Shown here in pieces: positions 1-64,000 of a stretch of 64,000 nucleotides of DNA. Made by a program: the position numbers and the translations under genes. Every line of letters starts with the position of its first letter. Position 1 is the first letter of the stretch. Source of the DNA: Thermodesulfobacteriota bacterium (GTDB lineage: Bacteria > Desulfobacterota > BSN033 > UBA1163). The DNA lies in contig JAOAHX010000001.1 of NCBI GenBank assembly GCA_026415035.1, positions 124,001 through 188,000 of the forward strand. Direction: 5' to 3'. The notes under the pieces are model-generated. The model saw nothing but the letters and a program-made list of their open reading frames with translations, did no database searches and was not told where the DNA came from.

Positions 1-252
1 AAGCCCAAGAGCGTCTTCGAGCTGGTCAAGGCAGGAAAACTCTATGCTTATGTCATCACCGTCTGCGATGAGGCCAGTGCTGGCCGTTGCCCGGTCTTTC
101 CAGGGGTGACCAAGCGCCTGCACTGGAGCTTTCCCGACCCCGCGGAACTGACCGGAACAGAAGAGGAAAGATTGGAGAGGGTGAGGAAGATCCGGGATGA
201 CATCTGTGGGGCCGTCGAAGAGTTCTGTCAAATGGTGAGGGGCAAGAGGTAA
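1..252 (+). CDS. arsC: Arsenate reductase ArsC, thioredoxin-coupled type (3' part)
   Basis: The window opens inside this gene; 83 codons and a TAA stop remain. The product would reduce arsenate to arsenite in the cytoplasm, using a low-molecular-weight phosphatase fold. Visible family signatures are VITVCDEA, CPVFPG and HWSFPDP followed by the usual helical tail with VRKIRDDI. The N-terminal P-loop with the nucleophilic Cys lies before the window. LMW protein tyrosine phosphatases are the alternative, but the HWSFPDP segment is ArsC-specific. It converges on the phn operon with a 44-bp gap. Confidence 0.85.
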   Translation, partial: KPKSVFELVKAGKLYAYVITVCDEASAGRCPVFPGVTKRLHWSFPDPAELTGTEEERLERVRKIRDDICGAVEEFCQMVRGKR

Positions 253-296
253 GCGGTCCGCGTGGGGACGAAATCGGCCGAAGGGGCTTGGATGCC

Positions 297-1235
297 TCAG
301 GCCTCCGATTTCAAGCAGGTCTCGATCACGGCCCTTAAATTTTCTCTTGACTCCCCGAGATGACGGAAGTATCGGTTTCGAAGCTCCATGATGAACATTC
401 CCTCGTAGGAGGGAAGGTAAACGGACAAGAGGTCGGCGATCGGGATCTCCCCCCACCCCACCGGCATGTGGGCGTCCCCCCGTCCGAAGGGGATTTGATG
501 GGTTTGGATCTTCTCATGGTAATAGATAGCCCCCCCGTAATTATCGTGGACATGGGTATGGGCGATAAGAGGGGCGGCGGCCCGGACAGCCTCCACCGGG
601 TCAAAGCGATAAAAGAGGGCGGCCATATAGAGATGGCCTAAATCCAGATTGATCCTGACATTGGGCCTGCCGATCCGGGTGACCTGATCAAGTAGCCACT
701 CCATCTTCTCGCCATAACAATAGGGACTATGATGGAGGTAGGGCCTGGCGTTTTCGATACAGATCACGATCTGGGGGTATTCCTCCGAAAGCCGTAAGAT
801 CCGTTCCCTCTCGATCTCCATTAAACGATCGGCCACCTGCTTAGGGAGGGGGGTGCCGTTACGAACGGGGAAGGTCTCTTCGGGAACGAATCGGCCCGCG
901 TGGTAGACCAGAATACGGGATCCGATGGACAGGGTAAATTCGAGGCTCGCCTTGAAGACCGAATAGTGGATCTCCGGATTCCACTGGTCCATCAAATTTA
1001 ATGGGTTGGGGCTATGGACGCTGTAGGAAAAATCGAAGTCGTTTAGAATCCGTTGGACCTCTCGAAACCTCCGCTCATCCGGAAGGCCTCCTTTGATGGC
1101 ATCGACCCCGTGGACCGGAATCTCCACCGCTTCCATCCCAAGGTCGGCAAAGTGCTGAAGGTCCCTCCGCAGGGCCTCCAGGTCTCCGTCGATCCGAACC
1201 TCATCGATCTTGCAACCGATCTGGAACAAGGCCAC
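297..1235 (-). CDS. Sugar phosphate isomerase/epimerase-like TIM barrel protein, last gene of the phn operon
   Basis: 312 residues with the xylose-isomerase-like/AP endonuclease 2 fold: strands ending in VYHAGR, CIENARP, NLDLGHLYMA and HTHVHDN supply the usual Glu, Asp and His metal ligands. It begins 19 bp after phnM and is the promoter-distal member of the phn operon. A role in handling the ribose phosphate left by C-P bond cleavage is an inference from position; phnN and phnP are missing here. The start is a GTG with GGGAG directly against it. A TTG at 1229, five bases after GGGAGG, may be the real start. The substrate is unknown. Confidence 0.7.
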   Translation of the reverse strand: MALFQIGCKIDEVRIDGDLEALRRDLQHFADLGMEAVEIPVHGVDAIKGGLPDERRFREVQRILNDFDFSYSVHSPNPLNLMDQWNPEIHYSVFKASLEFTLSIGSRILVYHAGRFVPEETFPVRNGTPLPKQVADRLMEIERERILRLSEEYPQIVICIENARPYLHHSPYCYGEKMEWLLDQVTRIGRPNVRINLDLGHLYMAALFYRFDPVEAVRAAAPLIAHTHVHDNYGGAIYYHEKIQTHQIPFGRGDAHMPVGWGEIPIADLLSVYLPSYEGMFIMELRNRYFRHLGESRENLRAVIETCLKSEA

Positions 1236-1254
1236 CTCCCGTTCAAACCCTTAC

Positions 1255-2397
1255 CTAAAATATTTTCAAACCCCTTTTCCATACGCCCTTGATCACCGGG
1301 ATGGGGGGCTCCCATCTCACCTGGAGGAGATCGGCCCGCTTTCCCTCCTCAATCGCCCCACGGTCCCTGAGGTCCGATACCTGGGCGGGATGGAGCGTCA
1401 CGGTCGCCACAGCCTCGGGCAAGGAGAGGCCCAACTCTTGATAGAGGAGATAGGCGCCGTGAAGGAGACTGGAGGGGACATAATCCGACGAGAGGAGGTC
1501 GAGCAACCCTCTTTTGCCTAACTCCCTCGCAGAGACATTGCCCGAATGGGATCCCCCGAGGATGAGGTTGGGAGCGCCCATCAGAATCCTCAATCCGAAG
1601 GATCGGGCCGCCTTGGCGGCCTCGATCGTCGTGGGAAATTCACAAAGGACGATCCCCTCGGAGGCGGCCTCGGCGACATGCTCGGAGGTGGTATCGTCGT
1701 GGCTTGCGACCGGCAGCTGGCGCTCTTTGCAGAGCCCCAAGATGGCCTTTCTGTGACGGGAGGCATAGAGTCTCTGATTCGACTGCCGGGTCTCGATCAA
1801 CCGCCTCATCTCCTCATCGCTCAGACCATACCTTCCCTGATAATACTGGACCATCTTCGCCAGGCTGGTGAACTGTCGTTGTCCCGGGGTATGATCCATC
1901 AAGGAGACCAGTTTCACCAAGGGATGGGGAACCAGTCTCTCGAAGATCTCGAGGGTATGGGGATAACCGACCTCGCACCGAAGGTGCAACAGGTGATCCG
2001 CCCTGAGGAAACCCCGCTCCTGGGCGGCCAAAACCGCCGACATCATTTCGTCGAGGTCCCTCATTCGGGTGCTGTTCTCCACGAGGTCTCCGATGGCCAG
2101 GGCGTCGAAGACGGTCGTGATGCCTGCCGTCACCACGGCCGCGTCGTGGGAAAGGATCGCCGCCAAGGGGGGCCATCTCACCCCGGGCCGTGGGACCACG
2201 TGGGTCTCGAGGTGGTCGGTATGGAGTTCGATCAGGCCCGGGAGAAGAAAATCGCCCTCCAAATCGATCGCCTGGGGCAGATGACTCCTTCCCGTATCCA
2301 CCGCCTCGATAAGGCCTCGGCGGACCAGGAGGGTCCCCTCAAACACCTCCTTCGGTGTCACGATCCTCGCACGGGTCAGGATCACTTCATGGCTCAT
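1255..2397 (-). CDS. phnM: Alpha-D-ribose 1-methylphosphonate 5-triphosphate diphosphatase PhnM
   Basis: 380 residues of the amidohydrolase superfamily, close to the 378 of E. coli PhnM. It removes pyrophosphate from the 5-triphosphoribosyl phosphonate made by PhnGHI(L), giving the PhnJ substrate. Visible motifs are GLIELHTDHLE near residue 55 (metal-binding), ASHDDTTSEHV and the late EEGKRADLL segment. The ATG at 2397 overlaps the phnL TGA as ATGA, with AGGGG upstream. A TTG two codons earlier is the alternative start. Confidence 0.93.
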   Translation of the reverse strand: MSHEVILTRARIVTPKEVFEGTLLVRRGLIEAVDTGRSHLPQAIDLEGDFLLPGLIELHTDHLETHVVPRPGVRWPPLAAILSHDAAVVTAGITTVFDALAIGDLVENSTRMRDLDEMMSAVLAAQERGFLRADHLLHLRCEVGYPHTLEIFERLVPHPLVKLVSLMDHTPGQRQFTSLAKMVQYYQGRYGLSDEEMRRLIETRQSNQRLYASRHRKAILGLCKERQLPVASHDDTTSEHVAEAASEGIVLCEFPTTIEAAKAARSFGLRILMGAPNLILGGSHSGNVSARELGKRGLLDLLSSDYVPSSLLHGAYLLYQELGLSLPEAVATVTLHPAQVSDLRDRGAIEEGKRADLLQVRWEPPIPVIKGVWKRGLKIF

Positions 2398-3089
2398 GAC
2401 CAAATCCCCTCGTCCACCATCACCCTCCGGGTGGAGACGGCCTCCCTCACCTCCCGGTCATGAAAGACCCCTACGATCGCCGCTCCCCTCGCCTTTGCCT
2501 CTTCGATGAATTGAACGACGATTCGGCGATTCGTCTCGTCCAGTGAGGCGGTCGGCTCGTCGAGAAGGAGAATCGGATAAGGGAAGATGAAGCCCCTGGC
2601 CAGGTTGACCCTCTGCTGTTCCCCTCCGGAGAAGGTCGTGGGTGAAACGTTCCAAAGTCGTTCGGGAAGGTTGAGACGCCTTAGGAGAACCATGGCCTGA
2701 TGGCGGCCCTCCTCCTTTGTCGCCCCGGCACGCCAAAGCGGCTCGGCAACGACATCGACAGCAGGAACCCTCGGGATCACGCGAAGGAATTGGCTCACAT
2801 AGCCGAGGGTGTGCTTTCGAATATCGTAAACCTGCCAGGGCTCAGCCCTAAAGAGGTCCACCCAGTTCTCCCGATGGTAGACCCAGACCTTCCCGTCGTT
2901 TGGCTGATAATTTCCATAGAGGATCCGAAGCAGGGTGCTCTTCCCGATGCCCGAAGGGCCGCAGAGGGCCACACATTCGCCCGCGCCGACCTCCAGGTCG
3001 ACTCCCTTCAGCACAGGGAGGTTGAGCCCCCCCTGAAGGTGGAGCACGAAGGTCTTGATGACTCTCTCTGCCCGTAATCTTAGATCCAT
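2394..3089 (-). CDS. phnL: C-P lyase complex ATP-binding protein PhnL
   Basis: 231 residues, an ABC-type ATPase subunit of the carbon-phosphorus lyase machinery rather than a transporter. Walker A is GPSGIGKST, the signature is FSGGEQQRVNLA and Walker B is ILLLDEPTASLD. PhnL is associated with the PhnGHIJK core and is needed with PhnI for ribosylation of the phosphonate. It lies 22 bp after phnK and overlaps phnM by 4 bp, so it is in the same transcript. The start is an ATG with only a weak Shine-Dalgarno sequence. Confidence 0.93.
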   Translation of the reverse strand: MDLRLRAERVIKTFVLHLQGGLNLPVLKGVDLEVGAGECVALCGPSGIGKSTLLRILYGNYQPNDGKVWVYHRENWVDLFRAEPWQVYDIRKHTLGYVSQFLRVIPRVPAVDVVAEPLWRAGATKEEGRHQAMVLLRRLNLPERLWNVSPTTFSGGEQQRVNLARGFIFPYPILLLDEPTASLDETNRRIVVQFIEEAKARGAAIVGVFHDREVREAVSTRRVMVDEGIWS

Positions 3090-3111
3090 ATCCCGATCCG
3101 CCCCCTCCCCC

Positions 3112-3909
3112 TCAGGCTTGAAGTACCGAGGAGACGAGAAGCTGTGTATAAGGATGGTGAGGGTCGTCCAGAACCTGATCGGTCAGGCCGGCCTCCACCA
3201 CCTCTCCATCCTTCATGACCAACAGGCGGTGGGCCAGAAGCCTCGCCACCGAAAGATCATGGGTCACGAGGACCAGGGAGAGATTTAACTCGGCCACCAA
3301 TCTCCGGAGCAGGTCGAGGAGCCGGGCCTGGACCGAGACATCCAGCCCTCCGGTCGGCTCGTCCATGAGGACGAGGCGTGGGGAGGTGACCAGGGTCCTT
3401 GCAAGCTGAAGTCTCTGGAGCATTCCGCCCGAGAAGGTCTCGGGAAGGTCCGTCGCTCGGGTCGGGTCGATCTCCACCCGGTCGAGCCACCGGAGGACTT
3501 CCTCCCTGATCCTCCCGTAATGGCGCTCCCCCAGGGCCATCAACCGCTCTCCGATATTGGCCCCAGCACTGACCTTCATGCGAAGGCCCTCCCTCGGATT
3601 CTGCCTCACCATCCCCCATTCCGTTCGCATCAGATGACGCTTTTTGGATTCAGGGATCTGGCCGAGGTCAACCCAACCCTCCCCCTCCATCCGGTAGAGG
3701 ATTTGTCCTCCAGAGGGTTCGACTTGATGAGAGATGGCATGGAGGAGGGTCGTCTTGCCCGATCCCGACTCCCCCACGATCCCCAGGACCTCTCCGGGCC
3801 AGAGGTCGAAGGAGATCCTCCAGCATCCGAGACGGGGACCATATAATTTCGAAAGATTCACCACCCTCAAAATAGGATCGGGTTCCTTGGGCACGACCCT
3901 GCCTCTCAT
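3112..3909 (-). CDS. phnK: C-P lyase complex ATP-binding protein PhnK
   Basis: 265 residues, the ABC-type ATPase that docks on the PhnGHIJ core. Walker A is GESGSGKTT, the signature FSGGMLQRLQLA and Walker B LVLMDEPTGGLD; the C-terminal region HHPYTQLLVSSVL is typical of PhnK and Opp/Dpp-type ATPases. The reading frame is open for 31 more codons upstream, but the ATG at 3909 forms an ATGA junction with the phnJ stop, which fixes the start and suggests translational coupling. Confidence 0.94.
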   Translation of the reverse strand: MRGRVVPKEPDPILRVVNLSKLYGPRLGCWRISFDLWPGEVLGIVGESGSGKTTLLHAISHQVEPSGGQILYRMEGEGWVDLGQIPESKKRHLMRTEWGMVRQNPREGLRMKVSAGANIGERLMALGERHYGRIREEVLRWLDRVEIDPTRATDLPETFSGGMLQRLQLARTLVTSPRLVLMDEPTGGLDVSVQARLLDLLRRLVAELNLSLVLVTHDLSVARLLAHRLLVMKDGEVVEAGLTDQVLDDPHHPYTQLLVSSVLQA

Positions 3910-4859
3910 GGGGAATCCTTTTTCAGGGCCGACGATCGGGCTCCGACGATCTTGGGAGAAAAGGCCGGTGGCCGTGGGGAGGTGGTCCTCCGGCCCTGGC
4001 AATAGTCTGTGTCGGAACAGACGAAGAGTCGGCTTCCATGGTCATCTAAGATGATTTCGTCCAAGTAGCTCTCCCTCGATCCGCAGAGGGCGCAGCACTC
4101 CTCCCAACGTTCGATCTCGAAGGGATGATCCTCGAAATCGAGGCTTTTGACCGAGGTATAGGGAGGGATGGCATAGATCCGTTTTTCCCGGCCCGCGCCA
4201 AAGAGTTGGAGGGCGGGCATGTGGTCCATCTTGGGGTTATCGAATCTCGGGATGGGAGAGGGGCTGGCGATATAACGTTGATGGACCAGAACAGGATACA
4301 TGAAGGCGGTGGCGATCCGGCCATGGAGGGAAATGTCCTCGTAGAGTTTGACATACATCAAGCCGTAATCGGCCAGGGCGTGCATCTTTCGGGTCTCTGG
4401 CTCCCTGGGTTCGAGGAACCTCAGGGGCTCTGGGATGGGCACCTGATAGATGAGGATCTGCCCCTCCCGGAGAGGTGTCTCGGGGATTCGGTGTCGGGTC
4501 TGGATCAAGGTGGCTTCCGTCGTCCTCTCCGTCACCCTCACCCCGCTCGTTTTGACAAAGAATTGCTTGATGCTGACCGCATTGGTCGTATCGTCTGACC
4601 CTTGGTCGATCACCTTCAGGACATCTTCGGGTCCGATGAGCGAGGCGGTGATCTGGATGCCACCGGTGCCCCAACCGAGGGGGAGCGGCATTTCACGGCT
4701 CCCGAAAGGGATTTGGTGGCCGGGGATGGCAATGGCCTTAAGGAGAGTCCGACGGATCATTCGCTTCGTGCCTTCGTCGAGGTAGGCATAATTGTATCCC
4801 TGGGCACCTATCGAAGTTTCCGCCTTCAGCCGTTTTCTCAGGCTCAGGGGCCTTTTCAT
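3906..4859 (-). CDS. phnJ: Alpha-D-ribose 1-methylphosphonate 5-phosphate C-P lyase PhnJ
   Basis: 317 residues; the radical-SAM enzyme that breaks the C-P bond. The unusual PhnJ cysteine pattern is present: CALC near residues 256-259, the third cluster Cys 22 residues on (VCSD) and the presumed thiyl Cys six further (DTDYC). The start at MKRPLSLRKRL is chosen for the AGGAG eight bases upstream; the open frame before it overlaps phnI and lacks family similarity. The C-terminus runs about 30 basic, proline-rich residues past the last Cys, making it longer than the 281-residue E. coli protein. It overlaps phnK as ATGA. Confidence 0.95.
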   Translation of the reverse strand: MKRPLSLRKRLKAETSIGAQGYNYAYLDEGTKRMIRRTLLKAIAIPGHQIPFGSREMPLPLGWGTGGIQITASLIGPEDVLKVIDQGSDDTTNAVSIKQFFVKTSGVRVTERTTEATLIQTRHRIPETPLREGQILIYQVPIPEPLRFLEPREPETRKMHALADYGLMYVKLYEDISLHGRIATAFMYPVLVHQRYIASPSPIPRFDNPKMDHMPALQLFGAGREKRIYAIPPYTSVKSLDFEDHPFEIERWEECCALCGSRESYLDEIILDDHGSRLFVCSDTDYCQGRRTTSPRPPAFSPKIVGARSSALKKDSP

Positions 4860-4861
4860 TT

Positions 4862-5956
4862 TCACTCCTTGCCTCCGGAGGATTTCCTCCCCTCCCTCAA
4901 TTTTCGAATCAGGCTCAATTCGGCCTGGAAATCGACGTAGTGGGGTAGCTTGAGGTGCTCGACGAAACCGGAGGCCTGGACGTTGTCGCTGTGCATCAGG
5001 ACAAACTCCTCGTCCTGGGCAGGTGCCTCCACGGGTTCCCCCCACTCCTTTCCCCGCAAGGCCCGATCGAGCAGCGATATGGCAATGGCCTTTCGCTCAC
5101 AGTGGCCGAAGGTGAGCCCATAGCCCCGGGTCAAACAGGGGGGTTGTTCCGAGGTCCCTTTGAATTGGTTGATCATCTGGCACTCCGTCACTGTAATCTC
5201 TCCGATCTCGATGGGGAAGCCTAATTCCGGCGGGACGACCTCCACCGACACCTCTCCCACCCGGATCTCTCCGATAAAAGGGTGATTGTATCCAAAACCC
5301 CGTTGTGTCGAATAGGCCATCGAGAGGAGGAATCCCTCGTCCCCGCGGGCCAGGTTCTGGAGCCTGAGGTCCCGTGGCGCCGGAATCTGCAGGGGCTGAA
5401 GGGTGAGATCTTGAACCTTTTCATCAGGATCACTCTTCTCTGCCAGGACCAAACCTTCCTGGTTGAGGAAATCGATCACCCTTGGGAAGTCGGCCTGCTT
5501 TTGAGAAAGACCCATGGGGATCAAGTTCGTCTCTTCCGGGGGATTGGAGGGTCCGAGGAGCGAAAAATCGAGCAAGCGATGCGTATAATCGTAGGTCGGT
5601 CCCAAGATCTGCCCCCCCGGGATATCCTTAAAGGCCGAGGAGATCCGCCTCCGGATCCTCATCCTGGAAGTATCGATCGGAGAGGAGACACCAAAACGCG
5701 TCAGCGTGGTTCGATACGCCCGAAGTAAAAAGATGGCCTCGATCAGATCGCCGGCGGCCTGCTTGATGGCCAGGGCGGCCAATTCGGGGTCATAGAGGGA
5801 GCCCTCCGCCATGACCCGGTCCACCGCCAGATAGAGCTGCTGCCGCACCTGCTCGATGCTCAACTCCGGAACCGAGGGATCGCCCCTCCGGACCTCGGCC
5901 AGAAGACGATGGGCGTTTGAAATGGCCTTCTCTCCGCCTTTGGTGGCTACGTACAT
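4862..5956 (-). CDS. phnI: C-P lyase core subunit PhnI (nucleosidase/phosphonate ribosyltransferase)
   Basis: 364 residues (E. coli 354). PhnI displaces adenine from ATP with the phosphonate, with PhnG, PhnH and PhnL. The start MYVATKGGEKAI is the conserved family N-terminus; the frame stays open far upstream but that part is antisense-like phnH sequence. The C-terminal half contains the expected TECQMINQFKGT, LTRGYGLTFGHCERKAI and VLMHSDNVQASGFVEHLKLP segments. It overlaps phnH by 10 bp and ends 2 bp before phnJ. Confidence 0.95.
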   Translation of the reverse strand: MYVATKGGEKAISNAHRLLAEVRRGDPSVPELSIEQVRQQLYLAVDRVMAEGSLYDPELAALAIKQAAGDLIEAIFLLRAYRTTLTRFGVSSPIDTSRMRIRRRISSAFKDIPGGQILGPTYDYTHRLLDFSLLGPSNPPEETNLIPMGLSQKQADFPRVIDFLNQEGLVLAEKSDPDEKVQDLTLQPLQIPAPRDLRLQNLARGDEGFLLSMAYSTQRGFGYNHPFIGEIRVGEVSVEVVPPELGFPIEIGEITVTECQMINQFKGTSEQPPCLTRGYGLTFGHCERKAIAISLLDRALRGKEWGEPVEAPAQDEEFVLMHSDNVQASGFVEHLKLPHYVDFQAELSLIRKLREGRKSSGGKE

Positions 5957-6558
5957 GACGACTCCATGACCCTCGTGGTTCGGGGCAGCCCTACGATCGC
6001 CTCCCTCGAGAGGAAGAGGACATCGATGCCCAAGGGATAACGGTGGTGATTGAGGTCCCAAGCCTTCCAGAAGGCTTCGGTCAATCCCTCGATCGCGATC
6101 CGTTCTTGGGACCGGATCCCCGGCCCGATAAACGTCCTTCCTGTGCCGGAGATGAAGCCCTCGACCTGAATGAGGAGGGTGGCCGATCTTTCTGGAAACT
6201 CCTCCTCTCCTGGGGAAAACGGTTCCAGATCGATCTCCGACCCGGGCTTCGTAAAAATCCCGAAACTGGCAAGAGAGGGAGCCTCGACGATGGGACATCC
6301 ACAGTGGAACCGGAGCCAATCGACCATCTCGGCCGTCTTCCCATAATCGACCCAAAGGGGCGTCTCGAGATCGAGCAGGGTGAGACAGACGGCCCCGGTG
6401 GTCGGGTAAAGGGGGTTGGGGGCGGCCTGGGCGGCTGGCATCGGAACGACCCTCCCTGGGTAGGAGAGGGCTTTTAAAATCTGTCGAAAAGTGGCCTGGC
6501 TTTCGAAGACCGGGTTTGAAAAACCCGGAAGGAGTTGGCCCCAAGCGGGTGGCTTCAT
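5947..6558 (-). CDS. phnH: C-P lyase core subunit PhnH
   Basis: 203 residues, a structural and catalytic-support subunit of the PhnGHIJ core with a PLP-transferase-like fold without the cofactor. The N-terminus FSNPVFESQATFRQILKALSYPGR is family-typical (here paraphrased by its key residues FR-x-I-L-x-A-L-S-x-PG). GIDVLFL near the end is also conserved. It overlaps phnG by 4 bp (ATGA) and phnI by 10 bp, so the three subunits are probably made in fixed ratio. Confidence 0.93.
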   Translation of the reverse strand: MKPPAWGQLLPGFSNPVFESQATFRQILKALSYPGRVVPMPAAQAAPNPLYPTTGAVCLTLLDLETPLWVDYGKTAEMVDWLRFHCGCPIVEAPSLASFGIFTKPGSEIDLEPFSPGEEEFPERSATLLIQVEGFISGTGRTFIGPGIRSQERIAIEGLTEAFWKAWDLNHHRYPLGIDVLFLSREAIVGLPRTTRVMESSCT

Positions 6559-7004
6559 CCGTCGTCCTCCCCTCGAACCAGTGTGAAGAACTCGACTCTC
6601 GTCTCCGAGATCTTCTGGGCCATCCTGGCCTCCCGCTTTCGGTTCGCCTGCTGGAGCCTACGGATCACGAGGTCCATCAATGCCTCATGCTGCGCAGGGT
6701 CTTGCAAGAGGGCATCGAGGAGGGCGGCCAGTTCCGCATGTCGTGGATTTCGGCCTATCACATAAGCGGTTCCCTGAAACCCTTCCCTCACCTGAACCGT
6801 GCAGCGGGTCACTGTCACCTCTCCGAGGTTGAAGGGCTTTCCCGTTCCCCCGGCCCTCGCCCGGACCATCACCAACCCCGTCTCGGGAGGCCTCAAAAAG
6901 CGGTAATGGGGCCTCTCCCCCAAGAACCCCCAGATCTCCTCCAGCTCTTTGGGGTCGGCCTTCGCCAAGATGGACATCCATTCTCTCCGGGTCAACGGCT
7001 CCAT
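6555..7004 (-). CDS. phnG: C-P lyase core subunit PhnG
   Basis: 149 residues, the same size as E. coli PhnG (150). It forms part of the (GHIJ)2 core. Family features are the N-terminal RREWMSILAKA, the central TGLVMVRARAGGTGKPFNLGE-type stretch and the conserved GYVIGR-like segment seen here as AYVIGRNPRHAELAALLDA. It follows the acetyltransferase gene by 15 bp and overlaps phnH as ATGA. No phnF regulator precedes it, in contrast to E. coli. Confidence 0.92.
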   Translation of the reverse strand: MEPLTRREWMSILAKADPKELEEIWGFLGERPHYRFLRPPETGLVMVRARAGGTGKPFNLGEVTVTRCTVQVREGFQGTAYVIGRNPRHAELAALLDALLQDPAQHEALMDLVIRRLQQANRKREARMAQKISETRVEFFTLVRGEDDG

Positions 7005-7019
7005 CCTTTCTCTCTCCCC

Positions 7020-7691
7020 CTACGCCTTCCTGAAAAGAGGATCGTATTTTTCGCAAAAAAGGGGGGCATCCAATTCACGGAAGTCCTTCAGACACCCTTT
7101 GAGTTTCTCATGAGACCAATTCCACCAAGCGATCCTCATCAGGGAGGCCTCCACGTCCTCAGCCACTCGCCGCCGAATCAGCTTGGCCGGGTTTCCGGCC
7201 ACGATCGTGTAGGGAGCCACCTCTTTCGTCACGACCGACCCGGCGCCGACGACCGCTCCGGTCCCGATTCGAAGGCCTGGCAGAATGGTGACGCCGTGGC
7301 CGATCCAGACGTCATGGCCGATCGTCACCCTGTTCTCCCTTCGCCATTGAAAGATGGCCTCGTCGTCCTCTCCGAATTCGTAGAACCGGCTCCGGTAGGT
7401 GAAGTGGTGCGTGGTGGCCCGCCACGTCGGGTGATTGGGGGGATTGATCCGGGTGTTACTGGCAATGGAGCAGAACTTTCCGATCTCGGCATAGATGATC
7501 TGACAGTCCTCCATGACGTAGCTATAATCCCCGAACTCGGTCTCTTCCATCCGGGTTCTCTCTCCGACATAAGTCCATTTCCCGAGGCAGGAGCGGAGGA
7601 CCTTGGCGCTCGGTTCGATCACCGGGTCTCCCGTCTTTCCACCGAATAAGCCCGGTTCTTCCGTGAGGAAGGAGACAGGGGCCCATCTCAT
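7020..7691 (-). CDS. Hexapeptide-repeat acetyltransferase of phosphonate operons
   Basis: 223 residues of left-handed beta-helix (LbH) type: hexapeptide turns run from about residue 25 (IEPSAKVLRSCLGKWTYVG) to about 180, with the loop NPPNHPTW and the catalytic-type His in TTHHFTYRS. It resembles the xenobiotic/chloramphenicol acetyltransferase branch that is often encoded in phn clusters. Acetylation of an aminophosphonate or detoxification of an intermediate is an inference. The ATG at 7691 overlaps the phnE stop as ATGA; the longer open frame upstream is rejected because it lies in the phnE gene. Confidence 0.85.
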   Translation of the reverse strand: MRWAPVSFLTEEPGLFGGKTGDPVIEPSAKVLRSCLGKWTYVGERTRMEETEFGDYSYVMEDCQIIYAEIGKFCSIASNTRINPPNHPTWRATTHHFTYRSRFYEFGEDDEAIFQWRRENRVTIGHDVWIGHGVTILPGLRIGTGAVVGAGSVVTKEVAPYTIVAGNPAKLIRRRVAEDVEASLMRIAWWNWSHEKLKGCLKDFRELDAPLFCEKYDPLFRKA

Positions 7692-8542
7692 TGCAGAACC
7701 TCCTGGCCGATCACTCTCCTTCTCAGATAGTCTGAGATCCGCTCGGCCATCCAGATCAAGAGAAGGGTCACCAGGGTGATGGCCAGGGCATCCGCATATC
7801 GGAAGAGGCTCATGGCCATCTGGAGATCGACACCGATCCCCCCTCCACCGACCACACCGAGAAAGAGAGCCACCCTCAGATTGATGTCGAACCGATAGAG
7901 CGTGTTGGCGATGAGGGAGGGTAACACCTGCGGCAAAACGGCATAGCGGATCACCTGAAGCCTGGTCGCCCCTCCCGATTCTATCGATTCGAGGGGCTTG
8001 GGGTCGATGACCTCGATCGCCTCGGCAAAGAGCTTCCCGAGCATCCCGATCGTTCCCAGGGCAATGACCAACATCCCGGCAAAGGGACCCAAACCGATGA
8101 CCACGACGAGCAGGAGAATATAGATGAGGGGCGGGATGGTCCTCTCCAAGGCCAAAAGTCGTTTGGCCACCTCTCGGACGATCGGTGAAGGCGACACGTT
8201 GGCGGCCCCCAAGAGTCCCAAAAAGAAGGCCCCCAGGGCTCCCCAGAACGTGCCGACAAAGGCCATGGAGAGGGTCTCGAGGATGGACCACAAGATCTTC
8301 CCTCTCCAAAAAACCTCCCAATTGGGAGGGAGCATCTCGCTCACCAGGTTGAAGAAGTGGGGGATCCCTTCGATGAAGAGCTGCGGGCTGATCTTCAGAT
8401 CGATCAGGCAATAGGTGAAAAGGAGCAAAAGGAGGAGAGCCGGTAGGAGGGAGCCCAAGGACCATCTTCGATAGCCCCTCGGGTTCGACCTCCTCTGGCT
8501 TTCGACCTTTTCTGCCGTTGCCCTTAGGGGGAGAAATTCCAT
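7688..8542 (-). CDS. phnE: Phosphonate ABC transporter permease PhnE (second copy)
   Basis: 284 residues with about six membrane segments and the permease EAA loop (ESGGATRLQVIRYAVLPQVLPSLIANTLYRFDINLR). It probably pairs with the next upstream permease to form the inner-membrane channel of a phosphonate importer. An upstream in-frame ATG at 8620 would overlap the preceding gene; the ATG at 8542 has GAGGG upstream and lies 17 bp after the other phnE, so it is preferred. The N-terminus is about 45 residues of basic, soluble sequence. Confidence 0.88.
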   Translation of the reverse strand: MEFLPLRATAEKVESQRRSNPRGYRRWSLGSLLPALLLLLLFTYCLIDLKISPQLFIEGIPHFFNLVSEMLPPNWEVFWRGKILWSILETLSMAFVGTFWGALGAFFLGLLGAANVSPSPIVREVAKRLLALERTIPPLIYILLLVVVIGLGPFAGMLVIALGTIGMLGKLFAEAIEVIDPKPLESIESGGATRLQVIRYAVLPQVLPSLIANTLYRFDINLRVALFLGVVGGGGIGVDLQMAMSLFRYADALAITLVTLLLIWMAERISDYLRRRVIGQEVLQ

Positions 8543-8559
8543 GCTTCGTTCCCTCTTCC

Positions 8560-9339
8560 CTACCTCAAGATCTCCTTGCCCATCATCAATTTTCGCAACC
8601 CTTCCGCGCCCTTCTCGCAAAAGACGACCAGGAGCAGAATGATCAGGATGGCGGACATCGCCTCCTGATACTTCATCAATCGGATCGACGTAACCAGGTT
8701 ATATCCGATCCCCCCTGCTCCCACCACGCCCAGCAAGATGGACATCCGGATATTGACCTCGAATCGATACAGGGTATTGGCGATCATGGAGGGCAGGACC
8801 TGAGGGAGGACCGCAAAGTGAATGATCTGGGCCTTGCTGGCTCCGATGGCCTCGAGAGATTCCACCGGCTTTGGATCGACCTCTTCGATCGCATCGGCGA
8901 AGAGCTTTCCGAGCATCCCGATGCTGCTGGCCGCAAGGGCCATCACCCCCGGGAAGGCCCCGAGACCCACGATGGCCACGAAGAAGAGCATCACGATGAG
9001 GTCGGGCAAGGCCCTCTCCGCCGAAAGGAGGGCCCGGGTCAGATCGCGCAGTCCCTTCAAGGAGTGCATGTTCCGGGAGGCCAGGATGCCGATGACAAAA
9101 GAGAGGGTCGCCCCAAAGACCGTCCCCACGAAGGCCACCTGCAGCGTCTCCACGGCCGAGGGGAGAAGGCTGGGGATCTTCCCCCAGTCCGGAGGAAACA
9201 TATGTCGGATCAGCTCGACTCCCCTGGGGATCCCTTTCACGAGAAGGAGGGGATCGACCCGACAGATCACCATCCCAACCATGACGAGGGGCGCAAGGAG
9301 GCTGACCGGCAGAAGGTACTTTGAAAGTTGTTTGATCAT
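8560..9339 (-). CDS. phnE: Phosphonate ABC transporter permease PhnE (first copy)
   Basis: 259 residues with an N-terminal membrane helix (LLPVSLLAPLVMVGMV) and the EAA loop around ESLEAIGASKAQIIHFAVLP. The two adjacent phnE genes share the IANTLYRF-x-VNIR motif and are clearly paralogous, so the transporter is likely a heterodimer. The ATG at 9339 follows AAGGTG by eight bases and is 16 bp after phnC; a longer frame to 9447 overlaps phnC and is not used. Confidence 0.88.
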   Translation of the reverse strand: MIKQLSKYLLPVSLLAPLVMVGMVICRVDPLLLVKGIPRGVELIRHMFPPDWGKIPSLLPSAVETLQVAFVGTVFGATLSFVIGILASRNMHSLKGLRDLTRALLSAERALPDLIVMLFFVAIVGLGAFPGVMALAASSIGMLGKLFADAIEEVDPKPVESLEAIGASKAQIIHFAVLPQVLPSMIANTLYRFEVNIRMSILLGVVGAGGIGYNLVTSIRLMKYQEAMSAILIILLLVVFCEKGAEGLRKLMMGKEILR

Positions 9340-9355
9340 CTCCTCTGCACCTTCT

Positions 9356-10129
9356 CTAATCGGATCCTTGAGGGGACATGAGGGAGGAGCCTTTCGCCCC
9401 GTAAATGTAATCGAGCATCGAATCCGGGAGATCGGGGGGGCCATCATAGACGACGAGGCCGTCCCGGATCCCGATGACCCGGGTGCAATATTTCGTCACC
9501 AGTTTGGGGGCGTGAAAGACCCCGATGATGGCCATCTGGCTGGTCAGGGGCTTAAGAAGGTCCAGGATCAGTTCGGTGTTTTTTGGATCGAGATTCGAAA
9601 CCGGTTCGTCCGCCAGGAGGAGGTTGGGGTTCTGGAAGATGGCACGGGCGATGGCGGCCCGTTGCATCTCTCCTCCGCTCAGGGTCTCTGCCCGCCGGCC
9701 CGCCAGAGGGCGTATGCCCACCCGATCCAAGGCCTGAAGGGCCAGATCGACCTCCTCATCGGTGAACCCGTAAAAAAGGCTTCGCAGAGTGCTGATCCTC
9801 CCCAACCCGCCCGTCAGGACGTTCTCCAAAACCGTGAGCCTCTTGACCAGAATCGACCCCTGAAAAATCATCCCGATCTTTCGGCGGATGGCCCTCAGCT
9901 CCTTGCCTTTCTTCTTGTTGACCGTCTGGGGAACGCCATCCCCATTGAGGATCACCTCGCCGCGATCGGGTCGGGTCAACCCGTTGATACACCGCAGGAG
10001 GACGGTCTTCCCCACTCCGCTTTCTCCCAAGATCCCAACGAATTCCCCTTTCTTAACATCGAAGCTGATGTCTCGTAAAAGAAGTCTCCCGTCGGGAAGC
10101 TTCTTGGCGACATTTCTCAAGCTGAGCAT
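9356..10129 (-). CDS. phnC: Phosphonate ABC transporter ATP-binding protein PhnC
   Basis: 257 residues. Walker A is GESGVGKTV, the signature is LSGGEMQRAAIARAIF, Walker B is LLLADEPVSNLD and the switch His is in GVFHAPKL. It energises import by the two PhnE subunits with PhnD as binding protein. It starts 57 bp after phnD with GGAGG upstream. The order D-C-E-E matches phosphonate importers rather than phosphate Pst systems. Confidence 0.92.
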   Translation of the reverse strand: MLSLRNVAKKLPDGRLLLRDISFDVKKGEFVGILGESGVGKTVLLRCINGLTRPDRGEVILNGDGVPQTVNKKKGKELRAIRRKIGMIFQGSILVKRLTVLENVLTGGLGRISTLRSLFYGFTDEEVDLALQALDRVGIRPLAGRRAETLSGGEMQRAAIARAIFQNPNLLLADEPVSNLDPKNTELILDLLKPLTSQMAIIGVFHAPKLVTKYCTRVIGIRDGLVVYDGPPDLPDSMLDYIYGAKGSSLMSPQGSD

Positions 10130-10186
10130 AATCCGGGCCTCCTTTGAATCCCCGATCCATGGATTTTGCCACGAGGATGGGGCCAG

Positions 10187-11119
10187 TTAAATCTTCCCCA
10201 ATTTGATGGCGATCTCTCGAATATAGTCGTAATCCTTGTCGGTCACGGGGACGTAGCTCTTGTTCTTCTCCCACCGGCCTTCGAATTGCTTGAAGGCCTC
10301 GGGGGCTTTCTGGGGCATGTCGAGGAAGGCCTGCTGAATCTTCCGGACGAGGGACTCCTCCAGATCGCCCCTCACCGCCACAGGGGAACGCGGGATCGGA
10401 GAGGACTTCCATATGACCGGGACCTCCTCTTTAGTGACTAAACCCTTGTCGATCACCCGTTGGAGCCCTCCTTCCCAGGTGGCCCCGAGATCGACCTTCC
10501 TCGACTTCACGGCCAACACAGAGGCGTCGTGCCCGCCAGCGAAAATGATCTCCTTGAAATCCTTGTCCACCCGGATGCCCATGGCCTCCAACCCTCCCCT
10601 CGGGATGAGATGTCCCGAGGTGGAGGCCGGATCAACGAAGGAGACCGTCAGCTGCTTCGAGCGGGCTTTGACATCCTCCATCGTCTTCAGTCCGCTGTCT
10701 TTGTGGGTGATGAAGATGCTATGATAAGTGGCCAGCTTTCCATCTCCCTCGCTTCCGCCGATGATGGCCCTGGCATTGGCTCGCTTGGCTGCCAGGACGT
10801 AGGAGAAGGGACCAAAATAGGCCACCTCGATCTTCTTGGCCCGCATCGCCTCCACCACCGCCGTGTAATCGGTGGCCTTGAATTCCTCGATCTTCATTCC
10901 CAGTTCCTTCTCGAGATACTGTTTGGCCGGTGCAAAGGCTTTGATCATCTCTTCGATGTCCTCGGCGGGAATTAAAGCCAACCTCAGGACCTTAGGGCTG
11001 GTCTGCGCCCCCGTTTCGCTCCCAAAGAGCAACCCGAATAAGAGGGCGAGGACCGAAAGCCACCCTCCAAACCCCATCCTGCCTCCGATCTTGTTTCGCA
11101 AGCTCCTTCGTGGACCCAT
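10187..11119 (-). CDS. phnD: Phosphonate-binding periplasmic protein PhnD
   Basis: 310 residues: a signal peptide (basic MGPRRSLRNKIGG, then hydrophobic LSVLALLFGLLFG, cleavage near TGAQT) followed by a PhnD-type solute-binding domain. YFGPFSYVLAA, the serine/threonine-rich FVDPASTSGHLIP and AVKSRKVDLGATWEGG are the ligand-pocket segments expected for phosphonate binding. The ATG at 11119 has AAGGAGG upstream; an upstream ATG at 11185 lies inside the predicted Pho box and is rejected. It is the first gene of a 13-gene operon. Confidence 0.92.
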   Translation of the reverse strand: MGPRRSLRNKIGGRMGFGGWLSVLALLFGLLFGSETGAQTSPKVLRLALIPAEDIEEMIKAFAPAKQYLEKELGMKIEEFKATDYTAVVEAMRAKKIEVAYFGPFSYVLAAKRANARAIIGGSEGDGKLATYHSIFITHKDSGLKTMEDVKARSKQLTVSFVDPASTSGHLIPRGGLEAMGIRVDKDFKEIIFAGGHDASVLAVKSRKVDLGATWEGGLQRVIDKGLVTKEEVPVIWKSSPIPRSPVAVRGDLEESLVRKIQQAFLDMPQKAPEAFKQFEGRWEKNKSYVPVTDKDYDYIREIAIKLGKI

Positions 11120-11171
11120 GGGACCCTCCTTCGAAATAATTTTGGATTTTACACTTACCTTAAAGGATGAA

Positions 11172-11211
11172 TATGCCATTCTCATGACATCTCAATGGAA
11201 TTTTCGTGACG
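11172..11211 (-). promoter_or_regulatory. Putative Pho box of the phn operon
   Basis: Read on the minus strand, four heptamers are spaced exactly 11 bp apart: CGTCACG, TTCCATT, TGTCATG and TGGCATA. This matches the layout of PhoB boxes (7-bp repeat plus 4-bp spacer), and TGTCATG is close to the enterobacterial repeat. A TTTAAG or TAAAAT hexamer follows downstream as a possible -10, before the phnD Shine-Dalgarno sequence. Confidence 0.6.
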
Positions 11212-11248
11212 CTCCCTTTTCCTTCGAAGGCGGTGTTTGAAACAGAAA

Positions 11249-11277
11249 TTTAACGCCTCCTTAACGATCAGGTAACA
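11249..11277 (+). promoter_or_regulatory. Putative Pho box of the glycan operon
   Basis: Three heptamers in 11-bp register on the plus strand: TTTAACG, CTTAACG and GGTAACA. A GTATGA hexamer follows at about 11286-11291 as a possible -10. It points away from the phn operon, so the two divergent operons seem to have separate boxes. Confidence 0.55.
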
Positions 11278-11332
11278 ATCTTCGAGTATGAGGAAAAAAG
11301 ACGACGAAAGAATCCTTGGGAGAGGAAGGGCG

Positions 11333-12289
11333 GTGGCAAGAAAGAAAATCCTTCTCATCGGAGGCTCGCTCAACCAGACCACCATGATGCACCAGATCGC
11401 CCAACACCTCCACGAGTACGATTGCTTTTTCACTCCTTTCTATGCCGATGGGCTCGTCGGATATGCCGCGAAGAAGGGGTGGGCCGACTTCTCCGTCCTC
11501 GGAGGGCCGATGCGTCGGATGACCCTGGAATACCTCCGAAGACAGGACCTGCCGATAGATGAGGGTGGAAGAGCCAACTCCTATGATCTGGTCCTCACCG
11601 GATCCGACCTGATCATCCAAAAGAATATCCGGGGCAAAAAGATCATTCTGATTCAGGAGGGGATGACCGATCCCGAAAACCTCTTCTACTACCTGGTCAA
11701 ATGGTTCAGACTGCCTCGTTATCTGGCAAGCACCGCAGCCCATGGGTTGTCCCATCAGTATGAACGATTCTGCGTGGCCTCCGAAGGATATCGGGACCTC
11801 TTCATCCGGAAAGGGGTCTCGCCGGAGAAGATCGTGGTCACGGGCATCCCCAATTTCGATAACGCAGCTCAATACCTGAACAACCCCTTTCCTTACCGGC
11901 ATTACGTTCTGGTCGCCACCTCCGATGCCCGGGAGACCTTTAAATATGACAATCGTAAAAGGTTCATCCGCCGGGCCCTCGAAATCGCCGACGGCAGGCA
12001 GTTGATCTTCAAGCTGCACCCGAACGAGAAGGTGGAAAGGGCCACCCGGGAGATCCTGAAGCTGGCCCCGAGGGCCCTGATCTTCGCAAGGGGCAACACC
12101 AATCATATGATCGCCAATTGTGACGTTTTGGTGACGCAATACTCTTCGGTGGTCTACATCGGCCTGGCTCTTGGAAAAGAGGTCCATTCCTATTTCGATC
12201 TCTCCCTGCTCAAACGGTTGATGCCCATCCAAAACGGAGGGGCCTCGGCCAAGAATATCGCGGAGGTGTGCAAAACCTATCTCCAGTGA
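11333..12289 (+). CDS. GT-B fold glycosyl/glycerophosphate-transferase-like protein, first gene of the glycan operon
   Basis: 318 residues resembling the CDP-glycerol glycerophosphotransferase / UDP-GlcNAc 2-epimerase type of GT-B fold: a first Rossmann half (KKILLIGGSLNQTTMM), VTGIPNFDN in the middle and a second half with IFKLHPNEK and the nucleotide-site VLVTQYSSVVYIGLALGK. It would transfer the activated sugar acid made by the genes downstream; this is inference. The ATG at 11288 overlaps the predicted -10 and lacks a ribosome site. The GTG at 11333, after AGGAAGG, is taken as start and fits the beginning of the conserved fold. Confidence 0.7.
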   Translation: MARKKILLIGGSLNQTTMMHQIAQHLHEYDCFFTPFYADGLVGYAAKKGWADFSVLGGPMRRMTLEYLRRQDLPIDEGGRANSYDLVLTGSDLIIQKNIRGKKIILIQEGMTDPENLFYYLVKWFRLPRYLASTAAHGLSHQYERFCVASEGYRDLFIRKGVSPEKIVVTGIPNFDNAAQYLNNPFPYRHYVLVATSDARETFKYDNRKRFIRRALEIADGRQLIFKLHPNEKVERATREILKLAPRALIFARGNTNHMIANCDVLVTQYSSVVYIGLALGKEVHSYFDLSLLKRLMPIQNGGASAKNIAEVCKTYLQ

Positions 12290-12306
12290 CCGGAAGGTGA
12301 CTTTCA

Positions 12307-13161
12307 ATGAATTTGGTCGTCGTGATCCAAACGCGCTCTGGCTCGACCCGGTTCCCGGGAAAGGTGCTGCTCCCCCTGCTCGGAAAACCCCTCTTCGTCC
12401 GGATGGTGGAGCGGGTCCGACAATCGACCCTGAGCCCCCGGGTCGTGGTCGCCACGACCTGGCTTCCTGAGGACGATGTCATCTCACGGATCTGCGAACA
12501 GGAAGGGCTTGAATGCTTCCGAGGCCATCCCACCGACCTCTTGGACCGCCACTATCAGGTTGCCCTCGAACTTCAGGCCGACGCCGTGGCCAAGATCCCT
12601 TCCGATTGCCCCCTGATCGACCCGGCCGTCATCGATCGGGTCCTGAACTTCTATATCGGCCATGAAGGATCCTTCGACTATGTGAGCAATCTCCACCCTC
12701 CGAGTTACCCGGATGGAAACGACGTCGAGGTCATGTCCTTCAATGCCCTTGAGACCGCTTGGAGAGAGGCCGAGAGGGATTTCGAGCGGGAACACACGAC
12801 CCCCTTTCTGTGGGACCAACCCGAACGGTTCCGGATCGGAAACATCTTCTGGGAGACCGAACTCGATTACTCGGCCACCCACCGCTGGACGATCGACTAT
12901 GAAGAGGACTATCTTCTGATCCGGGAGATCTTCGAAACCCTCTACCCTAAAAATCCAAAATTCAGCCTCTATGAAATTCTCGAGCTTCTGGATCGGCAAC
13001 CCCAATTACGCTCCCTCAATCGCCAATATCACGGGGAGACGTGGATGAGGCGCCATCTTGGAAGTCTCAGGACCCTCTCTACCGGTTCAAGCCGGGAGAC
13101 GGGAAAGGCGCCTTTAAATTCATCCCCCTTGCCCTGGAAAGGGACAGAGAGGAGTCCTTGA
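12307..13161 (+). CDS. SpsF-type cytidylyltransferase (CMP-sugar acid activation)
   Basis: 284 residues with the CMP-Kdo/CMP-NeuAc synthetase-like fold. The N-terminal IQTRSGSTRFPGKVLLPLLGKP is the nucleotide-binding loop of the SpsF family; IPSDCPLIDP holds the metal-binding Asp, and HRWTIDYEEDY is the family C-terminal motif. With a NeuB-like synthase in the same operon, activation of a 2-keto-3-deoxy sugar acid with CTP is the simplest reading. It begins 17 bp after the transferase. The C-terminal 35 residues are low-complexity and may be dispensable. Confidence 0.82.
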   Translation: MNLVVVIQTRSGSTRFPGKVLLPLLGKPLFVRMVERVRQSTLSPRVVVATTWLPEDDVISRICEQEGLECFRGHPTDLLDRHYQVALELQADAVAKIPSDCPLIDPAVIDRVLNFYIGHEGSFDYVSNLHPPSYPDGNDVEVMSFNALETAWREAERDFEREHTTPFLWDQPERFRIGNIFWETELDYSATHRWTIDYEEDYLLIREIFETLYPKNPKFSLYEILELLDRQPQLRSLNRQYHGETWMRRHLGSLRTLSTGSSRETGKAPLNSSPLPWKGTERSP

Positions 13162-13164
13162 TCG

Positions 13165-14028
13165 GTGGAAGCATCGTTGTTTCCTTCCCCTCCCTCTTCA
13201 AGAAAAGCCCTCCTCACCGAGGAGGAGATCCGATCGCTTCGGGAACGGTCCTACCAGGTGAGACGATATGTCCTGGAGATGGCGACAAGGGGCGGCTGTT
13301 TTGTCGGGGCCGCCTTCTCCTGCGTGGACCTCTTGGTCTACCTCTATTCACGATTCTTGAGGATTTCAAAGGAGCTTCTGGACGATCCAAACCGGGACTA
13401 CTTCTTCTTGTCGAAAGGTCATGCCGTGGCCGCTCTCTATGGGGTCCTTGCGGTGGTCGGCCTGATGGATCCCCGACGTCTCGGGAATCATCTGAAACCC
13501 CATGACGTGATCTATTGGCACCCCAACCGGGCCGTTGCCGGGATCGAATTCCATTCAGGCTCGTTGGGCCACCTCCTGCCGGTCGGCGTGGGTGTGGCCA
13601 TCGATTGCAAATTGAGGCGTCAGAAGAACCGGGTCGTCGTGCTCCTGGGCGACGGAGAGTTGAACGAGGGGTCCAATTGGGAGGCCTGCCTGATTGCCCA
13701 AGCCTACCGGCTCGACAACCTGATCTTGGTGGTGGACCGAAACGGATTCCAGGCCAACGCCCGAACCGAAGCGTTGATCCCTCTGGACCCCCTCGAGAAA
13801 AAGTTCCAGGCCTTCGGGCTTTCAGAGACGACCATCGATGGTCACAACTTCGTCGAAATGGAGAGGGTCTTTGCCGAAATCCCCTTCGACCCGGGGATGC
13901 CCAATGTGGTGATTGCTGAAACGGTCCGGGGCAAGGGAGTCCTCCGTCTGGAAGAGAGAGTCGATCGATGGTTCTGCCAATTCACCCCCGAAGAGGCGGA
14001 GGGATTTCTCGAGGAGCTCGAACGATGA
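13165..14028 (+). CDS. Transketolase N-terminal half (thiamine diphosphate domain)
   Basis: 287 residues corresponding to the TPP-binding part of transketolase. The motif GDGELNEGSNWEA with RNGFQANAR is the metal/TPP site, and KGHAVAALYG holds the conserved catalytic His. The start is GTG, 3 bp after the previous stop. The other half is the next gene, with a 4-bp overlap. Split transketolases of this kind occur in nucleotide-sugar clusters and could transfer a two-carbon unit to extend a sugar; the true substrate is unknown. Confidence 0.87.
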   Translation: MEASLFPSPPSSRKALLTEEEIRSLRERSYQVRRYVLEMATRGGCFVGAAFSCVDLLVYLYSRFLRISKELLDDPNRDYFFLSKGHAVAALYGVLAVVGLMDPRRLGNHLKPHDVIYWHPNRAVAGIEFHSGSLGHLLPVGVGVAIDCKLRRQKNRVVVLLGDGELNEGSNWEACLIAQAYRLDNLILVVDRNGFQANARTEALIPLDPLEKKFQAFGLSETTIDGHNFVEMERVFAEIPFDPGMPNVVIAETVRGKGVLRLEERVDRWFCQFTPEEAEGFLEELER

Positions 14029-14927
14029 ACTACGAGGCCTTCCTGACGGAATGGACCCTTACCGACGAACGCTTCGTGGTGCTGACGGCTGAGAACCGGG
14101 CCGCCATCCGGGGCCTTCCGAAGAGGCTCGGGAGCCGTTTCATCGATACCGGCATCACCGAACAGGCCCTGGTCGGCGTGGCCGCAGGCCTTGCCCTCCG
14201 AGGCAGGATTCCCATCGCCCATGGATTGGCCTCCTTTTTGACGCTCCGGGCCTATGAATTCATCCGGACCGATGTCGGATTGGCCAACTTACCGGTAAAA
14301 CTCGTGGGGGGTATCCCGGGCTTTCTTTCCGAGGCCAACGGTCCGACCCATCAAGCCCTGGAAGATGTCGGCCTCATGCGCACGATCCCCAACCTGATCG
14401 TCTTCTGCCCGGGCGACGAAGAGGACATGCGGCTCGGGCTTCAGGTGCTCCTCTTCCATCCGTCTCCCTGCTATGTCCGATTCAACCCCAATCGCCCAGT
14501 CCTCGACCACACCCCCTTCGAGCTTGGAAAGGCGGAGGTCATCGCAGAGGGGTCCGAGGTCACCCTCTTCGTCTATGGCATGCTCTTAGAACAGGCTTTG
14601 CAGGCCAAAGAGCTCCTCGAAGCCCAAGGGAGGTCGGTCGGGTTGGTCAATGTGAGAACCGTCAAACCCCTCGACGAGGAAACCTTCCTGAGGATCGCCC
14701 GAGACACTGCCATGATCGTCACCCTGGAGGACCATTTCTTGACCGGGGGGCTCTTCTCGGCCCTCTCCGAACTTTTGGCGAAACACGGCCGATCCTGCCG
14801 GTTGCTGCCCCTGGCCCTGGAGGAGAGATGGTTTCAACCCTGCCTGCTTCCCGATCTTCTCTATCAGGAGGGGTTTGCAGCCGAACAGATCGCCCAGAAA
14901 ATCCTCCGTGCCTTAAGGAGCGCTTAA
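14025..14927 (+). CDS. Transketolase C-terminal half (pyrimidine-binding and C-terminal domains)
   Basis: 300 residues. FIDTGITEQALVGVAAGLAL contains the conserved Glu that activates thiamine diphosphate, GPTHQALEDVGLMRTIPN is the usual transketolase/DXS segment, and the C-terminal domain has VYGMLLEQAL and VNVRTVKPLD. The ATG at 14025 forms an ATGA junction with the N-terminal half, consistent with a two-subunit enzyme. An ATG at 13968 lies in the upstream gene and is rejected. Confidence 0.87.
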   Translation: MNYEAFLTEWTLTDERFVVLTAENRAAIRGLPKRLGSRFIDTGITEQALVGVAAGLALRGRIPIAHGLASFLTLRAYEFIRTDVGLANLPVKLVGGIPGFLSEANGPTHQALEDVGLMRTIPNLIVFCPGDEEDMRLGLQVLLFHPSPCYVRFNPNRPVLDHTPFELGKAEVIAEGSEVTLFVYGMLLEQALQAKELLEAQGRSVGLVNVRTVKPLDEETFLRIARDTAMIVTLEDHFLTGGLFSALSELLAKHGRSCRLLPLALEERWFQPCLLPDLLYQEGFAAEQIAQKILRALRSA

Positions 14928-17156
14928 ATGCCCAACAAGATCGGACACAACCCCGATTACCCCGACATTCGAGAATCCGACCGACTCTATCAGCGTGCCC
15001 TCGGCCTCATCCCCGGAGGGACGCAAACCCTTGCCAAGGGCCCCACTCAGTACGTAAGGGGGGTGGCCCCCAAATACCTCATCCGGGGCCGAGGCTGCCA
15101 TGTCTGGGATGTGGACGGAAACGAATACATCGACCTCAACATGGGGATCGGCCCGATCTCTTTAGGCTATGCCTATGAGGCGGTCGATCGAAGCATCCAA
15201 AAACAGTTGGAGGACGGGATCACCTTCTCGTTGATGCATCCTCTCGAGGTGGAGGTGGCGGAACAGATCCGGAGCCTCATCCCCAATGCCGAATCGGTCC
15301 GGTTTGGCAAGACCGGGGCGGAGGTGACCAGTGCGGCCATCCGTCTGGCCAGGGCCTATACGGGCCGAGACAAGGTCCTCTGTTGCGGATATCACGGATG
15401 GCATGATTGGTATATCAGCGTGACCGATCGAAACAAGGGGGTCCCCCGGCCCGTTCAAGGGCTCACCTATACCTTCAACTACAACGAGATCCAAACGCTC
15501 GAGGAGGCCCTGGATGAGGAGATCGCCTGTGTGATCCTCGAACCGGTGATGTTCGATCCCCCCAAGGACCGATTCCTTCACCGGGTGGCCGAGCTCTGCA
15601 AGAGGAGGGGGGCCCTTCTCGTCTTCGATGAGATGTGGACCGGCTTTCGGTTGGCCCTGGGAGGCGCCCAGGAATATTTCGGGATCGTCCCTGACCTGGC
15701 CTGTTACTCAAAGGCAGTCGCCAACGGCATGCCCCTCTCGATCTTAACGGGAGCAAAGGAGATCATGAGGCTTCTGGAGAGGGAGGTCTTCTTCTATACC
15801 ACCTTCGGCGGAGAGGCCCTCTCCCTGGCGGCTGCCCGGGCGACCCTGATGGAGATGGTGGCCAAAAACGTCCCCGTGTTTCTCGCCCGTCAGGGAAGGA
15901 AGCTCAAAGAGGGGTATAATCAGTTGGCCCAGTCCCTCAAGATGGATTACACCCGTTGCATCGGATACGATTGCCGGACGTTGGTCATCTTCGATGCCTC
16001 GGCCGGAGATCCCCTGGAGATGAAATCCCTGGTGCAACAGGAGATGATCAAAAGGGGAATCCTTTGGTCGGGATTTCATAACGTCTCCTTCTCCCACACC
16101 GATGAAGACATCGATCAGATCCTTCTGGCCTATCAGGAGGTCCTCCCCATCCTGAAGGAAGCCGTATCCCGAGGACGGGTGAAGGACCTTCTCAGGGGAG
16201 AGGTGGTCGAGCCGGTATTTCGGAAGACCAGCCAGTTTCACACCAAACCGAAGATGAAACCCGACCCGACCCCAAATCCCCCCTCGGCCAATCCTCCAAC
16301 GACCTTCCACACGGCCGGGGGCGGAGAAGGGACCTTTGTTAATAGGGCCATCCCCCCTCTCTTCTCCTTGGAGGGAAAGGTGGCGCTCGTCACCGGAGGA
16401 ACCGGCCTCCTCGGAAGAGAGCACTGCAGGGCCCTTTCGGAATTTGGGGCCCACGTGATCGTTTGCGACCTCCACCAGGACCGGTGCGACGCCCTTGCCA
16501 GGACCCTTCCGACCCCGTCGATCGGCATTCGGACAGATGTCACCGACCCCGATGCCCTCCGGGCCCTCTTAGACCGGATCCTCCTCGAATTCGGTCGGAT
16601 CGATATCCTGGTCAACAACGCTGCGGTCAACGATGCCTTCGAATCGCCCCTCCTGACAGGTGAGGACTCCGCCTTTGAGAATTATCCCCTCTCGCTGTGG
16701 CGGAGGATGATGGAGGTCAATGTGACGGGAGTCTTCCTCTGTTCCCAGATCCTTGGGGCACAAATGGTGAAGCAAGGGAAGGGAAGCATCATCAATATCG
16801 CCTCCACCTACGGCATGGTGGGACCGGACCAATCGATCTACCGATCTCCCGAGGGGAAACAGACCTTCTTTAAATCCCCTGCCTATGCCGCAAGCAAGGG
16901 GGCCATCCTCGCCTTCACCCGTTACCTGGCAACCACCTGGGGTCGTACCGGCGTCAGGGTTAACGCCTTGACGCCCGGTGGGGTGGAAAACGGCCAGGAT
17001 AACTTCTTCATCCAACAATATACCCTCAGGACACCCTTGGGCCGGATGGCCAGGGTGGACGATCTCAAAGGGGCGATCATCTTCCTGGCCAGCGATGCCT
17101 CAGGTTATATGACCGGCGCCAATCTCGTCGTCGATGGAGGTTGGACAGCCTGGTAG
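14928..17156 (+). CDS. Fusion of a class III aminotransferase and a short-chain dehydrogenase
   Basis: 742 residues. Residues 1 to about 430 are a glutamate-1-semialdehyde-aminomutase-like PLP enzyme (GKTGAEVTSAAIRLAR, YHGWHDWY, LVFDEMWTGFR and the presumed Schiff-base Lys in YSKAVANGMP). A Pro/Lys-rich linker of about 45 residues follows. Residues from about 478 are an SDR (VALVTGGTGLLG nucleotide loop, VNNAA, INIAS Ser, YAASKGA Tyr-x3-Lys, and LVVDGGWTAW end). The pair could oxidise a hydroxyl and aminate the ketone, or the reverse, within one polypeptide. The gene starts immediately after the upstream stop. Confidence 0.88.
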   Translation: MPNKIGHNPDYPDIRESDRLYQRALGLIPGGTQTLAKGPTQYVRGVAPKYLIRGRGCHVWDVDGNEYIDLNMGIGPISLGYAYEAVDRSIQKQLEDGITFSLMHPLEVEVAEQIRSLIPNAESVRFGKTGAEVTSAAIRLARAYTGRDKVLCCGYHGWHDWYISVTDRNKGVPRPVQGLTYTFNYNEIQTLEEALDEEIACVILEPVMFDPPKDRFLHRVAELCKRRGALLVFDEMWTGFRLALGGAQEYFGIVPDLACYSKAVANGMPLSILTGAKEIMRLLEREVFFYTTFGGEALSLAAARATLMEMVAKNVPVFLARQGRKLKEGYNQLAQSLKMDYTRCIGYDCRTLVIFDASAGDPLEMKSLVQQEMIKRGILWSGFHNVSFSHTDEDIDQILLAYQEVLPILKEAVSRGRVKDLLRGEVVEPVFRKTSQFHTKPKMKPDPTPNPPSANPPTTFHTAGGGEGTFVNRAIPPLFSLEGKVALVTGGTGLLGREHCRALSEFGAHVIVCDLHQDRCDALARTLPTPSIGIRTDVTDPDALRALLDRILLEFGRIDILVNNAAVNDAFESPLLTGEDSAFENYPLSLWRRMMEVNVTGVFLCSQILGAQMVKQGKGSIINIASTYGMVGPDQSIYRSPEGKQTFFKSPAYAASKGAILAFTRYLATTWGRTGVRVNALTPGGVENGQDNFFIQQYTLRTPLGRMARVDDLKGAIIFLASDASGYMTGANLVVDGGWTAW

Positions 17157-17210
17157 GGAGGTCGAGCCCGTCCCCTTTGTGACGAAAAAGGCAAAGGAGG
17201 TTATTTCGAG

Positions 17211-18143
17211 ATGCAAGGTCAACAGAGCGTTCGAAAGGTCAAGGTGGGTCACCGGTGGGTCGGAGAGGGAGAGCCGGTCTTCGTCATCGCAGAGATCGGG
17301 ATCAACCACAATGGCTCCCTCGAGCTGGCCAAAAAGCTGATCGACGGCGCCCTCTTCGCTGGGTGCGACGCGGTGAAATTTCAGAAGAGGACTCCCGTCC
17401 TCTCGGTCCCGAAACATCAGTGGTTCGTCGAACGCGACACCCCCTGGGGCCGCATGACCTATATCGATTATCGACACAAGATGGAATTTGGTTGGGAAGA
17501 GTACCAAGAGATCGACCGATACTGTCGGAGCCGGGGGATCCTCTGGTTTGCCTCCTGCTGGGATGAGGTCGCGGTCGACTTCATCGAACAGTTCGATCCC
17601 CCCCTTCATAAGGTCCCATCGGCCTGTTTGACGGACCGATCCTTGCTCCTCCGGATGAGGCGGACCGGAAAACCGTTGATCCTCTCCACCGGGATGTCCA
17701 CCCAGGAGGAGATCGACGAGGCAGTGGCGTGGATCGGGACAGAGAACCTCCTCATCGCCCATTCGACCTCCTCCTACCCCTGCCGCCTGGAAGAGCTCAA
17801 TCTCCGGATGATTCTGACCCTCAAGGAGAAGTATCCCCTCAACCCCATCGGTTATTCGGGTCACGAAACCGGCCTTGCCCCGACCTGGGCCGCGGTGACG
17901 ATGGGGGCCTCCTTTGTGGAAAGGCACATCACCCTTGACCGGGCGATGTGGGGAACGGATCAGGCCGCCTCCGTCGAGGTCATCGGGTTTCATCGGCTCG
18001 TCTCCAATATCCGGGATATCGAAAGATCGTTAGGGGATGGGATCAAAAGGGTCTATGAGAGTGAGCAGGAGGTGATGAAGAAACTTCGACGTCCCCCTGC
18101 CTGGGTTCACGAGAGAAAGGAATCCGAGGTGGCTTTTCAATGA
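17211..18143 (+). CDS. NeuB-like sugar acid synthase without the C-terminal SAF domain
   Basis: 310 residues of the N-acetylneuraminate synthase TIM barrel, which condenses phosphoenolpyruvate with an aldose to form a nonulosonate-type acid. Visible are VIAEIGINHNG, DAVKFQKR, LSTGMST, HSTSSYP, GYSGHE and ERHITLDR (metal-binding His). The chain stops after the YESEQEVMKKLR connector, where typical NeuB proteins carry the antifreeze-like SAF domain. In dimers that domain caps the partner active site, so its absence is notable. An ATG with GGAGG upstream starts the gene, and it overlaps the SMR gene as ATGA. Confidence 0.85.
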   Translation: MQGQQSVRKVKVGHRWVGEGEPVFVIAEIGINHNGSLELAKKLIDGALFAGCDAVKFQKRTPVLSVPKHQWFVERDTPWGRMTYIDYRHKMEFGWEEYQEIDRYCRSRGILWFASCWDEVAVDFIEQFDPPLHKVPSACLTDRSLLLRMRRTGKPLILSTGMSTQEEIDEAVAWIGTENLLIAHSTSSYPCRLEELNLRMILTLKEKYPLNPIGYSGHETGLAPTWAAVTMGASFVERHITLDRAMWGTDQAASVEVIGFHRLVSNIRDIERSLGDGIKRVYESEQEVMKKLRRPPAWVHERKESEVAFQ

Positions 18144-18481
18144 CCCCGAAGGACGGAGGGCACGCCCTCGGGGCCTGGGGCTTCCTCTTTCTGTCAGGCC
18201 TTTTTGAGGTCGGTTGGATCCTCAGCCTCAAATTTACCCAGGGCTTCACCCGACCTCTCCCCATCCTTTTCTATGCCCTTTGCGGCGCAGGGGCGGCCTA
18301 CTTCCTCTCCTTGGCCCTGCGCTCTCTGCCGTTAAGCCTCTCCTATGCCATCTGGATGGGAATGGGCATCCTCGGAAGCCACCTCTTCGGAGTCCTCTTC
18401 CTCAAAGAGCCCTGGTCCTTCCTCCAGGGCCTCTTTATGTTGATGATCCTCGGAGGGCTCATCGGGTTGAGGTTCTCATAG
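18140..18481 (+). CDS. Small multidrug resistance (SMR) family transporter
   Basis: 113 residues with four membrane helices. The first helix has the essential Glu in LSGLFEVGWILSLKFTQGF, and the third has the SYAIWMGMG motif usual in EmrE/SugE/Gdx proteins. GFTRPLP after helix 1 resembles guanidinium exporters (Gdx) more than EmrE. It is coupled to the NeuB-like gene by a 4-bp overlap, so a role in moving a product or lipid-linked intermediate is also possible. No guanidine riboswitch was recognised upstream. Confidence 0.8.
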   Translation: MTPKDGGHALGAWGFLFLSGLFEVGWILSLKFTQGFTRPLPILFYALCGAGAAYFLSLALRSLPLSLSYAIWMGMGILGSHLFGVLFLKEPWSFLQGLFMLMILGGLIGLRFS

Positions 18482-18483
18482 CC

Positions 18484-18714
18484 TCAGAGAAGGGTCTGCG
18501 GGGCCTTCCACGCCCTCCTTCCTGCAAAGTAGATGGCACTGAAACCCATCAGGCCGTAAAGAAGCGGCCTCTCTTGCAGGAATAACCAGGCGATGCCCGA
18601 GCCGATGGCCAAAACCCCGAAGAGAAGGGTGAGGAAGGTGATGGTCTCCTCCCACTTGGCCAGCCAGTAGGTCAATTTTGTCTTGAAGGGCGAGGGAAAT
18701 ACAGCCTGCTTCAT
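18484..18714 (-). CDS. Small two-helix membrane protein
   Basis: 76 residues. After MKQAVFPSPFKTKLTYWLAK there are two hydrophobic stretches (ITFLTLLFGVLAIGSGIAWLFL and LLYGLMGFSAIYFAG) and a short basic tail. The start at 18714 is supported by GGGAGG five bases upstream; an upstream ATG at 18777 lacks a site and overlaps the glycosyltransferase gene. I do not recognise the family. It is the third gene of the operon with the PHP protein and the GT21 glucosyltransferase, and its stop is 2 bp from the converging SMR gene. Confidence 0.6.
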   Translation of the reverse strand: MKQAVFPSPFKTKLTYWLAKWEETITFLTLLFGVLAIGSGIAWLFLQERPLLYGLMGFSAIYFAGRRAWKAPQTLL

Positions 18715-18757
18715 AAAACCTCCCTGATCCATCTTAAGGGGCCTTTTTGCTTTCCTT

Positions 18758-19969
18758 TCATGACCCTCCAACCGCAATTCGTCCCCCTAAACGATATCTC
18801 CATGGCCGGATTCCTTTGGGCGATTTTGGGGATAAGACCGTATTGGGCCCGATCGCGAACCGTTTCCCCCGCCAGACCACCGTGTCATTGGCGATGGAGA
18901 GGAACCAGATCAGCCCGATCACAAGATCTTTGATGGGGGAGAGGCCGTAGGCGAGGGGGGAGAGAGAAACTCCGATCCTCCTTCCAAGGTGATAGTCTCC
19001 CAAGGTCTTAAGGAGGCTCGTCAGCCCGATCACCAAAAAGGCCCTTTTTGAGGGACCGTCCAGGAGGAGCGCGGCCATGGAGAGGAGGACGGGGTTCCCG
19101 ATCAGCTCCGAGAGATATTTGTAACCCAGGATCTTCCAACGCATCTTCCCCCATCTCAAGTGTCGGTTCATGAAGCGTCTCAATCCCCAGTACTCGTTTA
19201 CGTTGCTGATCAGGTGGTTGGAGAGGACCACTTTCTGCCCCCGTTCCTTGATCTTCATCCCGATGAAATGGTCCTCGGCCAGGATATCCTTGAAGGCGCT
19301 CAACCCACCCAGGGCTTCAAGGTCGGATTTCCGCAGGAGCATCGATTTGCCGATGACGCAGGGGATTTTCAAATACTTCTGTAAAAAACAGACGTTTCCG
19401 AGAATGAAAGAATTCAGATGAAGGTTTTCGAAAAGGGAGCCGAGGGTCTTGGCGCCGACCCCTTTGATCAGGTTGGTCACCAGACCCGTCTGGGGGTCCT
19501 TCATGGGCTGGACGATGCTCTTGAGATAGTCCCGGTCGACCATCACATTGCTGTCGCTGATCAGCAGATAAGGGTAGCGGGCCTTTCGATAGGCGGGAAG
19601 CATGTTGTTCACTTTCGGGTTCCACCCCTCCTCACAGGCCTCGATGGTGATGGAGATCTCCCGGTCCGGGAATTTCTCCTTGATCTTTTGGACCACCCGA
19701 CGGGCCGGATCGTTGGGATCCTGGAGGGAAAAGAGAATTTCAAATTGGGCGTAATCCTGCTCGCAAAAGCTGGCCAGATTATCGAAGAGGTGGTCATCCA
19801 GACCGTTCAAGGGCTTGAGGATCGAGATGGGAGGAGCAAAAGGAGGCTCCTCTGACCCTTGTCCCGGTCGTTGCGGTCTTGGGACATAGGAACGAACGGC
19901 GAGGATCTGGAGGCCAAATCCCGCGATCCCGAGAAAGGTAAATCCACAGATGATCCAGAAGAACTCCAT
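18758..19969 (-). CDS. GT21 family lipid glucosyltransferase (ceramide glucosyltransferase / HpnI-like)
   Basis: 403 residues, a processive-type GT-A enzyme anchored by an N-terminal helix (WIICGFTFLGIAGFGLQIL) and several C-terminal helices. The GT21 marks are SILKPLNG, SDSNVMVDRDYL (metal-binding DxD-like), EDHFIGMKI and RHLRWGKMRW (the (Q/R)xxRW motif). Relatives glucosylate ceramide, diacylglycerol-type lipids or, as HpnI, hopanoids. With a predicted Pho box on the operon, replacing phospholipids by glycolipids under phosphate limitation is a reasonable inference. It lies 16 bp after the PHP gene. Confidence 0.82.
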   Translation of the reverse strand: MEFFWIICGFTFLGIAGFGLQILAVRSYVPRPQRPGQGSEEPPFAPPISILKPLNGLDDHLFDNLASFCEQDYAQFEILFSLQDPNDPARRVVQKIKEKFPDREISITIEACEEGWNPKVNNMLPAYRKARYPYLLISDSNVMVDRDYLKSIVQPMKDPQTGLVTNLIKGVGAKTLGSLFENLHLNSFILGNVCFLQKYLKIPCVIGKSMLLRKSDLEALGGLSAFKDILAEDHFIGMKIKERGQKVVLSNHLISNVNEYWGLRRFMNRHLRWGKMRWKILGYKYLSELIGNPVLLSMAALLLDGPSKRAFLVIGLTSLLKTLGDYHLGRRIGVSLSPLAYGLSPIKDLVIGLIWFLSIANDTVVWRGKRFAIGPNTVLSPKSPKGIRPWRYRLGGRIAVGGS

Positions 19970-19985
19970 CGCCTCTCCTTCGGCC

Positions 19986-20690
19986 TCACCAGGGAGTGCC
20001 GTTGCGAAAAAGGGTGATGGCCACTCCCCGATTGGATCGGATGCATTGCTTGACCGCCTGGACGTCCTTCTCGCAGTCGAGCATCGTCTTCCAGGAATAG
20101 AGATGCCTCGGCCGGTGAAAATCGCTGCCCGCGATATATGGGAATTTCTTCAGGCTGATGACGTTGAAGACATCGTCCCGGTTGGCGATCTCCCAGGCGT
20201 CGATATAAGGGGCGTACCTTTTTCGGTGGTGCCAGAGGTAGAGGGTGTCCAGGGCCAGCAATTCCGAGGAGTGATGGGGGTGGCAGGCGATGATGAGGGC
20301 GTCCTGCCTTTTGGCCTCAAGAAAGATCCTTTCGAATTCCCATTCGGCGGAAATGAACGATTTGAGATCGATCAGCAGGACATGGGCCGCCTGATCGGAG
20401 GAGAAGGAGCTCTTGGTGATCTCGACGCCCGGAAGGACGAGCAATCCATAGCGATCCCATGCCCGTTTCGCCTCTTCCCGGATGTGCTCGAGATAGGCGT
20501 CGAAATTCTCCTCTCGGACAGAGAACCTGAAGCGATGGGCAAGTTTCCCATAGGCGCTCTTTCCGTTGAACACATGATCTGTGATGGCAATGACATCGAA
20601 CCCGGCCTGACCGAAAAGGTCGATCACCCTTCTCAATTCAATCGAACCGTCCGAATACCTCGTATGGATATGGAAGTCGCAGAGCAGCAT
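19986..20690 (-). CDS. PHP domain metal-dependent phosphoesterase
   Basis: 234 residues with all four PHP motifs: DFHIHTRYSDG at residue 5, AITDH, PGVEIT and HPHH, with the closing GSDFHRP. The family hydrolyses phosphoesters with two or three metal ions. Its substrate here is unknown; as the first gene before a lipid glucosyltransferase it could remove a phosphate head group or recycle a phosphorylated intermediate. The ATG at 20690 is fixed by the HxH motif close to the N-terminus, with AGGG upstream. Confidence 0.82.
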   Translation of the reverse strand: MLLCDFHIHTRYSDGSIELRRVIDLFGQAGFDVIAITDHVFNGKSAYGKLAHRFRFSVREENFDAYLEHIREEAKRAWDRYGLLVLPGVEITKSSFSSDQAAHVLLIDLKSFISAEWEFERIFLEAKRQDALIIACHPHHSSELLALDTLYLWHHRKRYAPYIDAWEIANRDDVFNVISLKKFPYIAGSDFHRPRHLYSWKTMLDCEKDVQAVKQCIRSNRGVAITLFRNGTPW

Positions 20691-20713
20691 CTGACCCTAT
20701 TTTGCGTGAACAT

Positions 20714-20731
20714 TGTTACAGAATGATTAAA
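20714..20731 (-). promoter_or_regulatory. Putative Pho box before the PHP/GT21 operon
   Basis: On the minus strand TTTAATC and TGTAACA are spaced 11 bp apart, the layout of a single two-repeat Pho box. Only about 23 bp separate it from the start codon, so a usual -10 would place the transcript start almost on the ATG. The call rests on two good repeats only. Confidence 0.4.
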
Positions 20732-20817
20732 AAATGATAGATTTTGTGTGAAGGGAGAGGGATATTTTTAAATGAATTAGAGGGGATACAAAGTCGGCCG
20801 ATAGGCTGGAGCGGAGG

Positions 20818-21546
20818 TCACGGCCGGAACTCATCATCGGTCAGACCGGCATCGAGAACGAGCTGCTCATAGCCATAGTCACCCATGAGCCTCTCTTCCC
20901 AGTCGAAGGCCACTACTCGGATGGGAACCTTCGTCTGGGTATCGATGGCCATGAGGGTCCGATAGCAATAATAGCCATAGCGGGGATCTCTTGGAAAGCG
21001 TAGGTCAATAACCAAAGCCCTTCGGCCATAAACCTGCTCTTCTTTCAGGAGTTCATAAGCCACCTGCCCGGAGGCCCAGCCCCTTCTGAGGTTCTCTCCG
21101 AAAAGCCTTACGAGAAAACCCAGACCGGCATCGGTGATGGGGTGTCGGCTTCCCTGCATGGCAAGACGGCCGAGGGGGTTGAGGTGGAGGGTCACCGTGC
21201 CGAAGGTCCCTGGCTCGCGAACGAGGATTCGGTTCTTGTTCCAGCCCTCGACATAATAGATCTCCCTTCCTTTCCCGGGTCCCTCGATCCACTGCATGTA
21301 AACCTTGAAAGGCTTCTTGAATTTGAACCGGACGGTCTCCTTTGACTTTAACCAATCCTTGATCCGCTCCTGCTTATGGAAGATCGCGGTATAGGACTCG
21401 GTCCGCTCAAGGATCTCCTCGGCTTGACCTAACCACTCCTTTAAACAGACCGCGTGCCCAGTGGAAAAGGTCGAGAACAGGTCGAATAAGACCGATAAAA
21501 CAAGCAGGGGCATTCGTCCTCCCTGCCAGAGGGATCGAGGGCTCAT
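20818..21546 (-). CDS. Secreted DUF1571-like (LolA-like fold) protein
   Basis: 242 residues with a signal peptide (basic N-region, then MPLLVLSVLFDLFSTF, cleavage near GHA-VC). The mature part reads as a curved beta-sheet: KDWLKSKETVRFKFKKPFKVYMQW, YVEGWNKNRILV, and RALVIDLRFP, with the family-typical IDTQTKVPIRVVAFDWE. A lipid- or envelope-related role is inferred from the LolA-like pattern. A second start at 21513 has a better ribosome site (GGGAGG) but would lose the basic N-region, so 21546 is kept. A well-formed Pho box precedes it. Confidence 0.68.
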   Translation of the reverse strand: MSPRSLWQGGRMPLLVLSVLFDLFSTFSTGHAVCLKEWLGQAEEILERTESYTAIFHKQERIKDWLKSKETVRFKFKKPFKVYMQWIEGPGKGREIYYVEGWNKNRILVREPGTFGTVTLHLNPLGRLAMQGSRHPITDAGLGFLVRLFGENLRRGWASGQVAYELLKEEQVYGRRALVIDLRFPRDPRYGYYCYRTLMAIDTQTKVPIRVVAFDWEERLMGDYGYEQLVLDAGLTDDEFRP

Positions 21547-21606
21547 AGGAGATTTTGGCTCCTTGGATCTGGGGTGGCCCGGTATCGGCAAAATAGTATG
21601 AGAGGG

Positions 21607-21637
21607 AGATGTCAGGAGGGTTACAAAAGGGTTATAA
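21607..21637 (-). promoter_or_regulatory. Putative Pho box and -10 before the DUF1571-like gene
   Basis: The minus strand shows TTATAACCC, TTGTAACCC and CTGACATCT in exact 11-bp register. A TACTAT hexamer follows at 21593-21598, nine bases downstream, where a PhoB-dependent -10 is expected. About 50 bp of leader would remain before the start codon. This is one of the better formed boxes in the window. Confidence 0.6.
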
Positions 21638-21683
21638 TTTTATGACGCCGAGAGAGATTCCCTTCACTGAATCTTCATTCAAT

Positions 21684-21750
21684 CCTAAACTTCTTGCCAC
21701 GTTTAGGAGTTACGCTCTTAAGGGCTAAAATTTCCTCTTTCAAGGAGCAA
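21684..21750 (+). other. Structured leader or operator before the zinc-ribbon gene
   Basis: CCTAAAC at 21684 and GTTTAGG at 21701 form an inverted repeat with a 10-bp spacer, followed by a second possible fold in GAG-TTAC-GCTC and by TTTCCTC...AAGGAG, which could pair over the Shine-Dalgarno sequence. Upstream, TTCACTG, TTCATTC and CTAAACT at 21663-21691 sit in 11-bp register, a weak Pho-box-like series. No known riboswitch class is recognised. Confidence 0.3.
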
Positions 21751-21753
21751 GCG

Positions 21754-21966
21754 ATGAGGTGTCAACGTTGTGGGGGAATCATGGTGTCCGAAGTATTTTA
21801 TGGCCTTCACGATGTTTTTCAGGGTTATCGTTGTCTCTTCTGCGGAGAGATCATCGATCCGGTCATCTTGAGGAATCGTTTGACCCAAGGGACAGGCCGC
21901 CCTGCTCGCCGGTACGGAGGCCGAAAACCGAGACCCCTTCTCGAGGGGATCTCTTCCCTGCCTTGA
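21754..21966 (+). CDS. Small zinc-ribbon protein
   Basis: 70 residues. Two knuckles, CQRCGG at the N-terminus and CLFCGE 24 residues later, form a single zinc ribbon; the tail from residue 40 is basic (TGRPARRYGGRKPRP). The ATG at 21754 has AAGGAG nine bases upstream, so the longer frame starting at 21694 is rejected. Such proteins may bind nucleic acid or act as small regulators; no function can be given. It stands alone, divergent from the DUF1571-like gene. Confidence 0.6.
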   Translation: MRCQRCGGIMVSEVFYGLHDVFQGYRCLFCGEIIDPVILRNRLTQGTGRPARRYGGRKPRPLLEGISSLP

Positions 21967-21983
21967 TCCCGCGAGCCAGAGGA

Positions 21984-22010
21984 CCGAGGGAAGCCTCGGC
22001 CCGTTTGGGC
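21984..22010. terminator. Candidate bidirectional terminator
   Basis: Two adjacent hairpins, CCGAGG-gaag-CCTCGG and GCCC-gttt-GGGC, lie between the converging zinc-ribbon and DUF3562-like genes. On the plus strand an A-rich rather than T-rich run follows, so termination is plausible but not proven. Confidence 0.4.
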
Positions 22011-22240
22011 TAACTCAAAAAAGCCCCCTTATCGAGAAGCTCTTTGACCCGCTTCGAAACGAGGATGGAGAGATAGAGCTTGATCCTTGCCTTCTTTTTA
22101 TACTCCCTCAGGACGGCCTCATAGATCTGAAAAACCTCCTCCGGAACTCCTTTGAGGTCCCTGGCCAAGCTCTGCATGGCGTCCAGGTGCTGCTTCTTTT
22201 CGAGGTCATCCTCATAAAGCGTTTCGGCAGTCATGGTCAT
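22010..22240 (-). CDS. DUF3562-like small helical protein
   Basis: 76 residues, entirely helical by composition. The pattern LDAMQSLARDLKGVPEEVFQIYE, ARIKLYLSILVSKRVKELL resembles the DUF3562 family: an N-terminal helix pair and a C-terminal segment with the invariant-looking ARI and VSKRV. It starts 12 bp after the MetK-like gene, so it is probably co-transcribed with the ATPase island. Function unknown. Confidence 0.62.
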   Translation of the reverse strand: MTMTAETLYEDDLEKKQHLDAMQSLARDLKGVPEEVFQIYEAVLREYKKKARIKLYLSILVSKRVKELLDKGAFLS

Positions 22241-22252
22241 CTCCTTGTCAAA

Positions 22253-23455
22253 TCAACCCTCGGCGAGCATGCCGGCTTTATCGGTCAGCTCCCAGGGAAG
22301 GCCGATGTCCATTCTTCCCACATGGCCATAAGCCGCCAGCTTCCGATAGAAGCCCCCTTTGAGGAGGCCGGGCAAATACCGGAGCTTGAATTGGCGCAAG
22401 ATCCCCGCCAACCGGAAATCGAAATGCCGGTTCAACCGGCGGACGATCTCTTCGTTGGAGACCTTTCCCGTTCCAAACGTCTCGACATGGATGCTGACGG
22501 GTCTCGAAAGCCCGATCGAATAGCTCAATTGAAGTTCACATTCTTCGGCCAGGCCAGCGGCCACCACGTTCTTGGCCGCGTAACGGGCCGCATAAGCTCC
22601 AACCCGGTCGATTCGAGTCGGATCTTTACCGCTCAGGGCGGCCCCGCTGTGTCTCGAGAATTCCCCATAGGTATCGATCGCATTCTTCCTGCCCGTCAAC
22701 CCAGAATGGACCGCCGGGCCTCCGACATAAAAGGGCCCGTCCGGATTGACGAAGATCCTCGTCTTCTCGTCGGGTTTGATCTCCTCGTCCTGGAAGACGG
22801 GAAAGATCACCTCCTCCTGGATGTCTTGGGCCAAAGAGGATAGGTCAGGCCCTCCTTGATCCGGAGAGGACTTCTGGGCAGCGATCACCGTGATGCTGTG
22901 AAGCCTGAACGGGCGTCCCTGTCGATATTCTATCCCGACCTGGGTCTTTCCATCCGGCGCCAGATAGGGGAGGATCTTCTGATGCCTCACGGCGGCCAAT
23001 CTCCGGGCCAGCTTATGGGCCAGCCAGATCGGCAGGGGCATCAGGGAGGGGGTTTGATTACAGGCAAACCCGAAGACGGTGACCTGGTTCTTCACCGTGA
23101 TGCGATCCATCTCCTCATCCGAAAGGCCCTGTTCGTCGAAGGCATAGGCCCCATCGTGGGGAAGTTCCTTCAGGCTGGTGAGGATGCTACAGGTCTGGGC
23201 ATTGAAGGTTTGATGATCGTAGCCAATCTGGTGGACGACCTGCCTGGCGATATTGGGGAAATCGAGCCTCGCCGCGCTGTCGAATCGGGCCGCAATAAAG
23301 ATGATGGCGGTCGATACCGCACACTCTACGATCACCCTTGAATAAGGATCCTGCTGGAGGAAACGATCCAGGATGGCATCGCTGATCTGATCGCATAATT
23401 TGTCGGGATGTCCTTCCGTGACCGACTCCGAGGTAAACATGAAATCCTTCTTCAT
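22253..23455 (-). CDS. Divergent S-adenosylmethionine synthetase paralogue (MetK-like)
   Basis: 400 residues, co-linear with MetK from TSESVTEGHPDK to AYGHVGR and the C-terminal TDKA. Three active-site blocks differ from active enzymes: the GAGDQGLMFGYA loop reads VKNQVTVFGFA, the GPxGDxGLTGRK block reads GPAVHSGLTGRK, and the early GGEITT block reads AARFDS. SGKDP is kept. Known ATP-binding and methionine-binding acidic residues are therefore lost, so the protein may not make SAM or may use another substrate. It lies 72 bp after the P-type ATPase gene on the same strand. A canonical metK probably exists elsewhere. Confidence 0.8.
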   Translation of the reverse strand: MKKDFMFTSESVTEGHPDKLCDQISDAILDRFLQQDPYSRVIVECAVSTAIIFIAARFDSAARLDFPNIARQVVHQIGYDHQTFNAQTCSILTSLKELPHDGAYAFDEQGLSDEEMDRITVKNQVTVFGFACNQTPSLMPLPIWLAHKLARRLAAVRHQKILPYLAPDGKTQVGIEYRQGRPFRLHSITVIAAQKSSPDQGGPDLSSLAQDIQEEVIFPVFQDEEIKPDEKTRIFVNPDGPFYVGGPAVHSGLTGRKNAIDTYGEFSRHSGAALSGKDPTRIDRVGAYAARYAAKNVVAAGLAEECELQLSYSIGLSRPVSIHVETFGTGKVSNEEIVRRLNRHFDFRLAGILRQFKLRYLPGLLKGGFYRKLAAYGHVGRMDIGLPWELTDKAGMLAEG

Positions 23456-23527
23456 ATCCGCTCATCCCTCCCTGGGTCCACCCGAAGCCTTCCTCCTTCG
23501 CGATGGTTAACCGTCTTTCCAAAAATC

Positions 23528-26500
23528 CTAACCCGGTTTGAGCCTTTCTTGGATCACCAGGGGCCAAAGGGCGCTGAACCCGATCATCCAGGCGTCGATG
23601 AAACCAATGGGGGTGACGCCCAACAGCCTCCTCAACCCCGGTAAGAAGGGAATGGCGACCTGGAGGGCCAGGCTGCCTCCCACCGCCACGTTGAGAAATC
23701 GATTCGGCGAAAGTCCTCGGTCCGCCGAACCCAGGCCCAGCAAAGGCTTCTGATCCGACCGACAACTGAGGGCGTGAAGGATCTGGCCGATGCACAGGCT
23801 CATGAAGGCCAGGGTGCTGGCTCGGGGGCCGACCCCGTAGCGCGCCCATCCATATCCATATGCTCCCAGGGCGCCCGCAGACAAAAGGGCCGCAGAGACC
23901 CCGATCCGTTTGAAATCGCCCCTCCGGAGGATCGGCTCCCTCGGATCACGGGGAGGCTGAATAAAGACGTCCGGTTCAGGGGGATCGAGGGCCAACCCCA
24001 GGCCGGGGAAGATGTCCGAGATCAGGTTGATCCAGAGGAGCTGGATCACGTTTAAGGGTGGCCCCGCCCCTCCAAGGGTCGCTGCGCTCATCACCATGAT
24101 CTCGCTGAGATTGGTCGCCAGGAGATAACGGACCGTTTTCTGGATATTGTTGTAAATCGTCCTTCCTTGTCCGATTGCCACCACCATGGTCTGGAGATTG
24201 TCATCCTCCAGCACGACATCCGCCACTTCCCGGGCCACATCGGTTCCGGTCTTGCCCATGGCCACCCCGATGTCGGCGGCCTTCAAGGCGGGACCATCGT
24301 TGATCCCGTCCCCTGTCATGGCAACCACCCGTCCGGCGCTCTGGAGGGCGTGGACGATCTGGAGCTTATGGGCGGGCGTGACCCTCGAAAAGACATGAAC
24401 CTTTTCACACAAGGCCTTCAGGACGTCGGGGTCCATTTGGTTTAGGTGCGTCGAGTCAAGGATCTCCAACGGCCCGTCCCGGCCCAAATTCAGTTCCTTG
24501 CCGATGGCATAGGCGGTGGGGGTCTGATCGCCCGTGATCATGATCGTATCGATGCCCGTGCGATGGAAGGCCGCGATCAGCTCCTTCACGCCGGGCCGCA
24601 CCGGGTCTCCCATGCCGATCAGCCCGACCCAGACCAACCCATCGGTGAGCGAGTCCGCCTCCTCTGGGTTCATCAGCGAGGAGGGGTTTTCGTTTGCCTT
24701 GCCAAGGCCAAAAGCGAAACCCAGAACCCTCAAGGCCTCGCCTGCCATCCGTTGATTCTCCCACTCGATGGCCAGACGGTCTTCTTCAGACAGGGGGACC
24801 TCCTCCCCGTTGATGAGACAACGGCTACAGAGGGACAAGACCTCAAGGGGGTTGCCTTTCAAGGCGAGAAGGGCCAGATTGGGGTCTGGGGTCCGGTGAA
24901 GGGTCATCATGAAATTCCGATTTTCCGAGCGGTGTTGAATGCTCACCAGGGGATATCGAGCCCTCAACTCCTGGATATTGACTCCGACGGCGAGGGCCAA
25001 AGAGAGAAGGGCGTTTTCGGTAGCGGAGCCGGAAACCAGAACCTCCCCGTTCTTTTCGAACACCTCGCTTTCATTGCACAAGACAGAGAGGTGGACCAAT
25101 CTCAAGAGTTCATCGGATTGGTAGGGATGAATCGTCTTCCCGTTTTCCATCAGGCGATCCTGAGAAACTTCGTAGGTCTTGCCGTTCACGTGAACGGCTT
25201 TGATGGACATCCGATTGAGCGTGAGCGTCCCGGTCTTGTCGAGACAGATCGTTTGGACCGATCCCAGGGTCTCCACGGCCTCAAGATGCCGGATCAGGGC
25301 GCGATGCCTCTGCATGTTGCGGACTCCCAGCGCCAGCGTGGTGGTGGCCACAGCCGGAAGCCCTTCGGGAACGGCCGCAACCGCCAGCGAGATGGAGAGT
25401 TTCAGCATCGGCAACAACCCGTATCCCCGGAGAAGGCCGATGAGAAAGATGGCGATGCAGATCGCCGTGCTGAGATAGACAAGCTGCGACCCGACCCTTT
25501 GAAGTTGTCGTTCCATAGGGGTTTGGGGAGGCTTCGAGGCTCCGATCAGCATCTGAATCTGGCCGATTTCCGTATATCTTCCCGTGGCCACAACCACAGC
25601 CAGGCCTTGTCCCCCGGTCACCAGAGTCCCCCGGTAGACCATGTTGTGTCGGTCTGCAAGCGGGAGGCCGGGATCGCCCAAGGGCTCGGTCTCTTTCCCC
25701 ACGGGCAAGCTCTCGCCGGTGAGGGCCGATTCATCTACGCTGAGATGGGAGGTTTCGATCAATCGGGCGTCTGCGGCCACGTAGGTTCCGGGTCGCAGTA
25801 CGAGGAGATCGCCCGGGACGATCTCTCCGACGCCGACCTCTTGAAGCAGCCCGTCCCGTTTCACCAGGGCGGAAGGCCGGACGAGGCTCTTGAGGGAATG
25901 GATGATCCTTTCCGTCTGACTCTCGGTCCAGCATCCTATGGTGGCATTGATGGCCACGACGCTCAGGATCACCAGGGCTTCCACCAAGCCGCCGGTGGCC
26001 AGCGAAATCACCGTGGCCACTCCAAGCAAGGCCACCGGCAAGGATTTGAACTGTTCGATGAAGATCCTCCACTTCGATCGAGGGACGGACTCTGGGAGGA
26101 GATTTGGGCCAAATTTTTTTAACCTCTCCTGAACCCTCTCGCAGGATAAACCGCTGGTCCGATCCGTGCCAAAGTGCTCGATGACCGACTGGGCAGAAAG
26201 GCAATGCCAGGGTCTGCTCTCCTGCTCGGTGGCCCGTCGAATCGATTTTCGCAAAGCTCTCGGAGTGGAAAGGTTTGGAGGGGAGAGGAGGGATTCAGGG
26301 GATCGAACCTCCCGCTCTCCCTCCTGGCAAGGGGAGGAGGAAGGTTTGTTTGGGCTTTGGCGATAAAAGTCGGAGACGATCCTCTCGACCTGGGTCAGGA
26401 GGGTTGGGGTGGAGGTCCCAGGGTCGAAAAGGATAAGGACCTTTCCGGTCAGAAGGTTGATGGAGAAAAGGCGGACTTCCCGTAGGGCGGCTAACCGGAG

Positions 26501-26599
26501 TTCAAGGAATCTTTTGAGAGGCTCAGAGCGGTAAAGGCCGGTGATCTTAATCCTTACCCTGCCCTCTACCGCCGCGTGAACGATTTGAGTCAACCCCAT
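23528..26599 (-). CDS. P2-type cation-transporting ATPase with N-terminal HMA-like domain
   Basis: 1023 residues. Residues 1-80 are an HMA-like ferredoxin fold without the metal-binding CxxC (VEGRVRIKI, LLTGKVLILFD). Then come a Cation_ATPase_N region (WHCLSAQSV), TGES at 294 (actuator), PEGLP at 411 (helix M4), the phosphorylated Asp in DKTGT at 454, KGNP at 581 (nucleotide domain), and TGDGIND at 762. N and E in TNLSE (M5) and N, S, D in INLISD (M6) match the Ca2+ ligands of SERCA pumps. Ca2+ (or Mn2+) transport is inferred. The start is 1 bp after the repeat-protein stop, implying coupling. Confidence 0.88.
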   Translation of the reverse strand: MGLTQIVHAAVEGRVRIKITGLYRSEPLKRFLELRLAALREVRLFSINLLTGKVLILFDPGTSTPTLLTQVERIVSDFYRQSPNKPSSSPCQEGEREVRSPESLLSPPNLSTPRALRKSIRRATEQESRPWHCLSAQSVIEHFGTDRTSGLSCERVQERLKKFGPNLLPESVPRSKWRIFIEQFKSLPVALLGVATVISLATGGLVEALVILSVVAINATIGCWTESQTERIIHSLKSLVRPSALVKRDGLLQEVGVGEIVPGDLLVLRPGTYVAADARLIETSHLSVDESALTGESLPVGKETEPLGDPGLPLADRHNMVYRGTLVTGGQGLAVVVATGRYTEIGQIQMLIGASKPPQTPMERQLQRVGSQLVYLSTAICIAIFLIGLLRGYGLLPMLKLSISLAVAAVPEGLPAVATTTLALGVRNMQRHRALIRHLEAVETLGSVQTICLDKTGTLTLNRMSIKAVHVNGKTYEVSQDRLMENGKTIHPYQSDELLRLVHLSVLCNESEVFEKNGEVLVSGSATENALLSLALAVGVNIQELRARYPLVSIQHRSENRNFMMTLHRTPDPNLALLALKGNPLEVLSLCSRCLINGEEVPLSEEDRLAIEWENQRMAGEALRVLGFAFGLGKANENPSSLMNPEEADSLTDGLVWVGLIGMGDPVRPGVKELIAAFHRTGIDTIMITGDQTPTAYAIGKELNLGRDGPLEILDSTHLNQMDPDVLKALCEKVHVFSRVTPAHKLQIVHALQSAGRVVAMTGDGINDGPALKAADIGVAMGKTGTDVAREVADVVLEDDNLQTMVVAIGQGRTIYNNIQKTVRYLLATNLSEIMVMSAATLGGAGPPLNVIQLLWINLISDIFPGLGLALDPPEPDVFIQPPRDPREPILRRGDFKRIGVSAALLSAGALGAYGYGWARYGVGPRASTLAFMSLCIGQILHALSCRSDQKPLLGLGSADRGLSPNRFLNVAVGGSLALQVAIPFLPGLRRLLGVTPIGFIDAWMIGFSALWPLVIQERLKPG

Positions 26600-26600
26600 A

Positions 26601-27296
26601 TCACGGTTCTGTCCTGGTTCGACCTTTCCGGATAGGTCTCTCTTCTAAACCAGAACCCGTGCTTGGGGGGGTGGTTGAGGGGGTCGATGCCCCGGTCTCC
26701 CTCGGCTTGGGAAGGGCGGCCTGAAGCACATCCTTCACACCCTCCACCACACCGAGCATGACCTCCTTGACAGCCCGGAGGGCGGTGTTGCTGATATGGC
26801 CCGCGGCTTCCACGGCACCCTCGACCGCGACCTTGGCCACCTCCTCTACGTTCCCACCGATCTCCTTGGTCGCCTCGATCAGGCCATCGACAGTCCGCCG
26901 GGCCACGAGGGAGACATCCGCGCCGATCTCCGCCGCTCCCTTGACCGCTCCTCGAATCGTCTGGCCCGCCACGGTGACGACATCCCCGCCGACATCGCTC
27001 ACCCCCATGACCACGCCCTTGGCCACATTCTTGGCGCTCAACATCAAACCCGTCCCAACCTCTTCCGTCGCCTGAATCGCGCCTTTCACCACATCTTTGG
27101 TGAGGGCCAGGCTCTCTTCAGCGGCGGTCCCGGTGGCTTTTAGGGTGTTGGAAACTGTCGACCGCACCAGTGTGACGATCTCCGCCTCAATCTCGCTGAT
27201 CCCTTTGAGGCTTCCGATGATCCCCTCCTTCACCGCCGTGCCGGCTTTGCCTATATCTACACTTGATTCCCCGACCTTCTTTTCTGTCGTATCCAC
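26601..27296 (-). CDS. Amphipathic 22-residue-repeat (LEA/apolipoprotein-like) protein
   Basis: 231 residues. Eight repeats with an exact 22-residue period begin at residues 25, 47, 69, 91, 113, 135, 157 and 179; the consensus is roughly V-x-G-(A/V)-(I/V)-x-(A/G)-(T/A/V)-x-E-(I/V)-G-x-(D/N)-V. Helices of this period (2 x 11) are known to bind lipid surfaces in apolipoproteins, synucleins and LEA proteins. No signal peptide or membrane helix is seen. The tail is Pro/Thr-rich and basic. The GTG start has AGGAGG eight bases upstream. It immediately precedes the ATPase gene. A phasin-like or membrane-coating role is inference. Confidence 0.75.
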   Translation of the reverse strand: MDTTEKKVGESSVDIGKAGTAVKEGIIGSLKGISEIEAEIVTLVRSTVSNTLKATGTAAEESLALTKDVVKGAIQATEEVGTGLMLSAKNVAKGVVMGVSDVGGDVVTVAGQTIRGAVKGAAEIGADVSLVARRTVDGLIEATKEIGGNVEEVAKVAVEGAVEAAGHISNTALRAVKEVMLGVVEGVKDVLQAALPKPRETGASTPSTTPPSTGSGLEERPIRKGRTRTEP

Positions 27297-27423
27297 GATC
27301 TCACCCTCCTTTGATCAAAGTTGAGCCAAAAGGATTCCAAAGAGGATTGAAACCCGTGCTTTTAGGGCAAGGGCTTGCAACCCTGGGAAGGGATGGAGGA
27401 TTCCTCAAGGCCGTAGGAATGCC

Positions 27424-27921
27424 TCATTCTCCTTCGGAAGCTCCTCCCTCTGGTTTCGACTTGAGAAAGAGGTTAAGGCCATACCAGAAAGCGGTATACC
27501 AAGGAATGGCCGAGACATTACCCTTTAGGATCTGGTAGGTTCCTGCCGCAATGAGTGCGATGGAGGCCAGGGCCCCCAGATTGACGGCCCCGCCCGTGAG
27601 CTCCGAAGTCCGACCTTCGAGGGTGCTGAAGGCCCGAATGGCGGCTTGGTGAAAAGAAGCTGCCTCTTTCTTGAGTTGAAGCGCAAACAGGCCCTTATCT
27701 CTGGCAAATTGGGCAAGAGAATCGATATCCAAGTGGTGAAGCAGCAGAATGCTTCCGGTGAGAGGATTGGTCTCGATGCGTTCCACGCCTGAGAGTTGAG
27801 AGAAGGGCGGGGTGATCCTCTCCTGAAAAAAGGGGGCATCCCTTTTTCTGGAAGGAATATGCAATCTCAATCTCCCTGGAGACCGATGCCGTACGAAGGC
27901 GATGGGTAATCCCTCTTCCAT
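27424..27921 (-). CDS. HMA-like domain protein with C-terminal membrane segment
   Basis: 165 residues. Residues 8-70 form an HMA-like domain starting with FVRHRSPGRLRLHIPS and ending with TNPLTGSILLLHH, without any Cys. The C-terminal half has two hydrophobic segments (VNLGALASIALIAAGTYQIL and AIPWYTAFWYGLNLFL) and a charged tail. The same HxxPGRLR motif occurs in the 28771-29142 protein and, altered, in the ATPase N-terminus. GGGAGAGGAG precedes the ATG. It lies 21 bp after the DUF5132-like gene. Confidence 0.72.
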   Translation of the reverse strand: MEEGLPIAFVRHRSPGRLRLHIPSRKRDAPFFQERITPPFSQLSGVERIETNPLTGSILLLHHLDIDSLAQFARDKGLFALQLKKEAASFHQAAIRAFSTLEGRTSELTGGAVNLGALASIALIAAGTYQILKGNVSAIPWYTAFWYGLNLFLKSKPEGGASEGE

Positions 27922-27942
27922 GCTCCTCTCCCTGAGATAAAA

Positions 27943-28242
27943 TTAGCTTTTCAATCCCCCCTCTTCCTTCACCTCCGGGACTGCCATCATCTCGCTCTTG
28001 TGGGCATGGGCCAACTCCGATTTGACCTCTGCGACCAAGTCTTCGACCACCTCTTGGGTCTCTGCCACGATCTCCCTCCCTTTCTCGTAGAGAAGGAATC
28101 CTCCTTTGATAGCCCCCTTGGCCAGAGGTTTGACGATCGTCGCCAGTACCGGAACCACAATCGGAGCGAGAAGTGCCGCACCTATCCCGATGGCTAACCC
28201 CCCCAATATATTTCCTCTCAATCCATTATTAAAAAGGCTCAT
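27943..28242 (-). CDS. DUF5132-like small membrane protein
   Basis: 99 residues: a glycine/alanine-rich hydrophobic segment (ILGGLAIGIGAALLAPIVVPVLATI) followed by VKPLAKGAIKGGFLLYEKGREIVAETQEVVEDLVAEVKSELA-type charged helix (quoted by its character: K/E-rich, about 45 residues). This one-helix-plus-coil layout recalls DUF5132 and the mycobacterial PacL/DUF1490 proteins that scaffold P-type ATPases in membrane patches; the comparison is by architecture only. AGGGGG stands nine bases before the ATG. First gene of the island's minus-strand operon. Confidence 0.65.
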   Translation of the reverse strand: MSLFNNGLRGNILGGLAIGIGAALLAPIVVPVLATIVKPLAKGAIKGGFLLYEKGREIVAETQEVVEDLVAEVKSELAHAHKSEMMAVPEVKEEGGLKS

Positions 28243-28423
28243 GAAAACACCCCCTAACGAGATGGTTTTACCGGTAATTTTACACCCATGGATAGTGAAT
28301 TGCCATGGCCTCTTTCATTAGTTTCCTCCTTTCGGTCAAGCAATTAATTCATTGATATCCTTGAAAACTTTTTACTCGTGGCCCTCCTCTCATTCAGCTT
28401 GCTGAAACGGGTGACTTAAAAAA

Positions 28424-28463
28424 TTTAACCAAAATTTAAGGCCTCCTTCACCAAATTGTAACA
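28424..28463 (+). promoter_or_regulatory. Putative four-repeat Pho box before the zinc-ribbon/HMA pair
   Basis: TTTAACC (28424), TTTAAGG (28435), CTTCACC (28446) and TGTAACA (28457) are in perfect 11-bp register on the plus strand. GATATT at about 28471-28476 could be the -10. The transcript would then begin near 28483, almost at the GTG start codon. Confidence 0.55.
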
Positions 28464-28484
28464 AAGCCGAGATATTTACCATTC

Positions 28485-28829
28485 GTGGAATCCTTCAAAA
28501 TTATAGGGCTTCGATGCCCAAGATGTGATGCCAACGTCATCTATAAATTTGGGAGGTTGAAAACAGGGGAACAAAGGTATCGTTGTGTACTCTGCGGGGT
28601 GCAATTCACTCAAAAGACCACGGTTAAAAAAAGCATCCCCCGCCCCACCTGCTCCATCTGTGGGAGGAAGATGCACCTCTACAAGGAAGACGACCGCTCG
28701 TGGCGATTTCGATGCTCTTTTTATCCTGTATGTAAAACCTATCGGAAGATGATGAAAGGGGAGGCGGAATATGGGGTATTACCTCCATCAGGTACCGGGC
28801 AGATTAAGGATCAGAACCCCACTCTTTAA
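28485..28829 (+). CDS. Double zinc-ribbon protein
   Basis: 114 residues with two four-Cys units. The first (CPRCDANVIYKFG...YRCVLCG) resembles the ribbon of transposase-like and InsA-type proteins; the second (CSICGRKMHLYKE...RCSFYPVC) resembles topoisomerase-type zinc fingers. No catalytic domain follows, so it is not a transposase. The start is GTG with no clear ribosome site, fitting a short or absent leader after the Pho box. Its 3' end overlaps the next gene by 59 bp in another frame. Function unknown; DNA or RNA binding is possible. Confidence 0.65.
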   Translation: MESFKIIGLRCPRCDANVIYKFGRLKTGEQRYRCVLCGVQFTQKTTVKKSIPRPTCSICGRKMHLYKEDDRSWRFRCSFYPVCKTYRKMMKGEAEYGVLPPSGTGQIKDQNPTL

Positions 28830-29142
28830 GGGGAACGAGAAGAAGGCATCCGAGGCCAAGGCGATGATCGAGTCCATCCACGGAGTCCTTTCCACGGCCA
28901 TCAATCCGGTGACGGGAAGCCTCGTGATACACTATGACCCGAATGTGGTTGAACCTGAAACCCTCACCTCTGTTTTAACCCGGTTTGGCTACTTTGATAA
29001 AGCCAAAGCAATCACGAACGAACAATACATCCAAAACGCGGCCACGCAGGCGGGGCAATGGGCATGGAAGGCCATCTTCGGGGCTTTCGCAGATAGCGCC
29101 TTGCAGGGATCACCTTTAGCTGTCCTCACCCTCTTCTTGTAA
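28771..29142 (+). CDS. Small HMA-like domain protein
   Basis: 123 residues. MGYYLHQVPGRLRIRTPLF opens an HMA-like fold (IHGVLSTAINPVTGSLVIHYDP) with no Cys, so it cannot be a classical copper-type metallochaperone. The C-terminus is short and mildly hydrophobic (GSPLAVLTLFL). GGGGAGG lies seven bases before the ATG, inside the zinc-ribbon gene, so translation is probably coupled. The protein is similar to the HMA parts of the 27424-27921 protein and of the ATPase, on the opposite strand of the same island. Confidence 0.72.
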   Translation: MGYYLHQVPGRLRIRTPLFKGNEKKASEAKAMIESIHGVLSTAINPVTGSLVIHYDPNVVEPETLTSVLTRFGYFDKAKAITNEQYIQNAATQAGQWAWKAIFGAFADSALQGSPLAVLTLFL

Positions 29143-29144
29143 AA

Positions 29145-30392
29145 TTATAGGAGGAAGGTACCAGATCTCCTCTTAATCAGAAAAGAGTAGAATTTAGCAA
29201 CCGGGGTCGCCTTTCGTTCGAGGGTTTCGAAATCGACCCGGTAAAGCCCGAACCGGGCATCCATACCCTTTAGCCATTCATAATGGTCCATGAGGGACCA
29301 ATAAAAATAACCCCGGATATCCATCCCCTTTTTCAGGCAACCCTCTAAGATATCGAGATGGCTTTTGATGTACCAATCCTTCTTCCTTCGGTCAGCGGTC
29401 GCGATGCCATTTTCGGTGATCATCACCGGAAGCCCAAAGGTCGAAGCCTCCCTCAGGACTTGTTCGAGGCCTCGCGGATAGATCTCCCAGCCCATATCGG
29501 TTAACCCATTTCCCTCTCTATCCTCGTATCGGAGGGCCACCCCCATGCGACAAAAGGGGTTGAATTGGAGGTGGATGCGCGTATAGTAATTCACCCCGAT
29601 GAAATCCAATTTCCCGCGAAGGGGAAGATCAACCTCAATCTTTTTGAAAATCGGGAAACGAAGCCTTAAACGGCCAATCCGTATGGCCTCCAATAAAGAG
29701 AGGTTGTAATAGCGGTGGGCCACCCTGGCCAAGAATCGATCGAGAGGACTCCATGAGCGGTACGGAGCGAAGACCGCCATGTTTTGAGCCAATCCGACCT
29801 CGGCCTGGGCGTTCCTCCCGTGGAGAATGTCGTAGGCCTCTGCATGGGCAAGAAGGAGGTTTACGTTGGCATGAACATAGGAAGTCTGGTCCTTGACCCC
29901 GGGAGGCATACACCCATCCAGGTAACCACCCAGTAAGAGGACATTGGGTTCGTTGAAGGTGATCCAGTAACGAACCTCCCCGAAAGCCTCGACGATGTGC
30001 TTCACATATTCTGCAAATTTCAAGATGGATTCCTCTCGATGCCAAGGAAATTTTTCAAGAAACCACCTCGGGTGGGTGAAATGATGAAGGGTGATAACCG
30101 GCTCAATCTGCTCTTCTCGAAGGATTCGAACGATCTCCAGGTACCTGCCGAGCGCCATATCATCCCAGCGATCCTGGGCAGGCTGGATTCGACTCCACTC
30201 GATCGAAAACCGATAGGCGTTGACCCCGATCTCTTTGAGGAGTTTTAAATCCTCTTTGTATAAATGATAATGGTGGGTCACGTCCGGATGTGCCCGAAGC
30301 CTCTCGTCCCAGGTCGCCCAATCAGCAAAAGGGGAGCCCTCGATCTGGAAGGCGGAGGTGGCTACTCCCCAGAGGAATTTCCGTTCTCCCAT
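29145..30392 (-). CDS. GH1 family beta-glycosidase
   Basis: 415 residues of the GH1 (beta-alpha)8 barrel, a little shorter than the usual 440-470. The acid/base Glu is in YWITFNEPNV and the nucleophile Glu in VMITENGIA; ATSAFQIEGS, LHHFTHP and WSLMDHYEW are substrate-site segments. No signal peptide, so cytoplasmic. Beta-glucosides are likely substrates, but the exact sugar is unknown; glucolipid turnover is conceivable given the neighbours. GGAGG stands eight bases before the ATG. It converges on the HMA gene (2-bp gap) and diverges from pstS. Confidence 0.88.
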   Translation of the reverse strand: MGERKFLWGVATSAFQIEGSPFADWATWDERLRAHPDVTHHYHLYKEDLKLLKEIGVNAYRFSIEWSRIQPAQDRWDDMALGRYLEIVRILREEQIEPVITLHHFTHPRWFLEKFPWHREESILKFAEYVKHIVEAFGEVRYWITFNEPNVLLLGGYLDGCMPPGVKDQTSYVHANVNLLLAHAEAYDILHGRNAQAEVGLAQNMAVFAPYRSWSPLDRFLARVAHRYYNLSLLEAIRIGRLRLRFPIFKKIEVDLPLRGKLDFIGVNYYTRIHLQFNPFCRMGVALRYEDREGNGLTDMGWEIYPRGLEQVLREASTFGLPVMITENGIATADRRKKDWYIKSHLDILEGCLKKGMDIRGYFYWSLMDHYEWLKGMDARFGLYRVDFETLERKATPVAKFYSFLIKRRSGTFLL

Positions 30393-30490
30393 CGCCTTGC
30401 CTCCGGTTGAGAAATATCCGCGGAAACGATGCTTAGAGCAAGATAGAAGGTAACGCCTCTCTTCCCATTTATCAAATCGGAAATCCCAAA

Positions 30491-30519
30491 TTTAACAGAG
30501 TTGTAACATGGTTGTAATG
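30491..30519 (+). promoter_or_regulatory. Putative distal Pho box of the pst operon
   Basis: TTTAACA, TGTAACA and TGTAATG lie at 30491, 30502 and 30513, exact 11-bp steps. TATTAAT (30526-30532) is a fitting -10. The transcript would carry a leader of about 130 bases before pstS. Confidence 0.6.
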
Positions 30520-30608
30520 AGCTCCTATTAATATTGACGCATCCAGGGTCGCTTCTGGAAGAGAAAAATGATTTCGTCGACGAAGGAGGTGAAGGGGCGT
30601 CGCAAGAT

Positions 30609-30637
30609 TGTAACAGAAATGTAACAAATTTGTAACA
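30609..30637 (+). promoter_or_regulatory. Putative proximal Pho box of the pst operon
   Basis: Three identical TGTAACA heptamers stand at 30609, 30620 and 30631, the cleanest series in the window. CTAATT/TAATTA at about 30646-30652 is a possible -10, giving a very short leader beginning near the AGGAGG of pstS. Confidence 0.7.
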
Positions 30638-30667
30638 AAACACGACTAATTAAAAAGGAGGTAAAAA

Positions 30668-31702
30668 ATGAAAGGGTCTTTAACAATGAAGATTTTGAAG
30701 GTTTTCGGAGTGGGGATCGCCTTAGGGCTGGTCATCGGATGGATGGCCATTGGAGGTCATCCCGGTCAGGCCTCTGCTCAGGAGAAGATCATCAAGATCG
30801 ATGGGTCGAGCACGGTCTATCCCATCACCGAGGCCGTGGCCGAAGAGTTCCAAAAAATGAAAAAAGGAACCATCAAGGTGACCGTCGGGATTTCTGGCAC
30901 GGGCGGAGGATTTAAGAAGTTCACCCGAGGGGAAACCGACATCTCCAACGCCTCCAGGCCCATCGTCAAGAAGGAGATGGAGGCTGCCAAGGAGGCGGGC
31001 ATTGAATTCATCGAATTGCCGATCGCCTATGATGGTCTGGCCGTGATGGTCAACCCGAAAAACACCTGGGTCACCTCGATGACGGTGGCCGAACTGAAAA
31101 AGATCTGGGAGCCCGCGGCAGAGGGAAAGATCGTGAAATGGAATCAAGTCAACCCCGCCTGGCCAGACGTTCCTTTGAAACTCTACGGACCTGGGGTCGA
31201 TTCGGGAACGTTCGACTATTTCACGGAGGCCATCGTCGGAAAATCGAGGTCAAGCCGGGGTGACTTTACCGCCAGTGAGGACGATAACGTCCTCGTCCAG
31301 GGCATCGCCTCCGATCGGGGGGCCCTCGGGTTTTTCGGCTACGCCTACTACGCAGAGAACCCGGACAAGTTGAAACTCGTGGCGATCGACGGCGGAAGGG
31401 GTCCTGTCCTTCCCTCCGAAAAAACGGTCATGGACGGAACCTACACCCCCCTCTCGAGGCCGATCTTCATCTATGTGAACAAGAAGTCCGCCGAACGCCC
31501 TGAGGTAAAGGAGTTTATCGAGTTTTACCTCAGGAACGCCTCCAAGCTGGTCAAACAGGTCAAATATATTCCTCTCCCCGAGAGGGCCTATAAACTGGCC
31601 GAAGAGCGCTTCGCCAGGAAGGTGACCGGGACCGTTTTCGGTGGAGAACCCAAGATCGGGATGAAGATCGAAGAACTGCTGAAGCTCGAGGAGAAAAAAT
31701 AG
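30668..31702 (+). CDS. pstS: Phosphate ABC transporter substrate-binding protein PstS
   Basis: 344 residues: a signal peptide ([20 protein letters not shown], cleavage near ASAQ) and a PstS fold. [40 protein letters not shown] and [10 protein letters not shown] carry the Ser/Thr/Asp residues that bind phosphate. It captures Pi in the periplasm for PstCAB. AGGAGG precedes the ATG at 30668; an ATG six codons later is also possible. Two tandem Pho boxes lie upstream. Confidence 0.96.
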
Positions 31703-31706
31703 CTTC

Positions 31707-32600
31707 GTGGCGACCAGAAACCCGATCCGAAAGATCAAGGAGAGGGCCATTGAGAGTAGTCTGCTCCTCTGTGCCCTCTCCTCCATTTTTGTCACCCTGG
31801 GCATCGTCTTCATCCTCATCTACGAAGCCGCGGGTTTTTTCAGGGACGTATCCCTCCGTGAATTTCTCACCGGCAAACAGTGGACCCCGCTCTTCGCCCA
31901 GCCCAAATTCGGCATCCTCCCCCTTGTGACGGGGACCCTGCTGGTCACCTCCATCGCGGTCTCCGTGGCCTTGCCCATCGGCCTGATCGTGGCCGTCTAC
32001 CTAAGCGAATACGCTCCATTCAGGGTCCGGGAGATCGCCAAGCCCATCCTCGAAATCCTTGCGGCCGTCCCAACGGTCGTCTACGGGTATTTTGCCCTGC
32101 TCTTCCTCACGCCCATTCTCCAAGAGTTCATCCCCAACCTCTCTGGGTTCAATGCCCTCAGCCCCGGCATCATCATGGGGATCATGATCATCCCTTACGT
32201 AAGCTCCGTAAGCGAAGACGCCATGAAGGCCGTCCCCATGCATATCCGGGAAGGTTCCTATGCGATGGGCGCAACCAAATTTCAGACCGCCTTCCGTGTC
32301 GTCATCCCTTCCGCCTTTTCGGGGATCGCGGCCGCGTTCATCATCGGCATCTCGAGGGCGATCGGGGAGACCATGGTCGTGGCCATCGCCGCAGGCATGA
32401 TGCCCAATTTGACGTTCAACCCCCTCGAACCCATCCAGACCCTCACGGCTTACATCGTCGGCGTCAGCCTCGGAGACGTTCCCCACGGGACGCTCGAATA
32501 CAAGACGATCTTCGCGGCGGGGATCACGCTCTTTTTCATGACCCTTTTCCTCAACATTTTGGGCTTCTGGTTCCGAAGAAGGATCCGGGAAGCCTACTGA
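31707..32600 (+). CDS. pstC: Phosphate ABC transporter permease PstC
   Basis: 297 residues with six membrane helices and the permease loop EGSYAMGATKFQTAFRVVIP. It forms the phosphate channel with PstA. SRAIGETMVVAIAAG is conserved in PstC. The start is GTG, 4 bp after pstS, with the pstS tail GAGGAG upstream acting as ribosome site. Confidence 0.94.
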   Translation: MATRNPIRKIKERAIESSLLLCALSSIFVTLGIVFILIYEAAGFFRDVSLREFLTGKQWTPLFAQPKFGILPLVTGTLLVTSIAVSVALPIGLIVAVYLSEYAPFRVREIAKPILEILAAVPTVVYGYFALLFLTPILQEFIPNLSGFNALSPGIIMGIMIIPYVSSVSEDAMKAVPMHIREGSYAMGATKFQTAFRVVIPSAFSGIAAAFIIGISRAIGETMVVAIAAGMMPNLTFNPLEPIQTLTAYIVGVSLGDVPHGTLEYKTIFAAGITLFFMTLFLNILGFWFRRRIREAY

Positions 32601-32612
32601 GGTCAGATCAGG

Positions 32613-33542
32613 ATGACCCCTCAAACCCAGGACGTCGAACAGATCCGGAGAACAATCGCCTATAATAAATTCCGGGACTATGTCTTCGCGATCGTCGGGC
32701 TCCTCTGCACCCTGATCGGTTTTGTCCTCCTCTTCACGTTGATCATCGATCTCTTCCTCGATGGCCTCCCGAGACTGAGCTGGTCTTTTTTCACCTCCTA
32801 CCCCTCGCGATTCCCCGAGAAGGCGGGGATCCTCTCGGCCTGGGTCGGCACCACCCTGGTGATGGTCGTGACGGCGGCCACGGCCGTCCCTCTGGGGATC
32901 GCCACGGGCATCTATCTCGAAGAATATGGCCGAAAGAACTGGTTCACCCACCTGATCGAGATCAACATGAATAACCTTGCGGGCGTCCCTTCGATCATCT
33001 ACGGCCTCTTGGCGTTGGGACTCTTCGTCTATTTTTTAAAATTTGGGGAGAGCATTCTGACCGGCGGATTGACCCTGGGCCTTCTGATTCTGCCGTTGGT
33101 GGTGATCGCCACCCGGGAGTCGATCCGGGCGATCCCCAACTCCATCCGGGAGGCCTCCTATGCTTTAGGCGCCACGAAATGGCAGACCGTCAAGGATCAC
33201 ATCCTCCCTTACTCCATGGGAGGGATCCTCACGGGGATCATCATCGGCCTCTCCCGGGCCATCGGGGAGACCGCTCCCATCATCACCGTGGGCGCCCTCA
33301 CCTTCATCGCCTTCTTACCTTCCTCTCCAGTCACGTCAGACTTCCCGTTTCTCTCCTTCAAATGGCTATTCGACCCCTTCACGGTCATGCCCATCCAGAT
33401 GTTCAACTGGGTGTCCCGGCCGCAGAAGGAGTTTCACCTCAATGCAGCGGCCGCCGGGATCATCCTCCTTCTCATGACGCTGGCCATGAATGGATTGGCC
33501 ATTTATTTGAGGCACCGCTTCCGCAAGCGAATCAAATGGTGA
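32613..33542 (+). CDS. pstA: Phosphate ABC transporter permease PstA
   Basis: 309 residues with six membrane helices. [21 protein letters not shown] is the EAA loop, and [19 protein letters not shown] is a PstA signature. [18 protein letters not shown] is also typical. It lies 12 bp after pstC and ends 20 bp before the chosen pstB start, all in one operon. Confidence 0.94.
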
Positions 33543-33562
33543 AAAACAGGGGGGAAGCCACC

Positions 33563-34333
33563 ATGACATCCGAACCGCTGAAGGCCGAGGTAAAAAACTT
33601 GAATTTTTTCTATAATCACCTCCAGGCCCTCAAAAACATCCACCTCTCCATCGCCGAAAAGAAGATCACCGCCCTGATCGGCCCCTCGGGTTGCGGCAAG
33701 ACGACCTACCTCCGTTGCTTCAACCGGATGCACGATCTCTACCCGAACAATCGCTACGAGGGAGAGATCCTCCTTTACCCGGACCGGCTGAATATCCTCA
33801 GCCCGAAGATCGACCCGATCGAGGTGCGCATGCGGATCAGCATGGTCTTTCAGAAGCCGAATCCCTTTCCCAAGACGATCTTCGAAAATGTCGCCTATGG
33901 GTTGAGGGTCCGAGGGGAGAACCGGAAATCCTATCTCGAAGAGAAGGTCGTCAAGGCCCTGAAGCAGGCCGCCCTTTGGGAGGAGGTCAAGGACCGGGTT
34001 CACGACCTGGCCTTCAACCTCTCCGGGGGGCAGCAGCAGAGGCTTTGCATCGCCCGGGCTTTGGCGACGGATCCGGAGATCCTCCTCTTTGACGAACCGA
34101 CCTCCGCCCTCGACCCGACCGCCACCTCCAAGATCGAGGAGCTGATCATCCAGCTCAAGAAAGACGTCACCATCATCATCGTCACCCATAACATGCAACA
34201 AGCGGCACGGGTCTCCGATTACACCGCCTTCATGTATTTGGGGGAGATCATCGAATACGATAAGACCGAGAAGATCTTCACCCACCCTTCCCAAAAATTG
34301 ACCGAGGACTATATCACCGGTCGGTTCGGTTAG
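33563..34333 (+). CDS. pstB: Phosphate ABC transporter ATP-binding protein PstB
   Basis: 256 residues. Walker A is GPSGCGKTT, followed by the PstB-specific [27 protein letters not shown] is the Q-loop region; signature [16 protein letters not shown]; Walker [14 protein letters not shown]. The ATG at 33563 follows GGGGGAAG and is preferred. An in-frame ATG at 33536 overlaps pstA and lacks a site. Confidence 0.96.
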
Positions 34334-34356
34334 ACGAGGCCTAAGAGGGAGAGCGT

Positions 34357-35037
34357 ATGATCACCGAAACCCAATTCCAGAAAGAACTCCAGGAACTGAA
34401 GCAGCAGCTGCTCAAGATGGCCACCCTGGTCGAGGTCACCATCCACGATGCGGTCCAATCCCTCGTCAAGCGGGACTCGGACCTCGCCCACCAGATCTTC
34501 GAACGGGAAAAACAGATCAACGAGATGGAACTGGTGATCGACGATATGTGCTTGAAACTCCTCGCCCTGAGGCAGCCCATGGCGGTCGACCTCCGCTTCA
34601 TCACCTCGGCGATGAAGATCACCACCGACCTCGAACGGATGGGCGATCAGGCGGTCAACATTGCGGAGCGCGCCCTCTCCCTCAACCAGGAGCCCCAGCT
34701 CAAACCCTACATCGACCTTCCCCGGATGGCGGAGATCGCCCAGTCGATGGTGAAGGACGTCCTGGATGCCTTTGTCAACCGTGACGTGAAGCTGGCCCGC
34801 TCGGTCTGTGAAAGGGACGATCTGGTGGACGGGCTGAACGACCAGGTCGTGCGAGAGCTCCTCACCTACATGATGTCCGACCCCAAAACCATCACCCGGG
34901 CGGTCCACCTCATGATCGTGGCCCGCTGTCTGGAGCGGATCGCGGACCACGCCACCAACATCGCCGAGGACGTCATCTTCATGGTCGACGCCAAGGTGAT
35001 CAAACACCACGCCGATGCCAAAGAAAGAGGGGCATAG
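34357..35037 (+). CDS. phoU: Phosphate transport regulator PhoU
   Basis: 226 residues, two PhoU three-helix repeats, each with the acidic metal-binding pattern (ERMGDQAVNIAERA near residue 90 and ERIADHATNIAEDV near 195). PhoU links Pst transport activity to the PhoR sensor kinase and shuts the Pho response when Pi is plentiful. phoB and phoR are not in this window. AGAGGGAG precedes the ATG. Its last 23 bp overlap the release-factor-like gene. Confidence 0.95.
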   Translation: MITETQFQKELQELKQQLLKMATLVEVTIHDAVQSLVKRDSDLAHQIFEREKQINEMELVIDDMCLKLLALRQPMAVDLRFITSAMKITTDLERMGDQAVNIAERALSLNQEPQLKPYIDLPRMAEIAQSMVKDVLDAFVNRDVKLARSVCERDDLVDGLNDQVVRELLTYMMSDPKTITRAVHLMIVARCLERIADHATNIAEDVIFMVDAKVIKHHADAKERGA

Positions 35038-35398
35038 GGTCGATACGTTGAAGAGGGCGGTTCAGGCCGATCTGGACGCCTTAAAAAGGCAGGTGATCGT
35101 CGAATCCTACCGATCCCGGGGCCCTGGAGGCCAGCGGAGGAATAAGACCGAGACCGCCATCCGACTGAGACATCTTCCCTCCGGTATCACCGTCAAGGCC
35201 TCGGATTTCCGCCTCCGATCTCAAAACCTGAAGCGGGCCTGGGAGCGTTTAAGGCAACGTCTGCTCAAACGGGAGCAGCCGGCCGGCGAACGGGTGCCCA
35301 CCCCGGTCCCTCGGAGGGCTAAGGAGAAGCGCCTTGAAGCGAAGAGGAGGTTGGCTGAAAAGAAGCGACTCCGGAAGCCTCCCTTCGAAGAACCTTAG
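35015..35398 (+). CDS. Peptide chain release factor-like protein (GGQ domain)
   Basis: 127 residues holding only the catalytic domain of class I release factors: SRGPGGQRRNKTETAIRLRH contains the GGQ that triggers peptidyl-tRNA hydrolysis, followed by SGITVKASDFRLRSQNLKRAWERL. There is no codon-recognition domain, and the C-terminus is a long Lys/Arg tail, as in ArfB/ICT1 and C12orf65-like ribosome-rescue factors. Rescue of stalled ribosomes is inferred. It begins inside phoU, so it is read from the pst transcript. Confidence 0.78.
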   Translation: MPKKEGHRVDTLKRAVQADLDALKRQVIVESYRSRGPGGQRRNKTETAIRLRHLPSGITVKASDFRLRSQNLKRAWERLRQRLLKREQPAGERVPTPVPRRAKEKRLEAKRRLAEKKRLRKPPFEEP

Positions 35399-35413
35399 AG
35401 GAAAGCCATCCTT

Positions 35414-35989
35414 TCAGTGCCGGATCCTCTCCGCCCTTTTCTTGTCCTGACCCGGCGGGTGGAGCAGCCCCGCCTGGATGACCCGTCCCTGGGCCTCTGC
35501 GCTGATCGCTTTTAAATAATAGTGCTCCGCCTTCGCTCCCTCCCCGATCCTTTCATAACACTCCCCGAGGAGATTGAGGGCATCCTTGAAGGTGGGAAGG
35601 AATTCGAGGACCTCCTCGAGGGTATGGATGGCGGCGAAATACCTTTCCATTCGGTAGTAGCACACCGCCAGCCAATAGTGGCCCTGATAATGCCTCGGGT
35701 TCAACCGGACCACCTGTTCGTAAAAGGGGATCGCCTTGTCAAACCGTCCCTTCCGCAGATAGGCGCCGCCGAGGTTCATATAGATTGGGATGGAATCAGG
35801 GGATTTCTTGAGGAGACGTTCATAGATCCGGATCGAGCGGTCTGTCAGGCCCGCTCGATCATAGGCATCGGCCTGGCCCAGGAGATAGTGGAGGCGGTTC
35901 TCCTTCCCCGATTGGGGACGGAGGAAGAGATCTTTAAGAACAGAACCGAGGACCGGAATCATAAAGTAGAGGAAGCGGATCCACCTCAT
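35414..35989 (-). CDS. Tetratricopeptide-repeat protein
   Basis: 191 residues. After an N-terminal hydrophobic stretch (WIRFLYFMIPVLGSVLKDLFL) come about four TPR units between residues 32 and 170 (LLGQADAYDRAGLTDRSIRIYERLL, IYMNLGGAYLRKGRFDKAIPFYE and two more). TPRs mediate protein-protein contacts; the partner is unknown. It lies 24 bp after ychF on the same strand and converges on the release-factor-like gene. Confidence 0.78.
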   Translation of the reverse strand: MRWIRFLYFMIPVLGSVLKDLFLRPQSGKENRLHYLLGQADAYDRAGLTDRSIRIYERLLKKSPDSIPIYMNLGGAYLRKGRFDKAIPFYEQVVRLNPRHYQGHYWLAVCYYRMERYFAAIHTLEEVLEFLPTFKDALNLLGECYERIGEGAKAEHYYLKAISAEAQGRVIQAGLLHPPGQDKKRAERIRH

Positions 35990-36013
35990 AAAGGATGCCC
36001 CTGGAGAAAAGGA

Positions 36014-37108
36014 TCAGGGATGGAACCGAAAATGGACGATGTCCCCATCCTGGATTCGATACTCCTTCCCCTCAGACCGGACCAGGCCCTTCTCCCTGGC
36101 CTGATGTTCCGATCCACAAGCAATGAAATGGTCGTAGGAAATGACCTCCGCCCGGATAAATCCCCGTTCCATGTCGGTGTGGATCTTTCCTGCGGCTTTG
36201 GGCGCTGGGGTCCCCTTCGGAACCGTCCATGCCCTGAGCTCGGAATGGACGGTCGTATAAAAGGTCACCAGATCGAGAATGTCATAACCTACCCGGATCA
36301 ACCTTTCCAGGCTCGACCCTTCCAATCCGAGTTCCTTCCGGAAGTCCTCCCGTTCGTCCTCCCTCAACTCGGCGAGCTCGGCCTCGAGGTCCCCGCAGAT
36401 GACGACCACCCTCTCTCCTCTCTCCTCGGCCCATTCCATCAGGCGTTTGAGGTGGGGCCCCTCCCCTCTGAGCTCTTTCGGGTCCACATTGGCCACATAG
36501 AAGACAGGCTTCGAGGTGAGCAGGTGGAGGTCCTCGAGGATCGCCCTCTTCTCCTCGGTCACGGAGAGCCGTCTTGCCATCTGTCCCCCGTTCAGGAGGG
36601 CATGGACCTCCCGGTAGACCTCCAAGGCCAGGCCGGACTCCTTCCCTCCGATCCGGTGGAGCTTCTCCACCTTGGCCATCCTCTTCTCAAGGGTTTGGAG
36701 ATCGGCCAGGATCAGCTCCGTGTTCACCACCTCGATATCCCTGACCGGATCGAGGGATCCGAAATCATGGAGGACCTGGGAATTTTCAAAGCACCGGACC
36801 GTATGGGCGATGGCATCCACGTTCCGGATGTGATCGAGAAACTGATTCCCGAGCCCTTCGCCCTTGCTGGCCCCTTTGACCAGGCCGGCAATATCGAAGA
36901 ATTCGAGCGTCGTCGGGGTCACCTTTTTGGGCCGGATCCTCCGAGCGAGCTCTTCCAGCCTCGGGTCGGGGACGGGAACGATGCCCAAGTTGGGTTGGAT
37001 GGTACAGAAGCGGTAACTGGCCACCTCCGCCCTGGCCGCGGTCAGACTGTTGAAGATGGTCGACTTGCCGGCATTGGGGAGCCCCACGATCCCGCAACGA
37101 AATCCCAT
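36014..37108 (-). CDS. ychF: Ribosome-binding ATPase YchF (Obg family)
   Basis: 364 residues, full length. G1 is GLPNAGKST, G3 is DIAGLVKGASKGEGLGNQF, G4 is the YchF-type NVDP (ATP rather than GTP preference), and the C-terminal TGS-like domain ends with IQDGDIVHFRF. It binds ribosomes and is linked to stress and translation-start control. Well conserved throughout. Confidence 0.96.
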   Translation of the reverse strand: MGFRCGIVGLPNAGKSTIFNSLTAARAEVASYRFCTIQPNLGIVPVPDPRLEELARRIRPKKVTPTTLEFFDIAGLVKGASKGEGLGNQFLDHIRNVDAIAHTVRCFENSQVLHDFGSLDPVRDIEVVNTELILADLQTLEKRMAKVEKLHRIGGKESGLALEVYREVHALLNGGQMARRLSVTEEKRAILEDLHLLTSKPVFYVANVDPKELRGEGPHLKRLMEWAEERGERVVVICGDLEAELAELREDEREDFRKELGLEGSSLERLIRVGYDILDLVTFYTTVHSELRAWTVPKGTPAPKAAGKIHTDMERGFIRAEVISYDHFIACGSEHQAREKGLVRSEGKEYRIQDGDIVHFRFHP

Positions 37109-37240
37109 CCGCCTCTCTCCGCGCTACCCCCGACGATCGAAGGGAACTTTCCTGTGGCATTCTCCAGCAATATTTGTATAATAATTGGGCGGGAAAATAA
37201 AGGGTTCTCATCGGGGGAAGCAAAAAAGAGGGAGGATCAC

Positions 37241-38116
37241 GTGAAACAGCAGAACCGACTGATGGTGGAGATCGCCTGCACGGCGGTGAACAAGACCAAA
37301 TCGAAAGGCATCCTGCTCTACGGAGACCTGATCGAGGACTACGAAGGCCTCGCCAAGATCGGACAGGAGAGGAAGGTCGACCTCATGCTGGCGATCCAGG
37401 ACGAAAACTCCTTCCAGGAGGCCTGCGCCTTCTTCAAAAACGTGCTCCGGATCCCGAATTTCCCTCTGGGCCGGACCAATCAGATCAAAATGGCAATCAT
37501 CCAGGCCCTCTCCAAAGGGCTCGTCCAAAAAGGAGACAGGTGGGTTTGCCTCTCCGGCATGCCCAAGTCCAAAGCCCTTGACAACCTCCTGATCCTCGAC
37601 CTCGGAAAGGAGTTCGAGATCCTCTCCTCCCCCGACCTACCGATCATCTCCGAAATCGTCCGGCCGGAGGTCTTCGAGGCGATCTTGAACCTCGCCCTCG
37701 AAATATCGAACGAGGGCAAGGAGGGCCGGAAACCGATCGGGACCATCTTCGTCCTGGGCAAACACGAGGAGACCCTCAAGTTCTCTCACCCGATGGTGAT
37801 CAATCCCTTTCAGGGTTACCCTGAGGAAGAGAGAAATGTGCTCGATCACCGCTTGAAGGAGACGGTTAAAGAGTTCGCCACCATCGATGGGGCGTTCATC
37901 TTTCGCGAAGACGGGGTGATCCTTGCCGCGGGTCGGCACCTCGACGCCTCAGGGGAGGACCTCGAGATCCCCCTTGGTTTGGGAAGCCGCCACCGGGCCG
38001 CGGCCGGGATCACGCGATTGACCGAGGCCCTTGCCATCGTCATCTCAGAGGAGACGGGCAGCATCCGGATCTTCCATCGCGGAAAGATCCTTCTGGAGAT
38101 CGGAAAGGGAGAATAG
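37241..38116 (+). CDS. Diadenylate cyclase domain protein (c-di-AMP synthase candidate)
   Basis: 291 residues. The C-terminal 130 residues form a DAC (DisA_N-like) domain with both catalytic motifs: DGAFIFREDGVILAAGRHLD and GLGSRHRAAAGITRLTEA, followed by the usual SEETGSIRIFHRG. The first 150 residues (ACTAVNKTKSKGILLYGDL onward) are an alpha/beta domain of unknown function. There is no membrane helix (unlike CdaA) and no DNA-binding domain (unlike DisA). The start is GTG with GGAGG five to six bases upstream. The product is probably c-di-AMP from two ATP. Confidence 0.82.
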   Translation: MKQQNRLMVEIACTAVNKTKSKGILLYGDLIEDYEGLAKIGQERKVDLMLAIQDENSFQEACAFFKNVLRIPNFPLGRTNQIKMAIIQALSKGLVQKGDRWVCLSGMPKSKALDNLLILDLGKEFEILSSPDLPIISEIVRPEVFEAILNLALEISNEGKEGRKPIGTIFVLGKHEETLKFSHPMVINPFQGYPEEERNVLDHRLKETVKEFATIDGAFIFREDGVILAAGRHLDASGEDLEIPLGLGSRHRAAAGITRLTEALAIVISEETGSIRIFHRGKILLEIGKGE

Positions 38117-38119
38117 GTC

Positions 38120-38151
38120 CCGGACGGAAGGGGACCTCCCCTTCCGTCCGG
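38120..38151. terminator. Bidirectional terminator hairpin
   Basis: A perfect 14-bp stem (CCGGACGGAAGGGG / its complement) with the 4-base loop ACCT lies between the converging diadenylate cyclase and hppA genes. No T-run follows on either strand, so it may act as a barrier or be Rho-assisted. Confidence 0.65.
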
Positions 38152-38158
38152 AGGAAAG

Positions 38159-40228
38159 TCAGAAGAGGGAGACGATCCAGTGGTGGATGGCGAGGATCAT
38201 CGGGCCGAAGACCAGCGACACCACGGTCATGAGCTTCAGGAGGATGTTCAGCGAAGGTCCGGAGGTGTCCTTGAAGGGATCGCCCACCGTATCCCCCACC
38301 ACCGCGGCCTTATGGGTGTCCGAACCTTTGCCGCCGAGGTTTCCTTCTTCGATCCACTTCTTCGCATTATCCCAGGCCCCGCCTGCGTTGGCCATCTGAA
38401 GGGCGAGGGGGACTCCGGTCGCCAGTGACCCTAACAACATCCCGGCCAAGGCCTCCGGGCCCAGAAGGCTTCCCAGCACGATCGGAATGACGACGGCCGA
38501 TATCCCAGGGGCCACCATCTCTTTGAGGGCCCCTGCGGTCGTAATATCCACGCATCGGGCGTATTCGGCCCGGGCCGTGCCCTCCATCAACCCCTTGATC
38601 TCCCTGAACTGTCTTCGGACCTCCTCCACCACCCGGAAGGCGGCCCTTCCCACGGCCATCATCGTCGCCCCCGCGAAGTAATACGGGATGATGGCCCCGA
38701 TGAAGACGCCTGCCACAATCTTATAGCCTCCTGTCGCGCTCATGATGTCGATGGCCGAAAGCCCCATCACCTGCGTGTAGGAGAGAAAGAGGGCCAAGGC
38801 GGTCAACGCAGCGGAACCGATGGCGAAGCCCTTCCCGATGGCCGCCGTCGTATTGCCCGCCGCATCGAGGGAATCGGTGATCTTCCGGATCTCCTTCCCC
38901 ATATGGGCCATCTCCGCGATGCCACCGGAGTTGTCGGCGATGGGTCCATAGGCGTCCACGGAAACGACCATGCCGGTGATGGCCAACATCCCGATGGCGG
39001 CCAGGGCGATTCCGAAGAAGCCACCGAGCTTGAAGGAGATGATGATGGCCAACCCGATGATCACGAGAGGGACGACCGTGCTCCGGCAGCTCAGGGCAAA
39101 CCCGTGGATGATCGTCGTGGCCGATCCCGTGACGCTCGCCTTGGCCAGGCCCTGGACCGACCTCCCTGAGGTATAGTAATAGGCGGTGTAGCCGATCACC
39201 ATCCCGGAGACGATGCCTGAAAAGGTGGCCAGGAAGTAGGAGAGGTCCCCATCGAACATCACCCAGACCAGGACAAGGGCCCCGATCGAATAGAGGACCG
39301 AACTGGCCAGGGTCCCGTTGTTGAGGGCCTTTCTCGGGTCGGACTTCTCATCGGTTCGGACGAAGTAGACCCCGAGGATGGAGGCGATGACCCCGATGGC
39401 GTAGAGAAGGAAGGAGAGGATCACCCCCTTGATCTTGAGTTCGGGGGTTTCGAGGGTGGAGACAGCGATGATCACCCCGGAAAGAAGGGAGCCGATATAA
39501 GACTCATACAGATCTGCGCCCATCCCGGCCACATCGCCCACATTGTCGCCGACGTTGTCAGCGATCACAGCAGGGTTTCGGGGGTCATCCTCGGGGATCC
39601 CGGCTTCGACCTTTCCGACCAGGTCCGCACCGACATCGGCTGCCTTCGTATAGATGCCGCCCCCTACCCTTGCAAAGAGGGCCACGGAACTGGCACCCAT
39701 GCTGAAGCCGGCGATGATATTGGCCGCCTCGGTCATCCTCTCCACCAGCCCTCCCGAAGCCAGTTGGCCGAGAAGGAGGAAAAGGAGAGAGAAGACCAGG
39801 AGGCCCAACCCCACGACGGTGAGCCCCATCACGGCTCCGCCAGGAAAGGCGATCGAGAGGGCGTAATTATATCCTTTCGTGGCGCCCTGCGCGGTCCGGG
39901 TATTGGCCCGGGTGGCGATGCTCAACCCAACGTAGCCTGCGACCAGGGAGCAGGCCGCTCCGAGGAGATAGGAGATCGCCGTCAGGAGCGAGAAATGCCA
40001 TCCCTGACCTTTCAAACCGATGGCCAGGAGGACGGCGACGATCAGGGCGAAGAGGCTGATCGCCTTATACTCCCTTTTCAGGAAGGCCATGGCCCCCTCG
40101 TGGACCGCCTCGGAAATGGCCACCATCCTTTCGTTCCCAGGGTCCTGCCTCATGACCCTCCGGGCGGTCAAGAGAACAAAGAGCAAAGCGACAATCCCCG
40201 TGAGTGAAGCGACTCCAATCCAGCCCAT
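38159..40228 (-). CDS. hppA: Membrane-bound proton/sodium-translocating pyrophosphatase
   Basis: 689 residues with about 16 membrane helices. The catalytic block EDDPRNPAVIADNVGDNVGD and the second DTVGDPFKDTSGPSLN are intact. The GNTTAAIGKGFAIGSAAL segment, with Ala where K+-independent enzymes have Lys, marks the K+-dependent subfamily, which includes Na+-, H+- and dual pumps; which ion is not decided here. It conserves the energy of PPi. The ATG at 40228 has AGGAGGG six bases away; a TTG two codons earlier is less likely. Confidence 0.94.
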   Translation of the reverse strand: MGWIGVASLTGIVALLFVLLTARRVMRQDPGNERMVAISEAVHEGAMAFLKREYKAISLFALIVAVLLAIGLKGQGWHFSLLTAISYLLGAACSLVAGYVGLSIATRANTRTAQGATKGYNYALSIAFPGGAVMGLTVVGLGLLVFSLLFLLLGQLASGGLVERMTEAANIIAGFSMGASSVALFARVGGGIYTKAADVGADLVGKVEAGIPEDDPRNPAVIADNVGDNVGDVAGMGADLYESYIGSLLSGVIIAVSTLETPELKIKGVILSFLLYAIGVIASILGVYFVRTDEKSDPRKALNNGTLASSVLYSIGALVLVWVMFDGDLSYFLATFSGIVSGMVIGYTAYYYTSGRSVQGLAKASVTGSATTIIHGFALSCRSTVVPLVIIGLAIIISFKLGGFFGIALAAIGMLAITGMVVSVDAYGPIADNSGGIAEMAHMGKEIRKITDSLDAAGNTTAAIGKGFAIGSAALTALALFLSYTQVMGLSAIDIMSATGGYKIVAGVFIGAIIPYYFAGATMMAVGRAAFRVVEEVRRQFREIKGLMEGTARAEYARCVDITTAGALKEMVAPGISAVVIPIVLGSLLGPEALAGMLLGSLATGVPLALQMANAGGAWDNAKKWIEEGNLGGKGSDTHKAAVVGDTVGDPFKDTSGPSLNILLKLMTVVSLVFGPMILAIHHWIVSLF

Positions 40229-40230
40229 AA

Positions 40231-40809
40231 TCAACCCTCCTCTGTTCTGATTTTATGGTACCGGTTCATCGCCGTTTGAAGACCCTCGAGAACCATCACC
40301 TTTAAGGCCTCGGCAGCCAGATCGATGACCTTCTCTAAGGAGCCTCGCTCAGCCTCATCGAACTGGCCGAGGACGTAGTCGGCGGGATCCAGATGGGGGG
40401 GAGGCCTTCCAATGCCCACTTTCAATCTCAAGAAGCGTTCCGTCCCGATCGTTTCAACGATGGAACGAACGCCGAGATGGCCTCCATCGCCGCCCTGCCT
40501 CTTAAATCGGAGCCTCCCGAAAGGGAGGTCCAGATCGTCATGGACGACCGTCAAATCTTTGGGTTCCAAGTGAAAAAAGAGGATGGCCCGTTTGACCGCT
40601 TCCCCGCTGCGGTTCATAAAGGTCATAGGCTTGAGAAGGAGGATCTCCTGAGAGTCGATCTTCCCCTTTCCGATGAGGGCTTGGAATCGCTTTGTGGTGA
40701 TGGGAATATGGGCTAATGCGGCGAGTCGGTCGACGATGAAGAATCCGATGTTGTGTCGACTTCCTTCATATTGAACACCCGGGTTCCCCAATCCCACAAT
40801 CAGCTTCAC
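40231..40809 (-). CDS. pth: Peptidyl-tRNA hydrolase
   Basis: 192 residues. The family motifs GLGNPGVQYEGSRHNIGF (catalytic His), LLKPMTFMNRSG (Asn) and VVHDDLDLPFGRLRFK (Asp) are complete. It releases tRNA from drop-off peptidyl-tRNAs. It follows rplY by 6 bp, the usual deltaproteobacterial pth-ctc-prs arrangement. Confidence 0.95.
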   Translation of the reverse strand: MKLIVGLGNPGVQYEGSRHNIGFFIVDRLAALAHIPITTKRFQALIGKGKIDSQEILLLKPMTFMNRSGEAVKRAILFFHLEPKDLTVVHDDLDLPFGRLRFKRQGGDGGHLGVRSIVETIGTERFLRLKVGIGRPPPHLDPADYVLGQFDEAERGSLEKVIDLAAEALKVMVLEGLQTAMNRYHKIRTEEG

Positions 40810-40815
40810 CGCCGA

Positions 40816-41469
40816 CTACTCTTTCTTCTCCTTGGCCTCCTTTTCCTTTACCTCTGCAGCGGCCCCAGCCTCCGGAACCCCCTCTTCCGCCTTCTTCTCC
40901 TCGGTGACGGGCGGAACCACCGTCGCGATCGTGAGGTTGGGGTCCGAGAGGATCCTCCCCTTGGCCAGCTGAACATCCCGGACGTGGATCGAATCGCCGA
41001 TCTTCAACGGGCTTACGTCAATCTCGATGTCCTTTGGGATATCTCCGGGTAGGCACTGAATCTCAAGGGTCCTCCGAACCTGCTCCAAGACTCCCCCCAT
41101 CTTCGTCCCTTCGGGCCGGCCCACGAGATGGATGGGAACCTCCACGGTGATCATCACATCCATCGCCACCTCGTAAAAATCGACATGGAGCAATTTCCGG
41201 CCGAAGTGATCGTATTGGAGGTCTTTGACCATCACGACCCTCCGAGACCGTTCCTCCCCGTTTTGGATTTCGAGGTCGATCAGGACATTTCCGCCCGCCT
41301 CTGTTTGAAGGGCAATGGACAGGGCCCTCGGATCGACGATCAGAGGAAGGCTCTGAGTTTTTGGGCCGTAGAAGATGGCAGGGACCATGCCTTTCGCCCT
41401 CACCTTTCTGGCCGGGCCTTTTCCCGTGCCTTCTCTAAGCTCCGCTTTCAAAAGTGGCCGTTCCGTCAT
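40816..41469 (-). CDS. rplY: 50S ribosomal protein L25/general stress protein Ctc
   Basis: 217 residues: the 5S-rRNA-binding L25 domain (LKAELREGTGKGPARKVRAKGMVPAIFYG) followed by the CTC beta domain (VEVPIHLVGRPEGTKMGGVLEQVRR, ISVSPLKIGDSIHV-like). The last 35 residues are a Glu/Lys/Ala-rich tail common in long L25 proteins. It lies between prs and pth. Confidence 0.94.
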   Translation of the reverse strand: MTERPLLKAELREGTGKGPARKVRAKGMVPAIFYGPKTQSLPLIVDPRALSIALQTEAGGNVLIDLEIQNGEERSRRVVMVKDLQYDHFGRKLLHVDFYEVAMDVMITVEVPIHLVGRPEGTKMGGVLEQVRRTLEIQCLPGDIPKDIEIDVSPLKIGDSIHVRDVQLAKGRILSDPNLTIATVVPPVTEEKKAEEGVPEAGAAAEVKEKEAKEKKE

Positions 41470-41521
41470 GTCTCATCCTTTCCCTTACGCGTCTTATCGT
41501 TGGGTCGTTCGACGTCGAGAT

Positions 41522-42493
41522 TTATACAAAGAGGGAGCTGACCGATTCGTCTTCGTAGATCCTCCGGATGGCATCCGCCAGGAGGCCCGAAACCGATAGG
41601 ACCTTGATCTTCTGACAGGCCTTGGCCTCCTCCCTCAATGGAATCGTATTCGTCACGATCAACTCCGAAATTGGGGATTCGTTGATCAGCTCCACCGCCC
41701 TTCCTGAAAGGACGGGGTGGGTACAGCAGGCATAGACCTTTTTGGCTCCTTTCTCCATCAGGGCATAAGCGGCCCGGACCAGGGTCCCGCCCGTGTCCAC
41801 CATGTCATCCACGAGGATGGCCGTCATCCCCTGGACATCGCCGATGATATTCATCACCTGGGAAATATTGGGCCCCTCTCTCCTCTTATCGATGATGGCC
41901 AGGGCGGATTCTAACCGCTTCGCATAGGCTCGGGCCCGTTCGACGCCCCCGGCATCCGGAGAGACGATCACCAGATCGTTCTTCATCCTTTTCAAATATT
42001 CCAAGAGGACTGGGGCCGCAAAGAGATGGTCCACCGGGATATTGAAAAAGCCCTGGATCTGACCGGCGTGGAGATCGATCGTCAGGATGCGAGAGGCTCC
42101 CGCGGTGGTGATGAGGTCCGCGATGAGCTTGGCCGAGATGGGGGCTCGGGGGGAGACCTTTCGGTCCTGACGGGCATAACCATAGTAGGGCATGACCGCC
42201 GTGATTCTCTCGGCAGAGGCCCTCTTCAGGGCGTCGATCAAGATGAGGAGTTCCATCAGATTGTTATTCACCGGGTGGCAGATCGACTGGATGACGAAGA
42301 CGTCCATCCCCCGGACGCTCTCCTCGATCTCCACGTGGATCTCGCCATCGCTGAAGTTCTTGACCTGGGACCTCCCCATCTTCGTCCCAAGGGCCTGGGT
42401 GATCTCCTCCACCAAGGGAGGGTTTGAGTTTCCAGTGAAAATCCTCAACCAGGTCAGATTTTGGTCCTTTTCTAAAACAAGCCTCCTCCTCAC
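41522..42493 (-). CDS. prs: Ribose-phosphate pyrophosphokinase (PRPP synthase)
   Basis: 323 residues. [28 protein letters not shown], the metal site [29 protein letters not shown] and the PRPP loop [11 protein letters not shown] are all present. It makes PRPP from ribose 5-phosphate and ATP for nucleotides, His and Trp. The GTG at 42493 has GGAG seven bases upstream; a shorter start near residue 13 cannot be excluded. Confidence 0.95.
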
Positions 42494-42518
42494 CTTTGGC
42501 TCCGGATGGGATGAAACA

Positions 42519-42546
42519 GGGAGGGGGAATGGACCTCCCCCATCCC
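42519..42546 (-). terminator. Candidate terminator between tRNA-Gln and prs
   Basis: GGGAGGGGG can pair with CCCCC-A-TCCC (one bulged base) around the loop aatggacct. It lies just after tRNA-Gln and before prs on the minus strand, so it may trim or attenuate the transcript. The T-run is weak. Confidence 0.4.
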
Positions 42547-42563
42547 TTCAATCGACAGAAAAA

Positions 42564-42638
42564 TGGCTGGGGTGGGAGGATTCGAACCTCCGAATGCAGG
42601 TTCCAAAGACCTGTGTCTTACCGCTTGACGACACCCCA
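42564..42638 (-). tRNA. tRNA-Gln (anticodon TTG)
   Basis: A 75-nt cloverleaf on the minus strand: acceptor TGGGGTG pairs with CACCCCA, discriminator G and encoded CCA. The anticodon stem CAGGT/ACCTG encloses CTTTGGA, giving TTG, and the T-loop is TTCGAAT. It sits between ispE and prs, as in many deltaproteobacteria. Confidence 0.95.
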
Positions 42639-42733
42639 GTCGTTTTTTTCCTGGTGATTCGAAAACCTTTTAAGAAAGAGGTGAAGAACCGCGATCCTTC
42701 TTCGGGGCAGGAAATCGCCCCCCATGCAAAAGG

Positions 42734-43645
42734 CTAAGGGAGACCACGGGCCATGAATATCCTCCATCCTCTGGCCCTGACCCGTCTACTCAATCCTTCG
42801 AAGGCCTCTTGGGCCTCCCCCTCCTCATTAAACAGGCCGAAGACGGTCGGCCCGCTGCCGCTCATCAGCGCACCCTTCGCCCCCTCGGCCAGAAGCATCT
42901 CTTTCATGAGGCTGATCTCGGGATATCTCTGAGAGACGACCCCTTCTAAGTCGTTCCGAAGGAGCTTTGGGATCCTCTTTTTCGACCTTAATAACCACTG
43001 AAGATTAAAATGATTTCTTCTTTTTGTCAATATGAAATTTTCGTAGGCCCACCTTGTCGAGACCTCGAAATTGGGATAGATGAGGACATAGAAATAACGA
43101 GGTAGTTCAATTTTTCTCAATCTATCGCCGACTCCCCTGCCGATCGCCGATCCGTTAAATAAGAAGAAAGGGACATCGGCTCCTATCTCCCTCCCCATCT
43201 CCATCAATCTCTTCCGGGATATCGGGGTCTTCAAGAGTCTATTTAACGCATCCAGTCCGGCTGCCGCATCGCTGCTTCCCCCTCCGAGCCCTGCCCCGAT
43301 GGGAATCCCCTTTTTTATATGAATCTCGACGCTCAGGCTGTGACGGGTCTCTTTCAGAAAGGCCTTCACCGCACGGTAAACCAAGTTTCGTTCTCCCGTT
43401 GGGAGGGTGGGATGGTCGGTCGTGATCCGGATCCCCCTGCCTGGCCTGAGGGAGAACCGAAGGGAATCGAAGAGGCTGATCTTCTGAAAGATGGTCCTGA
43501 TCTCATGGTATCCATCTGGCCTCTTCCTCAAAACCTCGAGCCTTAGATTGACCTTGGCGGGCGCCAAAACGAAGAGGGTCCTTTCCACCTTTTCGTATTT
43601 GGGATCCTGGAGTCCTTCCGGCCGATCTCCTTCAAAAGTTTCCAT
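42734..43645 (-). CDS. ispE: 4-diphosphocytidyl-2-C-methyl-D-erythritol kinase IspE
   Basis: 303 residues of the GHMP kinase family. LAPAKVNLRLEVLRKRPDGYHEI is the substrate region, PIGAGLGGGSSDAAAGLDAL the ATP loop and MSGSGPTVFGLF the third motif. It phosphorylates CDP-methylerythritol in the MEP isoprenoid pathway. The ATG at 43645 is chosen; a GTG one codon earlier forms AGGTG. Confidence 0.94.
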   Translation of the reverse strand: METFEGDRPEGLQDPKYEKVERTLFVLAPAKVNLRLEVLRKRPDGYHEIRTIFQKISLFDSLRFSLRPGRGIRITTDHPTLPTGERNLVYRAVKAFLKETRHSLSVEIHIKKGIPIGAGLGGGSSDAAAGLDALNRLLKTPISRKRLMEMGREIGADVPFFLFNGSAIGRGVGDRLRKIELPRYFYVLIYPNFEVSTRWAYENFILTKRRNHFNLQWLLRSKKRIPKLLRNDLEGVVSQRYPEISLMKEMLLAEGAKGALMSGSGPTVFGLFNEEGEAQEAFEGLSRRVRARGWRIFMARGLP

Positions 43646-43687
43646 CACCTGTACACGGGATTGAATGGGGGGCGAAGGGAGAATCGC

Positions 43688-44152
43688 CTATTTGGCTGCA
43701 GGGAGAAACTTGAGATCAATGGGCCCAACACGAATTTCGATCCGCTTCGTCTCGTCGGGTTGAGGCTGGATATAGATGATACTGCTCCACCCCTCCTTGA
43801 TAAAGGTGAGCATCACGTTGTGGAATTCAAAATTGCTCACCATTCTCCACTGGTAGTTGGGCATCTGTTCCTTGAAGAAATTGGCAAGCCGCTCCATCTC
43901 CCCTTTGCCCTCATAGACCAGAAGTCCAGTCCGGGTGGCCCGGGTCTCATAGACGAAAGACTCTTTTCGACTGAGGGTCATCCCCGGAGGCAGGGGGATA
44001 TCGTCAAATCGATAGGAGGTCGCAAGGGCCGGCTGTTTTTCGGGCTCCCTCTCCTGGCGCATCCTGTAAGAGTAGAGATCGCCGCACCCGAAAAGCCCTA
44101 AAAAAAGGGTGAGGGCTAACCCCCTGAAGATCCATCCTCTCCATCTTCTCAT
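43688..44152 (-). CDS. Predicted outer-envelope lipoprotein of unknown function
   Basis: 154 residues. The signal peptide MRRWRGWIFRGLALTLFLGLFGC ends in a lipobox (LFGC), so lipidation is expected at Cys 23. The mature part has DDIPLPPGMTLSRKESFVYET followed by an alpha/beta domain (GKGEMERLANFFKEQMPNYQW, WSSIIYIQPQP). I do not recognise a named family with certainty. The ATG at 44152 follows GGGAAG; the frame is open ten codons further without a better site. It is 42 bp before ispE. Confidence 0.72.
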   Translation of the reverse strand: MRRWRGWIFRGLALTLFLGLFGCGDLYSYRMRQEREPEKQPALATSYRFDDIPLPPGMTLSRKESFVYETRATRTGLLVYEGKGEMERLANFFKEQMPNYQWRMVSNFEFHNVMLTFIKEGWSSIIYIQPQPDETKRIEIRVGPIDLKFLPAAK

Positions 44153-44466
44153 CTTCCCATCCCTCCTCCAATTTTTCTCCAATGATAGAAGAGGCCTCTC
44201 TTTTTTTCAAGAGTAGGAAATTCGGGCTTGGTTCCTTTTTTAAAGGGGGATGAACGGAAGATAGCGGTCTCGGCAAGGACGAGGATCGAACCGCTCTAAA
44301 CGATTGGGTTTAAAATGCCAGAGGAAGATCGGGACAGGAAATAGATTGCCCTGCCATCGTAGGTGTCGGGTGGGCCGTACCGATCCCCTTTCAAGGAATG
44401 CCTTCTCGAAAACGATAAGAAGCGTCTTCTCTTTCTTTACCTCGATCGTTTCGGGGAGAGGGAGGG
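44153..44466. other. Intergenic region without a recognised gene
   Basis: About 314 bp between the lipoprotein gene and the NifU-like gene. Open frames here are short, lack ribosome sites and have no recognisable product. It should hold the lipoprotein promoter and the end of the NifU-like transcript. A T-run (ctttttttcaa, near 44200) and CCTTTTTTAAAGG-like sequence near 44232-44246 are the only visible structures. Confidence 0.5.
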
Positions 44467-44685
44467 TTATGCGGTTTCGACGCTTTTGACCTCAGGGACC
44501 TGTTGCTTCAGCGCCCTTTCGACTCCCATCTTCAAGGTCATCTGGGACATCGGGCATCCTCCGCAGGCGCCCGTTAATCTCACCTTGACCACCCCGTCGA
44601 CCACATCGATCAATTCAATATCTCCCCCATCCGCCTGCAGGGCCGGCCGGATCTTTTCCAACGCCTTCTCCACGCTTTCTCTCAT
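44467..44685 (-). CDS. NifU C-terminal domain Fe-S scaffold protein
   Basis: 72 residues, a stand-alone NifU_C (Nfu) domain. IRPALQADGGDIELIDV is the family N-terminus and GACGGCPMSQMTLKMGVE carries the CxxC that binds a shared [4Fe-4S] cluster. It would deliver clusters to apo-proteins. GGAGG precedes the ATG, and a strongly AT-rich region upstream probably holds its promoter. Confidence 0.92.
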   Translation of the reverse strand: MRESVEKALEKIRPALQADGGDIELIDVVDGVVKVRLTGACGGCPMSQMTLKMGVERALKQQVPEVKSVETA

Positions 44686-44751
44686 TTCTGCCTCCTTCGA
44701 TTTTATTTAATTAATCATAACACATTATTCCATAATGTCTACAGACAAAAA

Positions 44752-44810
44752 TGCCTTCCTCAATGGGAAGGCTCCTCGGAGCACTCTTCTTAGCGAACGA
44801 CCCAAGGGTC
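44752..44810. other. Cluster of short hairpins upstream of the NifU-like gene
   Basis: GCCTTCC-tcaatg-GGAAGGC, GCTCC-tc-GGAGC and GACCC-aa-GGGTC follow each other between the two minus-strand genes. They may end the transcript of the Cys-rich protein gene or be part of a leader. No known RNA family is recognised. Confidence 0.3.
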
Positions 44811-44958
44811 GGGCCCGTGATTCTCCCTCTTCGTTCGATTTCGATTAAAGATATCTCATAAGGGCTGGGGGCTTTCGCTGAATTTTAAGTCTCCGAAGAA
44901 GGGGCGCCAATGCTTTCGGTGACAGAATTGCCAATGCCTTTCCCCAAACCCAGACCTC

Positions 44959-45150
44959 CTATCCCCCCGCCGCCTCCTCCTTCTTTCTTTCTTTCAACAG
45001 ATGCTTCTTCAAAAGGGAAATCTTCTTACAGGACTGGATGTCTCCCCTGCAGAGAACCCAGTCCTGGTCGAGGTCGCAGTAGGTCCTTAGGTTCTTTCCT
45101 TTCACCTGTCCCTCTTCCCGGTAAAATGAACATTTCTTGAACATTCCCAT
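44959..45150 (-). CDS. Small Cys-rich protein
   Basis: 63 residues with Cys in FKKCSFYREEG, TYCDLDQDWVLCRGD and IQSCKK, which suggests a metal or Fe-S site or disulphides. The tail is Lys/Glu-rich. The ATG at 45150 has GGGAG about nine bases upstream; the ATG six codons earlier has none. The even Cys spacing argues for a real gene, but coding evidence is limited. Function unknown. Confidence 0.45.
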   Translation of the reverse strand: MGMFKKCSFYREEGQVKGKNLRTYCDLDQDWVLCRGDIQSCKKISLLKKHLLKERKKEEAAGG

Positions 45151-45365
45151 TACAGCCAACTCCCACACGTCTGAAACCGATGCCGGATATCCGAGCCTAA
45201 GGTCAAAACACCTCCTGTTTTCTATTCTCTTTCAATTTCGGTGCCAACCAGGGCATTTCAGAGAAATTATGCGATTTTCAAAGGTTTCTTCAAATCGAGG
45301 GGATCAGAGATTGAGGAAGGGATGCCGAACAGCGGCTCGGGATATGAAATGCTTTTCGTCTCCCC

Positions 45366-45740
45366 TTAGCGGAAGACCCAATCAGGAATGGAATAGGTTT
45401 CGTCCGACCTCAATTTTTTTGAAAATCTCCCAAACCCTTCCACATCCAGGAGCAGGTAATCGATCGGAGGGTTCAGGTCTCTGTCCACGGCGTAGGCGAA
45501 GACCTTCCCGTTCCCGCTGATTCTGGCGACATGGCCTCCATCGGGCATTCGGAAACGCTCGACGATTTTCTCGATACCATCGACCCTCTGGATGGAGATG
45601 GAGTACGGGACGAGGCCTCTCAAATCGGGGATGGGCCATCCCTCAAGATTCGTCTCCTCGGCGAGGAGGCCGGTAGATGTCATCGAACACAGGAGGATGG
45701 CGATCGGCAGGATTTTCGCCCTTCCCTGAAATCGGATCAT
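45366..45740 (-). CDS. Secreted protein of unknown function downstream of trxB
   Basis: 124 residues with a signal peptide (MIRFQGRAKILPIAILLCSM, cleavage near LLA-EE). The mature part is a small beta-rich domain (VARISGNGKVFAYAVDRDLNPP and IDYLLLDVEGFGRF). Its ATG overlaps the trxB stop as ATGA and has AGAGG upstream, so it is translationally coupled to thioredoxin reductase. No family is recognised. Confidence 0.65.
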   Translation of the reverse strand: MIRFQGRAKILPIAILLCSMTSTGLLAEETNLEGWPIPDLRGLVPYSISIQRVDGIEKIVERFRMPDGGHVARISGNGKVFAYAVDRDLNPPIDYLLLDVEGFGRFSKKLRSDETYSIPDWVFR

Positions 45741-46672
45741 CGGGCCTCTTCGAGATACTTCTCCGCGGCGAAGGCTGCTGTGGCCCCGTCGCCTACCGCT
45801 GTGGCGATTTGGCGGAGGAGTTTTCGCCGGCAATCGCCTGCGGCGAAGACCCCTTCGACCGAGGTCTGGCAGTTTTCGTCCGTCAGTATATATCCAGCCT
45901 CATCCATTTCGACCAACCCCTTTAAAAAGGTGGTCCTCGGCACAAGCCCGATAAAAAGAAAGATGCCATCGATCGGGATCTCTTTGGATTCTCCGGTCTT
46001 CACATCCCTGACCCTCACCGAACGAACGACCTGGTCCCCCTTGATTTCTTCGACGACCGAATTCCAGACGAACCTGATCTTCGGATGGCTCATCGCCCGT
46101 TCTTGGTAAATCTTGGTGGCCCTGAGAGCATCCCGCCGATGGATGAGGAGGAGTTCGTTGACGAATTTCGTCAGGAATAGGGCTTCCGTCAATGCCGAAT
46201 CCCCTCCCCCGACGACCGCCACCCGGCTATCCTTGAAGAAGGCCCCGTCGCAGGTGGCGCAATAGGAAAGGCCCCGGCCTTTGAATTCCTCTTCGCCAGG
46301 GACACCCAGCTTGCGATATTCCGTACCCGTGCAGATGATGAGGGCCCTGCAACGAAATTCGCCGCCATAGGTCTTTACCTTTCTCAGGTCCCCCTCGAGG
46401 TGGACCTCGACGACCTCGTCGGTGAGCGTCTCCAGCCCGAATCGTTTGGCCTGCTCCTCCATCAACCGGCTCAGCTCCTCTCCGGAGACGCCCTCCGGGA
46501 AGCCCGGATAATTCTCGATCAACTCCGTGGTCGTCATCTGTCCGCCGAACAGACCCGTTTCGATCAAAAGCGTCTGAAGTCTCGCCCTCGAGGTATAGAG
46601 ACCGGCCGTCAATCCCGCTGGCCCCCCTCCGATAATGATCACGTCATAGTGGCCTTTTAGCTCTTGGCTCAT
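45737..46672 (-). CDS. trxB: Thioredoxin reductase
   Basis: 311 residues. IIIGGGPAGLTAGLY binds FAD, CATC (in LSYCATCDGAFF) is the redox-active pair, VAVVGGGDSALTEALFL binds NADPH and VFAAGDCR is the second FAD motif. It reduces thioredoxin with NADPH in the cytoplasm. The NADPH-site HRRDALRA segment is intact. The downstream secreted-protein gene is coupled to it. Confidence 0.95.
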   Translation of the reverse strand: MSQELKGHYDVIIIGGGPAGLTAGLYTSRARLQTLLIETGLFGGQMTTTELIENYPGFPEGVSGEELSRLMEEQAKRFGLETLTDEVVEVHLEGDLRKVKTYGGEFRCRALIICTGTEYRKLGVPGEEEFKGRGLSYCATCDGAFFKDSRVAVVGGGDSALTEALFLTKFVNELLLIHRRDALRATKIYQERAMSHPKIRFVWNSVVEEIKGDQVVRSVRVRDVKTGESKEIPIDGIFLFIGLVPRTTFLKGLVEMDEAGYILTDENCQTSVEGVFAAGDCRRKLLRQIATAVGDGATAAFAAEKYLEEAR

Positions 46673-46859
46673 GAGAAAACCCTTTCTCTTTTTTTGAAAT
46701 AAAATCTTTCCCTCTTATAGTCGAACAGCACTTTCCTTGTCAATGGTTTGGCCTTCCCCGGCCGCCAAGCTTCTCCGGGGGCCTCTTTCGCCCTGCCTTG
46801 ACAGGGAAGGGTGACGAAAGATAGATTTAAACTCAATCCTTATCCTGCAGGAGGAGGCA

Positions 46860-47282
46860 ATGGAACGGACCCTATCGATTGTGAAGCCCGACGGAGTGAC
46901 CAAAAATCTCATCGGGGAGGTGATCAAGCGCTTCGAAAACAACGGTCTCAAGGTGATCGGCCTGAAGATGATCCACCTGGACAAGAAAGAAGCCGAGGGT
47001 TTCTACGCCGTCCATCGGGGCAAACCCTTTTATGAAAGCCTCACCCGGTTCATGTCGTCGGGGCCATCGGTCGTGATGGTCCTCGAGGGAGAGGAGGCGA
47101 TCTCGAAAGTGAGGGCGTTGATGGGAGCGACCGATCCCTCCAAAGCCGAAGAGGGGACCCTCAGGCGACAGTATGCTTCGAACATCGAACAGAATATCGT
47201 TCACGGCTCCGACAGCCCTCAGACCGCTTCCTTTGAGATCGGATATTTCTTTAACGCCCTGGAGATTTTCCCCTCGCGATGA
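46860..47282 (+). CDS. ndk: Nucleoside diphosphate kinase
   Basis: 140 residues. The phosphorylated His is in NIVHGSDSP, and ERTLSIVKPDGV, GATDPSKAEEGTLRRQYA are the usual motifs. It balances NTP pools. A GCAGGAGGAG site precedes the ATG. It overlaps rlmN by 4 bp (ATGA). Confidence 0.96.
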   Translation: MERTLSIVKPDGVTKNLIGEVIKRFENNGLKVIGLKMIHLDKKEAEGFYAVHRGKPFYESLTRFMSSGPSVVMVLEGEEAISKVRALMGATDPSKAEEGTLRRQYASNIEQNIVHGSDSPQTASFEIGYFFNALEIFPSR

Positions 47283-48382
47283 CCGAAAAGATCGATCTCA
47301 AGAACCTCAGCCCCTCGGACTTGGAGGGGCTGGTCGCCACCTATGGGAAGGAGCGCTATCGAGCCACGCAGATCCTTAAGTGGCTCTATCACCACGGGAT
47401 CCGCTCCCTCGAGGGGATGACCAATCTTTCGAAAACCCTTCGCCATGCCCTGGGCCAAAGAAGTTTCATCTCCTCTCTTCACCCTCTCCACGTGGAAGAG
47501 AGCCGGGACGGAACGAAGAAATTCCTCTTCCAACTTGAGGATGGCCATCGAATCGAGAGCGTCCTGATCCCTGACCAGAGACGTCTGACCCTCTGCATCT
47601 CCACCCAGGTGGGCTGTGCGATGGGTTGCCGATTCTGCCTCACGGGCCGGATGGGATTCAAGAGAAACCTCACCACGGCCGAGATGGTCAACCAGATTCT
47701 CGCGGTAAAAGAGACCTTGCCGGAGAAGACCGCCCTCACCAATATCGTCCTCATGGGGATGGGGGAACCTCTGGCCAATTATGAAAATACCCTGAAGGCG
47801 ATACGGCTGATGACCCATCCCGAGGCCTTCAACTACTCTTCGAGGAGGGTGACGCTTTCCACGGTGGGGTTGATTCCTGAGCTGGAGCGACTCTCCCACG
47901 AAGAGGTCCGCTTTCGGCTCGCCCTCTCCCTCAACGCCACGGACGAAGAAACCCGAAGTCGTTTGATGCCCATAAACCGAAGGCATCCCCTGAGCAAGGT
48001 CCTCGAGCTCTGTCGGAGATTTCCCCTTCCTCCAAGGGCCCGCATCACCTTCGAATACGTCCTGATTCGAGGGGAGAACGACTCGATCCAAGATGCGAAA
48101 CGATTGGTTAAGCTCTTGAAAGGGATTCCCTCCAAGGTCAACCTCATCCCCCTCAATGAGGCGCCGGGGATTCCCTTCAAAAGACCCTCGGAAGAGACCC
48201 TCGAAGGGTTTCAAAAGGTTCTTTTGGAATCTGGCCTGACCGCCATCGTCCGCAAGAGCAAGGGCTCGGACATCTCCGCTGCCTGTGGCCAACTCCAAGG
48301 GAAGTTCCCGAGAAAGTCGGAGGCTCCCCACAGGTCAGAAGAGGAAGAAAAAAGGGGTTGCGACTCCGTCGCAACCCCTTGA
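47279..48382 (+). CDS. rlmN: Dual-specificity 23S rRNA/tRNA adenine-C2 methyltransferase RlmN
   Basis: 367 residues, a radical-SAM enzyme with the CxxxCxxC cluster motif as CAMGCRFC, the GMGEP segment and the methyl-carrying Cys in SDISAACGQL near the end. It methylates A2503 of 23S rRNA and A37 of some tRNAs. The last ten or so residues (RGCDSVATP) are encoded by a terminator hairpin that also serves the facing tRNA gene, so this extension is probably not functional. Confidence 0.95.
   Translation: MTEKIDLKNLSPSDLEGLVATYGKERYRATQILKWLYHHGIRSLEGMTNLSKTLRHALGQRSFISSLHPLHVEESRDGTKKFLFQLEDGHRIESVLIPDQRRLTLCISTQVGCAMGCRFCLTGRMGFKRNLTTAEMVNQILAVKETLPEKTALTNIVLMGMGEPLANYENTLKAIRLMTHPEAFNYSSRRVTLSTVGLIPELERLSHEEVRFRLALSLNATDEETRSRLMPINRRHPLSKVLELCRRFPLPPRARITFEYVLIRGENDSIQDAKRLVKLLKGIPSKVNLIPLNEAPGIPFKRPSEETLEGFQKVLLESGLTAIVRKSKGSDISAACGQLQGKFPRKSEAPHRSEEEEKRGCDSVATP
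48352..48380 (-). terminator. Intrinsic terminator of tRNA-fMet inside the rlmN 3' end
   Basis: A perfect 13-bp stem (AAGGGGTTGCGAC with its complement, loop TCC) is followed on the minus strand by TTTTTTCTTCC, a normal intrinsic terminator for tRNA-fMet. On the plus strand it lies within the last codons of rlmN and may also stop that transcript. Confidence 0.75.
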
Positions 48383-48387
48383 AGGAT

Positions 48388-48464
<77 letters not shown>

Positions 48465-48592
48465 ATCGAACCTAACATTAAAAGATTCCTAAAATTTTGT
48501 CAAGGGCCACCGGAGGCGGGTTTCTTGACATCGCCTTTCCCCTCCCCTTAGAATAACGAAAGACACGATTTCCTTGCAGGGCGCGAAGGTCG

Positions 48593-49774
48593 ATGAACAA
48601 AACCGCCTCCTTTTATCTCCTCCGGGAGATCTCCGCCATCTTTCTCATCGGGCTGATGACCATCACCGTCATCCTCCTCATGGACAAGATCCTGAAGCTG
48701 ATCGAGCTGATCGTGACCCGGGGGGTTGGCTTTTCTCACCTCCTCAAACTCCTCCTCTTCATCTCTCCCTCCTTTCTCGTCTTTACCGTTCCGATCGCCT
48801 TTCTCCTGGCGACCCTTCTGGCCTTCGGGAGATTATCGGGCGATAACGAAATCACCGCTTTCAAGGCCTCTGGGGTGAGCCTCTTTCAGCTCTACCTCCC
48901 CGTCTTCCTCTTCTCCGTAGGCGCCTTTCTCCTCACCGCCTTTCTCGTCCTCTACGGACTTCCCTGGGGGAACCGGGGGTTCAAGGCAACCCTCTTTCAT
49001 CTCGCCCAATCGAGGGTAGATGCGGATATCAAAGAGAGGGTCTTTAACGACGCCTTCGAGGGATTCGTCATTTATGTGGATCGGGTTCCCCTCCAGGGGA
49101 GAAAGATCGAGGGGATTCTCATCCACGACGAACGGGATAAAGAGAAGATCCATACGATCTTTGCCCAGGAAGGATTTCTTGTGAACAACCCCAACTCCCA
49201 GGAGGTCATCCTTCGCCTCCTGAAGGGAGATATCCACCGGTATGAGCCGAAAACGAACACCTTTCAAAGGATGAGATTCGACACCTACGATCTCAGGCTG
49301 GAGCTCTCGAAGACCTTCGCGGCCCTGGGAAGAAAATTGAAAGAGCATGAGATGTCGGTCGATGAGATCAAAAGCCTGATGGCGAAAAAGAGGGCCTTGG
49401 GAGAAGATACGACCTCCCAGGAGGTGGAACTTCAGAAACGATATGCCATCCCCTTCTCTTGCCTCGTCTTTGGCCTGCTCGGCGTCCCCCTCGGCATACA
49501 GCCCCGTCGGTCCGGCCGATCCTACGGGTTCCTTCTGACCCTGATCCTCCTTTTGCTCTACTATATCTCCCTGACTGCCACCGAAATCTTCGCGCTCAAA
49601 AAGGCCATCCCTCCGTTCTTGGCCGGATGGCTTCCCAACCTGTGCTTCGGGGCCCTGGGGACCTATCTCTTCATCCGAACCGCCAAGGAGGTTCCCTTCC
49701 GGCCAGCCCTCTATATGGCCGAAGCCCTCGACTGGCTCCAGAGGAAGTTGAAAGGAGACCGGCAGGATGTTTGA
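48593..49774 (+). CDS. lptF: LPS export ABC transporter permease LptF
   Basis: 393 residues of the LptF/LptG (YjgP/YjgQ) family: three N-terminal and three C-terminal membrane helices around a periplasmic beta-jellyroll domain (about residues 130-270). LREISAIFLIGLMTITVILLMDK and GRLSGDNEITAFKASGVS are typical. With LptG and LptB it extracts LPS from the inner membrane. It overlaps lptG by 8 bp. Confidence 0.92.
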   Translation: MNKTASFYLLREISAIFLIGLMTITVILLMDKILKLIELIVTRGVGFSHLLKLLLFISPSFLVFTVPIAFLLATLLAFGRLSGDNEITAFKASGVSLFQLYLPVFLFSVGAFLLTAFLVLYGLPWGNRGFKATLFHLAQSRVDADIKERVFNDAFEGFVIYVDRVPLQGRKIEGILIHDERDKEKIHTIFAQEGFLVNNPNSQEVILRLLKGDIHRYEPKTNTFQRMRFDTYDLRLELSKTFAALGRKLKEHEMSVDEIKSLMAKKRALGEDTTSQEVELQKRYAIPFSCLVFGLLGVPLGIQPRRSGRSYGFLLTLILLLLYYISLTATEIFALKKAIPPFLAGWLPNLCFGALGTYLFIRTAKEVPFRPALYMAEALDWLQRKLKGDRQDV

Positions 49775-50861
49775 AACGGGATGGATCCTTCAACGATATG
49801 TCCTCCGAGAATACCTGAAGGTCCTCCTGCTCAGCCTCTCCGGCCTCATCCTGATCTACCTGGTCGTCCTCTTCTTTCAGAAGATGGACACCTTCGTCAA
49901 ATACCAGGCCCCGTTCCCTCTGATCTTTGAATATCTCCTCTACAAGAGCCCGGAGGTCATCTTCCAGTGGACGCTCCCCTATGCGGTTCTGCTTTCGACC
50001 CTCATGACCCTGGGAAATCTCTCCCGGCACAACGAGATCACGGCCATGAAGGCCGGTGGCATCAGCCTTTACGGGATCACGATCCCGCTCTTCCTCTTTG
50101 CCCTCCTGACCAGCGCGGTCTCCTTCCTGGGCAATGAATATCTGGTGCCCTACACCAACCAGAAGACACGCCATCTCCTTTCTGTGAAGGTGAGGAAGGA
50201 AGAGCAGACCAGTTATTTCAAAAATTATAAAATTTGGTACCACGGCTCTTACGGCATCTTCAATATCCAGCTCTTGGATCCCAAGGAGAGGGTCCTGAAG
50301 GGGGTTACCATCTATCAGTTCGCCTCTCCTTTTCGCTGTATTCGGAGGATCGACGCCCGGGAAGCGAGGTGGGACGATGGGAAGTGGACGTTCCATCTGG
50401 GGGCGGTCCGCGAGTTTCAGGAGGACGGGACCATCCAGACCCTCCCCTTCAAAAGCCACTCCTTCGATCTTCAGGAAGATTGGGACACCTTCCAAAAGAT
50501 CGAACAAAAATCAGGAGAAATGAGCTATACCGAGCTCAGCGCCTATATCAAGAGGATTGGCGCGGCAGGCTATGATACGACGAGATATCGGACAGATCTC
50601 CATGCCAAACTCTCCTTCCCCTTCTTAAACCTGGTCATGGTTCTGATCGGCATCCCCTTCGCCCTGCGAACCGGCCGCTCAGGGGGGATGGCCTTGGGGA
50701 TCGGGGCCAGCGTCGTCATCGGGTTTACTTACGGGATCTTTTTCTATGTCTTCCTCAACTTCGGGAAATCCGGGATCCTCCCGCCCCTGCTCGCCGGATG
50801 GACGCCGACGAGCCTCTATGGCCTCGCGGGCCTCTTCGCCTTGATGAGCCTCCGCCAGTAG
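49767..50861 (+). CDS. lptG: LPS export ABC transporter permease LptG
   Basis: 364 residues, same layout as LptF: helices near residues 12-35, 60-85 and 105-130, a periplasmic domain, and three C-terminal helices. LGNLSRHNEITAMKAGGISLYG is the family cytoplasmic loop that contacts LptB, and RTGRSGGMALGIG starts the last helices. lptB and lptC are elsewhere. Confidence 0.92.
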   Translation: MFETGWILQRYVLREYLKVLLLSLSGLILIYLVVLFFQKMDTFVKYQAPFPLIFEYLLYKSPEVIFQWTLPYAVLLSTLMTLGNLSRHNEITAMKAGGISLYGITIPLFLFALLTSAVSFLGNEYLVPYTNQKTRHLLSVKVRKEEQTSYFKNYKIWYHGSYGIFNIQLLDPKERVLKGVTIYQFASPFRCIRRIDAREARWDDGKWTFHLGAVREFQEDGTIQTLPFKSHSFDLQEDWDTFQKIEQKSGEMSYTELSAYIKRIGAAGYDTTRYRTDLHAKLSFPFLNLVMVLIGIPFALRTGRSGGMALGIGASVVIGFTYGIFFYVFLNFGKSGILPPLLAGWTPTSLYGLAGLFALMSLRQ

Positions 50862-50896
50862 GCCGCCGCCATCGCAGCATCGCAGGGCTGGCGGCC
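50861..50896. terminator. Candidate terminator between lptG and ccdA
   Basis: GGCCGCC at 50861 and GGCGGCC at 50890 form a 7-bp stem across a 22-base loop, between the two converging genes. There is no T-run; the call is tentative. Confidence 0.35.
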
Positions 50897-50912
50897 TTGG
50901 AAGAAAGTCAGC

Positions 50913-51656
50913 TCAGGGGCTGGCCAGCTCATTGAAGAAGGTGTTGAGCTCACGGAAGGTGTCGGTCAAAAAGAGGAGGCCGATGAGGATCAGGAAGATC
51001 CCGCTTGCCAGGGTGATCCATCGCATATACCGTTTGACCCAGTTGAAGACCGAGAGGAAAGAGTTGAAGGCCAGGGAGGAGAGGAGGAAGGGAAGGCCGA
51101 GCCCGAGGGAGTAGGCCGTGAGAAGGAGGATGCCCGTCGTCATTTTTTGAGCCGTGCTGGCATAGATGAGGATGGTGGAGAGGATGGGGCCGATGCAGGG
51201 CGTCCACCCCGCTGCAAAGACCACGCCCACCAGGAAGGAGCCGAAATAGCCGAGGGGCTTCTTCTTCATTTCGAATCGCTTTTCCGCCTGAAGAAAAGGG
51301 ATCTGGACGAGGCCCGTAAAATGGATCCCCAGGAGGATGATCAGAATCCCCCCTCCCCTCATGATCCAGGACTGATATTCCACCAAGATCTGACCTAAAT
51401 AGGAGGCGGAGGCCCCCATGAGGATGAAGATCGCGGAGAACCCCGTGATGAAGCAGAGGGAATGGAGCAAGGTCCTCCATCGAATCCGGGTGCCCTGGCT
51501 TTCATCCGACAGATCCTTGAAGGAGACGCCGGTGATGTAGGTCAGGTAAGAAGGAACCAGGGGGAGGACACAAGGCGACACGAAGGAGAGGACGCCGGCG
51601 GTGAAGGCAATGAGGGCGGAGATGTCCTGCTGGGGCTGCATGGGAATCGATTCCAT
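50913..51656 (-). CDS. ccdA: Cytochrome c biogenesis protein CcdA (DsbD transmembrane domain)
   Basis: 247 residues with six or seven membrane helices. The two redox Cys are in FVSPCVLPLVPSYL and AAGWTPCIGPILS. The protein carries electrons from cytoplasmic thioredoxin to periplasmic thiol proteins, for c-type cytochrome maturation or related reduction. trxB five kilobases away supplies the reduced thioredoxin system. No thioredoxin-like partner lies next to it. Confidence 0.92.
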   Translation of the reverse strand: MESIPMQPQQDISALIAFTAGVLSFVSPCVLPLVPSYLTYITGVSFKDLSDESQGTRIRWRTLLHSLCFITGFSAIFILMGASASYLGQILVEYQSWIMRGGGILIILLGIHFTGLVQIPFLQAEKRFEMKKKPLGYFGSFLVGVVFAAGWTPCIGPILSTILIYASTAQKMTTGILLLTAYSLGLGLPFLLSSLAFNSFLSVFNWVKRYMRWITLASGIFLILIGLLFLTDTFRELNTFFNELASP

Positions 51657-51754
51657 TTTAATACAACCCTCGATGGAAAATCAAAGCCCCTTCCTCGTTG
51701 ACAAGAGGAGGGCGAGGTGGTAAATAATAGTTAACTTTTTTCAGGAGGTAGGTT

Positions 51755-52063
51755 ATGGCCATCTTGGATGTCAGCGTCGTTCCCATCGGAACTCCGGGCA
51801 CCAGCCTCAGCCCTTATGTGGCGGAGTGCGTCAAGGTTTTGCAGAAGGAGAAGAAGATCAAACATGAGCTCACCTCCATGGGGTCGAACCTCGAGGGCGA
51901 CCTGAAGGATCTGATCCGCGTGGTGATGAAGATGCATGAAACTCCCTTCAAAAAGGGAGCCAAACGGGTCCTCACCACCATCCGGATCGACGACCGCCGG
52001 GACAAGAAGGGTACGATGGAGGGAAAGAAGAAGTCGGTCGAAATGAAGCTGAAAAAGAGGTGA
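51755..52063 (+). CDS. MTH1187-type (DUF77) thiamine-binding protein
   Basis: 102 residues, a ferredoxin-like fold. AILDVSVVPIGTPGTSLSPYVAECVKVL and HELTSMGSNLEG are characteristic, followed by VLTTIRIDDRRDK. Family members bind thiamine-like ligands and form tetramers. The physiological role is unsettled. AGGAGG precedes the ATG. Confidence 0.88.
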   Translation: MAILDVSVVPIGTPGTSLSPYVAECVKVLQKEKKIKHELTSMGSNLEGDLKDLIRVVMKMHETPFKKGAKRVLTTIRIDDRRDKKGTMEGKKKSVEMKLKKR

Positions 52064-52093
52064 TCCATTACCTCAGCGAGAGGAGGTCCGCCC

Positions 52094-52750
52094 ATGAAGA
52101 TCAAATATTACGGCCATGCCGCTTTTCTCATCACCTCGGACCAGGGGACGAAGATCATCCTCGATCCTTATGAGCCAGGGGCCTTCGGGGGACAGCTCTC
52201 CTACGGAAAGATTCCGGATTCGGCCGACATCGTCCTCACCAGTCACGACCATGCCGACCACAACCACACGAAGGGCCTTCCCGGAAATCCGGAGGTGGTC
52301 AAGGGAAAAGGCGTAAAGACGGTCAAAGGGATCTCGATCAAAGGCGTTCCCACCTATCACGATCCCTCCAAAGGGAAGGAGAGGGGGGAGAACGTGGTCT
52401 TCAACCTCCTCGTCGATGGCCTTCAGGTCTGCCATCTCGGAGACCTAGGCCATGTCTTGGAAGAAAAGGAGCTCCAGGAGATCGGGCCCGTCGATATCCT
52501 CCTGATCCCCGTGGGCGGCTACTTCACCATCGACGCAAAAGAGGCGACCCAGATCGTCAACCGGATGAAACCGAGGGTGGTCATTCCCATGCATTTCAAG
52601 ACGGAGAAGTGCGCCTTTCCGATTGCACCGGTGGAAGATTTTCTGAAGGACAAACCCTCCTTCAAGCGGGCCGGGAGCAACGAGATCACTTATAATCAGG
52701 CCTCCCTGCCGGCCCAGACGGAGATCGTCGTTCTCGACCCTGCCCTATAA
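52094..52750 (+). CDS. Metallo-beta-lactamase fold hydrolase (UPF0173 type)
   Basis: 218 residues. The zinc motif is TSHDHADHNH, with further His/Asp in TYHDPSKGK, HLGDLGH and PMHFKTEKC. It belongs to the small metal-dependent hydrolases related to UlaG/UPF0173. The substrate is unknown. AGAGGAGG precedes the ATG, 30 bp after the DUF77 gene. Confidence 0.88.
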   Translation: MKIKYYGHAAFLITSDQGTKIILDPYEPGAFGGQLSYGKIPDSADIVLTSHDHADHNHTKGLPGNPEVVKGKGVKTVKGISIKGVPTYHDPSKGKERGENVVFNLLVDGLQVCHLGDLGHVLEEKELQEIGPVDILLIPVGGYFTIDAKEATQIVNRMKPRVVIPMHFKTEKCAFPIAPVEDFLKDKPSFKRAGSNEITYNQASLPAQTEIVVLDPAL

Positions 52751-52792
52751 CCCTCGGGGGCTTCGAGGTCAGAACCGACCAGACATCGAGGC

Positions 52793-53335
52793 ATGGAATC
52801 CCGGGCACTCCGTCTCCTCCTGTCCTCGGAAGAAATCGCTCGGGTCGTGAAAGACCTGGCAGATCGAATCTCCCTCGATTACGAGGGGAGGGAGTTAATC
52901 CTCGTTTGCATCCTCAAGGGAGCCTTTCTCTTCCTTTCGGATCTGATTCGCCTGCTCCGAATTCCGGTGAAGGTCGACTTCGTCCGCCTGGCCAGCTACG
53001 GGTCGGGCACCACCTCCTCGGGCAACGTGGAGATCACCAAAGATATCGAAATCCCCGTCGAGGGAAAGGATGTCCTCATCGTGGAGGATATCGTAGACAG
53101 CGGACGGACCCTCCGTTTTCTCAAAGATCGCCTCAAGCTCTCCCGGCCCCGATCGGTCAGGATCTGTGCCCTTCTCGACAAAAAGGCCCGAAGAGAGGTC
53201 GATGTCACCGTAGACTATGTCGGGAGAGAGATCGAGAACGTCTTTGTCGTCGGCTACGGCATCGATTTCAATGAGCAGTATCGCAACCTCCCAGAAATCT
53301 ACTACCTCACATCCTCCCCAGGGGATGGGCCGTAG
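52793..53335 (+). CDS. hpt: Hypoxanthine phosphoribosyltransferase
   Basis: 180 residues. The PRPP loop is VLIVEDIVDSGRTL, with VCILKGAFLFLSDLIR and RLASYGSGTTSSG as other active-site regions. It salvages hypoxanthine (and guanine) using PRPP. It overlaps the following gene by 11 bp. Confidence 0.95.
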   Translation: MESRALRLLLSSEEIARVVKDLADRISLDYEGRELILVCILKGAFLFLSDLIRLLRIPVKVDFVRLASYGSGTTSSGNVEITKDIEIPVEGKDVLIVEDIVDSGRTLRFLKDRLKLSRPRSVRICALLDKKARREVDVTVDYVGREIENVFVVGYGIDFNEQYRNLPEIYYLTSSPGDGP

Positions 53336-55091
53336 GTCGGTCGCCCTCTTTCTCCTCGGCCTCCTCCTATTGGCCTTCTTTCCCGATTCGGTCTTTTCAC
53401 AATCTCGCGGCAAGAACCTCGACGAGGGTCAGCTTTTCCGGGAGGGGGAGGAACTCCTTTCAAAAGGAGAGGTCGAGAGGGCCCTATGGCGGTTCAAAAG
53501 GTTGATCGCCGAACATCCCAAAAGCCCCCTCATCCACGAAGCCAAATTCAGGATGGGCCTCTGCTATACCCAGTTGAAACGGCCCAAGGAGGCCCTCCGG
53601 ATCTTGAACGAGCTCCTCCCTACCTTCATGACCCCTCAACGGATGGTCCAGGTCTTCACGCTTCTCGGTGACAATGCCCTCGAAATCAGAGATCGAGCCC
53701 AGGCCCTCTCCTGGTACGAGAAAGGCCTTCAGGTGTCCGGGCAGCCCCAGGAGGAGTTGAAGCGGAAGATCAGGGCCATCATCGATTCGATGGAGTCGGA
53801 GGAGGAGCTCAACGAGGTGGAGTGGGGCCATCGCGGGACCTACGCCGGGGGTTATGCCAAATGGCGATTGGCCCAGAAGGCGAAGCAGTCGGGATACGAG
53901 GCGATCGCCAAGAAGCTTGTGGCCGAGGTCGAGCGTGAGTACTCCAGGATGGACTATGTCGCCCAGAGGAGAGAAGGGATGGAGGCCCCTCCCCCCCCAA
54001 ACAGATCGAAATACCACGTCGGTGTCCTTCTCCCTTTAAGCGGCATCCATAAACCCTTCGGCCACAAGGCCCTCCAGGCCATTCAACTGGCTTTTAAAGA
54101 GAAGGGCTCAAAAGAAAAGTTGGCCTTCGCATCGCTGATGGTTCGCGATACAAAGGGTGAGCCGGCTGAGGTAGAAAAAGGAATCGACGAACTGGTGAGG
54201 CACGAAAAGGCGATCGCCGTCATCGGACCTTTGCTCAGCCTCGAGGTGGACCGGGCGGCACGGAAGGCCAGGGAGCTTAAAGTCCCCCTGATCAGCCTTT
54301 CCCAGAAAGGACCTATGGAGGGCCGGGGAGACTTCGTCTTCCAGAATTCCCTCACCCCCGAAGATCAGGTCCAGACCCTCGTCGCTTTTGCAATCCAAGA
54401 ACTCGAACTGCGAAGCTTTGCGGTCTTCTATCCCAATTCGCCCTATGGGCATCATTTTAAGAACCTCTTCCATCAGGAAGTCGGCCGGAGAGGCGGCCGG
54501 GTGGTAGGGACGGTCATCTATCAGGAGGATCAAACCGACTTTAGGCAGGAGATCAGGGGCTTCTTCAGGGTGGAGACCCTCCCGAAACAGGGAGAGGGAA
54601 AGCGAGCAGAGGCGTTCAAGCAAGGGGTCTTCGTCGATGGGCTCTTCGTGCCGGATTCGGCCGATCGGGCCGGGACGATCCTCGGCCAGTTGGCCTATTA
54701 TGAGATCAGGGGGACCACTTTTTTGGGAACGAACGCATGGAACGGACCCGACCTCGTCAAGATGGGGGGGAGAGGCGCGGAAGGGGCCTTTTTCGTCGAT
54801 GCCTTCTCGAAGACGCCCTCTGTGAAATCCTTCGTCGAGGAATTTCTGAGAGAGTACCAGCGGGAACCAGACACCCTCGAGGCCCTTGCCTTCGACGGAG
54901 CAAACCTCTTGAGAAAGATCCTCCAGACGAAATCCCCCTCCTCCCCCCAAGCGGTGAGAGACGAGCTCCTGAGGTCCGTGGGCTTCGAGGGAGTTTCCGG
55001 CTTAAAAGGATTTAACGGGGAGGGCAAGGCGATACGGGTCCTCTCGATCTTAAGGGTAAAAAACGGGCGAATCGAACACTTCTCGCCCTGA
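53325..55091 (+). CDS. Exported TPR plus periplasmic-binding (LivJ/LpoA-like) protein
   Basis: 588 residues. A signal peptide (MGRRSVALFLLGLLLLAFF, cleavage near FSQ) is followed by TPR-like helices from about 45 to 190 (LLSKGEVERALWRFKRLIAEHP) and a Peripla_BP_6-type domain from about 225 (YHVGVLLPLSGIHKPFGHKAL, AVIGPLLSLEVDRAA). This resembles LpoA, the outer-membrane activator of PBP1A, but no lipobox is seen. The ATG at 53325 after CAGGGG is chosen; the earlier frame lies in hpt. Ligand-binding or cell-wall role undecided. Confidence 0.82.
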   Translation: MGRRSVALFLLGLLLLAFFPDSVFSQSRGKNLDEGQLFREGEELLSKGEVERALWRFKRLIAEHPKSPLIHEAKFRMGLCYTQLKRPKEALRILNELLPTFMTPQRMVQVFTLLGDNALEIRDRAQALSWYEKGLQVSGQPQEELKRKIRAIIDSMESEEELNEVEWGHRGTYAGGYAKWRLAQKAKQSGYEAIAKKLVAEVEREYSRMDYVAQRREGMEAPPPPNRSKYHVGVLLPLSGIHKPFGHKALQAIQLAFKEKGSKEKLAFASLMVRDTKGEPAEVEKGIDELVRHEKAIAVIGPLLSLEVDRAARKARELKVPLISLSQKGPMEGRGDFVFQNSLTPEDQVQTLVAFAIQELELRSFAVFYPNSPYGHHFKNLFHQEVGRRGGRVVGTVIYQEDQTDFRQEIRGFFRVETLPKQGEGKRAEAFKQGVFVDGLFVPDSADRAGTILGQLAYYEIRGTTFLGTNAWNGPDLVKMGGRGAEGAFFVDAFSKTPSVKSFVEEFLREYQREPDTLEALAFDGANLLRKILQTKSPSSPQAVRDELLRSVGFEGVSGLKGFNGEGKAIRVLSILRVKNGRIEHFSP

Positions 55092-55104
55092 TCCGGTTCA
55101 AAGG

Positions 55105-55797
55105 TTGGGACCTTTGTTTCAGATCGACAAGCCCCTCCACCCGTGGGAAGTAAGCACCGGGGAAGCGATTCGGATTCAAGAGAGGCTGAGGTGCCTCGTT
55201 GAGATTGAAAATCGCTTTTCGACCCTCAGGACGATCGGAGGCGCCGATGTGGCCTACGCGAAGGAGGAAAAACGGCTCTCCGGCGGAATCGCCGTCCTCT
55301 CTCTTCCCGAGCTCGAGCTCCTCGATTGGGCAAGGGCGGAGGGCCACATCACCTTCCCATATCTCCCTGGCCTCTTCAGCTTTCGGGAGGGACCGATCCT
55401 CCTCGAGGCCTTCAAAACCCTTAGGGTGAGGCCAGACCTCCTCCTCTTCGAGGGCCACGGCATCGCCCATCCGAGGCAGTTCGGATTGGCCTCCCATCTG
55501 GGGCTCTGGCTCGACCTTCCCACCATCGGTTGCAGCCGGAACTCCCTGCTCGAGGATTACGAGCCCCCTGGTCCCTCAAAGGGGGATTTTTCTTGGGTCT
55601 ACTTGCGGGGAAAGAGGGTGGGTGCCGTCCTCAGGACGAGGGAGGGAACCAAACCGATCTTCGTCTCTCCTGGCCACCGGGTCGATCTCGAGACCTCCGT
55701 CCAGATCGTCCTTGGAGTCTCCCCCAAATATCGAATCCCGGAGCCCCTGAGAAAAGCCCACCAGGTCTCACGAGGGGGAGGATCGTTCAACCCTTGA
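55105..55797 (+). CDS. nfi: Endonuclease V (deoxyinosine repair)
   Basis: 230 residues. GGADVAYA (catalytic Asp), FPYLPGLFSFREGP (Glu) and LFEGHGIAHPRQFGLASHLG (Asp-type block with His) are present. It nicks DNA next to deoxyinosine. Both candidate starts are TTG (55105 and 55114, the second eight bases after AAAGG). The 3' end overlaps the facing aminotransferase gene by 11 bp. Confidence 0.9.
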   Translation: MGPLFQIDKPLHPWEVSTGEAIRIQERLRCLVEIENRFSTLRTIGGADVAYAKEEKRLSGGIAVLSLPELELLDWARAEGHITFPYLPGLFSFREGPILLEAFKTLRVRPDLLLFEGHGIAHPRQFGLASHLGLWLDLPTIGCSRNSLLEDYEPPGPSKGDFSWVYLRGKRVGAVLRTREGTKPIFVSPGHRVDLETSVQIVLGVSPKYRIPEPLRKAHQVSRGGGSFNP

Positions 55798-56923
55798 GAT
55801 ACCTCTCCAGCCGGTTCATCCCCTCGACGAGGTTTTCCATGGAATTGGCATAGCAGAAGCGGAGGTAGCCCTCCGCATTCGACCCGAAGTCGATCCCGGG
55901 CGTCACCGCCACCTTGGCCTTCTCGAGGATGTCGAAGGCGAATCGGTAGGAGTCCTGTGAAAATCTTTTGGCATTGGCCAGCACATAGAAAGCGCCCGTG
56001 GGCTCGACCGTGATGCCGAAGCCAAGCTCCTTCAAACGTGGAATGAGGAAACGTCTCCGCTGGTCATAGGTCTTCCGCATCCTCTCGACATCCCTCCCCG
56101 CCTGCTTCAATCCTGTCAAGGCCGCCCACTGGGCGAAGGCGCTGGCCGAGATGAAGAGGTTCTGCTGGATCTTCTGCATGGGCCGGATGAACTCCGGGGG
56201 CGCGATCAGGTACCCCAGCCTCCATCCCGTCATCGCATAGAGCTTCGAAAATCCATTGATGACGAAGGCCCGATCGGTGAATTCAAGGATGGTGTGGGCC
56301 TCGCCCTCGTAGACGAGGCCATGGTAAATCTCGTCGGAGATGATGTAGGGAGAGAATCGGGCGATCCTCTCCATCCGCTCCGGTGACATGACGTTGCCGG
56401 TGGGATTGGAGGGAGAGTTGATCAAAATGCCTTTCACCCTCGGGCCCAGTTTCTCCTCGATCATCTCCGGTAGGTACTGGAATCCCTCTTCCTCTCGGAC
56501 GTCCACGAAGAGAGGCCTTCCGTCCACGAAGCGGATGATGTTGGGATAGCAGGGGTAGTAAGGGTTGGGGAGGATGACCTCGTCTCCCGGATCAAGCAAA
56601 GCGGAAAAGAGAAGGACCATGGCCGGAGAGGTCCCCGAGGTCACCAGGATCTGCCCGGGAGAGACCTTCACGCGATACTTCTTCCAGTAGTCCTCGGCGA
56701 TCGCCTCCCTCAACTCGAGGAGGCCAAGGCTGTGGGTGTAATGGGTCTTTCCCTCGCAGATGGCCCGATAGCCGGCCTCGCTGATGCACTGCGGTGTATC
56801 AAAATCGGGCTCTCCGACCTCGAGATGGATGATGTGCTCCCCTCTCCTCTCCATCTCCTGGGCCTTCTCCAGGACGTCCATGACGATGAAGGGCGGGATC
56901 TCTTGGGCCTTTCTCGAAACCAT
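55787..56923 (-). CDS. Class I/II aminotransferase (aspartate aminotransferase-like)
   Basis: 378 residues, PLP fold type I. IHLEVGEPDFDTP, NSPSNPTG, SDEIYHGLVYEG and the Schiff-base Lys in INGFSKLYAMTGWRLGY are complete, with the C-terminal LRFCYANS Arg. It could act on aspartate, alanine or branched/aromatic amino acids. It follows the SAM hydrolase gene by 18 bp; a link with methionine salvage (mtnA upstream) is possible. Confidence 0.88.
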   Translation of the reverse strand: MVSRKAQEIPPFIVMDVLEKAQEMERRGEHIIHLEVGEPDFDTPQCISEAGYRAICEGKTHYTHSLGLLELREAIAEDYWKKYRVKVSPGQILVTSGTSPAMVLLFSALLDPGDEVILPNPYYPCYPNIIRFVDGRPLFVDVREEEGFQYLPEMIEEKLGPRVKGILINSPSNPTGNVMSPERMERIARFSPYIISDEIYHGLVYEGEAHTILEFTDRAFVINGFSKLYAMTGWRLGYLIAPPEFIRPMQKIQQNLFISASAFAQWAALTGLKQAGRDVERMRKTYDQRRRFLIPRLKELGFGITVEPTGAFYVLANAKRFSQDSYRFAFDILEKAKVAVTPGIDFGSNAEGYLRFCYANSMENLVEGMNRLERYLKG

Positions 56924-56941
56924 TCTTCACTCCTCGAGAGG

Positions 56942-57751
56942 TTATCTTTGGCCAACAGGGACGATCCTGACCGGGTCCCCTCTCCTTCCTTTTAACCTCT
57001 CCTGGGCGCTTCCCTCCCTAACGGCGATCTCAAGGAGATCGCTGCTTCCGAAGAGGGCCATCAACTCCCCCTTTTTTCCTTCCCAGTAGGACGTCCGAAT
57101 CCCCTCGATCTTTCTCTTCGAAACGCTCAGCCGGATGGGGCCTCCACCGGAGAAGTCGAGCAGGGTGGCGCGGTCGATGTTGGTGATGAGGTTTCCGAAA
57201 CGGTCGACATGGATCACCTCTCCGGTGAGGGTCCTTCCCCTCTGTTGTGGAACGGGAAAGCCGAGGTCCTTCAGGGAATGGGCCTCCCTCCCGAAGGCCT
57301 TGGGAGGGACGCCGAGGGTCAGGTGGCCGGCGACTGGGGAGAAGATATCCCTGCCGTGAAAGGTGCTGCTCACCCGTGGGAGGAAGAACCGTTTTTCCGT
57401 GAGGATATAAGCCTCCTTCATCCTCTCTTTTCGAAGGACGAAGCCGAAAAGGCCGTTGTCAGGCCCCACGAAGAAGTAGCGTTCGGTGACGATGAGGACG
57501 GGATGCCTCTTGCCTCCCACCTCCGGATCCACCACGGCTACGTGAACCGTGCCCTCTGGAAAGTAGGAGAAGGCGTTGGAGAGGACGAAGGCCCCCTCCA
57601 CCACATCCTGCGGAGCGATCTGGTGGGTGATGTCGACCACCTGGCACCGCGGATTGATCCCGAGGATCACCCCCTTCATGGAGGCCACGTAAGGGTCCTT
57701 CGTTCCAAAATCGGTAAGCAGGGTGACGATCGGGTGCCGAAAGGCCTTCAT
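56942..57751 (-). CDS. SAM hydrolase/adenosyl-halide or hydroxide transferase (DUF62 family)
   Basis: 269 residues. LLTDFGTKDPYVASMKG is the family start with the conserved Asp pair; VVDPEVGG, FVGPDNGLFG, TFHGRDIFSPVAG and DRFGNLITNI complete it. Members cleave SAM to adenosine and methionine. The ATG at 57751 overlaps the mtnA stop as ATGA; a TTG two codons earlier with AGAGG is an alternative start. Together with mtnA this suggests SAM/methylthioadenosine turnover. Confidence 0.9.
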   Translation of the reverse strand: MKAFRHPIVTLLTDFGTKDPYVASMKGVILGINPRCQVVDITHQIAPQDVVEGAFVLSNAFSYFPEGTVHVAVVDPEVGGKRHPVLIVTERYFFVGPDNGLFGFVLRKERMKEAYILTEKRFFLPRVSSTFHGRDIFSPVAGHLTLGVPPKAFGREAHSLKDLGFPVPQQRGRTLTGEVIHVDRFGNLITNIDRATLLDFSGGGPIRLSVSKRKIEGIRTSYWEGKKGELMALFGSSDLLEIAVREGSAQERLKGRRGDPVRIVPVGQR

Positions 57752-58788
57752 CTCCAAGCGAGCCTCTTCAGGTTTCTGAAGAAGGGTGGCTTGATCAACC
57801 CTTTCTCGGTAATGATGGCCTTGATGAGGGGATGGGGGGTGACGTCGAAGGCAGGGTTATAGGCCGGGACCTTTGACGGAGCGATCCTTTTCCCGTCGAT
57901 TCGGGTCACCTCTTCCTCGGACCTCTCCTCGATGGGGATCTCCCTTCCTGACCGGAGACGGTGATCCAGGGTGGAGCTCGGCGCAGCCACGTAAAAGGGA
58001 ATCCGGTGCCAAGAGGCGAGGATGGCCAGGCCGTAGGTTCCGATCTTGTTGGCCGCATCCCCATTGAGGGCGATCCGGTCGGCCCCGACCAAAACGAGAT
58101 GGACCCTCTTCTCCTTCATGAGGACGCCTGCCGCGCTGTCGGTGATCACGGTGCAGGGAATCCCCTCCTGGGAGAGCTCCCAGGCCGTCAGCCGCGCCCC
58201 CTGAAAGAGGGGACGGGTCTCGTTGACGTAGACATGGAATCTCTTTCCCCCGGCCCAGGCCGCCCTGATCACCCCGAGGGCCGTTCCGTAACCGGCGGTG
58301 GCCAGCGCGCCCGCGTTGCAGTGGGTGAGAACGCCCTGTCCGTCTCGGACGAGTCCCTTTCCATTTTCCCCGATCTTCCGGTTCACATTGAGGTCTTCCT
58401 GGTAAATCCGCAGCGCCTCCTCCACAAGCTGCGATTTCAAATCGTCTAATTCGAAGGGGCCGGGTCGTTCGAGGACCTTCCTCATCCGCTCGATGGCCCA
58501 GAAGAGGTTGACGGCAGTGGGCCGGGTCCGAGACATCATCCCGCAGGCCTCTTCAACCTCCCTCCTCAAATCCTCCAAACGAACCGCCTGGCTCTTTCTC
58601 GCGGCAAGGGCGATACCCATGGCCGCCGCCACTCCGATGGCCGGAGCCCCTCGGATGGCCATCTCTTTGATGGCCATGGCCACGGAGGCCGGCTCTTTAC
58701 AGGAAAGATAGCGGACTTGGGCCGGAAGCCTCCTCTGGTCGAGGATCTTCACGGCGTCGCCCTTCCATTGGATCGTTTGAAAGCCCAT
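57748..58788 (-). CDS. mtnA: Methylthioribose-1-phosphate isomerase
   Basis: 346 residues of the eIF2B-like isomerase family. IRGAPAIGVAAAMG, the catalytic Cys in LTHCNAGALATAGYGTALGVI and the Asp in VGADRIALNGDAANKIGTYGLA are intact. It converts methylthioribose 1-phosphate to the ribulose form in methionine salvage. No other salvage genes follow, so the pathway may branch. Confidence 0.94.
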   Translation of the reverse strand: MGFQTIQWKGDAVKILDQRRLPAQVRYLSCKEPASVAMAIKEMAIRGAPAIGVAAAMGIALAARKSQAVRLEDLRREVEEACGMMSRTRPTAVNLFWAIERMRKVLERPGPFELDDLKSQLVEEALRIYQEDLNVNRKIGENGKGLVRDGQGVLTHCNAGALATAGYGTALGVIRAAWAGGKRFHVYVNETRPLFQGARLTAWELSQEGIPCTVITDSAAGVLMKEKRVHLVLVGADRIALNGDAANKIGTYGLAILASWHRIPFYVAAPSSTLDHRLRSGREIPIEERSEEEVTRIDGKRIAPSKVPAYNPAFDVTPHPLIKAIITEKGLIKPPFFRNLKRLAWR

Positions 58789-58835
58789 GACCCCTCACCT
58801 CCCGGAAGAGAGGCCCATCCCTGGAAGAACCTTCC

Positions 58836-60275
58836 TCAATCCTTCAATCTCTTCCGGAGGAGCTCGTTGACCAGCTTCGGGTTGGCCTTGCCCTGGGTCT
58901 CCCTCATCACCTCTCCCACGAGGAACCCGAAGACCTTCTCCTTTCCTTTCTTGAAATCTTCGACCAGTTTCGGGTTGGCTTCGAGGACCCTTCCGATCGC
59001 CCTCTCGATCGCCTCCGGGTCGATGATCTGGACCCAGCCCCTCTCCTTGACGATCTTTTCGGGAAGCTCGCCGGTCCGGTACATCTCGACAAAGACCTCC
59101 TTGGCGATCTTGCCGCTGATCGTTCCGTCCTTGATCATGGCGAGCATGGCGGAAAGGTGAACCGGGGTGACGGGACACTGATCGACGTCGCGATCGTCCT
59201 GCTTCAGGGCCCTGAGCAGATCTCCCATCATCCAGTTGCTCACCGTCTTCGGATCCGGAAAGAGCCGGACCGCCTCCTCAAAATAGTTGGCCAGGGCCTT
59301 CGTGGAGGTCAGGATCTCGGCGTCATAATCGGGGAGCCCGTAGTCCCGGACAAAGCGTTCTCTTCGCTGATCCGGAAGTTCCGGAAGGCTCCGGCGGATC
59401 TCTTCGATCCATCGCTCGTCGATCTTGAGGGGGACGAGGTCGGGATCGGGGAAATACCGGTAGTCGTGGGCCTCCTCCTTCCCCCTCATGGAGACGGTGA
59501 TGTTCTGGTTGGCATCCCAGAGCCTCGTCTCCTGGACGATCTCCTCCCCCTCTTCGAGCAACCGGATCTGCCGGGCGATCTCGTATTCGAGGGCCTTCTC
59601 CACGTGGCGGAAGGAGTTCATGTTCTTCAACTCCGTTCGCGTTCCGAAGGCCGCCCTTCCCTTCGGCCGGACCGAGACATTGGCATCGCAGCGAAAGGTC
59701 CCCTTCTCCATGTCACCCGTGCAGACCTCAAGATACTGGAGAATGGCCCTCAGCCTCCTCAGATACTCACCTGCCTCCTGGGGTGAACGGATGTCCGGAC
59801 CGCTTACGATCTCGACCAGAGGGACGCCGGTGCGGTTGAAGTCGACGTAGCTGAAACGGGCGGTCTCGGCCGTCTCCCCGTGCTTCAGCTTGCCCGCATC
59901 CTCCTCCATGTGGATCCGCTGGATCCGGATCCTCTTCTTCGCACCCTGGACGTCGATCTCGATGTAGCCATCCAACGCCAGGGGATGCTCGTACATCGAG
60001 ATCTGATACCCTTTGGGAAGGTCGGGATAGAAGTAGTTCTTCCGGGCGAAAAGGCTGTAAGGGGCGATCCGGCAGTGGGTGGCCAGACCCAGTCGGATGG
60101 CAAACTCGACGGCCTTCCGGTTGATCACGGGAAGCGAGCCAGGCTGCCCCGTGCAGACCGGACAGGCCTGGCTGTTGGGCTCCTCCCCGAAGGCCGTGGA
60201 ACAGCCGCAGAACATCTTCGATCGTGTAAGAAGCTGGGCATGGACCTCAAGGCCGATGACGGGCTCGTATTCCAC
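58836..60275 (-). CDS. gatB: Aspartyl/glutamyl-tRNA amidotransferase subunit B
   Basis: 479 residues. [16 protein letters not shown] and [13 protein letters not shown] hold the zinc Cys residues; RCDANVSVR and [13 protein letters not shown] form the kinase site, and the C-terminal YqeY-like tail ends with [21 protein letters not shown]. It makes Gln-tRNA(Gln) or Asn-tRNA(Asn) with GatA and GatC, which are elsewhere. tRNA-Gln in this window is a likely substrate. Confidence 0.96.
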
Positions 60276-60375
60276 TTCGTTACCTCCTCGGACTGCCCCT
60301 AAACTTATAATATGGCCCTTCCCTTGTCAATCGGTCGATTTGACAATGGTAAGGGATTCCTTTACCCTAAAGGCG

Positions 60376-61272
60376 ATGTTAAAAAGGAGTCCCGTTCCTC
60401 CCTCCTTCTCCCTGGTCCGAAGGGGAAAAAGCTTCCTCCTCCTCCACGACCGATTCAGAGAGCTCCTCCTCAATAAAGGGGTTGAGGATCCCGAAACCTT
60501 TTGTAAGAATTCCCTTCGACCGTTGACCTTTCTCGGCGGAAGAACCCCCCACCCGGTCATTGACCTCGGGGAGGGCCTCCGGATCGTCCTGAGGAAATAC
60601 TCCCACGGAGGGCTCCTAAGGTTGCTCACGGGAGAGATCTTTCTCTTCGGGGCGAGGTCTTTCAGGGAACTCGTCCTGACCGAAGAAGTCCGGGCCACCT
60701 CCATTCCGACGATCCAAGCCGTCGGCGCCATCCATCGTGTGATCCTCTGGCCTTTTTACCGGGCCTTTCTCCTATCCATGGAAGTCGAGGGTGCCAGGGA
60801 CTTATTCGACTTCCTTTTGGCGATGAGGGGATCCGCCTCGCCAGAGGCCCTGCGCCGTAAGAGGTGGATCATCCGATCCGCTGGCCTGCTCCTCCAAAAG
60901 TTCCACAACGAGGGCTTCTACCACAGGGACCTCCAGCTGAGAAACCTCCTCGTGGCAGGCGATCAGGTCCTGATCATCGATCTCGACCGCTCCGGCCGGA
61001 AAAAAGACCTCTCCCTTCGGACCCGAATCAAGAACCTCCTCCGCCTCAACCGCTCCATCGATAAGGGGAAAAGTTTTGGCCTGCCGGTGACCCGAACGGA
61101 TCGATGGCGTTTCTTTTTGGCCTACGGGGGTGACGATCCGCGACTCCGGAGTGCGATGAAACGGGCCCTCCGGGCCTATCGCCTCCACCTCGCGCTCCAT
61201 CGAACAGGCTGGCTTCTAAAGAGGAGGATAGGGGTCAGTAACGGGAGGTCCCCATGCGGAGAAAATCCCTGA
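60376..61272 (+). CDS. Lipopolysaccharide core heptose/Kdo kinase-like protein (WaaP/KdkA family)
   Basis: 298 residues of the kinase-like fold. The catalytic loop is FYHRDLQLRNLLV and the metal Asp is in IIDLDRSGR; LRKYSHGGLL near residue 75 matches the KdkA/InaA nucleotide region. It probably phosphorylates an inner-core LPS sugar. The ATG at 60376 has only AAAGG close by, so the start is uncertain. The 3' end overlaps the facing hydrolase gene by 38 bp. Confidence 0.82.
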   Translation: MLKRSPVPPSFSLVRRGKSFLLLHDRFRELLLNKGVEDPETFCKNSLRPLTFLGGRTPHPVIDLGEGLRIVLRKYSHGGLLRLLTGEIFLFGARSFRELVLTEEVRATSIPTIQAVGAIHRVILWPFYRAFLLSMEVEGARDLFDFLLAMRGSASPEALRRKRWIIRSAGLLLQKFHNEGFYHRDLQLRNLLVAGDQVLIIDLDRSGRKKDLSLRTRIKNLLRLNRSIDKGKSFGLPVTRTDRWRFFLAYGGDDPRLRSAMKRALRAYRLHLALHRTGWLLKRRIGVSNGRSPCGENP

Positions 61273-61897
61273 GGGGTTGGGTGATCAGGTTGGACTGGAA
61301 AGAGTAGAAGTGGTCGGCTCCTTCGAGGATGGTCAGGGATTTGGGCTCATCGAGGGTTTCATACCACTGCTTCAAACGGGAAAGGGGGCACCATTCATCC
61401 CGATCCCCTGCAAGGATGAGCTTCTCTCCCTTAAACCCTTTGAAATAGCTGAAATCGTAAATCTCCAGAGGAGGGGAGATGGCGACCACCTTTCTCACCC
61501 GCGGGTCATTCATCGCCACGGGTAGGCCGACCCAGGCCCCGAAGGAGTAGCCCAAAAAGGACAAGGGGACGTCTCGGCGATTGAGGGCCGAATGGAGGAA
61601 TTCGATGGCCGAGGCCACATCCTCCTTTTCCCCTATGCCCTCGTCATAGTTCCCCTCGCTCCCTCCCACACCCCTGAAGTTGAAGCGAAGGGTCGCATAT
61701 CCCTCTTCTCGAGCCGCTTCGCAAGAGACGGCGATGACCCGGTTGTGCATATCCCCTCCGTAAAGGGGATGGGGATGGCAGAGGACCATGCCACCTTTCA
61801 CCGAAAGGGCCTCCCCCAAACTGAGGAGGCCCTCCAGGCGGATTCCGCGGCAAGGGATCGTGACTCTTTCTTCTCTGACCATCGATCCGTTAAACAT
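61235..61897 (-). CDS. Alpha/beta hydrolase
   Basis: 220 residues. The nucleophile elbow is LGYSFGAW, the oxyanion region LCHPHPLYGGDMHN and the late Asp/His in AGDRDEWCP and GADHFYSFQ form a full triad. It resembles the short cytosolic dienelactone-hydrolase-like family of unknown substrate. GGGGGAGG precedes the ATG. It overlaps the upstream secreted-protein gene by 8 bp. Confidence 0.85.
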   Translation of the reverse strand: MFNGSMVREERVTIPCRGIRLEGLLSLGEALSVKGGMVLCHPHPLYGGDMHNRVIAVSCEAAREEGYATLRFNFRGVGGSEGNYDEGIGEKEDVASAIEFLHSALNRRDVPLSFLGYSFGAWVGLPVAMNDPRVRKVVAISPPLEIYDFSYFKGFKGEKLILAGDRDEWCPLSRLKQWYETLDEPKSLTILEGADHFYSFQSNLITQPLRDFLRMGTSRY

Positions 61898-62258
61898 CCT
61901 CCCCCTTCATCTTCTTTGGAGCCTTCTTCTTTCCCGATTCGATCTGGCCTTCGATCTTCTCCCCGATCCACTCGAGAAGGGATCTCAGAATCTCCAGAAA
62001 TCGGACCTCGAAGCGGGTGACCTCTTCGCTCTCGATCCGTTCGTTGATCTCCTTGAGCCAGCCGTCGACTTTGATCTTCAGCTGCTTCATCAGCTGGACA
62101 TAATGGGAATCCTGAGGCTCTTTTTCTTCCTCCTGCGCCCAGGCGATTCCAAGGGGGAAGGCCCTCGGTGCGGTTTGAAAGGCGGAAATAAGGGACGAGG
62201 TCACCCAAAGGAGGACGAGAGGAAAGAGAAGCGAGGGGCGGACGATCCGTTTTCTCAT
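61890..62258 (-). CDS. Small secreted helical protein of unknown function
   Basis: 122 residues with a signal peptide (MRKRIVRPSLLFPLVLLWVTSS, cleavage near AWAQEE). The mature part is a charged helix pair (YVQLMKQLKIKVDGWLKEINERI and RFEVRFLEILRSLLEWIGEKIEG) with a Lys-rich tail. The ATG at 62258 follows AAGGGG. No family is recognised. Confidence 0.62.
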   Translation of the reverse strand: MRKRIVRPSLLFPLVLLWVTSSLISAFQTAPRAFPLGIAWAQEEEKEPQDSHYVQLMKQLKIKVDGWLKEINERIESEEVTRFEVRFLEILRSLLEWIGEKIEGQIESGKKKAPKKMKGEDV

Positions 62259-62296
62259 TAGAACCCCTTCCCTTCTTCGAGCGGGCTCAAAAATGA

Positions 62297-62373
62297 TGGT
62301 GGGCGATGCGGGAGTCGAACCCACGGCCTTTGGTTCCGGAGACCAACGCTCTATCCAGCTGAGCTAATCGCCC
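62297..62373 (-). tRNA. tRNA-Arg (anticodon CCG)
   Basis: A 77-nt cloverleaf: acceptor GGGCGAT/ATCGCCC, discriminator A, encoded CCA, anticodon stem TTGGT/ACCAA around CTCCGGA (anticodon CCG), and T-loop TTCGACT. It reads CGG codons. Confidence 0.95.
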
Positions 62374-62578
62374 ACCTGAAATATTCTTTAACAATTTCCG
62401 AAGGGCCTGTCAATCCTCCGAGAGGTCTTCGTTCTGATCCGCACCCTATCGGGGTTTTGGTCGAAGACAGGGCCTGGGTTTCATCCTCAGGGGAAAATTT
62501 TTGGCTACCCCTTTGACCTGTTTAGGAAACCGTGGCCCCATGGGGTCCGGGAAATTCCCTCAAAGGGGTTATAAAAAC

Positions 62579-62983
62579 CTATAGGTATCCTTTATCCCTT
62601 AGGTGAGCCGTTATTTTGAGAACCAATGTTTCGGCTTCGTTTTTAAGACGAAGGAAGTCCTCTTTCGTGAAAAGATACGAAAGATTGTAGTCGGCCTCCT
62701 CTCGATATTTCATAAGCTTCGAATAAGTGTGGGCATCCTCTGCCCCAAAAACCCCAGTCTTAACAAAATGGAGGCTGAATAGGCGAAGCGCCCCTTCATG
62801 GCTCCTGGGTTCGAGCCCTTTTGTCAGAAGCAGTCCCCGGACATGATAGAGGAGAACATAATAGAGTTTTGAAATCGCATCCTTAATGAAGCCGTTGGCG
62901 AAGAGAAGATCTGCGGCTCTCTGAGCCTCCCTGGCTTGGCCCATATCTTCTTCGATGTTAACTTTCTTATTCCTCTCGATCAC
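62579..62983 (-). CDS. HEPN domain protein (toxin of a HEPN/MNT pair)
   Basis: 134 residues, an all-helical HEPN protein: AREAQRAADLLFANGFIKDAISKLYYVLLYHVRGLL is the usual first half (helices with A-x-x-R-x-Y pattern) and KYREEADYNLSYLFTKED carries the conserved R-x(4)-Y-like region. HEPN toxins are RNases held in check by AMPylation from the partner MNT protein. It overlaps the MNT gene by 4 bp. Activity is inferred from the family. Confidence 0.82.
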   Translation of the reverse strand: MIERNKKVNIEEDMGQAREAQRAADLLFANGFIKDAISKLYYVLLYHVRGLLLTKGLEPRSHEGALRLFSLHFVKTGVFGAEDAHTYSKLMKYREEADYNLSYLFTKEDFLRLKNEAETLVLKITAHLRDKGYL

Positions 62984-63300
62984 AGAGGGACTCCCTCTCT
63001 CTCGATGTCGAGGGCGATCCTCCGTTCCCTTTCCTTCAGACGGACGAAGTCCCCCTCCGACATTAGAAGGACCGATAGCACCCTTTCATGTTTTAACTCC
63101 CAGGCCGCAGCCACATCGTAAATTTCGTCCCTCAATTCTGGAGACCATTGACGGACGATTACGGCTAAATCGATATCCGACTCCTCCTCGAAATCGCCCC
63201 TCGCCTGCGAACCGAAGAGGATGACCTTGAGGATTTGATCGCCGTATCGCTTTTTCAGGGTCTCTTTAAATTCTATCAGGATCGTCCGGTCGAGATCCAT
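62980..63300 (-). CDS. MNT-type nucleotidyltransferase (antitoxin of the HEPN/MNT pair)
   Basis: 106 residues. FGSQARGDFEEESDIDLAVI is the GSx(10)DxD nucleotidyltransferase site, complete with both Asp, and LSVLLMSEGDFVRL is the usual tail. In characterised pairs the MNT enzyme AMPylates and silences the HEPN RNase. It is the upstream gene, joined to the toxin by ATGA. Confidence 0.87.
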   Translation of the reverse strand: MDLDRTILIEFKETLKKRYGDQILKVILFGSQARGDFEEESDIDLAVIVRQWSPELRDEIYDVAAAWELKHERVLSVLLMSEGDFVRLKERERRIALDIEREGVPL

Positions 63301-63429
63301 CTTTTCACGCCCTGGGACATTATAATGGAAGCGGGGAAGGCTGACAAGGAATATCCTCCGGATAGGATCAGGAAGGGGTTGACAACAAGAACGGGATTTC
63401 TATGATAATCGAACAGGGGAGGTGATGGG

Positions 63430-63888
63430 ATGAAACTCTACCTCGTTCAACACGGAGAGGCGAGGCCTGAAAGGGAGGATCCGGAGCGATCCCTTACGGA
63501 CTTCGGAAGAGACGAAATCCAGCGCGTCTCAAGGGTGGCCAAACTTATGGGGGTCCTCCCAGCGGTGGTCTATCACAGTGGAAAACGACGGGCCAGGCAG
63601 ACGGCGGAAATCTTGGGTGAGGCCTTGAATCTCCCCCTCAAGCAGGAAGAAGGCCTCAATCCCAACGATCCCATCCAGCCCTGGGTCGAAAGGATCTCGA
63701 GGGAGAGGAGGGATCTTATGATCGTTGGCCACCTCCCCTTCCTCGATCACCTCGCCTCCTTCCTCATCTGTGGGAACGAAAAGGCCAGGGTCATCCTCTT
63801 CCGTTACGGGGCGATCGTCTGTCTCGAACAGAAGGAGGATCAGGGATGGGCGATCCGCTGGGTCCTCAGCCCGGAAATGATCCCCTGA
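63430..63888 (+). CDS. sixA: Phosphohistidine phosphatase SixA
   Basis: 152 residues of the histidine-phosphatase fold. LVQHGEA is the SixA variant of the RHG motif, SGKRRARQTAEIL supplies the phosphate-binding Arg and IVGHLPFLDHL the second His. It removes phosphate from histidine-phosphorylated proteins. GGAGG stands before the ATG. Confidence 0.88.
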   Translation: MKLYLVQHGEARPEREDPERSLTDFGRDEIQRVSRVAKLMGVLPAVVYHSGKRRARQTAEILGEALNLPLKQEEGLNPNDPIQPWVERISRERRDLMIVGHLPFLDHLASFLICGNEKARVILFRYGAIVCLEQKEDQGWAIRWVLSPEMIP

Positions 63889-63893
63889 GAGGT

Positions 63894-64000
63894 TCAGGCC
63901 TCGAGGGGTTCGAGGACGATCGTCACCTTTCCGTCGGGCAGGGTGAAGGGGGAGGCCTTCATCTTCATCCCCACCCTGAGCTTCTTCACATCCACCTTCG
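63894..64000 (-). CDS. OB-fold zinc-ribbon (DUF35-type) protein, 3' end
   Basis: The last 35 codons read VKKLRVGMKMKASPFTLPDG then KVTIVLEPLEA and a stop. This matches the end of the OB domain of DUF35/acyl-CoA-associated proteins, which often partner thiolases or HMG-CoA synthase-like enzymes. The N-terminal zinc ribbon lies beyond the window. Identification rests on a short segment. Confidence 0.5.
   Translation of the reverse strand, partial: KVDVKKLRVGMKMKASPFTLPDGKVTIVLEPLEA

Follow-up and report, generated by a model that had tools for sequence, protein, structure and literature searches.

A gene for a PHP-family phosphoesterase and a gene for a GT21 glycosyltransferase stand behind a Pho-type promoter in the window, the 64,000-nucleotide stretch of DNA analysed here (Table 1). 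We put the chances at about even that the pair is a phosphate-starvation lipid-remodelling operon. A sequence-only reading had proposed a phosphoesterase-GT21 operon at this position, and the Pfam matches of the two proteins agree. That reading ended the unit at 20735, which is too short, as the Pho-type site extends to 20753. Behind the site come PHP, GT21 and a 97-aa ORF, all on the reverse strand. The PHP stop and the GT21 start are 16 bp apart, and the 97-aa ORF (18777-18484) overlaps the 3' end of GT21 (19969-18758). A family profile search with the 97-aa protein gave no match; tblastn matched it at 40-51% in four related loci (L004, L005, L006, L009).

Table 1. Features of the window and, in the last row, of a second locus (L115) of the same genome. 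PWM, position weight matrix of the Pho-type site.
Feature	Position	Strand	Evidence
Pho-type site ahead of operon 11288-18481	11238..11277	+	PWM 33.3
Small membrane-type ORF, 97 aa, start uncertain	18484..18777	-	No family match
GT21 glycosyltransferase, 403 aa	18758..19969	-	PF13506 1.2e-48
PHP phosphoesterase, 234 aa, TM0559-like	19986..20690	-	PF02811 1.3e-7
Pho-type promoter ahead of PHP	20714..20753	-	PWM 33.7 bits; alignment with relatives
DUF1571 protein	20818..21591	-	PF07608 5.5e-42
Pho-type site ahead of DUF1571 gene	21608..21647	-	PWM 22.9 bits
Highest-scoring Pho-type site, ahead of zinc-ribbon ORF 28485-28829	28424..28463	+	PWM 34.7
GH1 beta-glycosidase, divergent from pstS	29145..30392	-	PF00232 7.6e-80; PDB 1vff 1.1e-84
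Pho-type repeats between GH1 and pstS	30491..30648	.	PWM 18.0, 16.5, 14.7 bits
pstS, pstC, pstA, pstB, phoU	30668..35037	+	PF12849, PF00528 twice, PF00005, PF01895
SDR, serine-palmitoyltransferase-like and GNAT genes	L115:358-3678		AOS gene between SDR and GNAT-type

Promoter. A 40-bp PWM was built by expectation maximisation on 62 PHP promoters from other genomes (L007-L069 minus L064), with the window and its nearest relatives (L004-L006) excluded. Its consensus has four half-sites at an 11-bp period (TTTAACA/TTTAA/TTAATA/TGTAAC), and in many species a -10-like TATNAT lies behind them. The window site likewise has four half-sites at this period (CTTCACA/ATCTATC/TTTAATC/TGTAACA). The earlier description as a two-repeat Pho box was thus right about the type of site and wrong about the number of repeats. 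The maximum over 40 Markov-1 simulations of 64 kb each was 7.1 bits, compared with 33.7 bits at 20714-20753, and the held-out PHP promoters of L004, L005 and L006 scored 27.2, 36.4 and 27.5 bits. Outside the training set, the motif was found ahead of pstS in 5/7 cases (it is absent from the pstS of L030 and L041) versus 4.6% of 4000 random stretches, and ahead of PHP-kinase genes in four genomes. None of five control stretches of the window genome has it (L002, L003, L086, L106 and L114, the last on contig C5 with the genome's second PstS-like gene). Since the motif is common to pstS and PHP-kinase promoters and missing from the controls, the box belongs to a Pho regulon. The PHP promoter and the pst genes of the window have Pho-type repeats in common, with several sites between GH1 and pstS scoring 13-18 bits.

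Conservation. GT21 lies directly downstream of PHP in 65 of 66 loci (L004-L069) from Nitrospirota, Desulfobacterota and other deltaproteobacterial MAGs, counting L054, where the frame is broken, and L066, where a contig edge ends it. The remaining locus, L064, has the Pho motif and no GT21; L074, a further stand-alone-looking PHP, has neither. Pairwise distances of PHP and GT21 are correlated (r 0.77, 63 loci), as expected for two genes inherited together. In a phylum sample of 247 genomes, all six with a stand-alone PHP have a close GT21 (Fisher 2.8e-10, uncorrected for kinship). Before this count we dropped the PHP matches of G111 and G237, which are kinase fusions only, the weak one of G071 in a 153-aa frame, and GT21 matches weaker than 1e-100, including that of G215 (1.7e-97). 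Of the nine genomes of the sample that have the close GT21, three have it without PHP and without a nearby Pho site. No plasmid records carrying the PHP were found. Both the pairing of a phosphoesterase with a lipid glycosyltransferase and its Pho linkage, seen in the PWM site and the same motif ahead of pstS, are supported as first proposed.

At one GT21 locus with neither PHP nor Pho site (L154; G048 C26, 3652-6361), the close GT21 is divergent from a GT28/MGDG-synthase-like ORF, called by eye from its N-terminus. An alkaline-phosphatase-like gene lies behind GT21 in Thermodesulfovibrio-type loci, including L034, L044, L048, L052 and L059. The family occurs in 13/66 PHP loci, which widens the Pho link. 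The Pho motif precedes 2/8 of the alkaline-phosphatase genes of PHP loci; where the gene directly follows GT21, as in several of the Thermodesulfovibrio-type loci, it may share the GT21 promoter.

The PHP protein. The window PHP matches PDB entry 2anu (1.5e-61), the Thermotoga maritima protein TM0559. Its predicted structure (mean pLDDT 88) aligns with 2anu at a Foldseek E of 6.6e-27 and a TM score of 0.87, with 42% identity in the fold match, far better than with RNase AM, PolC or histidinol phosphatase. Nine residues (H7, H9, D14, H39, E90, H103, H137, D190, H192), which we take to be the usual PHP metal ligands, are invariant in 40 aligned PHP sequences. For the solved PHP relatives of known activity, the substrates are presumably nucleic acids, nucleotides or histidinol phosphate, and we know of no lipid activity in the PHP family. 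A search of the open-licence literature found no PHP protein tied to glycolipid synthesis.

In 13 Verrucomicrobiota loci we found a PHP domain 44-47% identical to the window PHP. Ten of them have 391-436 aa in frame upstream of the domain; in two others the frame is still open where the locus ends, and in one it is broken. Among five of these fusion proteins that were scanned, all have PHP and four match MGDG_synth (PF06925), which identifies the partner as a GT28/MGDG-synthase-like enzyme. By its sequence this partner is unrelated to GT21 and is also a lipid glycosyltransferase. No glycosyltransferase of the MGDG_synth type was found in the window genome.

The same genome encodes a second type of PHP protein about 1.3-3.3 kb before the window start (L107:8724-10679, G000 C1). 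It has 651 aa, joins PHP to a receiver and a histidine kinase, and keeps the PHP ligands. It adjoins phoB/phoR-type genes, has a Pho-type site upstream (18.3 bits) and has relatives in G045, G111 and G237. The protein is possibly a phosphate-linked sensor, and its presence shows that the PHP family extends beyond lipid enzymes.

Other Pho-linked genes. The wider unit takes in the divergent GH1/pst operon (29145-35037) and the Pho sites at 11238, 21608 and 28424. The Pho-boxed GH1 belongs to the PHP-GT21 set: GH1 is present in 48/66 related loci and lies directly ahead of PHP on the same strand in 33/59 loci with room for it. The closest solved relative of the window GH1 is the beta-glycosidase BGPh (1vff), which comes from Pyrococcus horikoshii according to the portion of PMC8517440 consulted. 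The available text of PMC4687101 reports that this enzyme is membrane-associated and favours long-alkyl glucosides.

The Pho-boxed operon at 11288-18481 (+) encodes an epimerase-like protein, a CMP-sugar transferase, a split transketolase, an aminotransferase-SDR fusion, a NeuB-type synthase and an SMR transporter. Its gene content suggests a phosphate-controlled pathway for an acidic sugar. This operon is convergent with the PHP-GT21 operon, with partial synteny in L004/L109. Divergent from the site at 11238 is a gene for a phosphonate-binding protein (PF12974; 10187-11185, -), with an ABC ATPase gene (9356-10129) behind it. Downstream of the site at 28424 come two ORFs, one for a 114-aa zinc-ribbon protein (28485-28829) and one for an HMA-like protein (28771-29142). 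By eye they resemble gene families that occur in 4 and in 5 PHP-GT21 loci of Nitrospirota. Downstream of phoU, an 864-aa ORF (35522-38116, +) carries a c-di-AMP cyclase (DAC) domain.

Proposed mechanism. At low phosphate, a PhoB-type regulator would bind the four-repeat box, as we infer from its sequence, and turn on PHP and GT21. Cytosolic PHP would strip the phosphate-containing head from a membrane lipid and release phosphate, most likely by converting a phospholipid or phosphatidate to diacylglycerol (DAG). As a family, GT21 enzymes use UDP-sugars at the inner membrane face, and there GT21 would add a sugar to the freed lipid, its putative acceptor. The Pho-boxed GH1 would probably trim or rearrange the resulting beta-glycolipid. 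PHP would thus fill the job of PlcP of alpha- and gammaproteobacteria. A broader proposal, to which we give somewhat less than even chances, is that TM0559-like PHPs constitute a previously undescribed class of intracellular lipid phosphoesterases that feed DAG or ceramide to starvation glycosyltransferases, a non-orthologous replacement of PlcP joined by GH1 as a membrane-acting glycolipid editor. Its scope would be Nitrospirota and Desulfobacterota, with Verrucomicrobiota included as single-chain PHP-glycolipid-synthase fusions.

Two alternatives concern the GT21 acceptor. The GT21 assignment itself is clear: the Glyco_transf_21 domain scores 165.3 bits (cut-off 21.7), and D139, D233 and RHxRW are invariant in 20 aligned relatives, catalytic Asp residues and a (Q/R)xxRW motif that we take to be the GT21 hallmark. 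The best NCBIfam match is the hopanoid enzyme model HpnI, and a GT21 acting only on hopanoids, independently of phosphate, was the alternative that the sequence-only reading set against its own proposal. This now seems very improbable. The score of 266.6 bits is below the 310-bit HpnI cut-off (TIGR03472), whereas 3/3 scanned HpnI-type proteins reach 452-505; no squalene-hopene cyclase (PF13243) was found in the 97%-complete genome; GT21 forms a clade separate from HpnI; and the Pho promoter ahead of the pair speaks against a phosphate-independent role. On the cyclase and the cut-off we reject hopanoid glycosylation for the window genome, barring a cyclase lost in assembly, and with the separate clade we reject HpnI as the identity of GT21. 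We draw on the GT21 tree only for the distinctness of its groups: the joins between them have weak support (56/25), and long branches come together.

A more serious alternative, though one we still consider unlikely, is that GT21 is a Pho-controlled ceramide glucosyltransferase making a glycosphingolipid. It would be fed by the genome's own serine palmitoyltransferase (SPT)/acyltransferase/reductase-like cluster, with PHP either dephosphorylating a phosphosphingolipid or merely co-regulated. The closest solved GT21 is a ceramide glucosyltransferase (5e-39). The AOS gene at L115 matches SPT best (NF047600, 568 bits, below the cut-off of 640; BioF 402), and it is flanked by SDR and GNAT-type genes. 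By description, this cluster resembles the bacterial ceramide-synthesis gene set as given in the parts of PMC11087976 and PMC11334938 consulted, and judged on sequence it likely serves ceramide-type synthesis in the window genome. Such a cluster could supply the GT21 acceptor without any phosphoesterase. A GNAT relative occurs in 22/27 PHP-GT21 locus genomes, SPT-like genes adjoin GNAT in 18/20 loci, and Caulobacter makes a PhoB-dependent glycosphingolipid (PMC6445935, in the excerpt available). However, the near-complete genomes with the PHP-GT21 pair include three without GNAT (G007 98%, G179 97%, G203 96%), PHP and GNAT overlap in only 3/6 genomes of the phylum sample (p 0.16), and GNAT is found in 61/247 of its genomes, most of them without GT21. 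In G247 and G273 the SPT model had no match at E<=1e-100. These carriers, the GNAT genomes without GT21 and the SPT nulls indicate that ceramide from the GNAT cluster is not the sole acceptor. The verrucomicrobial fusion partner is a DAG-type glycosyltransferase by family, and Pgt prefers DAG, with both DAG and ceramide possible as acceptors (PMC3972451, in the sections consulted). We favour DAG as the probable acceptor of GT21, with ceramide also possible. It is also conceivable, but improbable, that PHP hydrolyses UDP released in the glycosyltransferase reaction, or some other small phosphate compound, relieving product inhibition and returning phosphate. Its partners are two unrelated UDP-sugar-type glycosyltransferases (GT21 and GT28-like), and solved PHP relatives include AMP/nucleotide-acting enzymes. 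Against this, we know of no PHP UDPase, UDP in the cytosol is normally recycled, and the plcP-GT21 operons, as a parallel case, suggest a role in acceptor supply.

Anoxic waters and sediments are rich in phosphorus-free glycolipids, whose genes are known mainly from Proteobacteria. If lipid remodelling is the function of the PHP-GT21 operon, this would provide a gene marker by which lipid change driven by phosphate could be traced in Nitrospirota, Syntrophia-type bacteria and Verrucomicrobiota. A PHP subfamily that is widespread, has a solved structure (2anu) and lacks an assigned function would also gain its first lipid role, and the one-polypeptide fusions would allow acceptor supply and glycosylation to be studied jointly.

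The operon can be compared with the known PlcP-Agt and PlcP-Pgt operons of Sinorhizobium, Agrobacterium, Mesorhizobium, SAR11 and Roseobacter. We searched for PlcP with one alphaproteobacterial query, which distant forms could escape, and in small samples: a PlcP-like gene (E<=1e-8) is present in 1/28 PHP-GT21 genomes (the window genome plus 27 locus genomes) versus 3/4 GT21 genomes without PHP. None of three Verrucomicrobiota genomes has one at this threshold. The window genome has a single weak partial match (E 5.3e-4) and no close relative of PlcP. The counts give a picture of PHP replacing PlcP. On two alphaproteobacterial plasmids, a calcineurin-type gene annotated 'UDP-2,3-diacylglucosamine diphosphatase' lies directly ahead of GT21, an order that fits the operons described in marine bacteria (PMC4796936, in the part available), where plcP lies ahead of glycosyltransferases of this kind. 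The GT21 proteins adjoining plcP in alphaproteobacteria are 25-27% identical to the window GT21 and fall in another clade. An E. coli-style Pho box matches at best 10-11/14 positions ahead of these plcP-GT21 pairs, too weak to claim, and 13/14 positions ahead of two S. fredii GT21 genes.

Individual proteins of the window each have a known counterpart. TM0559 is of the same PHP subfamily and fold as the window PHP. BGPh is archaeal, unlike the window GH1, and we know of no Pho link for it. Ceramide glucosyltransferase (PDB 26qf) is 33% identical to the window GT21 over 261 columns and has the acidic and RxxRW residues in common with it, but differs in partner genes and Pho control. The processive Pgt of A. 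tumefaciens and M. loti, likened here by description, has the same family and a lipid acceptor.

As a system, the window operon and the PlcP-Agt/PlcP-Pgt operons have in common a Pho-box promoter and a cytosolic phosphoesterase gene adjoining a lipid glycosyltransferase, which in the PlcP-Pgt systems is also a GT21. The window differs in its phosphoesterase, which has the PHP fold and not the calcineurin-like metallophosphoesterase fold of PlcP, in its phyla and in having GH1 in the set. The sequence-only reading held that the pair follows PlcP-Agt logic with different protein families. This is correct for the phosphoesterase and not for the glycosyltransferase, since Pgt of Agrobacterium and Mesorhizobium is already a GT21, and in Agrobacterium a Pho box is predicted ahead of pgt (PMC8231724 and PMC3972451, as far as the text was available). 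Its suggestion of an alternative route from phospholipids to glycolipids finds partial support in the Pho linkage, the conserved pair, the PHP-MGDG-synthase-like fusion and the lack of a close PlcP in the window genome. Operons that pair a phosphoesterase with a glycosyltransferase are already known, and so is glycolipid synthesis by a GT21 behind a predicted Pho box; the part that appears to be new is a PHP enzyme where PlcP would stand, together with its fusion to a second glycosyltransferase family.

Follow-up and report, generated by a model that had tools for sequence, protein, structure and literature searches.

Membrane assemblies built around a P-type ATPase are among the closest described systems to the locus studied here. 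In ferrosomes, found in Desulfovibrio magneticus and Clostridioides difficile, an operon encodes the P1B-6 ATPase FezB together with small membrane proteins, to which the assembly of a cation store enclosed by a membrane is ascribed; ferrosomes are marked by membrane-bound iron-phosphorus granules, and FezC of D. magneticus is a DUF4405-like cytochrome (PMC10979944). In mycobacterial platforms, PacL (DUF1490), a small scaffold protein in the membrane whose tail is rich in Glu and Ala, is encoded beside a P1B-type ATPase, and PacL and CtpC form foci in the membrane (PMC9374683). We analyzed a 64,000-nt stretch of DNA, the window, from a Thermodesulfobacteriota bacterium (Desulfobacterota; BSN033; UBA1163; GCA_026415035.1, JAOAHX010000001.1, 124,001-188,000), and all positions refer to it. 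It carries a bacterial gene set that is conserved yet undescribed.

Gene content of the locus

All six genes of an island described in an earlier note were present, at the place which that note had given (Table 1). The island itself is larger than the six genes. Position 23528 is not the end of the operon, and MetK2, a paralog of the SAM synthetase MetK, and a DUF3562 gene had been overlooked. The phosphate genes said to lie next door, pstSCAB-phoU, are indeed downstream of the island, but a GH1 glycosidase gene intervenes before pstS. Only one further locus (L025) has this gene beside the cluster, and the glycosidase was dismissed as a chance neighbor.

Table 1. Features of the locus and its surroundings in the window
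Feature	Position	Strand	Evidence or remark
DUF3562 small protein	22010..22240	-	PF12085, E 2.5e-8
MetK2 (MetK paralog)	22253..23455	-	conserved neighborhood
P2A-type ATPase, 1023 aa	23528..26599	-	PF00122/00689/00690 and N-terminal HMA_2
REP, 22-mer (2 x 11) repeat protein, 231 aa	26601..27296	-	period 22
HMA_2 and membrane helices, 165 aa	27424..27921	-	PF19991, E 9.5e-11
DUF5132 protein, 99 aa	27943..28242	-	PF17195, E 2.9e-12; first operon gene
PhoB-box-like repeats, four 11-bp units (predicted)	28424..28463	+	repeat score
Double zinc ribbon	28485..28829	+	profile search; usually paired with small HMA_2 gene
Small HMA_2 protein, 123 aa	28771..29142	+	PF19991, E 3e-15; overlaps zinc-ribbon gene
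GH1 glycosidase	29145..30392	-	between small HMA_2 gene and pstS
PhoB box of pstS, three TGTAACA units, 11-bp period	30609..30637	+	
pstS, pstC, pstA, pstB, phoU	30668..35037	+	
H+-PPase	38159..40234		same window

Conservation across genomes

The order DUF5132, HMA_2/membrane protein, REP, P2A-type ATPase, MetK2 is shared by about 50 loci in several phyla, with annotations to Nitrospirota, Thermodesulfobacteriota and Myxococcota. Co-localisation, whose absence the earlier note had named as a refutation, is thus conserved. REP and MetK2 co-occurred almost without exception in two phylum samples, in 17/17 genomes of one and 18/21 of the other (Fisher 6e-25 and 1e-20), and the ATPase shared this co-occurrence with both. 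DUF5132 was present in nearly all related loci, and DUF3562, a frequent neighbor, appeared in roughly 11 of the 33 loci looked at first. The pair of zinc ribbon and small HMA_2 genes is also kept; it is usually near the five-gene unit and, in other loci, often downstream of MetK2. REP was missing from about six otherwise complete clusters (L084, L085, L122-L125), hence a coat cannot be a strict requirement, and one locus (L086) had neither REP nor MetK2. None of the papers searched mentions DUF5132.

MetK2, a paralog of SAM synthetase

The MetK2 proteins form a single clade (40 sequences, 100/100), separate from MetK. The gene adjoins that of the ATPase in almost every related locus, and its conservation equals that of the ATPase. 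MetK2 resembles methionine adenosyltransferase in its fold (PDB matches, E 1e-103) and in all the ligands of the ATP triphosphate and Mg: H14, D16, K17, E42, K245, K265 and D271 were present in 40/40 sequences, and K165 and R244 in 39/40. It differs at the methionine site, where (E. coli numbering) E55 and D238 were found in 0/40 and Q98 in 4/40. Asp238, Lys269 and Glu55 were always substituted (n = 40): H238, S239 and R269 stood in 40/40 and R55 in 36/40. The GAGDQG loop is lost as well. The human equivalents Glu70, Gln113 and Asp258 contact methionine or SAM, and patient variants such as D258G show reduced SAM with phosphatase activity retained (PMC6850014).

A canonical MetK was also present in 19 of 20 MetK2 carriers; the exception (G257) is a genome of 95% completeness whose close relatives have both MetK types. 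In view of this second MetK and the replaced methionine pocket, we rejected MetK2 as the ordinary housekeeping enzyme. By sequence, MetK2 evolved from a SAM synthetase and lost the methionine contacts. No report of a neofunctionalised MetK was found in a literature search.

An alternative is that MetK2 still makes SAM, for methylation of lipids or other targets at phosphate limitation, with pump and coat serving membrane remodelling. Phosphate starvation often alters membrane lipids, and the MetK fold and triphosphate/Mg residues would suit such an enzyme. We consider this improbable, because the contacts to the methionine amine are replaced (D238 and E55 in 40/40) together with Q98 in 36/40, and because nearly every carrier has its canonical MetK.

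REP, an amphipathic repeat protein

The 22-residue period of REP stood out from shuffled sequences (z 7.6). The hydropathy moment peaked at 98.0-98.5 degrees (1.33, against 0.46 +/- 0.07 after shuffling), and REP is predicted to be a coherent 11/3 amphipathic helix. It has no Cys and nearly no aromatic residues, with none in the core of the window copy. The AF2 model was helical throughout, at a mean pLDDT of only 61. Median identity to relatives was 70%, compared with 57% for the ATPase. The 11-mer periodicity also fits a hendecad coiled coil.

Plin4, apolipoproteins and alpha-synuclein have helices of this 11-mer, or 3-11, type as the signature of lipid coats (PMC5889406). The 11/3 periodicity and the near-absence of aromatics, as in perilipin-4, support the earlier suggestion that the repeat protein is lipid-coat-like. 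REP appears to share with these coats an 11-residue register, a 98-degree helix and few bulky hydrophobics. It differs from them in being bacterial, in having about 190 repeat residues that are strongly conserved between species, and in that no sequence homology was shown.

A PDB search with REP found nothing. Matches to the Senescence domain (E 0.005), Phasin_2 and phage tape-measure proteins were rejected as weak and typical of low-complexity helices. A Foldseek search with the REP model returned chiefly designed helical bundles and BAR-type folds (E > 0.006) and was uninformative.

The pump is of the P2A class

In the profile search, the island ATPase scored 603 and 556 bits with the PMR1 and SERCA models, against 250 with the P1B heavy-metal model; the scores fall under the curated equivalog cut-offs for SERCA and PMR1. 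Its nearest solved structures were human SPCA1 (499 bits), the Listeria Ca-ATPase lmo0841 (481 bits) and SERCA. It has the E1-E2 ATPase domain, the cation ATPase N and C domains, DKTGT, PEGLP in M4 and N..D in M6, and the motifs VAAVPEGLP, TN[LM]SEI and QLLWINLxSD are conserved. That the pump is not of the P1B-6 type was therefore correct, and model scores and nearest structures place it in class P2A. With SPCA1, lmo0841 and SERCA it shares the core sequence and the site-II-type motifs in M4 and M6, but it alone has an N-terminal HMA_2 domain, and by eye it has Q at the position of SERCA E908 in M8. Ca2+ or Mn2+ as the transported ion is a guess from homology; P2A motifs are no safe guide to the ion.

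A variant of the ferrosome that stores iron phosphate was also considered. Three loci (L084, L085 and L069) have an adjoining P1B-type ATPase with CPC in TM4, H...N in TM6 and an N-terminal HMA_2-like domain. HMA_2 modules are thus shared with heavy-metal pumps, which could speak for such a variant. The island pump, however, is P2A and not P1B, the operon is tied to phosphate genes with no iron regulator seen, and FezC-type DUF4405 (PF14358) had no match in the whole genome. We regard this variant as very improbable.

HMA_2 domains and DUF5132

The HMA_2-membrane protein has a ferredoxin-like fold and no Cys. Foldseek with its AF2 model gave MerP and other HMA domains as best matches, with weak E values and a probability of about 1.0. 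No CxxC was found in 24 HMA_2-membrane proteins, 16 ATPase N-termini or 17 small HMA_2 proteins. A conserved H..GRxR stands in its place, including in the ATPase N-terminus and in the small HMA_2 protein, which also lacks Cys. Since CxxC is missing from every HMA_2 domain examined, the "HMA-type adaptors" of the earlier note are not to be read as metal chaperones.

In DUF5132, a Gly/Ala-rich membrane segment precedes a helix rich in Glu and Ala. By eye, this layout is PacL-like and brings in another explanation, an efflux platform in the plasma membrane like PacL-CtpC, where DUF5132, HMA_2 and REP would gather the pump into clusters and the cation would be expelled from the cell, with no compartment. 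Bacterial P2A pumps usually send Ca2+ out across the cytoplasmic membrane, and some clusters have no REP. The membrane foci of PacL and CtpC (PMC9374683) are a precedent. However, such a platform leaves MetK2 unexplained, as well as the conservation of REP above that of the pump. DUF5132 matched only PF17195 above the cut-off in Pfam, with neither DUF1490 nor DUF6110 at E <= 1, and no C-terminal metal motif was seen by eye. An efflux platform is possible, though we lean against it.

Link to phosphate

The four units of the predicted Pho box in the window begin with TTTAACC, TTTAAGG, TTCACCA and TGTAACA, at an 11-bp period; the last is the unit present three times before pstS. With a weight matrix hand-set around the pstS repeats of the window, none of 300 first-order Markov resamplings of that region reached the four-repeat score. 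The four-repeat Pho box of the earlier note is therefore retained as predicted PhoB-box-like repeats. Of 33 related loci, about a third had similar predicted repeats, and the signal was missing from about half of the loci. The pst genes lay close to the cluster in about a third of loci, arranged divergently, in tandem or convergently; most loci had no pst neighbor. The link to phosphate is supported, with pst adjoining in several arrangements and PhoB-box-like repeats upstream in other loci. The parallel with acidocalcisomes is weak: no other cluster locus that was fetched contained the H+-PPase gene, so its proximity looks incidental.

Arsenate could enter through Pst, and a module for arsenate/phosphate stress would combine an ArsC-like protein acting on it with relief by the pump system. 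In L077, L078 and L080, the ATPase and MetK2 genes flank a gene for an ArsC of the LMW-phosphatase type, and such a gene is near the cluster in L006, L013, L017, L035 and L071. Most loci and the window neighborhood have no ArsC, and a P2A pump is no arsenite pump. The chance that this explanation holds seems slight.

A tentative model

The interpretation in the earlier note is borne out in part. The gene set may be a novel machine handling cations or phosphate. The explanation we favor, tentatively, is a conserved divalent-cation pump under phosphate regulation, sited on a membrane domain or vesicle coated by REP, the compartment being a guess from homology. Contacts between HMA_2 domains would allow DUF5132 and the HMA_2/membrane protein to keep the pump in a membrane patch. 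REP would coat the patch or bend it into vesicles, as perilipin-4 does with droplets. The pump might take Ca2+ or Mn2+ from the cytosol, most likely to a phosphate-rich store. MetK2 would use ATP or tripolyphosphate, by hydrolysis or by adenosyl transfer to a non-methionine substrate, and this activity could tie the pump to phosphate status. The small HMA_2 adaptor, at the least, would be induced by PhoB.

Taken at its fullest, the proposal is rather unlikely: an undescribed bacterial organelle or membrane domain that stores cations in a phosphate-dependent manner, with a perilipin/synuclein-like coat and a former SAM synthetase that has become a new enzyme, working on ATP or tripolyphosphate, by which a calcium-type pump is fed or gated. 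If true, it would couple a bacterial perilipin-like 11-mer coat to ion transport and provide a case of a housekeeping MetK that retained its phosphate chemistry and lost its amino-acid substrate.

Comparison with ferrosomes and PacL platforms

Like ferrosomes, the island combines a P-type ATPase with small membrane proteins. The P2A pump in place of P1B-6 FezB and the lack of DUF4405 in the genome led us to reject membership in that system. We know of no counterpart of MetK2, REP or the pst link in ferrosomes. The resemblance to PacL platforms is in the small membrane protein with a Glu/Ala-rich tail beside a P-type ATPase. Here the pump classes differ, Pfam at the level tested shows no relation between PacL and DUF5132, and the metal-binding C-terminus of PacL was not seen in DUF5132; membership was rejected for want of a DUF1490 or DUF6110 match. 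By the features tested, the island is neither a ferrosome nor a PacL system. If the proposed assembly is real, it would join these two as a third type of membrane assembly built on a P-type ATPase.

Gene order and distribution of the cluster

The six genes described in the earlier note are present where it had placed them, and the operon continues past the ATPase gene.

Features of the cluster and its surroundings in the window
Feature	Position	Strand	Remark
DUF1571 protein	20818-21591	minus	just past MetK2 and DUF3562; PF07608, E 5.5e-42
DUF3562 protein	22010-22240	minus	operon continuation, after MetK homolog
MetK homolog (MetK2)	22253-23455	minus	operon continues past ATPase into it
P-type ATPase	23528-26599	minus	operon member
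22-mer repeat protein (REP)	26601-27296	minus	operon member
HMA_2 protein with membrane helices	27424-27921	minus	operon member
DUF5132 protein	27943-28242	minus	operon member
Double zinc-ribbon and small HMA_2 genes	28485-29142	plus	overlapping
GH1 gene	29145-30392	minus	between zinc-ribbon/small HMA_2 pair and pstSCAB-phoU
H+-translocating pyrophosphatase	38159-40234	minus	full length; ~3 kb beyond phoU

The order DUF5132-HMA_2-REP-ATPase-MetK was kept with almost no exceptions, where the contig was long enough, in 33 loci from a REP scan of species genomes (mostly Nitrospirota, with some Thermodesulfobacteriota and Myxococcota) and in another 16 strong REP loci from the window's phylum. The observation of the earlier note is confirmed, and the system is real and conserved. 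Among 297 genomes of the window's phylum, REP was found in 17, cluster-type MetK in 20 and cluster-type ATPase in 20, with both of the latter in all 17 REP genomes (Fisher 6e-25), and among 246 Nitrospirota genomes REP was found in 21, MetK2 in 22 and both in 18 (Fisher 1e-20); these p-values are indicative only, because genomes within one sample share ancestry.

Some clusters lacked REP (L084, L085, L122, L123, L124, L125), one lacked MetK2 (L121) and one lacked both (L086). DUF5132, the HMA_2-membrane protein and the ATPase thus make up the constant part; MetK2 is nearly constant and REP is common. REP, MetK2 and the ATPase had no match at the thresholds used in five sampled genus-mates of the window's genome (G007, G111, G192, G215, G279) or in four further members of its family; thus the island is patchy in distribution and may have been acquired. 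No other fetched locus had an H+-translocating pyrophosphatase near the cluster, so the one in the window is probably an incidental neighbour.

HMA_2 proteins and the pump

PF19991 is common to the ATPase N-terminus, the HMA_2-membrane protein and the small HMA_2 protein, and occurs in only these three genes in the window's genome. The HMA_2-membrane protein models (pLDDT 87) as three helices after a ferredoxin-like domain, and matches MerP and other HMA domains. CxxC was absent from all 57 HMA_2 sequences checked, and H-x(3-5)-GRxR occupied the loop in which CxxC would be expected in most (HMA_2-membrane 14/24, ATPase 15/16, small HMA_2 15/17; nearly all with a relaxed pattern). Hand-over of soft metals in the usual way is therefore unlikely. 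Possible roles of the basic loop are anion binding and contacts between proteins.

The top-scoring models for the ATPase were of the PMR1 and SERCA types, yet under their curated cut-offs; its closest solved relatives were human SPCA1, Listeria Ca2+-ATPase and SERCA. The conserved motifs VAAVPEGLP (M4), TN[LM]SEI (M5) and QLLWINLxSD (M6) are consistent with a cation pump of the P2A type. With residues mapped by eye, glutamine takes the place of SERCA's M8 glutamate. By homology, the ion is likely Ca2+ or Mn2+. The window's genome also has two ordinary P2A pumps (L003, L005).

A second HMA_2-P2-type ATPase (L085:2958-5966, minus strand), with FPASLA in place of M4 PEGLP and M5/M6 ligands apparently lost, is possibly a non-transporting paralog. 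In three loci (L084:12887-15190, L085:12737-14932, L069:12897-15341), a P1B-type ATPase with an N-terminal HMA_2-like domain, CPC in TM4 and H...N in TM6 adjoins the cluster, which suggests that HMA_2 modules are common to the cluster and FezB/P1B-6-like pumps.

The repeat protein

In REP, a period of 22 was prominent (z 7.6), with a hydropathy moment that peaked at 98.0-98.5 degrees per residue (1.33 versus 0.46 +/- 0.07 in shuffles); an 11/3 helix turns 98.2 degrees per residue. No aromatic residues occurred in the REP core of the window copy, and relatives had almost none there. The predicted helix resembles the 11-mer helices of perilipin-4, apolipoproteins and alpha-synuclein, which fold on lipid (PMC5889406). 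A hendecad coiled coil is also plausible; the AF2 model was all helices, at low confidence. Median identity was 70% for REP versus 57% for the ATPase, as would be expected of a self-assembling or coat protein. REP is tandemly duplicated in L071 (7148-8887), and genome G524 has three copies on different contigs.

The MetK paralog

MetK2 was compared with E. coli MetK, whose sequence and residue numbers as used agreed with the aligned canonical copies, and with 23 canonical copies from the same genome set. One clade (support 100/100) took in all 40 cluster MetK rows, a few of which are the same gene twice. Triphosphate and metal residues were retained. The 40 rows carried Asp238 to His, Cys239 to Ser and Lys269 to Arg; Glu55 was replaced (by Arg in 36/40) and Gln98 retained in just four. 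In human MATalpha2, methionine is held by Glu70, Gln113 and Asp258, the equivalents of Glu55, Gln98 and Asp238; SAM synthesis is low and phosphatase activity unchanged in patient variants, Asp258Gly among them (PMC6850014). In the same study the Gln113Ala mutant retained 75% activity, so loss of Gln98 by itself says little. A separate canonical MetK was found in 19 of 20 MetK2 carriers. We infer that MetK2 is not a SAM synthetase.

The canonical MetK of the window's genome (L040, G000:C1:248253-249383) has 49% identity to MetK2 and an intact methionine pocket. In L077, L078 and L080, an ArsC/LMW-phosphatase-like gene separates the ATPase gene from that of MetK2; L006, L013, L017, L035 and L071 also have one near the cluster. 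A CorA-type Mg/Co transporter gene is immediately downstream of MetK2 in L006, L015, L016, L017, L021 and L137.

Link to phosphate and comparison with known systems

The pst genes were beside the cluster in about one third of loci with enough flank (counted by eye), in divergent (L006, L012, L017) or tandem (L008, L010) arrangement or beyond MetK2 (L030). PhoB-box-like repeats, scored with a hand-set weight matrix based on the window's pstS box, stood out upstream in about a third of the 33 loci (p <= 0.01 by simple Markov resampling, per locus and uncorrected across the 33). Most point toward the small divergent HMA_2 gene. They match the consensus and are putative PhoB sites.

The best reading is a cation-pump assembly under phosphate regulation that includes a lipid-coat-like protein and a neofunctionalised MetK. 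Almost equally likely is an efflux platform that has no compartment; the membrane compartment of the earlier note is reasonable as a proposal only. Of the known P-type-ATPase membrane assemblies used for comparison, the ferrosome (Fez) and the PacL system were both rejected by the features tested.
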